Virus record (IMG/VR): IMGVR_UViG_3300031952_004728
Location: 1-23,753 of that record
Direction: 5' to 3' (one strand)
DNA from: a virus
DNA length: 23,753 bases
Below, one piece after another: positions 1 to 23,753 of this stretch. Position numbers and translations under genes: made by a program. The notes beneath the pieces were generated by a model, which worked only from the letters and a program-made list of their open reading frames with translations, did not search any database and had not been told where the DNA came from. How positions within the stretch are numbered: the first letter of the stretch is position 1; the number at the start of each line of letters is the position of its first letter.

Positions 1-236
1 AAGCGGTCGGCCAGATAATCGTCGGCGTCGCTGCCGAACACCATCAGGTCAGCGGCTGTGGTGGCCAGATCGAGGGTCGAAGAGGGTGGCCCAGGCGTCG
101 CCGGAGCAGGGGTGACGTTCGCTGGCGGCGACGGCCCGCCTTCGTTCCCGCCGCCGCAGCCAGCCGACGTCACAATGAGGACGACGAGAACACCATGAGC
201 TAGCGCAGCGGCTATGCGTGTCCAGTGACGGCACAT
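1..236 (-). CDS. Lipoprotein, 3' end outside window
   Basis: The minus-strand frame from ATG at 236 stays open to the window edge (78 codons). It starts MCRHWTRIAAALAHGVLVVL, a basic N-terminus followed by a hydrophobic stretch, and then TSAGC, which fits a lipobox with Cys as the lipid-modified residue. A Gly/Pro/Thr-rich linker follows (GGGNEGGPSPPANVTPAP), as expected for a surface-tethered lipoprotein. The mature domain is mostly outside the window, so no function can be given. It lies outside the inserted element, downstream of the phage-type genes and separated from them by about 225 bp. It could be a bacterial gene flanking a prophage or a phage-carried surface protein. The signal peptide is clear; the rest is inference. 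Confidence 0.7.
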   Translation of the reverse strand, partial: MCRHWTRIAAALAHGVLVVLIVTSAGCGGGNEGGPSPPANVTPAPATPGPPSSTLDLATTAADLMVFGSDADDYLADR

Positions 237-243
237 CGCCCAT

Positions 244-274
244 AGAATAACACACAAATCGTGAGGTGTTTCAA
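244..274 (-). promoter_or_regulatory. Weak candidate promoter for the lipoprotein
   Basis: On the minus strand TTGAAA (274-269) is followed by TATTCT (249-244), a 19-bp spacer, or by TTATTC at 18 bp. It lies just ahead of the ATG at 236, so the transcript would have almost no leader. The hexamers are only partial sigma-70 matches. Confidence 0.3.
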
Positions 275-355
275 GACATTGGGGAAATCGTGGGTCACGA
301 CTTCTCAGATGTCAGTCCTAATGGCTGCGGTCGATGTATCGCAGCCTCCCCTTTG

Positions 356-392
356 GGCCGCTCACCCTTCGACAGGCTCAGGATGAGCGGCC
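356..392. repeat. Imperfect palindrome (intergenic hairpin repeat)
   Basis: GGCCGCTCACCCT (356-368) pairs with AGGATGAGCGGCC (380-392) with one mismatch, around an 11-nt loop TCGACAGGCTC. It sits in the 237-462 gap between the lipoprotein and the 56-residue gene. From memory, close relatives of this string occur dispersed between genes in several GC-rich bacterial genomes, but I cannot verify that here. It could act as a terminator for the minus-strand phage-type genes or be a dispersed repeat. The rest of the gap shows no gene. Confidence 0.55.
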
Positions 393-462
393 AGGGGCCA
401 TCTGACCCTCCAGCTCTCACCCGGACTGAAACACTGCGCGACGTTGTCAAGGCGCGCCCCCT

Positions 463-633
463 TCACTCCTCCCACACCGCCGCCATGACGATGGCGCCGC
501 TGCGAATGACGGGCGCGCGGCTCAAGGACGGCTCGCGCGGCACGTCCTTGCCCAACGATGGCGCCTCCTGGCCTAGCGGCGGCTGAGGGCGAGGGGGAGT
601 CGGCGGCTGGAGAGGGCTGGGCTTGTTGGCCAT
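463..633 (-). CDS. Small proline-rich hypothetical protein (56 aa)
   Basis: A 56-codon frame starts at ATG 633 behind a strong ribosome binding site (AAGGAGG, 5-6 nt spacing), 10 bp after the stop of the preceding gene. The first 25 residues are Pro/Gln-rich (MANKPSPLQPPTPPRPQPPL), and the C-terminus (SGAIVMAAVWEE) is short and hydrophobic. It is the last gene of the minus-strand set that begins with the split tail gene, so a role in the virion or an accessory role is likely from context. I do not recognise the family. The strong ribosome binding site and spacing are the main support. Confidence 0.6.
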   Translation of the reverse strand: MANKPSPLQPPTPPRPQPPLGQEAPSLGKDVPREPSLSRAPVIRSGAIVMAAVWEE

Positions 634-643
634 GCGTTCCTCC

Positions 644-856
644 TTAGGTGTAGACGCCCACTACAAGGGCGTCGCGGGGGTCGGACTCGGAGAAGAAGAT
701 GAGGGCGCAGCGACGGCCGACCACCATTTCGGTGGCGGCGATGTTGCGGGCCACCGGCACGTCCGCCAGCCACACCGACAGGCTTCCCGCGACCTGAACG
801 GTGGCCGTGTAGGAGCCAGCGTTGAAGCCCTTGACCGTCCCCTTGCGCACGTTCAT
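644..856 (-). CDS. Small beta-rich phage baseplate/tail-type protein (70 aa)
   Basis: This 70-residue protein follows the split tail gene by 2 bp and is clearly co-transcribed with it. The sequence is predicted beta-rich: VKGFNAGSYTATVQVAGSLS, then VARNIAATEMVVGRRCALIF, then DPRDALVVGVYT. The alternating strands and the terminal D-P-R-D-A-hydrophobic segment resemble the small OB-fold domains of baseplate and spike proteins, but the match is by pattern only. Its size and place directly after a tail or hub-type gene support a structural role in a phage or prophage. It is outside the inserted element and appears intact. Confidence 0.65.
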   Translation of the reverse strand: MNVRKGTVKGFNAGSYTATVQVAGSLSVWLADVPVARNIAATEMVVGRRCALIFFSESDPRDALVVGVYT

Positions 857-858
857 CC

Positions 859-2262
859 CTAGACTGCTCCCAATGACAGCCGCTGCTCGTAGACGGGCGC
901 TTTGCCGCCAGCCGAGTAGCGCATACTCAGACCGATCACTCGCCGCTGAGCGTTCGTCAGGCCAGCCGACTCGTCGGTGATGGCGATCACGTCGTATAGC
1001 TCCTGGCCGCAGTTCACCGGCACCACGATCTCGCCGCTCCTGGAGGCGATCTCCTGGTGGCGCATCTCGGCGTCGGCCCGGTCTCGGGCGCGAGCGACTG
1101 TGCCCAGGTTCAGGTCATCCACCTGGCGGACGCGGTCGTAGGCATCATCGATCTCATCCCAGCCGAAGGCTTCCACGAAGGGGCCGTCGCCAAACACCTG
1201 CACGCGGTTGGTCTGGGGGCGCTGGCTGCCGTAGCGGCCGCGGAAGATGGCGTGCTCCGTGCCGTAGGAGTAGGCGCTGGCCTCGTCGGCTCGGGGGTTC
1301 TTGATGTAGGCGAAGTGGCCGCGGAAGAAGACAACGTCGGGCACCACGGCCAGCAGGCGACGCACCGCAGTCGCCCCACTCTCGCCCGGGTGAATCGTGA
1401 AGCTGGGGTAAAGGTCAGTGATGACACCACTGCTGCCGGCGCTGAAGAACTCCAGGCTCGCTCGCGCCATGACGAAGGAGAGTAGCTGGAAGACGTTCCT
1501 TTCACCCTGGGCCCAGGCGCACTGACGACGCGACCGCCAGCCCTCCAGCAGCTGCCAGGCGTCGCGGGCGTGGATGACGAGGGTGGCCTCGCCTTCGCCG
1601 GAGGTGTATTCCCACCCCTCGATCCAGTAGGCGAGGCCCGAGGAGACCAGGGGGCCGCTGGCAGTCTGGTAGCCGGGGCTCACTCGCACCTCGCCGCCGG
1701 CCTTGATGACCGCCTTCTCCCCTGACAGGTCCAGGTAGCGACCATCATCATTGCGCAAGACCAGGCGAAGGCGGCCACTGTCGGGATCGGTTTCGGTGGT
1801 TAGCTCTAGGACGTCGGCTGTGACATCCAGTGCGGCCGCAGTGAGAGAGGCCTGCCAGACGCCCGAGGGGGTGGTCAGCCACACGTCGCTCGTGCTATGG
1901 GCGATGGCCAGGCCATAGTCGCTGACCAGATTCATGGGCACTGGCTCTCGCCAGAGGTTATCCGCGTAGTCGGCCGTGGCCAGCGAAAAGGAGAAGTGGG
2001 GGCGGGAATAGCTTTCGCTGCCCGTGTACTTCTCGACGAAGGTGAGGCGAAAGACGTCGGGGTAGGCCAGGGAGGGGGCGCGGAACTCCATGTTGGAGCC
2101 CGCGCTGGCCGTCGCCACCTCCCGCAGGGGTGACCAGGTGCCCACCGCCTGCGAGTAGCCGTCGCCGTAGATGCAGCTCCAGACCTTGCAGGCGCCCTGG
2201 CCGTCGCTGCCCGAAACCACCACGTTGAAGTCGGCCTCATACCGGCAGGCCAGCCCGCTCAC
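859..2262 (-). CDS. Split tail/adhesin gene, C-terminal part
   Basis: This is the 3' part of a large gene interrupted by the element. The frame is open through 2281, directly up to the 11-bp core. The annotated GTG at 2262 is simply a Val codon of the original gene that happens to follow the integrase stop in a GTGA overlap. The 467 residues are beta-rich. An early part is rich in aromatic and Ser/Thr residues (YSRPHFSFSLATADYADN). A later part (LRLVLRNDDGRYLDLSG, then YWIEGWEYTSGEGEATLVIH) resembles phage tail hub or tip proteins. Joining it to the frame at 23200-23753 gives WGSPAAWSNSLASVSGLACR with no stop. Whether the fragment is translated in the integrated state is unknown; it is probably non-functional alone. 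Confidence 0.75.
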   Translation of the reverse strand: MSGLACRYEADFNVVVSGSDGQGACKVWSCIYGDGYSQAVGTWSPLREVATASAGSNMEFRAPSLAYPDVFRLTFVEKYTGSESYSRPHFSFSLATADYADNLWREPVPMNLVSDYGLAIAHSTSDVWLTTPSGVWQASLTAAALDVTADVLELTTETDPDSGRLRLVLRNDDGRYLDLSGEKAVIKAGGEVRVSPGYQTASGPLVSSGLAYWIEGWEYTSGEGEATLVIHARDAWQLLEGWRSRRQCAWAQGERNVFQLLSFVMARASLEFFSAGSSGVITDLYPSFTIHPGESGATAVRRLLAVVPDVVFFRGHFAYIKNPRADEASAYSYGTEHAIFRGRYGSQRPQTNRVQVFGDGPFVEAFGWDEIDDAYDRVRQVDDLNLGTVARARDRADAEMRHQEIASRSGEIVVPVNCGQELYDVIAITDESAGLTNAQRRVIGLSMRYSAGGKAPVYEQRLSLGAV

Positions 2263-3809
2263 CGAGGCCAGGCTGTTGCTCCAGGCGGCGGGTCAAGATT
2301 TTCCCCACCATCTGGGGGTGGGATGACCCCGGGGATGGCACCTTCGATGGTAAGACTACCGTCGTCTTCGACCCACACGCGGTCAATCAGCTTGTGCATC
2401 CCAGGGTACGTTGGTCCGAGCGGGTGACCGAGAAGCGTGTACCCTGCCTTCCCTGCGGTGATGACGCGGGCGAGGCTGCGTAGGTTGTGTACGTAGTGTA
2501 AGAACCTCTCGGCGTCGGGGAAACGTTCCAGATGACTTATCTGGGTCTCGATGTCGGCACGTTCACGGGCGATCCTGGCGACCTCGGCGTCAAGTACCTG
2601 AGAGAATCCGCCCATCCGAACGTAGGTCTTTAGTGCCCGTTCGTGCTGTGAGTCGAGATTGCACAGGAGAGCGCGCAGGCGCTCCTCCACGTCGACCTGC
2701 TGGGTGTCGGCGCTGTATGCCCTTTGCTCATAGGTTACGGCTTCCCTCAGGAGGTTCTCAGGGTCGCCAACCGCTCGCTGCAAGAACTCCAGCACCCGGC
2801 CTTCCAACTCGTCGGCTGGCCAGTGGGTCTTGTAGACGCCCTCGTGAGACGGTGCCAACTCGCGGTAACGAACCCGACTGCCGCACCGATACTTGGCCTT
2901 GCCGCCGCTTTCGGACCCCTTCGTACTAACGTAGTAGAGACTCCCACATCGACGACAGAAGCACTTTCCCTTAAGCGCGTAGACGCCCTTAGGTTTGGGA
3001 CCACTGTGTATCCTACGTCGTTTCAGTGCGCTCTTGGCAGCCATCTGGGTGTCTTCGTCCACGAGTTCGGGGCAGGCCATCGGGCGACCGGCGTAGGTGG
3101 CTTTGCCGGCGTAACGCGGACTCGTCAGGATGCGGTAGACCATGGTGTGGTGCCACCGCTGAGCACGTCGTTCGACGTTCCGGTGGTTTGGCACAGGCAC
3201 GCCGCGTTCTTGAAGCTGGTCGGCGATCTCCTGGATGCCCTCACCTGCGAGGCAGTGGGCGTAGACCCAGCGGACAATGCCTGCCTCCCAGGGGTGGGGC
3301 TCCAGAGCGAGTCCTGAGCTGCGTTGGTAACCGTAGGGCGGAACGTTCGAAATGTAGGCACCCTTTTCCACCGCGCGGTAACGTCCCTCGCCCATGCGCC
3401 GGGCGATTACTTTGCGCTCGAGTGTGGCGACGCCCATCATCATCGTGAACATGAACTCGCCTTCCGGCGTGTCATCGAATGATTGACTTACGAATTCCAC
3501 CACCACCTTGAGTTGTTTGAACTCACCCATCGCCAACAGCGCCTCTACCGTATCGCGTCCCAACCGGTCGGCGCAGTAGACGATGACGTGGTCGAAGACC
3601 TTGTTTGCGGCTGCCTCGAGGAGACGTCGCCCGGCCGGTCGGTCTTTGAGTGCTATCGTGCCGCTGACGCCCTCATCGGTAAACTCGTCGACCACCGGGT
3701 ACCCCTTTGCCTCGGCGAAGTCTCGAGCGTCGATAAGTTGTGTCTCGATGGTGTTTCTTTCAGCCTGGGCGTCGGTGCTGACCCTTGCGTAGATGACGGC
3801 GTTGTTCAT
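2259..3809 (-). CDS. int: Large serine integrase (host-derived C-terminus in this state)
   Basis: This large serine recombinase (516 aa) joins phage and host attachment sites through a Ser-DNA intermediate. The resolvase domain (1-150) has the nucleophile Ser11 in YARVST and the conserved DRLGRD (81-86). The recombinase domain follows (PPYGY 157-161). A zinc-ribbon-like segment has C283, C285, C288 and C309, with no evident fourth partner after YRCGS. A long coiled-coil-like stretch covers about 375-425. The usual family end is near 495. The att core codes residues 506-509 (DPPP), and the last seven (GATAWPR) come from the interrupted host gene. In circular form the frame would continue 54 codons to a stop at 23055, giving 563 aa. 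ATG 3809 follows the stop of the previous gene by 1 bp. Confidence 0.95.
   Translation of the reverse strand: MNNAVIYARVSTDAQAERNTIETQLIDARDFAEAKGYPVVDEFTDEGVSGTIALKDRPAGRRLLEAAANKVFDHVIVYCADRLGRDTVEALLAMGEFKQLKVVVEFVSQSFDDTPEGEFMFTMMMGVATLERKVIARRMGEGRYRAVEKGAYISNVPPYGYQRSSGLALEPHPWEAGIVRWVYAHCLAGEGIQEIADQLQERGVPVPNHRNVERRAQRWHHTMVYRILTSPRYAGKATYAGRPMACPELVDEDTQMAAKSALKRRRIHSGPKPKGVYALKGKCFCRRCGSLYYVSTKGSESGGKAKYRCGSRVRYRELAPSHEGVYKTHWPADELEGRVLEFLQRAVGDPENLLREAVTYEQRAYSADTQQVDVEERLRALLCNLDSQHERALKTYVRMGGFSQVLDAEVARIARERADIETQISHLERFPDAERFLHYVHNLRSLARVITAGKAGYTLLGHPLGPTYPGMHKLIDRVWVEDDGSLTIEGAIPGVIPPPDGGENLDPPPGATAWPR
2282..2292. repeat. Left attachment site core (attL)
   Basis: CAGGCGGCGGG is identical to 23219-23229. 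It lies within the last codons of the integrase (Asp-Pro-Pro-Pro) and in the tail-gene segment Pro-Ala-Ala. The exact crossover dinucleotide within these 11 bp cannot be read from the sequence. Confidence 0.85.
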
Positions 3810-3810
3810 G

Positions 3811-4059
3811 CTAGTTCACCCCCGGCGGTGCGGTAAGGATGAGATCCGCGACGTTAGCGCAGAATCGGTCCGCCCTGATCTGGGCCTCGGGCTCCAGCGG
3901 TACGAAGGACTCCCGGCCCGACAGTCGCCACACGTGATGGCGACAGGCTGGGTTGGTGCACCTGAGTAACGACGCGGTGCCTTCGGGGGTAGTCCGAGTT
4001 GTGTTGTAGCGCCGACGCAGGTGGCCCTTTCCGTTGCATGCTGGACATGGTGTACTCAT
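3811..4059 (-). CDS. Ogr/Delta-like zinc-finger protein (82 aa)
   Basis: The Cys pattern is C5-x2-C8-x25-C34-x4-C39 (PCPACNG ... RCTNPACRHH). This is very close to the C-x2-C-x22-C-x4-C arrangement of the phage P2/P4 Ogr/Delta late-gene activators. A similar basic Arg/Thr-rich stretch lies between the pairs. The C-terminal half is helical and acidic. It sits immediately before the integrase (1 bp gap), and its ATG overlaps the stop of the gene before it (ATGA). By analogy it could be a transcription activator bound to RNA polymerase, but only the zinc-binding pattern is visible. The Ogr likeness is inference from spacing. Confidence 0.75.
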   Translation of the reverse strand: MSTPCPACNGKGHLRRRYNTTRTTPEGTASLLRCTNPACRHHVWRLSGRESFVPLEPEAQIRADRFCANVADLILTAPPGVN

Positions 4060-4328
4060 CGCGGTACCTTCTCCCCAGCCACGAGGCTAACCCAGACCTC
4101 GGGCAACCGGAAGGCCTGCCGGAGAACGTCAAACTCGTCTGGCGTCAGTTCCAACGTGATGCCGGTGTGCCCGTCGCTAACAGAGACGAATCGTTCAGGC
4201 GAGCAGTTACAGTTCGGAAGACCACAACCGCAGTTACTGAGCCGAAGGAACGGCTCTTGTATCTGCGACCCGCCGCCCGTCTGGGCGTTCTCAGCGTCGG
4301 TGCGAATCTGAAATGTCTCAGCCCTCAT
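4056..4328 (-). CDS. Cys-cluster hypothetical protein (90 aa)
   Basis: ATG 4328 is chosen because GGAGGAAG precedes it at good spacing; longer in-frame extension only runs through the upstream gene. It overlaps the upstream gene's stop by 11 nt, and its own stop overlaps the next ATG (ATGA). A compact Cys cluster occurs in the middle (SNCGCGLPNCNCS, residues 31-43). It is followed by a segment that could form a small alpha/beta fold (ITLELTPDEFDVLRQAFRL). The LTPDEFDVLRQAF part resembles short helical protein-binding motifs. The family is not recognised. Operon position with the integrase suggests a role tied to element maintenance. Confidence 0.7.
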   Translation of the reverse strand: MRAETFQIRTDAENAQTGGGSQIQEPFLRLSNCGCGLPNCNCSPERFVSVSDGHTGITLELTPDEFDVLRQAFRLPEVWVSLVAGEKVPR

Positions 4329-5070
4329 CGTCTTCCTCCTCTTCGTCACGACTCTCGTTATCCAGGAACTTGACCTCGATGCTGACCGGGTGTCCACCGC
4401 TGTCATATCCGACGGTGACCGGGTAGGACCCGTCGCCGAAGCCGGTTCCACTGACCGCACCCTTGGCGAAGGCGAAGAACTTCAACTCGTTGTTCCACTC
4501 GCCGTCAGGACCCTTGTAGCGCTCGAGTAGTGCGTTGTAATCCAGGGGGAATGAGGTGACGCACCCGACGAACATCTGTCCCGAGTCCACACCGTTGTGG
4601 CAGAGGCATCGCTTCTCATGGACCGGACCAGCGCCACACCGCGTTGCGCGGAGGACCTTGACCCTTGACCCCCAGGAACCCTCGTCGCTGACGACCGCTT
4701 CGGCGATCCATCCGCCGTGACAGTCGTCGAGGATGAGACCCAGTCTGTCCAGGCCCTCCAGGGTGTCATTGGTGTCGATGTAGCACGGGTCCGCGACCAC
4801 GATCTTGTCCTGGACAGTGAACCCGATGGCCTCGCCCGTCGCTTGTTCATCTACCTGCACGTCGTCCTCTTCGATGTCGCCCTCGTCGTAGGCGTACTCC
4901 ATGGTGACCGCGAGCAAGTGGTTGTAGTCGCCGTCGGTGGCGCGAGCAAGATACTCGTCAGCAGCCTCTGACTGATCACTGCGTTTCAGCGCCTTGGACA
5001 CCCGTCCCAGGATGCTGTAGGCGTTACTGTCCTCGCCGACTAGCTTGACCCTAACCTTGGTGTGTGCCAT
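4318..5070 (-). CDS. Two-domain phage protein, DUF4241-like C-terminus (250 aa)
   Basis: The first 65 residues (MAHTKVRVKLVGEDSNAYSI ... LGRVSKALKRS) match the style of a small stand-alone phage protein with K-L-V-G-E-D-x-N-A and a short helical repeat. An acidic linker follows. The C-terminal part has ADPCYI, GSWGSRVKVL, NGVDSGQMF and GTGFGDGSYPV. This run of motifs is typical of a domain I associate with DUF4241-type proteins of phages and bacteria. The biochemical role is unknown. The last ten residues are almost all acidic. The next gene starts within its 3' end. Family assignment is from memory of motifs and is moderately sure. Confidence 0.75.
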   Translation of the reverse strand: MAHTKVRVKLVGEDSNAYSILGRVSKALKRSDQSEAADEYLARATDGDYNHLLAVTMEYAYDEGDIEEDDVQVDEQATGEAIGFTVQDKIVVADPCYIDTNDTLEGLDRLGLILDDCHGGWIAEAVVSDEGSWGSRVKVLRATRCGAGPVHEKRCLCHNGVDSGQMFVGCVTSFPLDYNALLERYKGPDGEWNNELKFFAFAKGAVSGTGFGDGSYPVTVGYDSGGHPVSIEVKFLDNESRDEEEEDDEG

Positions 5071-5075
5071 TTAGT

Positions 5076-5393
5076 CTAGACCTCCTCTGCTTGAATGGGT
5101 TGCCATCGCCATTCCCCTGATGGGCCTCGTAGAGCAACCTGGATACGTTTTGTGTCTGTCTCCAACCACGCAGTCGCAGAATGATATGAGAGCACTCCGA
5201 CGAAAGCGCCGCTGGAGTTGACTACCTCGATTTGACCGAACTTGTTACGAATCGCGTCGCCATACCCGGCCGGTGTGATGACCTTGTAAAGCGGAACTAC
5301 GCGGCAACGTCGGTTCCTGACGTAGAGTGCCGAGGACTTCTGGAAGGTTCGTATCCAGTCGGCGTTTGCGCGGTCCTCTTGCACCGTCATCAT
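5076..5393 (-). CDS. Hypothetical protein (105 aa)
   Basis: ATG 5393 directly abuts the TAA of the upstream 43-residue gene, and a second ATG follows at once (5390). The preceding AGAGG fits either. The protein is small, with a basic patch in the middle (YVRNRRCRVVPLYK) and beta-rich segments toward the end (IEVVNSSGAFVGVLSYHS, then IQVALRGPSGEWRWQP). This suggests a small SH3-like or beta-barrel fold. No known motif is recognised. It is part of the tightly packed minus-strand integrase operon, 5 bp before the 250-residue gene. Confidence 0.65.
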   Translation of the reverse strand: MMTVQEDRANADWIRTFQKSSALYVRNRRCRVVPLYKVITPAGYGDAIRNKFGQIEVVNSSGAFVGVLSYHSATAWLETDTKRIQVALRGPSGEWRWQPIQAEEV

Positions 5394-5525
5394 TTACCTC
5401 TGACAGTAGTGACAGGCCTGCGCGGACCCTCGTCGGGGGCATGGGCGTTTTGGGTCCCGCGGCTTCCGCATGTCGCCTGTCGTGCAATCAACGGGCTTGT
5501 TTACCCAGCCAGATTTGTCTGTCAT
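5394..5525 (-). CDS. Small Cys-containing protein (43 aa)
   Basis: ATG 5525 shares its A with the stop of the gene before it (TGATG). GGAGAGG lies about 8 nt ahead. The TAA is directly followed by the next ATG. The sequence is basic and Pro-rich with four Cys (C14, C29, C38, C41), the last two as CHYC at the C-terminus, so a small metal site is possible. The length is below common annotation cut-offs. Support comes from coupling on both sides plus a ribosome binding site; function is unknown. Confidence 0.6.
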   Translation of the reverse strand: MTDKSGWVNKPVDCTTGDMRKPRDPKRPCPRRGSAQACHYCQR

Positions 5526-5641
5526 CAGATTCGCCTCTCCAAGGCCTGTCGAATCATGACCGTGAGTAGCGAAACAGAGAATCCGCCCGAGGCCTGGCTG
5601 CCCGAGCGGGTCCCCTGTTGCCTGATGGAGGTGTGTGTCAT
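5525..5641 (-). CDS. Small leader gene of integrase operon (38 aa)
   Basis: The frame from ATG 5641 (preceded by AGAGAGG at 10 nt) to the TGA that overlaps the next ATG encodes 38 residues. It starts MTHTSIRQQG, has a Gly/Ser-rich middle, and ends in an amphipathic or hydrophobic helix (SVSLLTVMIRQALERRI). It would be the first gene of the minus-strand operon. No family is recognised. Support is the start/stop overlap and ribosome binding site, with no alternative gene in the interval. Confidence 0.45.
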   Translation of the reverse strand: MTHTSIRQQGTRSGSQASGGFSVSLLTVMIRQALERRI

Positions 5642-5710
5642 CGCTTTCGAACCTCTCTTGTAAAACCCTTCCTATCTAGGAGAACGCCCGAAAAGGGTGT
5701 TTGTTACAGG

Positions 5711-5733
5711 AATTTGAAACTAATTTCAGAATT
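5711..5733. promoter_or_regulatory. AT-rich inverted repeat, candidate operator
   Basis: TGAAA-CTAA-TTTCA forms a perfect 5-bp inverted repeat, and AATT flanks it on both sides with one extra base on the right. It lies in the AT-rich gap between the divergent minus operon (5641) and the plus-strand gene at 5771, where a repressor site is expected. A short hairpin (AACGCCC, 5-nt loop, GGGTGTT) sits nearby at 5683-5701. Confidence 0.4.
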
Positions 5734-5755
5734 AAATGTGCTAGATTTGGGAAGC

Positions 5756-5764
5756 GGGTAAAGT
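5756..5764 (+). promoter_or_regulatory. GGGTAAAGT promoter element before 5771 gene
   Basis: GGG-TAAAGT ends six bases before the GTG start at 5771. It matches the GGGTAYAGT element found before several other genes here. If TAAAGT is the -10, transcription would start at or near the GTG, giving a leaderless message. No good -35 is seen. Confidence 0.45.
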
Positions 5765-5770
5765 AGATAT

Positions 5771-6283
5771 GTGGGCAAGCATATCTGTGGCGTAACTCCT
5801 GGATGGTGTGGCAAATGCCGACCGGACGTGGCCGCTGCCCAACGCGGCAAGTCCAAGTCAGTCGAGACACGCGCTAAGATGAGTATCGCTCAAAGGGGAC
5901 CTGGATCACGCGAGCACCATGCAAAAATCGGTGCAGCTCTACGCGGTCGACGCCAAGGCAAAAGGCATCTTGCAAATCGCCTAGACGCTCTTGCTCGCTG
6001 GCATCGAATACATCCGACCAAGTGGGAACAGGCTTTTCGACGCTTGCTGCGCGAAGCCGGGTTTCGCTGCCGCTACGAACGAGTCTTCGGCGGACGCTAC
6101 TCTGTAGATGCTTACGTGCCCTCGCGCAAGATTGCTTTCGAAGCTGACTGCCACTGGGGCCACGAGGAGAAGCGCGAGAGTGGCCAGGAAGAGGCTCGTG
6201 ACGCCTACCTCATGGCCGAACACGGTCTGCTGGCAGTCATTCACTTGACCAAAGAAGACCTCAGACCCTTCTTGACTTCCTAG
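5771..6283 (+). CDS. Vsr/DUF559-type homing endonuclease with NUMOD3 repeats (170 aa)
   Basis: The N-terminal module MGKHICGVTPGWCGKC (Cys 6, 13, 16) is shared with the HNH protein at 13008-13379. Two NUMOD3-like DNA-binding repeats follow (about 25-42 and 44-60, A-Q-R-G and A-A-L-R-G ends). A Vsr/PD-(D/E)XK-like nuclease domain covers about 84-165, with E86 (TKWEQAF), D113 (YSVDAYVP) and E124-x-D126 followed by CHWGH. Such free-standing nucleases cut intronless or genic DNA and spread themselves. The GTG start is supported by the same start in the paralogue and by the conserved promoter element ahead. It is intact. Confidence 0.85.
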   Translation: MGKHICGVTPGWCGKCRPDVAAAQRGKSKSVETRAKMSIAQRGPGSREHHAKIGAALRGRRQGKRHLANRLDALARWHRIHPTKWEQAFRRLLREAGFRCRYERVFGGRYSVDAYVPSRKIAFEADCHWGHEEKRESGQEEARDAYLMAEHGLLAVIHLTKEDLRPFLTS

Positions 6284-6338
6284 GAAAATTCTTCTCTTGT
6301 TACCTCCCAAAAGAGACGTCACCAATACCTTGTTTTAG

Positions 6339-6347
6339 TGATATAAT
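6339..6347 (+). promoter_or_regulatory. Extended -10 promoter
   Basis: TGATATAAT contains a perfect TATAAT (6342-6347) preceded by TG in the extended -10 position. It lies 27 bp ahead of the plus-strand gene at 6375, with no convincing -35. It probably drives the 6375-7300 genes. Confidence 0.6.
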
Positions 6348-6374
6348 AGACAGGATAGGAGAGGCTCGGATAAG

Positions 6375-6593
6375 ATGGCCAGAGGACTCAAACGGCACGG
6401 TTTTAGGTGCCCCTGCGGTGGACTCGTAGGCGTTCGTCGGACATGCGCTGTAGACGACGGCTGCCTCGTGCGCTATCGCGGATGCGAGGTCTGTGGGCGG
6501 TCATTCAAGAGCATAGAAACGCTCGTGACCGTCAAGTCACGTCGCTCGGTTAAGCGACTGGCCCGTGCCATTCGAGGTCTCTTGGTAGACTAG
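6375..6593 (+). CDS. NrdR-like zinc-ribbon protein (72 aa)
   Basis: Cys residues C12, C14, C24, C30, C37 and C40 lie in FRCPCGG ... YRGCEVCGRSFKSIETL. The second half closely follows the NrdR zinc-ribbon pattern (R-x-C-x-x-C-G-x-R-F-x-T-x-E). There is no ATP-cone, so it is not NrdR itself. It is more likely a short phage transcription factor or RNA polymerase-binding ribbon. The C-terminus is basic (KSRRSVKRLARAIRGLL). ATG 6375 has GGAGAGG upstream. First gene after the strong extended -10 promoter, so probably expressed early or constitutively. Confidence 0.75.
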   Translation: MARGLKRHGFRCPCGGLVGVRRTCAVDDGCLVRYRGCEVCGRSFKSIETLVTVKSRRSVKRLARAIRGLLVD

Positions 6594-6613
6594 AGTTCAA
6601 GGAGGATTGCCAG

Positions 6614-7300
6614 ATGGCAACATCACTGAAGGAACTTCAGAAGTCATTTGACCGGGTTCAGGCCCTGCAACCGGTCATCGACGAGATGGTCGCTGAGAAT
6701 GGCGACGAAGTGCTATGCAAGGGCACCAATGTCCGAGTCCGCGACGTCGTGCGTGCGTACGAGGAACTGTGCACTGGACTCGCTGAGACAATCATCGAGA
6801 AGACGGCCAAGGGACCCGAACTCGAGACAGCGATCCTTAAGGCTGTTGAAACTATGACCAAGCAGGCAGCCGAGGCTCAGGCACAGGTCTCCGGGCTTCC
6901 CGACGGTTCGTTGTGCATCCAACCCGTCGAGGGTGTGGACCTGAGCACGGCAACGGTTCTGGTTCTCGATGCACCCTCCGCGTCCCTGCTCAAGAAGGTC
7001 GTCGCTGGAATGCTCGCCTGTCTAATGGGCGGGACCGATGACGTTCTCAAGGCGGCAGGTCTTCTGGCTCCCCCAATGAAGGTCGACTACTACGGCAAGG
7101 CCCACGGGTACAGGGGTGCTCCGCATCTTGGCCAGGTCATCGTGACCAAGGTGGACTCTACAGGTCTACGCAAGGCTGCTGGACCGGTGGTACCGGAGGC
7201 CGAACTGGGCGCACTGTTGACGTACCTGAGCCGGGCGGCTCTGAGTACCAAGCGCGGTGCTCAGGTTAACTTGACTGGGGCTGGCCTGGATAGGCGCTAA
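6614..7300 (+). CDS. Hypothetical phage protein (228 aa)
   Basis: ATG 6614 lies behind AAGGAGG, 20 bp after the previous stop. The N-terminal half (1-95) is helical and acidic and probably coiled (ELQKSFDRVQALQPVIDEMV, then AILKAVETMTKQAAEAQAQV). The C-terminal half is an alpha/beta mix ending in a Lys-rich tail (LSTKRGAQVNLTGAG). No catalytic motif or membrane segment is evident. Codon use and spacing are those of a well-expressed gene. I do not recognise the family. Confidence 0.75.
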   Translation: MATSLKELQKSFDRVQALQPVIDEMVAENGDEVLCKGTNVRVRDVVRAYEELCTGLAETIIEKTAKGPELETAILKAVETMTKQAAEAQAQVSGLPDGSLCIQPVEGVDLSTATVLVLDAPSASLLKKVVAGMLACLMGGTDDVLKAAGLLAPPMKVDYYGKAHGYRGAPHLGQVIVTKVDSTGLRKAAGPVVPEAELGALLTYLSRAALSTKRGAQVNLTGAGLDRR

Positions 7301-7318
7301 GAGGAGGGCGCGTACATC

Positions 7319-7666
7319 ATGACAAGAGACGAACTGAAGGCTCTCTGGGACGAGACTCTGGCCAGTTGCAAGGCCAAGCATCCAACGCATTTCCAGATGC
7401 TGGACTCCAAGACCGAGTGGCTCATCCCCCTCGCCGACGGCGATCTGATTCTGGCTCGCTGCCGGATCTGCCAGTCGTTGATTATCGGCTGTCTGGGACC
7501 GAGCGACGGACTTCCCGACCCGGCTCGCATGATGAGTCGTTCCCACATTCCGAGTCCGTGCGGGTACTGCAAGCCTGTGATGCTGCCGGCCGGTGGAATG
7601 AAGTTGCAAAGTCTGCGGTATGCGCATGCAGCAGGGCAACATCTGGGAACCGGAGGCCGAGTCTGA
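7319..7666 (+). CDS. Zinc-ribbon hypothetical protein (115 aa)
   Basis: Two CxxC knuckles (C48-x2-C51 in RCRICQ and C81-x2-C84 in PCGYCK) with 29 residues between them indicate a zinc ribbon. The N-terminal 45 residues are helical (MTRDELKALWDETLASCKAK). ATG 7319 has GAGGAGGG about 10 nt ahead. Its stop (TGA 7664-7666) overlaps the likely start of the bS21 gene as CTGA. A role in nucleic-acid binding is plausible but not shown. Confidence 0.7.
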   Translation: MTRDELKALWDETLASCKAKHPTHFQMLDSKTEWLIPLADGDLILARCRICQSLIIGCLGPSDGLPDPARMMSRSHIPSPCGYCKPVMLPAGGMKLQSLRYAHAAGQHLGTGGRV

Positions 7667-7884
7667 GTCGCGACAGACGTCCCGTCGAGGGACCTCTTGA
7701 GGTCCAAGTCGATGGCAACCTAGAAGCGGCACTACGAACCTTCAAACGTATGACTGCGTCGGTGATGTTGGAACTGAAGCGTCACGCGTTCTACACGTCA
7801 CCCAGCGATAGACGCCGGCGAAAGATTCGACAGGCCATCCGCAAGCAGCAAAAGAGGAACAGAGAACATGCGTACATTGACTAG
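7663..7884 (+). CDS. rpsU: Ribosomal protein bS21 homologue
   Basis: Residues 12-62 follow bS21: VQVDGNLEAALRTFKR, VMLELKRHAFY, then PSDRRRRKIRQAIRKQQKRN. This is the basic helical protein of the 30S subunit that acts at the anti-Shine-Dalgarno region during initiation. Phage-borne bS21 copies are known and are thought to compete for host ribosomes. The frame has no nearby ATG, GTG or TTG. The best start is CTG 7663, overlapping the previous stop as CTGA with CGGAGG 6 nt ahead, giving 73 residues. A +1 frameshift from a short upstream ORF (ATG 7626 to TGA 7700) is an alternative. The 3' end overlaps the next gene by 17 nt. Confidence 0.8.
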   Translation: MSRDRRPVEGPLEVQVDGNLEAALRTFKRMTASVMLELKRHAFYTSPSDRRRRKIRQAIRKQQKRNREHAYID

Positions 7885-8230
7885 AACAATACCGCTGGTC
7901 GGTGACCCCGGGGCAGCAAGTGGAATCGTTGTCTTCGGTACACCGCCAGCAAAATTACACGGCATCCAGGTTCGTTATCACGAGCAGCCACAGTCTACGT
8001 GTCTCACGGTCATGTCGATGCTGAACGGACTGGAGAAGACAATTCTCACGCTCACTGAGCACAACGACGCCATGCCTCTTCAGTCGGTTGGCGAGTCTGT
8101 GTTGGATGACCTAGGGGCACCCACCGAGGTGCTGGTTCCGCCGATAGTGACAGGCACAATCATCGTGACGGTAACCGCCGGTAACCCGGACCCAGTTGGC
8201 GTGCATGTGACTCTCGTAATCGAGAATTAA
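7868..8230 (+). CDS. Beta-rich hypothetical, possible virion protein (120 aa)
   Basis: ATG 7868 lies inside the end of bS21 with AGAGGAA upstream. The protein is beta-rich. It begins with a Gly/Ala/Ser segment (LVGDPGAASGIVVFGTPPAK) and ends in long strands (GTIIVTVTAGNPDPVGVHVT). Such C-termini occur in small head-decoration or fibre proteins, but this is pattern-level only. No catalytic residues or signal peptide are evident. It ends against the antisense HNH gene, sharing 4 bp. Confidence 0.65.
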   Translation: MRTLTRTIPLVGDPGAASGIVVFGTPPAKLHGIQVRYHEQPQSTCLTVMSMLNGLEKTILTLTEHNDAMPLQSVGESVLDDLGAPTEVLVPPIVTGTIIVTVTAGNPDPVGVHVTLVIEN

Positions 8231-8583
8231 CGAGTCCAGCAATGGTAGCGGTTGTGTTCACGCTTAAACATCGGGGCCAAGTTCTCGGGGCGGTCATCGG
8301 TGTGAATCCCGTTGATGTGGTGAATCACGAACCAGGAGTGCAGAAGGTGATGATGAGTGAACTCCCAGATCAGATGCGAACGCATGACATAACCGCTCTT
8401 GTTGGTGTAAGGATGCTGGGGACAGAATATCCTCTCCCCCTTGCCGCTATTTCGTTTCCAAGAAGGTTTTCCGCGCGTGGCGACGCTGATAATGACACTC
8501 ACATCTGGTTGACAAATGCAACAACAGGGGTGTGCCTTACCACAGGACTTAACCGAGTAGTCTTGTTTAGTTCTGGTTCCCAC
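8227..8583 (-). CDS. HNH homing endonuclease (118 aa)
   Basis: The N-terminal Cys module (C14, C20-C22, C24 in CGKAHPCCCICQPDVSV) is related to that of the 5771 and 13379 proteins (CGxxxxxCxxCxPE/D). The catalytic HNH motif is HHINGIHTDDRPENL (H88-H89, N91, N101) with a final H110. CPQHP and GYV before it are shared with the 13008-13379 protein. The gene is antisense within a plus-strand run, as expected for an inserted mobile gene. GTG 8583 is the start by comparison with its paralogues and lies 5 nt after TATAGT. Confidence 0.85.
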   Translation of the reverse strand: MGTRTKQDYSVKSCGKAHPCCCICQPDVSVIISVATRGKPSWKRNSGKGERIFCPQHPYTNKSGYVMRSHLIWEFTHHHLLHSWFVIHHINGIHTDDRPENLAPMFKREHNRYHCWTR

Positions 8584-8588
8584 ATATC

Positions 8589-8597
8589 ACTATACCC
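8589..8597 (-). promoter_or_regulatory. GGGTATAGT promoter element before HNH gene
   Basis: On the minus strand CCTGGGTATAGT is followed after five bases by the GTG start at 8583. The 12-mer also precedes the HNH gene at 13379 exactly, and with one change the gene at 16278. As a -10 (TATAGT) it would give a leaderless transcript. Confidence 0.5.
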
Positions 8598-8610
8598 AGG
8601 AGGTTAGACA

Positions 8611-9003
8611 ATGAACATCGAAATCAAAATCGAGACGGTGAAGTTCATCAAGCGGGTGTACCAGTGTGACGATGATGAGGCGTTGCAGATCGCCTACGAG
8701 TTTGCGACGGGCCAGCGCAAGGCATCGACCAACGCACAACTTCGCAAGGCAGTAGGTCTTCCTCAGAAGCCGTACACCGAGGTCATCAAGAACCCTCTGT
8801 ACAGTCTGACACGCTCTCTAACTCGTGTGATGCCTGAGACCATTACCAGTCTTGACCAGCCGAAGAGGCCGGCGAACAAGCAGAACGGCCGGAGCAATAG
8901 GGACATCATCTTCGATGCTATCGCCCGCGGGGAGTCACTCATCCCAGAGGGTCCGCCACCCGGCCACACACGCCTAGAAACAGACGACGCCGATCAGTCG
9001 TAA
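8611..9003 (+). CDS. Hypothetical protein (130 aa)
   Basis: ATG 8611 has CAGGAGG about 9 nt upstream; this ribosome binding site overlaps, on the other strand, the promoter of the divergent HNH gene. The N-terminal 70 residues are helical (VKFIKRVYQCDDDEALQIAY, then a Lys/Arg-rich segment). The C-terminal part is disordered and rich in Asn/Pro/Gly. The central NAQLRKAVGLPQKP could be a DNA-binding helix pair. No family is recognised. Confidence 0.65.
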   Translation: MNIEIKIETVKFIKRVYQCDDDEALQIAYEFATGQRKASTNAQLRKAVGLPQKPYTEVIKNPLYSLTRSLTRVMPETITSLDQPKRPANKQNGRSNRDIIFDAIARGESLIPEGPPPGHTRLETDDADQS

Positions 9004-9015
9004 GCCAACGTCGAA

Positions 9016-9024
9016 GGGTATAGT
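9016..9024 (+). promoter_or_regulatory. GGGTATAGT promoter element before 9044 gene
   Basis: GGGTATAGT lies 20 bp before the ATG at 9044, with a ribosome binding site (GAGAGGAG) between them. It is the same nonamer as before the HNH genes, here with a normal leader. Confidence 0.45.
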
Positions 9025-9043
9025 TCGAGCGAGAGGAGCGAAC

Positions 9044-9448
9044 ATGCCATCACAAAAACGTCAACTTGAAGACGCTCGCAAGCGGCTCGGGATAGACCAA
9101 GGCGATGAGCCACCCGGGACGGTTGCCAGCGCCATCATCATGGATTGTCGGAGGATAACCAGGCAGATCTTCCTTGACGAGGAAGGTCACGCCATCGGCA
9201 ACCCCAGGATACTTCCAACCCCACCTCAAACGCCTGAGAGCGAAGACAGGTTCATGCTCGACATGGCACAACTACAGGTCAACCTCAAGTCATCTGATAC
9301 GGTTGTCCATGCACTGGAAAGACTCGCTGATCATCCTTGTGGCTGGTCGGGCTGGGAGATTGACACGCCTGTCGTATGCCAAAGGCTCATCCAAAGGCTC
9401 AGCGGGCGCGGCACAGTCGGAATCACCCTCACGTCTGATAAGGCATAG
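9044..9448 (+). CDS. Hypothetical protein (134 aa)
   Basis: ATG 9044 follows GAGAGGAG at 7-8 nt. The first 20 residues are charged and helical (QKRQLEDARKRLGI). The middle is mixed with Pro-rich turns (RILPTPPQTPESED). The C-terminus has WSGWEIDTPVVCQRLIQRLS. No motif or membrane segment is seen. It has its own GGGTATAGT promoter-like element and may begin the transcription unit that runs to about 12.4 kb. Function unknown. Confidence 0.65.
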   Translation: MPSQKRQLEDARKRLGIDQGDEPPGTVASAIIMDCRRITRQIFLDEEGHAIGNPRILPTPPQTPESEDRFMLDMAQLQVNLKSSDTVVHALERLADHPCGWSGWEIDTPVVCQRLIQRLSGRGTVGITLTSDKA

Positions 9449-9452
9449 ACAG

Positions 9453-9890
9453 ATGGTCAACTGTATCAAACACGTCTTCACATCACAACCAAACTCCTAT
9501 CTGCATCACGCTGCAAACAGACCACATTCCAACGTTCTGCAATACGGATCACCTGGGCGGGCAGACAGCGGCAGACCACCCGAGAGGCGTGACAGATTCC
9601 AGAGGCGTGTAGATGTAACAGGCAGGGCGTTCAGGCGTGACAGGCAGACGCTGGCTGGCGACGTGCCCCGGGGTTTGATTCCTAGGGTGGTTCCCTATCT
9701 GGATGCCGCGCGAGGTGAGACTACTATCCAGGGGGTCTACAAGCATTTGCTGGGACCAGTTCCTGTGGTCGACATGACGATTCCTTATGTGTGGCAGGGT
9801 GGATATTACGAGGGCGGTTATACACGAGCTTTTCCCACCGCCAAGGCGACGGGTCTAGGCGTATCTGTTTTGCCCTTGACGCCGCTTTGA
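9453..9890 (+). CDS. Basic hypothetical protein (145 aa)
   Basis: ATG 9453 follows the previous stop by 4 bp; an upstream AAGG is weak, so coupling is likely. The middle part is Arg-rich (ERRDRFQRRVDVTGRAFRRD). The C-terminal third (LIPRVVPYLDAARG, then VVDMTIPYVWQGGYYEGGYT) is rich in aromatic residues. No known domain is recognised. The open frame extends upstream into the previous gene, so the start is not certain. A structural or packaging-related role is possible from place and composition only. Confidence 0.5.
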   Translation: MVNCIKHVFTSQPNSYLHHAANRPHSNVLQYGSPGRADSGRPPERRDRFQRRVDVTGRAFRRDRQTLAGDVPRGLIPRVVPYLDAARGETTIQGVYKHLLGPVPVVDMTIPYVWQGGYYEGGYTRAFPTAKATGLGVSVLPLTPL

Positions 9891-9976
9891 GCGAAGACTC
9901 CTGTGGTCAACGCCAGCAGACCGGTACTCGTCATGCCGAGGGATGCCAGCGGCGAACCGAGGGGCACAACGAGAAG

Positions 9977-10546
9977 ATGACCACGAGCGCCGAGATTCAA
10001 CAGGAAACGTTACTCGAGGATGGCGAAGAGCACGGCGTGGTTAGTGAGTCACTGGATACAGCGACGTGCTGCCAGTGGGTGGGCGGCGTGGATGCACCAC
10101 CGCGAGAGGTTCAACTGGCCGGGCTGGGTGGGCAGTCAAATCCCACTCACCTGAGAGGGTCCACTGAGCAGGCTGGCTGGGCGGCCCAAAAGGCAGCACC
10201 GAGCGCGCCTCAACTGACGCACTGGCAGAGCGCTCAGAATCGACACCAGCGAGACGAGATCGTCCACGCCGTGAGATGCCACCGGCGCGGCGAGAGAGAA
10301 CGAACAGCGATGACCAAGGAGTCTGTGGTAGACGAGATGACCGTCAACGAGGATAGAGAATCGAGTGATGGCGTGATAGACCGCGCGATCTTTTACGCGA
10401 GCGCGAGCATGAATCCTAGGGGCTCTACGTGGCGAGGCTCATTACTCCAGCGCGGACTAAAGACGACAGGGTGGATGGACGGGTTGACTGTAATCGACGT
10501 GACAGACACGACGAGTACTCAGCCGAGTAACGCCAGCGGGGAGTGA
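9977..10546 (+). CDS. Low-complexity hypothetical protein (189 aa), start uncertain
   Basis: A 250-codon open frame spans 9791-10546. ATG 9977 avoids overlap with the previous gene, and ATG 10310 is a further possible start. The sequence is rich in Gln, Glu, His and Arg (AGLGGQSNPTHLRGSTEQAG) and lacks a clear fold until the end (GVIDRAIFYASASMNPRG). A W-rich 44-codon frame (10020-10154) overlaps in another phase and may compete. The stop lies 5 bp before the next ATG. Whether the first half is truly coding is uncertain; the C-terminal part is more convincing. Confidence 0.4.
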   Translation: MTTSAEIQQETLLEDGEEHGVVSESLDTATCCQWVGGVDAPPREVQLAGLGGQSNPTHLRGSTEQAGWAAQKAAPSAPQLTHWQSAQNRHQRDEIVHAVRCHRRGERERTAMTKESVVDEMTVNEDRESSDGVIDRAIFYASASMNPRGSTWRGSLLQRGLKTTGWMDGLTVIDVTDTTSTQPSNASGE

Positions 10547-10551
10547 GTGGA

Positions 10552-11034
10552 ATGACCGAGAAGTTGACCACAGAGTCAGAGGTGCCCGCCCTAGAGCCTA
10601 CCGAGGACGAGACGCTGCCGACGCAGGCAGGCGAGATAGGCGACGGCGAGACGCCCGATGAGGTGATCGCCCGGCTGTTCGTGTCGGGAATGCCCAAGGC
10701 TGAGATCGCTCGACGGCTGGGTGTTAGCCGTAACCTCATCTACAGGAGACTCGCTGACCCGGCATTCAGGGTGCTGGTAAGTCAGGCGCGCGGGGAAGCC
10801 AGCATCGAGTTGCTTCAGAAGCTGCTCGTGCTGGACAAGGCCGCGGTAGAAGCGCTGACCAGGTGCCTGTCGGTGAAGGCGCCGCCGGGCATCCAGTTGC
10901 AGGCCGTGCGCCTGCTGTACGACATGCGCCAGAAGCTGGTCCGCGAGGTCGACATCGAAGCCGAGATCGAGGAGATCCGGGCCTTCATTCGCACCCTGCC
11001 CGGGGCATCGAAGCAGTTGAGAGTGCCGCGATGA
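10552..11034 (+). CDS. HTH protein, possible small terminase subunit (160 aa)
   Basis: ATG 10552 is preferred to the GTG at 10543 because GGGGAGTGAG lies before it. After an acidic N-terminus, a helix-turn-helix is clear at residues 46-70 (GMPKAEIARRLGVSRNLIYR). A helical segment follows (SIELLQKLLVLDKAAVEALT, about 86-105), then a predicted coiled C-terminus. HTH followed by an all-helical oligomerisation part is typical of small terminase subunits. No large terminase gene is seen nearby, so a resolvase-type DNA-binding or transcription role is equally possible. The stop overlaps the next ATG (ATGA). Confidence 0.65.
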   Translation: MTEKLTTESEVPALEPTEDETLPTQAGEIGDGETPDEVIARLFVSGMPKAEIARRLGVSRNLIYRRLADPAFRVLVSQARGEASIELLQKLLVLDKAAVEALTRCLSVKAPPGIQLQAVRLLYDMRQKLVREVDIEAEIEEIRAFIRTLPGASKQLRVPR

Positions 11035-11183
11035 GCACCCGAAAGCCAGGACAGCGCGACCCCAAGGCACCGGACATCCCGACGTCCCCGACGCCCATGG
11101 ATGATGCCACTCGAGAAGGCATCCTGAGGTACCTGGGACGCCATGACGTAGGACCGATGACGAGCAAGGATAAGAGACAATGA
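11031..11183 (+). CDS. Small hypothetical protein (50 aa)
   Basis: This 50-codon gene is coupled at both ends by ATGA overlaps, with the HTH gene before and the collagen-like gene after. It is Pro/Asp-rich at first ([20 protein letters not shown]) and ends basic ([10 protein letters not shown]). Support is positional and there is no recognisable motif. The two exact overlaps make it very likely translated. Confidence 0.65.
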
Positions 11184-11854
11184 GAGCACCGACACGGGTG
11201 GAACATTTGCGACGAAGTGGCACACGCGGACACGTTGATGACGAGCCTGTGACCTACGTTCAGCGTGCGCCGGCAACCCCAATGCAGAAGGCGACGACGA
11301 GCGAGGCAGCGGACCTGCTGAACGCCCTAAACGAGTTTCTGGCCGAGGCGAAGGCGGCTGCGGCGACCATCCAGGAAGAGCGAGTACAGCGAGTCGAGCG
11401 CGGCGAGCGAGGATTCCCCGGTCCACCCGGCAAGAGCATCGTCGGTCCACCCGGCCCACCCGGTGAGACCATCGTTGGTCCACGAGGCGAGAAGGGCGAC
11501 AGCATCGTTGGTCCGAAGGGCGAGAAGGGCGACAGCGTTGCTGGTCCACCCGGCCCTTCTGGCCCACCTGGCAAGACCGTTGTTGGACCGAAGGGCGACA
11601 AGGGTGACCCAGGACGTGGCAACATCAGCGTGTTCGGTGGCGGGGGCTTTGCGGTAGACAAGACTCCTCAGCCAGGCGACGTCGTGATCCGTGGCGAACG
11701 GCACCAATGGACAGTCATCCCCAAGACCGAACTGATAGCGAGCGGGGAGGGCATCCTCTCAGATCCCCCATCCGGGTGCTGTCGGGTACTGAACATCTAC
11801 AGAGACGAAGACGGAAAACTGGCTGTTGCCTATGAGGACGTTCCGGTCGAATGA
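11180..11854 (+). CDS. Collagen-like phage protein (224 aa)
   Basis: After a helical, probably coiled-coil segment (about 43-72), residues 75-148 carry Gly-X-Y collagen repeats ([19 protein letters not shown] and similar). They are interrupted at regular places by a five-residue step ending in Ile-Val or Val-Ala. A globular C-terminal domain of about 75 residues follows ([20 protein letters not shown]). Coiled coil, collagen trimer and C-terminal head is a common plan for phage fibres and some bacterial adhesins. It would form trimers. The ATGA start and ATGA stop show tight coupling to both neighbours. Confidence 0.85.
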
Positions 11855-12210
11855 GCCAGAAACAAAAGCCAGAGACCTGGAGTGTCTACCAGAGCATAGA
11901 CACCGAGGTAGTTCTGCCGGATTGGGTGGACTTCGCGGTGCTGCACTCGACAGGCGTGGCGATTGTGGGCCGGCGCGAGAATGCGGAACCACCGCGAGTG
12001 ATGACCATCCCAGGACTAGACGAGCAATTCACGCGGCTGGGGCCGGCGAAGAGACCGGACGGTTACAGACTCTCGGGACACGTGAACGGAGCGGACATCA
12101 TGGTCATAGAAGTACCGTTCGGGATCCATCCAGCACTCACCTTGATCGCACAGCGAGACGAACCCGTAGCGGTGACAGAGGCAGGCGATGAGCGTGAAGG
12201 CAGGGAGTAA
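11851..12210 (+). CDS. Hypothetical protein after collagen-like gene (119 aa)
   Basis: The ATG at 11851 overlaps the previous stop (ATGA). The protein is beta-rich ([20 protein letters not shown], then [19 protein letters not shown]) and ends in a charged helix. No signal peptide or catalytic motif is seen. It overlaps the next gene by 23 nt in another frame. It may be a fibre partner or chaperone because of its coupling to the collagen-like gene, but that is inference. Confidence 0.65.
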
Positions 12211-12442
12211 ACGCTGCCCACCTCATTACTTCCTCGTGGACACGCCGGCAGGACCGACCAGCGATGGGCGATGTAAGAAGTGTGGTGAGGTGAGAACGTT
12301 CTGTAACACCAATCCCGAGAGACTTCAAGACATGGTGATGAGGGCCAGGATTGGATGCGCAGCGAAGGCACAGTGGGCGCGATTTCGAGCCGAGAGAGAC
12401 GCACACAGAGATGCAGAGGCAGACGGTGAGAGCCGAGGCTAA
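12188..12442 (+). CDS. Small zinc-knuckle protein, GPTS-C-x2-CGE type (84 aa)
   Basis: ATG 12188 lies in the previous gene. The motif HYFLVDTPAGPTSDGRCKKC (residues 13-32) continues as GEVRTF, with C29-x2-C32. It is the same module as in the 22774-23058 protein (HHWLLDTPCGPTCEDVCKLC), so the two are paralogues within the element. The C-terminal half is helical, Arg/Ala-rich and differs. A single CxxC knuckle plus His suggests one zinc site. Function is unknown; I associate this motif with short proteins in Chloroflexota and their phages, from memory. Confidence 0.7.
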   Translation: MSVKAGSKRCPPHYFLVDTPAGPTSDGRCKKCGEVRTFCNTNPERLQDMVMRARIGCAAKAQWARFRAERDAHRDAEADGESRG

Positions 12443-12569
12443 AGGACCGGGTCTCTCGAAGTCTCCTCTCCGAGTGGCCAAGTCGTTTTGGGATTGCGAC
12501 GACGGCGAATCAGGGGCCGGTGCGGAGTTATCCAGCCCCCCACCGGTCTTCGCTCGTGTCTCGTCTTAG
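12411..12569 (+). CDS. Doubtful small ORF (52 aa)
   Basis: A frame from ATG 12411 runs 52 codons to TAG 12567-12569, overlapping the end of the previous gene. It lacks a clear ribosome binding site. The sequence is Ser/Pro/Gly-rich (FWDCDDGESGAGAELSSPPP). It covers most of the 12443-12613 gap, which otherwise shows only a CCGGTG...CACCGG inverted repeat (about 12518-12553). Coding status is open. Confidence 0.2.
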   Translation: MQRQTVRAEAKGPGLSKSPLRVAKSFWDCDDGESGAGAELSSPPPVFARVSS

Positions 12570-12613
12570 AGGTTTGATCCGGCCTTTGAGGCGAGGCACC
12601 TGAGTGACGAAAG

Positions 12614-12793
12614 ATGACACCACTGCACCTCTGCGGGGCTCCAGCCAAGGAAGGCAAGCCGTGCACGACGTTGACGCGACATCCGACATGTCCCGTGCAT
12701 GACCCTCTCAAGATCGCCCGACGATGGGCAGCCGCTCGAGCGCGGAAGGCAGGTGCCCGTGAGTGGCCACCGATCATGGTAGGCAAGCGGTAA
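12614..12793 (+). CDS. Small CCCH zinc protein (59 aa)
   Basis: The frame from ATG 12614 to TAA 12793 encodes 59 residues. LCGAPAKEGKPCTTL is followed by PTCPVHDPLK, giving C7, C17, C26 and H29. This is the C-G-A-x-x-K-x-G-x-P-C ... C-x2-H pattern of short treble-clef-like proteins common in phages and actinobacteria. The C-terminal half is Arg/Ala-rich (IARRWAAARARKAGAREW) and could bind nucleic acid. The ribosome binding site is weak. It is the last plus-strand gene before the structured region at 12853. Confidence 0.65.
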   Translation: MTPLHLCGAPAKEGKPCTTLTRHPTCPVHDPLKIARRWAAARARKAGAREWPPIMVGKR

Positions 12794-12852
12794 ACGGTCC
12801 TGTGTCTGACAGGGAGAGGTCGAAGACTCCCGGCCAGGCGCACTGTTGGACC

Positions 12853-12911
12853 TCCTTATCTAGCAGCGAGAGTCGAGGGTAACCTCGGCTTTCGTTGTAT
12901 CCAGATAGGGG
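12853..12911 (+). ncRNA. Possible structured RNA: long hairpin with GUAA loop
   Basis: Bases 12863-12878 pair with 12883-12898 over 16 bp, closed by a GTAA (GNRA-type) loop. Several of the pairs are G-U in plus-strand RNA, which would be mismatches on the other strand, so the plus strand is the likely RNA. A second helix encloses it after a small internal loop: 12853-12861 with 12903-12911 (CCTTATCT with AGATAGGG). No U-run follows, so it is not a standard terminator. It occupies the 12794-13007 gap between the 59-residue gene and the antisense HNH gene. Function unknown. Confidence 0.45.
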
Positions 12912-13007
12912 ATAGGTTGGTAGACGTTTCTGGGGCAAGATCTGAGCGTCTGTGGTCAATGAGAGGGCGTCTCTGAAAAGTTCGCCGCTAGATTACACGT
13001 GGAGAGA

Positions 13008-13379
13008 TTAGAGGGGGTAGCCAGTGTGTTGTCGTAAGGCCTCGTGATAGTGATGATGCACTGAATCGGTGGGGAAAAGTGTGAAGTTCTCGATTCGATC
13101 ATCATCCTTGATTCCGTTTCGGTGGTGGACAATTTCTTCTCTTGTCAAGAACCGTCCCAGGTGGAACTCCATGACAAGACGAGAGCGGCAAACATAGCCC
13201 GTAATCCTAGCATGAGGATGTTGTGGACATCGAATGTGGGCACGGCCATTACTGTAAAGGAGTCCGCCCCGCCAATGAGGATTCTTGTTGCCATGACGCT
13301 TCTTGCCTTGGGCGACGCTGATCTCAGGATGACAAGTTCCGCACCAGCCGTTAGTTACGCCACAGATATGCTTACCCAC
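13008..13379 (-). CDS. HNH homing endonuclease (123 aa)
   Basis: The N-terminal module MGKHICGVTNGWCGTCHPEI is nearly the same as in the 5771 protein, and the first 27 nt differ at one base only. Here it is fused to an HNH domain: CPQHP (51-55), GYVCRSRLV, then HHRNGIKDDDRIEN (H85-H86, N88, N97) and H110. It cuts DNA as an HNH nuclease by family knowledge. GTG 13379 is the start, supported by the paralogue and by TATAGT six bases upstream. It stands antisense to the gene before it and looks intact. Confidence 0.87.
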   Translation of the reverse strand: MGKHICGVTNGWCGTCHPEISVAQGKKRHGNKNPHWRGGLLYSNGRAHIRCPQHPHARITGYVCRSRLVMEFHLGRFLTREEIVHHRNGIKDDDRIENFTLFPTDSVHHHYHEALRQHTGYPL

Positions 13380-13385
13380 ACTCCA

Positions 13386-13394
13386 ACTATACCC
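13386..13394 (-). promoter_or_regulatory. GGGTATAGT promoter element before HNH gene
   Basis: The minus strand reads CCTGGGTATAGT, then six bases, then the GTG start at 13379. It is identical over 12 bp to the element before the HNH gene at 8583. A leaderless transcript would result. Confidence 0.5.
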
Positions 13395-13460
13395 AGGACC
13401 AGCGCCAGTAACGTTCTGGGGCGTGGCGGCGTCCTACTAGCGAAAGGACGGTGGACAAGC

Positions 13461-13706
13461 ATGCAACGGCCAGAGGTTCTTATTCAGGACTTTACCAGCA
13501 TCGATGAGGCGATGACGGAACTCGGTCGTCGACTAGAAGAAGAGGCTCAGTCTTGGAGCGGCCTAATCGTCGGACTCGCCATAAACGTGATGTTCTCTCA
13601 CGTGCTGGAGGGCGGCGACGACGAGGATCGATACGAGGCCGCGTTACAGGAGCGGGGACATCCAGATACTAATCCTCGTCTCCATTTTACGATTAAGTTC
13701 TCTTAG
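13461..13706 (+). CDS. Hypothetical protein (81 aa)
   Basis: ATG 13461 has AAAGGACGG upstream at moderate spacing. The frame is open further upstream, but that part lies over the HNH gene and lacks a better start. The protein begins MQRPEVLIQDFTSIDEAMTE and is helical, with a short hydrophobic stretch (SGLIVGLAINVMFSHVL, about 33-49) and a charged acidic region after it. The C-terminus (PRLHFTIKFS) is beta-like. No family is recognised. It converges on the minus-strand gene ending at 13741; the 34-bp gap holds GGGGT...ACCCC, a weak hairpin. Confidence 0.55.
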   Translation: MQRPEVLIQDFTSIDEAMTELGRRLEEEAQSWSGLIVGLAINVMFSHVLEGGDDEDRYEAALQERGHPDTNPRLHFTIKFS

Positions 13707-13740
13707 CGAGGGGTCAGCGACGTCACCCCGGCCAGTGGGG

Positions 13741-14073
13741 CTACTCGTGGATAACCCGGGCTTGTCGTGTAGGTTTATGCGAGTCAACGAGTTTGCCGAT
13801 TGCCTTCGCCACTGCGGGGTGAAGTTCCACCGCTCCCTCATCTACGGCTCCGTACATCTGAGCAGGGGTGTCATAGAACCGTGCGTGCTCAGCAAGGAGC
13901 TGCTCAACGCTGATGAGTTCCGTGACGACGGCGTCTCCGTTCCAGCCCATGAGATCTATGAAATATCGGCCTTGCCCGAGCGCCTGACGGATGAGCCCCT
14001 GCGACATTACCAGCCCGTCCTCGTCTCTCAGGTGTACGAACTTGCCAACAAGCAAGTCAGTCTTCTCGGTCAT
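13741..14073 (-). CDS. Hypothetical small beta-barrel-like protein (110 aa)
   Basis: ATG 14073 follows AGGAGG at 8 nt. The N-terminal half (LLVGKFVHLRDEDGLVMSQG, then LGQGRYFIDLMGWNGD) resembles SH3- or KOW-like barrels in strand pattern. The C-terminal half is helical (SVEQLLAEHARFYDTPAQMY). It is the last gene of the minus-strand block that starts near 17.4 kb and includes ParB. No function is assigned. Confidence 0.65.
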   Translation of the reverse strand: MTEKTDLLVGKFVHLRDEDGLVMSQGLIRQALGQGRYFIDLMGWNGDAVVTELISVEQLLAEHARFYDTPAQMYGAVDEGAVELHPAVAKAIGKLVDSHKPTRQARVIHE

Positions 14074-14075
14074 GG

Positions 14076-14162
14076 CTAATCCTCCTCAAATGGAACAGCA
14101 AAACGAAATAGTAGACCGTCTTGACATCTGACTCTGAGCGATCGGCAGTGCAGCTGTTCCAT
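14076..14162 (-). CDS. Short coupled ORF (28 aa)
   Basis: ATG 14162 lies 3 bp after the TGA of the upstream gene, and TAG 14076-14078 lies 2 bp before the next ATG. It encodes MEQLHCRSLRVRCQDGLLFR plus eight more residues. The ribosome binding site of the next gene is within its 3' end. The interval is also bounded by a perfect 9-bp inverted repeat (TGGAACAGC / GCTGTTCCA at 14091-14099 and 14153-14161), so it could instead be a regulatory RNA structure. Confidence 0.35.
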   Translation of the reverse strand: MEQLHCRSLRVRCQDGLLFRFAVPFEED

Positions 14163-14165
14163 GGC

Positions 14166-14405
14166 TCAGTCATTGGGGCACGGGTCCTTGAACTTTGGTA
14201 TGTACTTGGGCACCTTTGGCTTGCGCGGCTTGCCGGACAAACGGGTAACGAGCCCGCGCCGGGTCAGGTCTCGAGCGCATTCCAAGCAGAGTCGTAGACG
14301 TCTTCCGTCATCGCATCGGTAGGCGACAACGACGGCATCTGAGCGACAGACATCCTCGTTTGGCCATACTTTTTCGAGATCACAGAGCGGCGTTCTGCGT
14401 GGCAT
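14166..14405 (-). CDS. Cys-rich small protein (79 aa)
   Basis: Cys at 8, 20, 31, 40 and 43 (RLCLECARDLTRRG) suggest a zinc-binding treble clef or ribbon. The C-terminal third is basic and Pro/Lys-rich (KPRKPKVPKYIPKFKDP), fitting nucleic-acid binding. ATG 14405 has AAGGAAG upstream. A promoter/operator region with TAGATC half-sites lies just ahead (14428-14455). No exact family is recognised. Confidence 0.7.
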   Translation of the reverse strand: MPRRTPLCDLEKVWPNEDVCRSDAVVVAYRCDDGRRLRLCLECARDLTRRGLVTRLSGKPRKPKVPKYIPKFKDPCPND

Positions 14406-14427
14406 TTTTGACTTCCTTACTTCCTGT

Positions 14428-14455
14428 TAGATCATAGATCTACGGATCTACTGTA
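14428..14455 (-). promoter_or_regulatory. TAGATC operator cluster with TACAGT -10-like element
   Basis: TAGATC (14428), TAGATCTA (14435-14442, a perfect palindrome) and GATCTA (14445-14450) are closely spaced in the 56-bp gap between the ParB gene and the 14405 gene. The minus-strand TACAGT (14455-14450) overlaps the first half-site. TACAGTAGATC also occurs before the gene at 16278. It is a likely repressor-controlled promoter. Confidence 0.45.
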
Positions 14456-14461
14456 AGTCAT

Positions 14462-15829
14462 TTAGTAGGAGGGCTTCTCAGGCTTCGTTGCTCGCCACAC
14501 CCCGACACCTTCACCGACGACGAGACCATGTCGCTCGAGTTCAGTCATGTCTACCTCGAGACGGTCGGGATGATAGTCGTCTCCATACCCCAGCCGTTCC
14601 AGTAACTGATCCTTGTTGAGAGGTCCGTCGGCGTCTTGTAGGATTCGAAACAGCGTGAACTGCCTCGTCTTGAGTCCGTCAAGGCGTGGGTCAGGTGGTG
14701 GTGGGGGCGACAATGGTCTAGGTTCTGGCGGGGCCGCTCGTTCTTTCGGTGCGTATCCCAGGCGATCAAGGAGCTGGCCGGCTGCCCCACGTACTGACTT
14801 GAGGGACTTCACGAGGTCTGTAGAACCGCCGGTGTCACCAAATCGTTCGACGGCGTGAACGAAGTCGAGTCCGTGTCTAATCACGGCATCCTCAGGATCG
14901 CGACGTCGCGATGGGGCAGCGGATGACTTGGATTTTGGTGCTGAGTCAATGACCGCGTCGGGTGCGAGAACCTGTACCTGAGCCTCCGTAAAACTGCCCT
15001 TTTCGCCGCCCTGGATGAGGTTGATGAGTTGCTCGGCCTTGTCCTGGTCGTTCTGTTCGGCGCATAGTCCGGCGACAACCGCGCGAACCGCCTGGGTTGG
15101 CACGAAGCCTCTAGTCGTCTCTTCGGCGAGCTTGTCAACCAGCGACTGTCGGTGCGCCGGCGGGCATCGGCGACGGATGATAGCCACGGCGTCTCTGGTT
15201 AGTTGGTCTTCACTGAGTGCTGTCTGAAGCGCCGGTGGCACGTCGTCGGGGTCAACATAGGCATCCGAAATGCGTCGACTGACCCACATGGCAGACTTGC
15301 CCACCAGCAGAGCTAGTTCACGGGTGCTGCCCGGTTCAAACCCTGGGGGTCTACCGCCCTTAGGGTTTTTGTAACGCGATGTTACAGGAACCTCCAACAT
15401 TGGAAGTTCCCCCTGGCGACGAAGGTCACGTAGGTGAACCAGCGCGTTGGAGGCATCCCTGTCGCCCAACTCGTTGTGCTGAAGGTTTTCGATGACCTGC
15501 CGCAGGAACCGTTGTGCCGGCGTAAGGCCAGTAACACGCAGAACGGGCACCGTCTTGAGTCCGGCCTTGAGAGCACCGCGCCATCGCAGTTCGCCCGTCA
15601 CGATGATATTGTCGCCGTTAACCTCAATCGGTTTGATAACGCCGCGCCCCGGGGTGATAGTTTCCAGCCGCGTGATGCTGGCGGCCATGTCGTTGATCTC
15701 TTCCTCGCTGATGTCCCTGCGTGGCTGGTTGGGGTCAGGTTTAAGAGACTTAGGACTGACGTACTCGATGACAACAGGAGACTGACCGTCAGGTTTCTCG
15801 TTGACGACAGGAACGTCGGGCTTAACCAT
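14462..15829 (-). CDS. parB: ParB-like partition/regulatory protein (455 aa)
   Basis: The N-terminal ParB/Srx domain has PDPNQPRRDIS (about 31-41), ITPGRGVIKPIEV and GELRWRGALKAG in place of the canonical GERRxRAA box. Next come IENLQHNELGDRDA, the ENLQRxDL motif, and an HTH (STRELALLVGKSAMWVSRRI). A Gly/Pro/Lys-rich insert (PKGGRPPGFEPGS) precedes the HTH. A Pro-rich linker leads to a C-terminal winged-helix-like part (FTLFRILQDADGPLNKDQLL). The canonical role is parS binding and DNA segregation with ParA. No ParA or canonical parS is seen, so a regulatory or partner-dependent role is possible. ATG 15829 is chosen over GTG 15838 because AGAGGAG then has normal spacing. Confidence 0.88.
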   Translation of the reverse strand: MVKPDVPVVNEKPDGQSPVVIEYVSPKSLKPDPNQPRRDISEEEINDMAASITRLETITPGRGVIKPIEVNGDNIIVTGELRWRGALKAGLKTVPVLRVTGLTPAQRFLRQVIENLQHNELGDRDASNALVHLRDLRRQGELPMLEVPVTSRYKNPKGGRPPGFEPGSTRELALLVGKSAMWVSRRISDAYVDPDDVPPALQTALSEDQLTRDAVAIIRRRCPPAHRQSLVDKLAEETTRGFVPTQAVRAVVAGLCAEQNDQDKAEQLINLIQGGEKGSFTEAQVQVLAPDAVIDSAPKSKSSAAPSRRRDPEDAVIRHGLDFVHAVERFGDTGGSTDLVKSLKSVRGAAGQLLDRLGYAPKERAAPPEPRPLSPPPPPDPRLDGLKTRQFTLFRILQDADGPLNKDQLLERLGYGDDYHPDRLEVDMTELERHGLVVGEGVGVWRATKPEKPSY

Positions 15830-15830
15830 A

Positions 15831-16172
15831 CTACTCACTCCTCTTAGGTTCTAGGATGGCGCACAGGTTATCCAGCGCCTGCCGTACTGCCGGCCGGCTG
15901 CCAAATTGAGACACATACTCCGATGCCAGCAGGGTGAAGGCCTCGAGCGCGAAGGCGAACGATAGCAGTTCCGTCGGCTGGGCCAGCTTCTCGTCACGCT
16001 CGATGTAACGCGCCAGCAGACACGTGACCTGAGCGAGCGTCAGGTGAGGGTTCTGAGCGGCCACGAGATTGATGGCGTCGAGGTATGAGTAGTGTCCGAG
16101 GTGGGCGACGCGAAGGAGACGTGGATCAATCCACTCGACGAGACCGTTAGACCCGGGTTTGTTCTTGGTCAT
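15831..16172 (-). CDS. Helical hypothetical protein upstream of ParB (113 aa)
   Basis: ATG 16172 follows GAGAGGAAAG. The frame is open upstream but overlaps a small leader ORF. The protein is all helical (YLDAINLVAAQNPHLTLAQV, then LLSFAFALEAFTLLASEYVS). It sits directly before parB, with a 1-bp gap between stop and ATG, where ParA would be expected. There is no Walker motif, so it is not ParA. It might be a small ParB partner, but that is only positional. Confidence 0.65.
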   Translation of the reverse strand: MTKNKPGSNGLVEWIDPRLLRVAHLGHYSYLDAINLVAAQNPHLTLAQVTCLLARYIERDEKLAQPTELLSFAFALEAFTLLASEYVSQFGSRPAVRQALDNLCAILEPKRSE

Positions 16173-16188
16173 AGACTTTCCTCTCTCT

Positions 16189-16278
16189 TCAGCCGATTTC
16201 GTCCTCTCCAAGGGAGGCGATGGTGCCCGAGATCGGCCAACCCCGGGCACCGACTGCGTGACGAGGAGAGGTAGTCAT
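16189..16278 (-). CDS. Short leader ORF before ParB operon (29 aa)
   Basis: ATG 16278 to TGA 16189 encodes MTTSPRHAVGARGWPISGTI plus nine residues. It follows the TACAGT element by 10 bp, so translation would be almost leaderless. Its stop overlaps the ribosome binding site region of the next gene (16172). Coding potential is uncertain; a leader peptide role is possible. Confidence 0.35.
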   Translation of the reverse strand: MTTSPRHAVGARGWPISGTIASLGEDEIG

Positions 16279-16288
16279 CGTCTGATCT

Positions 16289-16297
16289 ACTGTACCC
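16289..16297 (-). promoter_or_regulatory. GGGTACAGT promoter element for ParB operon
   Basis: The minus strand reads CCTGGGTACAGTAGATC. It differs by one base from the CCTGGGTATAGT before two HNH genes and shares TACAGTAGATC with the site at 14428-14455. It is the likely start of the 16278-to-14462 transcript. Confidence 0.5.
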
Positions 16298-16343
16298 AGG
16301 TCTCCAACACTGAAGACGCTGGACCGAGCGAATCGTTGCATGA

Positions 16344-16610
16344 TCATCGCTTGCTCTTTCGTTGACGCCGGCCAGCAGGACAGCGTGGTCGTTTGTGTGG
16401 TTCTGGGGTCGGGCAGGACATGATATCAGGTCGTGGTATCGCCCCAGCTCGTGCGCAGTTGGGCTTGCCACAAATAAGACCTTCCAGACCGGATGCGAAC
16501 ACTCTCGTTTTCCTGGTCTTTGCCTTCAGTGGCTCACGACAAACAGCACAGACAGGTCCCTCCGGAAGTTTGACCTCGGGCTCAACCCCGGGTGTCGTTT
16601 GATTGGCCAT
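16344..16610 (-). CDS. Zinc-ribbon hypothetical protein (88 aa)
   Basis: C21-x2-C24 (VCAVCREPL) and C47-x4-C52 (LICGKPNCARAG) form a likely zinc ribbon. The C-terminus is strongly basic (KRPRCPAGRRQRKSKR). ATG 16610 has GAGGTC upstream. The pattern resembles short phage proteins with a C-x2-C ... C-x4-C fold. Function is unknown; nucleic-acid binding is likely from composition. Confidence 0.65.
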   Translation of the reverse strand: MANQTTPGVEPEVKLPEGPVCAVCREPLKAKTRKTRVFASGLEGLICGKPNCARAGAIPRPDIMSCPTPEPHKRPRCPAGRRQRKSKR

Positions 16611-16640
16611 TTATTGTGACCTCGATTGGCGATTCTGGTA

Positions 16641-16964
16641 TTATTCCTTTGGCGTGGCCCAGCGACAGTTACCCGGCTCGTAATCGCCATCGTTGTCGGG
16701 ATAACGGTCAATGGTCATGCCCTCTGGTCGTTCGCCCATGTCGGCCAAGAAGTTCTCGAAGACCTTCCAGCGTTCACAGACCCTGATTCCCCTGCCACCG
16801 TAGTATTTGTTATTTAGGTCGCGACAACGACTAAGCATGCTGCGCCAAGTGTAGTAGGTCGGTTGCGGACGAGGTTGACCACCACGACGCTTGGCCTCTA
16901 GCCAAGCAGCGGCAGCATACACAGCGGCTTCTCTTGATTCTCTGTTAACGGGACTTGTGGTCAT
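16641..16964 (-). CDS. AP2/HNH-type homing endonuclease-like protein (107 aa)
   Basis: Residues 36-107 follow a widespread phage family: [60 protein letters not shown], then [12 protein letters not shown]. The family is linked to AP2/HNH-type mobile endonucleases. The N-terminus ([10 protein letters not shown]) is helical and variable. ATG 16964 has AAGAGG at 6 nt. An alternative start at 17105 overlaps the previous stop (ATGA) and would add 47 basic residues; it lacks a good ribosome binding site. The protein ends soon after the last motif, so it may be slightly short. Confidence 0.8.
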
Positions 16965-17101
16965 TGAGAACCTCTTTATGATCACACCCGCGGGGATACC
17001 CCTTGAATTACCAGATTTTGATTCTGTGCGCCGTTCACGTCTGGAAAAGCATCCTTCTCTAGATACGGGTGCACACTTCGACAGAAAAGCGTCGCTCGGC
17101 G

Positions 17102-17374
17102 TCATCCTTGTGCCCCAGATATGTTCTCGGGCGTCACCAGTACAGGGTCGCCAACATGCACGGACACGCCGACGAGCTTCTTGCTCTGCGTCATGATGTC
17201 AACCGCCACGATCAGTCGGTGTCTGCGGATCGGCGCGGTCCACTTGCGCAGTCGGGCGGCTTGCTGGCGATGGGCGACGTTGACGTATTTCTTACGCTTG
17301 GAATAGTCTGGCTGGAGGTCAAGTCTCTCTTGGCAACCACATGCACAGTACTTTTTACGTCTTCCTTTTGGCAT
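17102..17374 (-). CDS. Cys/His-containing hypothetical protein (90 aa)
   Basis: The N-terminal motif [12 protein letters not shown] (C10, C12, C14) followed by [17 protein letters not shown] is a small metal-binding pattern seen in short phage proteins. The C-terminal half is beta-rich ([20 protein letters not shown], then [12 protein letters not shown]). ATG 17374 has GAGGAGGG at about 8 nt. It is the first gene of the minus-strand block and is divergent from the cassette island at 17.58 kb. Function unknown. Confidence 0.65.
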
Positions 17375-17501
17375 GAGTCATACCCTCCTCACTTTTTACC
17401 ATACCCATATTGTGAGGTTAACCAGTTGTAGATAGCACATAGGCGTTGAATTAGGAGGTCCAGAATCTACGCCACGGCATCTTCAGCGGCGCCCTGGTAG
17501 G

Positions 17502-17518
17502 ATGCCACGTGGTGGCAT
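17502..17518. promoter_or_regulatory. 17-bp inverted repeat, candidate operator
   Basis: ATGCCAC-GTG-GTGGCAT has perfect 7-bp arms around a 3-bp centre. It lies between divergent genes, about 60 bp upstream of the promoter-like sequence at 17579. A dimeric regulator could bind it. No gene is evident in the 17375-17578 gap. Confidence 0.45.
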
Positions 17519-17578
17519 GTAAGGTGCCCCTGCGTGAGACGAGACTGGCGCGCAAAAGAGAGCTGAGGGGCCGTCTCC

Positions 17579-17607
17579 TTGCTAACCCTCGCGGCTGCGA
17601 GTAGGAT
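17579..17607 (+). promoter_or_regulatory. Cassette promoter 1
   Basis: TTGCTA and TAGGAT are separated by 17 bp. The spacer holds CTCGC-GGCT-GCGAG, a short inverted repeat. The block is clearly related to the sequences at 19836 and 20462 and begins cassette 1. Confidence 0.6.
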
Positions 17608-17626
17608 GAGGATGTCAAGGTGCAGT

Positions 17627-17719
17627 ATGACAGCTAGGCGACGAGCCGCGCGGCCGCCTGATCCTCGGCCTTTCGGGCACAGCGTGATCCGCCTGCCACG
17701 CCGGAAGGCGGAGGAGTGA
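17627..17719 (+). CDS. Doubtful Arg-rich leader ORF (30 aa)
   Basis: ATG 17627 to TGA 17719 encodes MTARRRAARPPDPRPFGHSV plus ten residues. It lies in the 5' leader of cassette 1, and its end overlaps the ribosome binding site of the 17732 gene. Only a weak AAGG precedes it. It may be a leader peptide or not coding. Confidence 0.25.
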   Translation: MTARRRAARPPDPRPFGHSVIRLPRRKAEE

Positions 17720-17731
17720 GGGGCAATAGAA

Positions 17732-18076
17732 ATGCATGATATCGTGACGAACGCCCTCCCGCTTGGAGGGGGCGTGGTGGTCGGAGGAGTCATAACCCTC
17801 GTCAGTTCATGGGTTTTCTACTGTAGGACTGCCAAGGATCTGGAGCGTGAGGCGGCGAAGCTCAGAAGGCAGAACACACTGATGCTGCGTGTTATGGAAG
17901 AAGGCGGGTTAGCCGAATTGAATCAAGACGAATCCGGCGAATTCACCGGTATCATTTTCAAAGGAGGCGCGTGCCTGAAGGGTCGCGCGTCCCTGAGGGC
18001 CTCGGGGACGGTGGTTGAGGGCCAGCGGTCGTCAGTGGGAGCACCGGATCAAAGCATCGGCAATCAGAATGGCTGA
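17732..18076 (+). CDS. Membrane-anchored coiled-coil protein (114 aa)
   Basis: Residues 8-30 form one membrane helix (ALPLGGGVVVGGVITLVSSW). A charged coiled-coil-like segment follows (CRTAKDLEREAAKLRRQNTL, 31-50, continuing to about 57). The C-terminal half is Gly/Ser-rich and beta-like (GIIFKGGACLKGRASLRASG). GGAGGAG lies upstream of ATG 17732. This plan (short N-terminal anchor, coiled coil, Gly-rich tail) recalls small proteins I know from Chloroflexota genomes, from memory. It overlaps the methyltransferase start by 8 nt, so the two are coupled. Confidence 0.65.
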   Translation: MHDIVTNALPLGGGVVVGGVITLVSSWVFYCRTAKDLEREAAKLRRQNTLMLRVMEEGGLAELNQDESGEFTGIIFKGGACLKGRASLRASGTVVEGQRSSVGAPDQSIGNQNG

Positions 18077-19739
18077 ACTAAAGACCAACGTCCTCTACTA
18101 TGGCGACAACCTAGACATTCTGCGGAATCACATCCCGCACGAATCGGTAGACCTTATCTACCTTGACCCACCGTTTAACTCCAACCGCTCGTACAACGTG
18201 CTCTTCCGCGAATCCGGCGGTGCGAGCAGCGAGGCGCAGATCGAGGCGTTTGAGGACACCTGGCGGTGGGGACCGACGGCGCAGGGAGCCTACGAGGAGG
18301 TTATGACGGGGCCGCATCAGCAGGTGGCGCGGACGCTGCGAGCGATGGTGGACGGCCTGGGCCACAATGACGTCACCGCCTACCTGAGCATGATGGCCAT
18401 CCGCCTGGTGGAGTTATACCGGGTGCTGAAGCCTACCGGCTCGATGTACCTGCACTGCGACCCGACAGCCGGACCGTACCTGCGGGTGCTTATGGACAGT
18501 ATTTTCGAGGTCAAACGCTTCCGTAACGAAATCGTCTGGAAGCGCACCCACGCACACAGCGGAGCCAATCGTTTCGGTGCCGTCCACGACACGATCCTGA
18601 TGTATGGAAAGTCCGAACAGGGGACTTGGAACATTCAGACAACCGCATACAGCGCACAATATTCCGAGACATTCTTCCGGTTCGCCGACGATGATGGGCG
18701 ACGGTATCGCTCGACCATCCTCACCGGTTCCGGGATTCGACACGGGGCATCCGGGGAGCCGTGGCGCGGGATTGACCCGACCGCATCGGGCCGCCACTGG
18801 GCGATTCCCGGATATGTGCGACCGCTTCTCGGCGATGCCGCAGATGCTGATGTGCAGGGTGCTCTTGACCGTCTTGATTCGATAGGTCGCATCCTCTGGC
18901 CGTCCAAAGCTGGCGGAATCCCCTCGTTCAAGCAATACATCGATGACATGGCGGGCACGCAGATCAACGATGTCTGGACCGATATACCGCCCATCTCGGC
19001 ACAAGCTAAGGAGCGACTGGGTTATCCCACTCAGAAGCCCCTTGCGCTCTTGGAGCGCGTCATCACCGCATCGTCGAACCCCGGCGACGTCGTGCTCGAC
19101 CCGTTCTGCGGCTGCGGTACCGCTGTGCACGCCGCCCAGAAGCTCGGCCGCTGCTGGATCGGCATCGACGTCACCTATCTGGCCATCAACCTCATCGAGC
19201 GCCGCATGACCGACGCCTTCCCAGGCCTGGCAGTGGAGGTAGAGGGGGCTCCGAAGGACTTCGCTAGCGCCCGCGATCTGGCCCACCGCGACAAGTGGCA
19301 GTTCCAGTGGTGGGCGCTGACTAGACTAGACGCGCAGCCAGTTGCGGGAAAGAAAAAGGGCTCGGACAAGGGCATCGACGGTGTCATCCCCTTCTTTGCC
19401 GGTCCCAAGGAGGACTATAAACGAGTGATCGTCTCGGTGAAGGGCGGCGAACACGTCAACGTGGTGATGGTGCGCGACCTGAAGGGTGTCCTAGAACGCG
19501 AGAAGGAGTCCATCGGCATTCTCCTGACACTCGCGCCGCCCACCAAGGACATGGTCACGGAAGCAGCGGCGTCGGGATTGTATAACAGTGAGTTCTGGGG
19601 TCGTAAGTTTCCGCGGCTCCAAATCATGACAATTGAGGAAATGCTCGGCGGCAAGAAGCCAGACATGCCCTGGGGCAAAGTCCCGTTCGCCAAGGCACCG
19701 ACGGAAAAAGAGAGGGGCGAGCAGGAGACTCTACTATGA
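18069..19739 (+). CDS. Beta-class DNA methyltransferase with fused Mrr-like nuclease domain (556 aa)
   Basis: Motif IV LDPPFNS (32-38) precedes TQKP (321-324) and motif I DPFCGCGTA (344-352). This order marks a beta-class N6-adenine or N4-cytosine methyltransferase. After about 405 an Mrr/PD-(D/E)XK-like domain follows: DKGIDGVIPF (D437), VIVSVKGG (S456-V-K458), then VRDLKGVLEREKESIGILLT and TLAPPTKDM. Proteins with this fusion are thought to both modify and cut DNA, or to sense modification. ATG 18069 is chosen because an upstream extension only overlaps the 17732 gene; start and stop overlap as ATGGCTGA. The stop overlaps the micropeptide start (ATGA). All key residues look present. Specificity is unknown. 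Confidence 0.92.
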   Translation: MAELKTNVLYYGDNLDILRNHIPHESVDLIYLDPPFNSNRSYNVLFRESGGASSEAQIEAFEDTWRWGPTAQGAYEEVMTGPHQQVARTLRAMVDGLGHNDVTAYLSMMAIRLVELYRVLKPTGSMYLHCDPTAGPYLRVLMDSIFEVKRFRNEIVWKRTHAHSGANRFGAVHDTILMYGKSEQGTWNIQTTAYSAQYSETFFRFADDDGRRYRSTILTGSGIRHGASGEPWRGIDPTASGRHWAIPGYVRPLLGDAADADVQGALDRLDSIGRILWPSKAGGIPSFKQYIDDMAGTQINDVWTDIPPISAQAKERLGYPTQKPLALLERVITASSNPGDVVLDPFCGCGTAVHAAQKLGRCWIGIDVTYLAINLIERRMTDAFPGLAVEVEGAPKDFASARDLAHRDKWQFQWWALTRLDAQPVAGKKKGSDKGIDGVIPFFAGPKEDYKRVIVSVKGGEHVNVVMVRDLKGVLEREKESIGILLTLAPPTKDMVTEAAASGLYNSEFWGRKFPRLQIMTIEEMLGGKKPDMPWGKVPFAKAPTEKERGEQETLL

Positions 19740-19828
19740 AAGGCTGGCTCCTCGTCCTGACCCTCGTCAACCTCCTCTTAGCCAACGCCATCGTCTGGTT
19801 CGTGATAGCGATGGGGTGGCCTAAGTGA
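19736..19828 (+). CDS. MKGWL membrane micropeptide, copy 1 (30 aa)
   Basis: ATG 19736 overlaps the methyltransferase stop (ATGA). The peptide starts MKGWLLVLTLVNLLLANAIV and ends WFVIAMGWPK: one membrane helix with Lys at each end and Trp at the borders. It is paralogous to 20363-20452 and 21799-21882. Its first 38 nt differ from copy 2 at one base, and its last 19 nt are identical to copy 3. Conservation of the protein pattern across copies supports translation. Function is unknown; small hydrophobic peptides of this size include type I toxins, holin-like peptides and subunits of membrane complexes. It ends 7 bp before the next cassette promoter. Confidence 0.7.
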   Translation: MKGWLLVLTLVNLLLANAIVWFVIAMGWPK

Positions 19829-19835
19829 GACATCC

Positions 19836-19865
19836 TTTCCAACCCCCGCCGGCTGCGCGTAGGAT
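19836..19865 (+). promoter_or_regulatory. Cassette promoter 2
   Basis: TTTCCA and TAGGAT with an 18-bp spacer align with cassette promoters 1 and 3. GAGG at 19866-19869 may serve as ribosome binding site for ATG 19875, so the leader would be only a few bases. Confidence 0.5.
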
Positions 19866-19874
19866 GAGGCCAGA

Positions 19875-20324
19875 ATGGCAGATATCATAGTCCCGTGGCG
19901 CAAGCGACCCGTAGCGTGTGCCGATTGCGGGTACTTGTGCTACCACCGTGCTGGGAAGCTGGGGGAAGTGCCGCCGAGCGTGCGCAGAGGGGGCGAAGAG
20001 CACGGCTGGGAGTACTTGGAGAATGTCGACTGCTTCAAGCACGCCTCCGACGTGTTCGGCGAGACCGGCGTACCGATGTTGGGGAAGCCTGACCGGTTCG
20101 GCCAGGACAGTGTCGATCATGCCGCCGTTCGAGCCGCACTGGCCAAGAAGCGCGATTGTCGATTCTTCTACCGCTACCGGCCTGGCTACGACGCGTCTCT
20201 TCACAGGGACTTGCAGGATCAAGAGCGCCGTGATACGGCCGCCCGCGTCTGGAATTTTGTCTTCGTCCTTCTAGGAGGCGGGTTGGCACTCCTGGGAACA
20301 GTGGTTGCTCTCCTCTTAAGGTAA
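19875..20324 (+). CDS. Cys-motif, tail-anchored membrane protein (149 aa)
   Basis: An N-terminal metal-binding motif (C15-x2-C18-x3-C22 in ACADCGYLCYH) is followed by a soluble region with conserved-looking charged and aromatic residues (EYLENVDCFKHASDVF, about 46-61). The C-terminal 25 residues are one membrane helix ending in Arg (FVFVLLGGGLALLGTVVALL). This tail-anchored layout places the Cys domain in the cytoplasm. It is the only large gene of cassette 2, between promoter 2 and micropeptide 2. Family not recognised. Confidence 0.7.
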   Translation: MADIIVPWRKRPVACADCGYLCYHRAGKLGEVPPSVRRGGEEHGWEYLENVDCFKHASDVFGETGVPMLGKPDRFGQDSVDHAAVRAALAKKRDCRFFYRYRPGYDASLHRDLQDQERRDTAARVWNFVFVLLGGGLALLGTVVALLLR

Positions 20325-20362
20325 ACACGGCGGCTCCTACCGTACGGGGAGGAGGTACTGGC

Positions 20363-20452
20363 ATGAAAGGCTGGCTGCTCGTCCTGACCCTCGTCAACCT
20401 GCTCGTCGCTGACGCCACAGTGTGGTTCGTCATCGCCCAGGGCTGGCTGTAG
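20363..20452 (+). CDS. MKGWL membrane micropeptide, copy 2 (29 aa)
   Basis: ATG 20363 lies behind a strong ribosome binding site (GGGAGGAGG, 7 nt spacing). The peptide starts MKGWLLVLTLVNLLVADATV and ends WFVIAQGWL. It is the same single-helix type as copies 1 and 3. It has an Asp in place of Asn inside the helix and lacks the final Pro-Lys. It ends 9 bp before cassette promoter 3. Confidence 0.72.
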   Translation: MKGWLLVLTLVNLLVADATVWFVIAQGWL

Positions 20453-20461
20453 CTTCTTCCC

Positions 20462-20490
20462 TTGCCAGCTTTCGCGGGTGTGAGTAAGAT
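20462..20490 (+). promoter_or_regulatory. Cassette promoter 3
   Basis: TTGCCA and TAAGAT are separated by 17 bp. This is the best consensus match of the three related sequences (five of six in the -35). It drives the 20619 gene and what follows. Confidence 0.6.
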
Positions 20491-20521
20491 CAGGTGGCAT
20501 GGAATCCGCGATGCGCTAAGC

Positions 20522-20605
20522 ATGCATCCATTGGTAAAATCCCTCTCGACGCCCCCGCTTAAGAAGAACGGCGAGGGCGTGACCATCGTGGAGGTAGCGG
20601 GGTAG
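20522..20605 (+). CDS. Doubtful small ORF in leader of cassette 3 (27 aa)
   Basis: ATG 20522 to TAG 20605 encodes MHPLVKSLSTPPLKKNGEGV plus seven residues (TIVEVAG). No clear ribosome binding site precedes it. It lies between promoter 3 and the 20619 gene, in the same position as the leader ORF of cassette 1. Coding status is open. Confidence 0.25.
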   Translation: MHPLVKSLSTPPLKKNGEGVTIVEVAG

Positions 20606-20618
20606 TAGGGTCGGTACG

Positions 20619-21716
20619 GTGGACACAATTCGACTACAAGAACTGAAAGCACTCGTTCTGGAGCAACTGGAGCAACACCCCGTTCTGAAGGATATCTACT
20701 CTCACAGATGGGTGGAGGAACAATTCACGGCGGGACAAACCCGCGGGTTTCACCCAGCCGTTCAGATTCTTCTGGGATTCACGTGCGGCCCGCGACTCGC
20801 GGCGGGCATGGAGAAAGCCTGGCTTGCGCTCACCGGCCAGAGGGAACCCGGGGACATACACAGCCGTCGCTCACGGCTCCGTGGCTCCCCTGACCGTTCA
20901 TGGCGCGACAACCACAGAGACTGGTGGTCATGCATCGCCGAGGTCTACCTGGCAGCCTACCTCGTGACCCAAAGGTACGGCGTCCAACTCTCCAAAGGCG
21001 ACGGGCCTGACCTCGCTCTGTTCGCCGCACAGGCGGATCCCGTGGGCCACATAGAAGTGCACTCTCCTCGACAGACCTTGGAAGCCAGGGAATTCGACCA
21101 CCACCTATTTTGGGCCTTGCAGGACAAAGCCCCGCTCAACCTTTCCCTGACCGCGAGATCATCGTGGGCCTCGCTATCCCTCGCTGGCGACAACGCAGTC
21201 GCTCTGGCGCGCCGAGTGGCGCAGGTGTACGATACCATCACCCCAGCCACTCCTCTGCCTTTGAAGACATCCCTCACCCTTCCCAACAGCTCCGTCGACG
21301 TAGAAATCGGACCCGGCACGGGCAACTCCCCACACTACCCGCGCCAGGCCTCAACCGGCCCCAGCTTCCCCACCGCGCTACTCGAGGACATCATCGCCCG
21401 CGCGGAAGACAAGAAACGACAACTGTCGGCCGCTGACCGTTGGGCAGTTTTCGCCGTCGAGGTTGCGGCCTACGACCCGAAGTCCCTGTACATTCACCTG
21501 TTTGACACCGCAGCCCTGGACCACGCGGCGTTCCCCGCGGAGCTGCCGGACTACGTTGCTGGCCTCATCATCTGCGCCGTCAGCCTAACGGATGTGGCGC
21601 CGCACGCGGCGCTGGGCTTCCCAAACCCGCGCTCACGGTGGGCCCAAGATCCGTCCCTGCTAGAGATGCTGCGCCTCTTCCACCGCCCTCTCCGCCGCAA
21701 GGGTCGCACTAGATGA
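20619..21716 (+). CDS. Hypothetical protein, possible degenerate nuclease fold (365 aa)
   Basis: The start is GTG 20619, which gives a plausible helical N-terminus (MDTIRLQELKALVLEQLEQH); the ribosome binding site is weak. The segment DWWSCIAEVYLAAYLVTQRY (101-120), then GDGPDLALFA and VGHIEVHSPRQ, resembles PD-(D/E)XK spacing: E108, D131, E146-V-H148. His stands where Lys is expected. The rest (about 155-365) is mixed, with several Trp and no repeats. It follows a methyltransferase unit and may be part of a defence-type cargo, but the function is not established. Its stop overlaps the cofD-like start (ATGA). Confidence 0.72.
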   Translation: MDTIRLQELKALVLEQLEQHPVLKDIYSHRWVEEQFTAGQTRGFHPAVQILLGFTCGPRLAAGMEKAWLALTGQREPGDIHSRRSRLRGSPDRSWRDNHRDWWSCIAEVYLAAYLVTQRYGVQLSKGDGPDLALFAAQADPVGHIEVHSPRQTLEAREFDHHLFWALQDKAPLNLSLTARSSWASLSLAGDNAVALARRVAQVYDTITPATPLPLKTSLTLPNSSVDVEIGPGTGNSPHYPRQASTGPSFPTALLEDIIARAEDKKRQLSAADRWAVFAVEVAAYDPKSLYIHLFDTAALDHAAFPAELPDYVAGLIICAVSLTDVAPHAALGFPNPRSRWAQDPSLLEMLRLFHRPLRRKGRTR

Positions 21717-21802
21717 TCACCGTCCTTTCCGGCGGCGTGGGGGCCGGGCGCTTCCTCCAGGGGCTCGTCCAGGTGGTGCCCCGTGGACGCGGACAGCAAT
21801 GA
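21713..21802 (+). pseudogene. cofD: 5' remnant resembling cofD (29 codons)
   Basis: ATG 21713 (ATGA overlap with the gene before) starts MITVLSGGVGAGRFLQGLVQ, then VVP. This matches the start of 2-phospho-L-lactate transferase CofD/FbiA (S-G-G-V-G-x-x-(K/R)-F-L-x-G-L), a cofactor F420 enzyme of about 300 residues. After about 23 codons the likeness ends (RGRGQQ) and a TGA follows, overlapping the micropeptide ATG. No rest of cofD is in the window. It is best read as a captured or left-over fragment; it may still serve as a coupling leader. Identification rests on one short motif. Confidence 0.55.
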
Positions 21803-21882
21803 AAGGGTGGCTGACCCTGCTTGTCCTGCTGGTGGCGAACGCCCTGGTGTGGTATATGGTGGTGATGGGGTGGCCTAAGTGA
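21799..21882 (+). CDS. MKGWL membrane micropeptide, copy 3 (27 aa)
   Basis: ATG 21799 overlaps the stop of the cofD-like remnant (ATGA). The peptide starts MKGWLTLLVLLVANALVWYM and ends VVMGWPK. It is three residues shorter than copy 1 but keeps MKGWL, ANA-x-VW and MGWPK. The last 19 nt are identical to copy 1. No cassette promoter follows; the next 167 bp to 22050 show only the hairpin at 22022. Confidence 0.68.
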   Translation: MKGWLTLLVLLVANALVWYMVVMGWPK

Positions 21883-22021
21883 GTGCCAAGGTGGACCGAC
21901 AGACCAGCTTTGATGCGCTGAGTAGCTAACGACGGGGCAAAGTGGGCCTGCCCTGTGGTCCGTACTCCTGCCGAAAGTGCTCGTTCATGGTCTGCCTCAT
22001 CAGTGCTGGTTCCCCCAGCAG

Positions 22022-22043
22022 ACCCCGCCCATAGGGGCAGGGT
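22022..22043. terminator. Hairpin between convergent units
   Basis: ACCCCGCCC and GGGGCAGGGT pair over nine positions with one mismatch and a short loop, directly past the stop of the minus-strand gene at 22050 and facing cassette 3. There is only a short T-run on the plus side (GGTTTC). A bidirectional terminator is likely but weakly supported. Confidence 0.35.
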
Positions 22044-22049
22044 TTCGGC

Positions 22050-22484
22050 TTACGCGACGCCCTCCATGCCTGCCCCGAGGACGTGCCCCATGAGCGCGGT
22101 CTCGGGCTCGGTCGGGACTTCGGCGACAGGCTCGGCGACCGGCGCGGCGGGTGACTTGGCCTTGTGATGGGACCGCTTGACCGACTTGGACTCGGTCTGG
22201 CCGGCGCTGGCGATAAGGGCGCGTGTCTTGTCGGCGAGTGAGGAGTGGATGCGCAGGGAATTCGTCGGGTGCGCCGTGGGAGTGACGCCGTCACGCTTGT
22301 ACGCGTGTGCGGCTGCCAGCATGTTCCGCACGGCTCCGGGACTCGTGTCAAGAGTGTCGGCGAGAGCCTTCACTCGAGCGCTCGTGACCTTGCCGCCGAA
22401 GAGATCCACCAGGGTCTTGGCGTCCTCGTCCGACCACGATGTCTCTGTCTCGCGGGTCCTTGGCTTGTCTGTCTTGTTTGCCAT
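22050..22484 (-). CDS. SANT/Myb-like or HTH DNA-binding protein (144 aa)
   Basis: ATG 22484 has AGGAGG at 11 nt; a GTG four codons earlier overlaps that site and is less likely. Residues 16-60 (SWSDEDAKTLVDLFGGKVTS, then LADTLDTSPGAVRNMLAAAH) have the W-x2-E/D ... helix-turn-helix plan of SANT/Myb-type or short phage HTH domains. A basic stretch with Lys/His follows. The C-terminus is Ala/Pro/Glu-rich and probably disordered. In the circular form it would be the last gene of the integrase operon. It is a candidate regulator or excision-related factor. Confidence 0.65.
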   Translation of the reverse strand: MANKTDKPRTRETETSWSDEDAKTLVDLFGGKVTSARVKALADTLDTSPGAVRNMLAAAHAYKRDGVTPTAHPTNSLRIHSSLADKTRALIASAGQTESKSVKRSHHKAKSPAAPVAEPVAEVPTEPETALMGHVLGAGMEGVA

Positions 22485-22514
22485 TGTCTTTAGCACCTCC
22501 TCTCCGGCTAGAAT

Positions 22515-22787
22515 CTAGAGTTCGACTACCTGACGTTGTTGTTTTTCTGGCTGATCTGCTGAATATGGGGCACTGACGGTGAAGTGGGCGGCGTTGTTGG
22601 GCTCCCTACTGGGGAGACCGGAGACGGACAGTTCTGGAAATGCACCCCAGTAGACCTCACCCGGTTCTTCGTCTGGACCGTGTTCCCAGTGCCCGTGTGG
22701 GTCAATGTGTTTGTGCGAGTGAAGGATAGACCTTATACCTTCGCCCTTAAGTGCGTGCGAGTGCCACCATCGCTTAGGAGGTCCCAT
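22515..22787 (-). CDS. His-rich hypothetical protein (90 aa)
   Basis: ATG 22787 has AAGGAGG at 6 nt and overlaps the upstream gene by 14 nt. An open extension upstream only shadows that gene. The protein is His-rich in its first half (WWHSHALKGEGIRSILHSHK, then HIDPHGHWEHG), which may bind metal, and is acidic next. The C-terminus is Gln/Glu-rich. No family is recognised. Confidence 0.6.
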   Translation of the reverse strand: MGPPKRWWHSHALKGEGIRSILHSHKHIDPHGHWEHGPDEEPGEVYWGAFPELSVSGLPSREPNNAAHFTVSAPYSADQPEKQQRQVVEL

Positions 22788-23058
22788 CGTCGTCCTCCTT
22801 ACCGTCTTCGATATGGAACCCGAAGGGTGACCGCATCTTCTCGAGCGCTCCGAAGTGGCCATCGCGAAAGTACTCGTACTCCAACTCCGGGAAGGAATTC
22901 CGGAAGATCCGGCGCTCGCCGCAGAGTTTGCAGACGTCCTCGCATGTAGGGCCACAGGGAGTGTCGAGCAACCAGTGGTGGGCGTGGGGACCGATAACCA
23001 GAGGAACCGCTGGAACCGTCTTGATGCCTCTGAATTGTCCCGTTTCCGCGCGGTTCAT
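22774..23058 (-). CDS. Small zinc-knuckle protein, GPT-C-x3-C-x2-CGE type (94 aa)
   Basis: The motif HHWLLDTPCGPTCEDVCKLC (27-46) continues as GERRIFRN, with C35, C39, C43 and C46. It is paralogous to the 12188-12442 protein, with two extra Cys that could complete a zinc site. The C-terminus is acidic (EDGKEDDDGTS). In the circular form its ATG 23058 overlaps the stop of the long integrase (AGATGA), so it is the gene after int. Here it lies downstream of the broken tail gene. Confidence 0.72.
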   Translation of the reverse strand: MNRAETGQFRGIKTVPAVPLVIGPHAHHWLLDTPCGPTCEDVCKLCGERRIFRNSFPELEYEYFRDGHFGALEKMRSPFGFHIEDGKEDDDGTS

Positions 23059-23219
23059 CTGTGATTTTCCCCTTTCACTAAGTACGACGCCGCAGGGGTG
23101 TTCTCTGTTACAAGGGTGTGTTTCGGTGCCGGATAAGGCGTCGGCGTCGGATGCTCTAGACCGCTGCTGTTGGGAAGTCGGGCGGTGTAGTGGAGGGTGT
23201 CAAACCCTTCCGTTGTCAC
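23055..23219 (-). other. int: Detached 3' end of integrase gene (circular form)
   Basis: Read on the minus strand from the core, the integrase frame continues without stop for 54 codons: VTTEGFDTLHYTARLPNSSG first, then a Pro/Thr-rich part and YLVKGENHR. It stops at TGA 23057-23055 overlapping ATG 23058. In the integrated state this stretch is out of frame for the tail gene and has no start of its own. Frame, length (exactly 55 codons) and ATGA overlap together make chance unlikely. Confidence 0.8.
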
Positions 23220-23753
23220 AGGCGGCGGGGCTGCCCCAACTGCCGCCGCTGCGCTTCACGGCGTAGACGGTGCCCCCTACCGAGTAGATGAGGAGGACGG
23301 TGTTGTCAGCCTTGAGGTCGGCGGCAAGCCAGCCCACAGCGGACGCTGTCGTCGTTATCGCTGTGGCTGAGCCGAAGGTAGCGCCGTAGTCGCTGCTCTC
23401 CCTCACGTAGATCGTCTTGCCATTGGTACCCACGTAGAAAAGCAGCACCTGGGCCGCTCGACTGGCTAGGGCAACGCCGGCATTGGCGGCGGCCTCCACA
23501 AACGTCCAGTTGCTGAAGTTGCTGCCTGGGCCGGGGCTGGTCACCCGCTGGCGATAGAGAGAGCCGCTGTCCACACGGCAGCGGATGAGGGAGCCATCGC
23601 CGGGCATGGTGGCGGCATGATAGCTGTCGGCCTCGCTGCCCGAGTACAGGCGCTGCCAGTCCAGGCGACGGATGCCGCCGATCTGGTCGGTGATCTGCAC
23701 CTTCAGGTAAGGGATGGCGCTGGCACTCTTCTGGGCGGCGAGCAGGGCGGAGG
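23200..23753 (-). CDS. Split tail/adhesin gene, N-terminal part (5' end outside window)
   Basis: The frame is open from the right window edge (LLAAQKSASAIPYLKVQITD) through an in-frame Met-like GTG at 23700, so the true start is outside. The protein has repeated strands with Ser/Thr/Gly (TIYVRESSDYGATFGS, then VYAVKRSGGSWGSPAA) resembling BNR/sialidase-type beta-propeller blades. In the integrated state it ends with CDNGRV read from the element and a stop at 23200. Joined to the part at 859-2281 it would be a single long tail or adhesin protein. Confidence 0.75.
   Translation of the reverse strand, partial: SALLAAQKSASAIPYLKVQITDQIGGIRRLDWQRLYSGSEADSYHAATMPGDGSLIRCRVDSGSLYRQRVTSPGPGSNFSNWTFVEAAANAGVALASRAAQVLLFYVGTNGKTIYVRESSDYGATFGSATAITTTASAVGWLAADLKADNTVLLIYSVGGTVYAVKRSGGSWGSPAACDNGRV
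23219..23229. repeat. Right attachment site core (attR)
   Basis: CAGGCGGCGGG, identical to 2282-2292. To its right the tail-gene frame is intact; to its left the element begins. Confidence 0.85.

Follow-up and report, generated by a model that had tools for sequence, protein, structure and literature searches.

The bS21 gene of a virus-borne mobile element lacks a standard start codon and probably begins at CTG 7663, which overlaps the stop codon of the preceding gene and follows a well-placed Shine–Dalgarno (SD) sequence. The gene lies in a stretch of 23,753 nucleotides (IMG/VR virus record IMGVR_UViG_3300031952_004728, positions 1 to 23,753), here called the window. The features around its start are as follows.

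7319–7666 (+), upstream gene, 115 aa, with two CxxC pairs
7620–7700 (+), off-frame open reading frame of 26 codons (ATG 7620 or 7626), without an SD and coding-like only to ~7661
7652–7656 (+), GGAGG SD sequence, 6 nt before CTG 7663
7663–7665 (+), CTG, proposed start codon, in a 4-nt overlap (CTGA) with TGA 7664–7666
7663–7884 (+), bS21 gene, proposed CTG start to TAG, 73 aa, PF01165, relatives L002 and L003
7868–8230 (+), downstream gene, 120 aa, overlapping the end of bS21 by 17 nt

Identity of the bS21 product

The plus-strand frame that contains bS21 is open for 196 codons (7294–7884), with bS21 in the last ~60 codons. The product matches PF01165 (E 3.8e-11, 43 bits), exceeding the curated Pfam cut-off of 27 bits, and also matches the PHROG for ribosomal protein S21 and many solved bS21 chains. 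Its core is intact, with no stops and with the key residues retained. An AlphaFold2 model of the 73-aa protein contains helices at residues 20–40 and 47–72 at moderate confidence (pLDDT 75); a Foldseek search with this model gave no PDB match, and little was to be expected of two bare helices. The proposed N-terminal extension, MSRDRRPVEGPLE, is shorter than those of phage bS21s, and the protein is two residues shorter between the helices than its relatives. Codon 7690 aligns with a glycine that is shared with several phage bS21s and located a few residues ahead of the V-x-V motif, which indicates that translation begins upstream of that codon.

Candidate start codons

In the bS21 frame, ATG, GTG and TTG are absent between TTG 7366 and ATG 7750, which bears out the first-pass annotation that the gene has no standard start codon nearby. 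ATG 7750 is internal and lies inside the first helix. Initiation at TTG 7366 is implausible: it would place 99 codons across the well-supported upstream gene in another frame, and the 20 codons of frame 1 that precede 7663 have a score of −6.9 bits in the codon-usage analysis described below. CTT 7696 was likewise rejected; it is not a table 11 start codon, and the shared upstream glycine would be lost.

CTG 7663 stands out by its SD. Pairing energies with the 16S tail were computed for the gene starts of the window and for the bS21 candidates. The GGAGG duplex ahead of CTG 7663 reaches −9.5 kcal/mol, a value attained or bettered at ~2% of random positions and as strong as that of several standard genes of the element; for 0.4% of random anchors, an in-frame CTG with an SD of this strength lies no more than 25 codons away. 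The values for ATG 7620 (−0.5 kcal/mol), ATG 7626 (−3.0 kcal/mol) and ATG 7750 (0.1 kcal/mol) amount to no SD. The gene has the sequence features expected of a CTG-started gene, namely an in-frame CTG, a properly spaced SD and no standard start. RNA structure over 7600–7720 is unremarkable (z −1.2), and Rfam gave no match.

The upstream gene is itself well supported, with an SD of −12.5 kcal/mol and a codon score of +22 bits to position 7600, and its TGA overlaps the CTG. An overlap of −4 nt is the commonest in prokaryotes and is linked to termination–reinitiation (PMC10666635); the CTGA at 7663–7666 has this geometry, as expected of a termination–reinitiation coupled pair. The element contains two further 4-nt overlaps, at 11851–11854 (ATGA, +) and at 17102–17105 between minus-strand genes. 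CTGA alone is weak evidence because any TGA in such a relative frame yields an NTG overlap, and the weight of evidence for CTG 7663 rests on the SD. Even the combination is by itself no proof of a start, since CTG 4321 (−) likewise has CTGA and a strong SD, yet ATG 4328 is the probable start of that gene. The first-pass annotation had already placed CTG 7663 in a CTGA overlap with CGGAGG ahead, at coordinates that are correct, and the reading of this CTG as the start draws support from how strong and well spaced the SD is, from the overlap geometry and from codon usage.

Proposed mechanism of coupled initiation

From this geometry, which can be read directly from the sequence, we infer that the likeliest mechanism is a weak CTG start translationally coupled to the upstream gene. 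Ribosomes would end the 115-aa gene at TGA 7664–7666, leaving GGAGG 7652–7656 free to hold the 30S subunit, and re-initiation with fMet would follow at the CTG overlapping the stop. Because re-initiation would take place on a stop-overlapping CTG, bS21 output would be coupled to the upstream gene and probably low. A single substitution in an ancestral ATGA, GTGA or TTGA may have given rise to the CTG.

A precedent is the rep gene of IncFIB plasmids, for which N-terminal analysis and mutation proved that translation starts at a CTG with a good ribosome-binding site (PMC11983097). Both are mobile-element genes with a CTG and a good ribosome-binding site, and the weak start of rep is thought to keep expression low; rep differs in encoding a replication protein and in having a proven start, that of bS21 being proposed from the sequence. 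Several observations count against the CTG model. Very few genes start with CTG (20 of nearly 85,000 annotated; PMC11983097), CUG is poorly initiated by tRNA-fMet (PMC11497404), and a CUG with an SD in Caulobacter dnaA was toeprinted yet is unused in vivo (PMC8443254). ATG starts at all 15 related phage bS21 loci also speak against it. A bS21 gene with a CTG start, though rare, varies themes that are already known, namely phage or mobile bS21 and rare CTG starts.

Relatives of bS21

The nearest relatives, in L002 and L003, share 46% identity and have TTG as their probable start. A search with an alignment brought up 15 phage bS21 loci, all with ATG starts and mostly with N-terminal extensions of ~20–35 residues. 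In five phage contigs (L009, L010, L011, L017 and L018), bS21 begins in an ATGA overlap with an upstream frame of 404 codons, the end of which is ClpX-like in look (TGARGLQTE). Phage-encoded bS21s (PMC6375957, PMC9723584; L009–L023) resemble the present one in the PF01165 domain, the N-terminal extension and, in some, the 4-nt overlap upstream. They differ in their ATG starts and in belonging mostly to lytic phages, whereas the gene described here sits on an integrating element that encodes a serine recombinase. Temperate signature genes were found in 3 of 1,310 surveyed bS21 viruses (PMC6375957), and bS21 on integrating elements is unusual. No close relatives of the bS21, the 115-aa protein, a 228-aa protein or ParB were found in viral contigs, and phage and plasmid protein searches returned no bS21 relatives.

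Codon usage and alternative explanations

Codon-usage scores were trained on 21 window genes with leave-one-out. Usage switches to the bS21 frame at ~7660: the bS21 frame scores +2.0 bits over 7663–7701, and frame 0, the frame of ATG 7626, scores −6.75 bits over 7662–7697. Frame 0 scores +7.9 bits over 7620–7661, and 12-codon scores of at least 7.7 occur in 0.3% of off-frame windows; the CTG model leaves this signal unexplained. It may be due to chance, to which the GAG codons of the SD would contribute; alternatively, it may be the trace of an indel. The coding-like codons of frame 0 extend over 7602–7661 (+) (SCKVCGMRMQQGNIWEPEAE) and include a CxxC; a start signal is absent.

Because this coding-like stretch lies just upstream of bS21, an indel near 7600–7700, whether an assembly error or a real mutation, has to be considered; bS21 would then in truth continue the frame of either ATG 7620/7626 or the 115-aa gene. 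We regard this as quite improbable. The coding-like codons do leave frame 2 for frame 0 at ~7600, and frame 0 for frame 1 at ~7660, but the full signal would require two indels within 60 bp. ATG 7620/7626 have no SD. A single indel would create either a 75-nt off-frame overlap or a fusion unlike other bS21s, and related bS21s include no such fusion. No second copy of the bS21 locus was found for comparison. The first-pass annotation had instead raised a +1 shift at TCT-TGA (7695–7700), entered from a 24-codon frame that runs from ATG 7626 to TGA 7698–7700. That frame exists, together with an overlooked in-frame ATG at 7620, and the layout of a 24–26-codon reading frame, a TGA, a +1 frame and an SD-like GAGGG just upstream recalls the RF2 (prfB) cassette (PMC5009743); a programmed shift of this kind in bS21 might be regulatory. 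The specifics do not fit: the leader frame has lost its codon signal before the shift site, its ATGs have no SD, UCU to CUU re-pairing is mismatched at the first position, and the TGA is followed by G (UCU-UGA-G), a position nearly always occupied by C at RF2 sites. With codon usage, slippery re-pairing and following base all at odds with an RF2-type cassette, an RF2-like frameshift is barely credible here.

A different possibility is that the start at 7663 was ATG, GTG or TTG and that the CTG reflects a recent mutation, a mixed consensus or a base error, in which case bS21 would be attenuated, or the oddity would be absent from the living element. CTGA is one change away from the common ATGA, GTGA and TTGA overlaps, the SD and the overlap are already in place, and relatives use ATG or TTG; the bS21 core is nevertheless intact and free of stops, and assembled contigs seldom contain base errors. 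This explanation deserves attention but is unlikely. That bS21 is a remnant, translated from no upstream start or from ATG 7750 only, would accord with the missing standard start codons and with the two residues fewer between the helices. We consider it extremely unlikely, given the intact reading frame and key residues, and given that a start at ATG 7750, besides lacking an SD, would remove the conserved strand at the N-terminus along with half of helix 1. Initiation at CTG 7663 is the likely reading.

Possible autoregulation and significance

Since bS21 affects initiation, a near-cognate coupled start would make its synthesis depend on the state of the host ribosome. Autoregulation of bS21 via its unusual start is speculation, and it seems very unlikely that the CUG would be a control device kept as such, with the bS21 of the element made from a near-cognate, coupled start. 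An analogue is infC, which has an AUU start and is controlled by its own product, IF3. In Flavobacterium, rpsU is controlled by bS21 through an extended SD (PMC9976891). The two bS21 genes share a clear SD, but that of Flavobacterium rpsU pairs at below −13 kcal/mol, and SDs are mostly ignored in that lineage, whereas the −9.5 kcal/mol found here is ordinary for the element. If CTG is truly used, this would be a rare case of natural CTG initiation overlapping an upstream stop, with a product that acts in initiation, and the autoregulation idea would become testable. Gene callers limited to ATG, GTG and TTG would trim bS21 to 44 codons or miss it; as a consequence, mobile-element ribosomal proteins may be under-counted.

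The mobile element carrying bS21

The bS21 gene lies within an inserted element delimited by the following features.

2259–3809 (−), large serine recombinase (PF00239, PF07508, PF13408), last codons beyond the left att core
2282–2292, left att core CAGGCGGCGGG, 11 bp
2293–23218, inserted mobile element, 20,926 bp, carrying bS21, missing from L004 and L005
23219–23229, right att core CAGGCGGCGGG, 11 bp

In L004 (96–98% identical) and L005 (88–90%), window position 2292 is joined directly to 23219, and a single open frame spans the junction. Both window junctions carry the 11-bp core, and each empty site has one copy. A major head protein gene lies nearby in L004. These empty sites identify 2293–23218 as an element inserted in a phage structural-cluster gene, and the mobile-element label that the first-pass annotation had attached to bS21 was right. 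As in serine-recombinase integrative elements, the recombinase lies beside an att core and relatives hold the empty site. The recombinase gene extends beyond the left att core (2259–2292), so its last codons are host-gene-derived and would change on excision; the only relatives found for it are about 22–33% identical. The records L004–L008, all fragments, contain no bS21.

The element splits a long structural-cluster gene (empty counterpart L004 3964–5946), and excision might restore that gene, as with other gene-splitting elements. It also encodes a ParB-like protein and a DNA methylase, the latter (18069–19739, +) combining PF01555 with a C-terminal Mrr-like nuclease-fold domain (weak PF04471/PF22722). 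Three putative homing-type endonucleases, at 5771–6283 (+), 13008–13379 (−) and 8227–8583 (−), have Cys-rich N-termini, which in two of them read GKHICGVTxGWCGxCxP and follow GTG starts; their C-termini differ and are nuclease-like (NUMOD3; HNH_3). A collagen-like protein of Gly-x-y repeats is encoded at 11180–11854 (+).

Follow-up and report, generated by a model that had tools for sequence, protein, structure and literature searches.

A large serine recombinase element in a phage structural gene, with a hammerhead-ended operon on the far side of its attachment site

Our analysis indicates, with a probability that we put at roughly 0.55, that the DNA studied here carries a serine-recombinase element lodged inside a tailed-phage structural gene, that the attachment site of this element (attP) lies between its integrase gene int and a hammerhead-ended operon of three small genes, A, B and C, and that integration would re-wire these genes to read-through from the phage operon. 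Throughout, the window means the whole stretch analysed, 23,753 nt of IMG/VR record IMGVR_UViG_3300031952_004728. The insertion site, the core, the empty site, the order of the genes, the phage structural context and the sequence and fold of the ribozyme are observed. As compared to the initial annotation of this DNA, the hammerhead at the 3' end of the A-C operon and the altered C-terminus of int are new.

Table 1. Features of the integrated element and of the gene that it interrupts (positions in the window)
Feature	Position	Strand	Remarks
int, large serine recombinase	2259..3809	-	516 aa when integrated, the last 7 supplied by the host gene; predicted circle form 563 aa
Genes upstream of int, tightly packed/overlapping	3811..5640	-	ORFs 5393, 5070, 4325 and 4059, and small ones 5640 and ~5527
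Candidate promoter region, AT-rich	about 5640-5811	-	AT content tops the element's windows
attP right arm / leader of A	23059..23218	-	C-rich; circle-only int extension (54 codons from 23219) or non-coding
ORF A	22774..23058	-	94 aa, Cys-pair (zinc-ribbon-like); codon signal z 4.4
ORF B	22515..22787	-	90 aa, no family; codon signal z 3.5
ORF C	22050..22484	-	144 aa, possible helix-turn-helix protein; codon signal z 6.0
Type II hammerhead ribozyme	21986..22050	-	starts at the C stop codon; Rfam RF02276
attL core CCCGCCGCCTG	2282..2292	-	int 3' end / interrupted-gene 3' half; equals attR core; empty sites in L002 and L003
attR core CCCGCCGCCTG	23219..23229	-	interrupted-gene 5' half / element
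Interrupted gene, 3' half	859..2292	-	94% aa identity to the L002 656-aa protein
Interrupted gene, 5' part	23200..23753	-	stop at 23200 inside the element; 95% identity to L002

The element and the gene that it interrupts

Counted with one copy of its core the element is 20,937 bp long. The core, the 11-bp sequence CCCGCCGCCTG, stands at both ends on the minus strand (23229-23219 and 2292-2282) and occurs twice in the window as against an expected 0.07 times. Two IMG/VR contigs, L002 and L003, carry the target gene uninterrupted; the left flank of the element (up to 2292) and the right flank (23219-23753) are 96% and 98% identical in nucleotide sequence to L002 and 90% and 88% identical to L003, respectively, and in each contig the flank alignments are continuous and have exactly 11 bp in common. 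When the flanks are joined at CCCGCCGCCTG the reading frame is kept, with ...GSPAA followed directly by WSNSLASVSGLA..., as in the 656-aa gene of L002. Both marks of a site-specific integrated element, a block of identity at its two ends and an uninterrupted target in relatives, are found here, and the empty sites together with the core bear out the premise of the initial annotation that the DNA is in the integrated state. A chimeric assembly is ruled out by the exact core and the two in-frame empty sites. The GC content is 66-67% in the left flank versus 54-64% across most of the element. Searches of IMG/VR with the exact attP-left and attR sequences for circles or other copies returned no match, and neither did a DNA search of INPHARED with the whole element.

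Since L002 and L003 carry the gene intact at the site, the element sits in a phage structural operon. That the interrupted gene belongs to such an operon follows from L002, where a major head protein (phrog_212, 7e-73) is encoded upstream on the same strand, and from a more distant contig, L004, which encodes a portal protein. According to the initial annotation, the three genes lie downstream of the broken tail gene and share its strand. Position and strand are as described, but the word 'tail' can be kept only as a presumption drawn from the position of the gene, as profile searches with the interrupted gene gave no family match; likewise, the structural operon is presumably a late one. In the integrated state the stop codon of int overlaps a GTG, in the form GTGA (2259-2262, minus strand), from where an open frame runs through the 3' half of the interrupted gene, and a C-terminal fragment of that gene might be translated by coupling from this site.

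No portal protein, capsid protein or large terminase was found among the scanned proteins of the element, which in this respect resembles a satellite in having no full virion set. It does encode a collagen-like protein with GXY repeats and weak matches to tail-fibre families (11180-11854, plus strand); this protein is possibly a part of the virion or of the adsorption apparatus in an element otherwise devoid of recognised structural genes. The ORF at 18057-19739 (plus strand) combines in a single protein a DNA methyltransferase (N6_N4_Mtase, 1.2e-41) and a C-terminal part similar to Mrr/NA-iREase. Genes resembling those of homing endonucleases (NUMOD3, HNH) lie at 5771-6283, 8227-8583 (recognised by eye), 13008-13379 and 16641-17105. 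Finally, the ORF at 14462-15838 (minus strand) encodes a ParB-like protein, whose N-terminal part is 30-39% identical to plasmid partition proteins and for which no relatives were detected in IMG/VR; a ParA was not identified.

The integrase gene and the operon across the attachment site

The integrase gene ends at attL, and ORFs A, B and C begin just within attR. Above the respective cut-offs the int product matches the Pfam domains Resolvase (PF00239, 5.7e-34), Recombinase (PF07508, 3.3e-13) and Zn_ribbon_recom (PF13408, 2e-8); it also matches phrog_95 (8.8e-97), carries the catalytic-serine motif as YARVST and is in all these features a large serine recombinase of the phage integrase type. 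Its family matches stop by residue 434. The relatives of int in genomes, from Clostridia and Bacteroidales, share only 25-40% identity with it and are unsuited to an analysis of synteny. Upstream of int, the N-terminal 60 aa of the ORF at 4318-5070 (minus strand) match phrog_1933, a family of unassigned function that occurs in Listeria and Campylobacter phages.

When the ends of the element are joined at the core, the ORFs starting at 23058, 22787 and 22484 follow int, as had been proposed for the circle. It had been proposed further that start/stop overlaps connect int to A, A to B and B to C. Such overlaps exist between int and A (ATGA) and between A and B (14 bp), but B and C are separated by a gap of 30 nt. 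Moreover, the overlap of int and A is a property of the circle that holds only by way of an extension of int: the frame stays open for 54 codons past the core, crosses attP and stops within the ATGA of A, yielding a predicted protein of 563 aa with 47 codons more than the integrated 516-aa form. As the int frame is open through attP to A, integration not only parts the genes but also alters the C-terminus of int. Then again, 21% of shuffles leave a 54-codon extension open by chance, and the codon signal of the extension (z 1.3) falls short of that in windows of equal length from known genes of the element (mean 3.8, 2.5th percentile 2.0). Because of this weak signal and the frequency of chance openness, the int-A overlap may be accidental.

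The codon usage of A, B and C resembles that of the other genes of the element (z values in Table 1), and C has an ATG at 22484 with a strong SD sequence, GGAGAGGAGG. ORF A has a paralogue in the ORF at 12188-12442 (plus strand; 40% identity over 50 aa, E 8e-12), and the small Cys-pair protein is thus present twice in the element. C had been annotated as a putative DNA-binding protein. This description can be retained in a weakened form, as C shows weak helix-turn-helix matches, to HrcA_DNA-bdg of Pfam (E 0.0012, short of the cut-off) and to phrog_1725 (E 0.005), and its model, generated with AlphaFold from the single sequence, has a helical N-terminal half at low confidence (pLDDT 57) and is too poor for a fold search. 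The same applies to the model of B, obtained in the same way (pLDDT 48). A peptide scan of IMG/VR revealed no homologues of A, B and C, the INPHARED phage collection contained none of A and C, and the three proteins display no RDF signature and no family membership apart from the weak matches of C.

Immediately behind C follows the ribozyme. It scores 45.9 bits against the RF02276 model (gathering threshold 37; E 1.2e-6) with every core position matched, and its minimum-free-energy structure is the hammerhead fold; the core motifs CUGAUGA, CGAAAC and GUC, the three stems and the type II permutation are all present. Cleavage is predicted after GUC, between 22021 and 22020, and the C mRNA would retain stem III at its 3' end. 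Because the gene beyond the ribozyme (20619-21716) is convergent, the ribozyme lies at an operon end, an arrangement that resembles 3'-end formation and not cutting between cistrons.

Expression of A, B and C in the integrated state

How, then, would A, B and C be transcribed when they are detached from int and lie co-directionally behind the broken structural gene? A consensus scan detected no sigma-70-like promoter before A, although the consensus may not be that of the host, and an intrinsic terminator on the same strand is not seen there either. A -10 element of the TANNNT type occurs nowhere in 23230-23059, and the leader of A ranks at the 61st percentile of the element in promoter score and at the 45th in AT content. 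With neither promoter nor terminator visible before A, read-through is the sole visible source of transcription for the three genes, and the earlier proposal that A-C lose their upstream promoter on integration agrees with the scan of the sequence before 23058, in which no promoter of their own appeared. We therefore favour the following course of events. In the circle, a single transcript starting at about 5700 would extend over int and A-C as far as the ribozyme. This transcript would be cut by integration, which would leave the promoter with int, so that A-C would be transcribed only via read-through from the structural, presumably late, operon of the phage, and the ribozyme would trim the 3' end of the A-C transcript. 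Judged from the arrangement of the genes and by analogy with known systems, a switch of expression from int-linked to late-operon-linked on integration is plausible, and the layout could enable the element to sense the activity of the virus.

More speculatively, one of the three proteins, perhaps C, might be a directionality factor or a regulator of excision or late expression, comparable to SprB, and excision would restore the interrupted gene as in helper-embedded PICIs. An element that disrupts a structural gene would profit from leaving at the onset of late transcription, and for this reason one of A-C may serve in such a role. In its fullest form this amounts to a helper sensor wired in cis: late transcription would switch on A-C including a directionality factor, the ribozyme would free their mRNA, and excision would repair the structural gene just when it is needed, while in the circle A-C would come under the int promoter and a longer integrase would be made. 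We consider this complete scenario quite improbable.

Two short blocks are common to the leader of A and that of the int operon. GGAAGGGTTTKACA occurs exactly at 5659-5672 and at 23198-23211 (both minus strand), hence in the int-operon leader and in the attP right arm, and TGTAACA..AACACCC is likewise shared by the two leaders. The blocks were found post hoc, with an alignment p of about 0.03; they might represent a common operator, a regulatory or promoter element, which would give A a promoter of its own, or an integrase site. They lend some support to the view that an unrecognised promoter in 23218-23059 drives A-C alike in both states and that their parting from int is a side effect, as in prophages with attP beside int. 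The attP arm contains a perfect TTGACA, which points in the same direction; the lack of any TANNNT, the unremarkable promoter score and AT content of the leader and the negative consensus scan all point away from it, and we regard a separate promoter as possible but doubtful.

The leader of A might also have the opposite effect. It contains a bubble of C over G (44% C and 19% G in 78 nt, within 23192-23115) that ranks among the top 0.7% of windows of the element on this strand, and ribosomes translating the broken gene would halt at 23200, leaving the next 140 nt or so untranslated. Because the 160-nt leader is C-rich and mostly untranslated when integrated, read-through could equally well stop there by Rho-dependent polarity. 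Integration would then silence A-C, which would be made only after excision, when translation of the 563-aa int covers the region; the int frame of the circle is indeed open right up to the ATG of A. However, the extension has a weak codon signal and a chance openness of 21%, Rho in the host is an assumption and rut sites are hard to predict. We rate silencing as unlikely, but as a serious alternative to re-wiring.

If the insertion were a decayed one within a defective prophage, it would have no regulatory meaning at all. The element is known from a single copy, has no recognisable phage structural genes and leaves its host gene broken, as would be expected of such a relic. Yet int is of full length with intact domains, the cores are perfect, A-C are open with coding signal and the ribozyme core is intact, which makes decay improbable. 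Finally, that the key change concerns int itself, whose last 54 residues are swapped for 7 on integration so that the circle (563 aa) and prophage (516 aa) forms would differ in directionality or stability, has parallels in the serine integrase SprA, the extreme C-terminus of which is part of the directionality switch according to the title of reference 51 in PMC8270828, and in the integration-dependent repressor of BPs with attP inside its gene (PMC4557955), but is very unlikely given the weak codon signal of the extension and the end of the family matches by residue 434, before the swapped part.

Relation to known systems

The preferred reading, an element whose A-C genes are re-wired to phage read-through, combines features of several known systems. 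Type II hammerheads occur frequently in phage contigs, with at least 120 loci among the matches listed, and it has been suggested that they divide long phage transcripts into mRNAs the length of an operon (Perreault et al. 2011, PMC3088659). The ribozyme described here shares with them the canonical type II core and the location in mobile phage DNA. It differs in that it ends an operon and faces a convergent gene, whereas a gene on the same strand comes next downstream in 84 of 109 type II hammerheads among the matches listed. An association of type II hammerheads with serine recombinases was not apparent: 2 of the 120 listed loci have a recombinase match, both more than 5 kb off.

In mycobacteriophage BPs, immunity depends on integration because attP is located inside the repressor gene (PMC4557955). 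There as here the position of attP makes integration alter the C-terminus of a protein, with regulation as the consequence in BPs; the protein concerned is however the repressor in BPs and the integrase, at the 3' end of its gene, in our element. The PLE of V. cholerae uses a serine recombinase, Int, and a phage-supplied RDF, PexA, ties its excision to phage infection (PMC6002521). It thus resembles our element as a phage parasite with a serine recombinase and, as far as our proposal goes, with excision tied to phage activity. Different from the arrangement suggested here, in which the tie would act in cis by transcription, PLE resides in the bacterial chromosome and obtains its RDF in trans, as a protein of the phage.

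A serine recombinase excises the skin elements of sigK from a sporulation gene, which is thereby restored. In SP-beta, attP is flanked by sprA and by sprB, which encodes the RDF (PMC8270828). Our element shares with these systems a large serine recombinase, an attP with the recombinase gene on one side and a small gene or operon on the other, the two being parted by integration, and an interrupted gene that excision would make whole again. Then again, its target is a phage structural gene instead of a sporulation gene, none of the known RDFs resembles A-C, and promoters are known for sprB whereas none is visible for A.

The closest precedent is the helper-embedded PICIs (HE-PICIs). These elements of Enterobacterales carry int, AlpA and primase genes, have integrases of a single clade made up of relatives of the 11capE integrase, and are inserted co-oriented into prophage late genes, the interrupted gene being delayed until excision (Tommasini et al. 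2023, PMC10111431). The element studied here is similarly satellite-like and sits, with a co-oriented integrase gene, within a structural and presumably late phage gene, with the head protein gene upstream in L002; this gene would be restored only by excision, and late transcription is proposed to read through into the element. It departs from the HE-PICIs in several respects. Its integrase is a large serine recombinase; family searches found neither an AlpA-like regulator nor a primase among the scanned proteins of our element; and our operon ends in a hammerhead inside attR, the words 'serine' and 'hammerhead' both being absent from the text of PMC10111431. Helper-embedded satellites have so far been described in Enterobacterales and with PICI integrases. 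If an unrelated phage harbours a version with a serine recombinase, an attP in the midst of the element's operon and a ribozyme at the end of that operon, this would suggest that hiding in a structural gene of the helper has arisen more than once, and the arrangement offers a cis-regulatory logic for the timing of the exit of such parasites.
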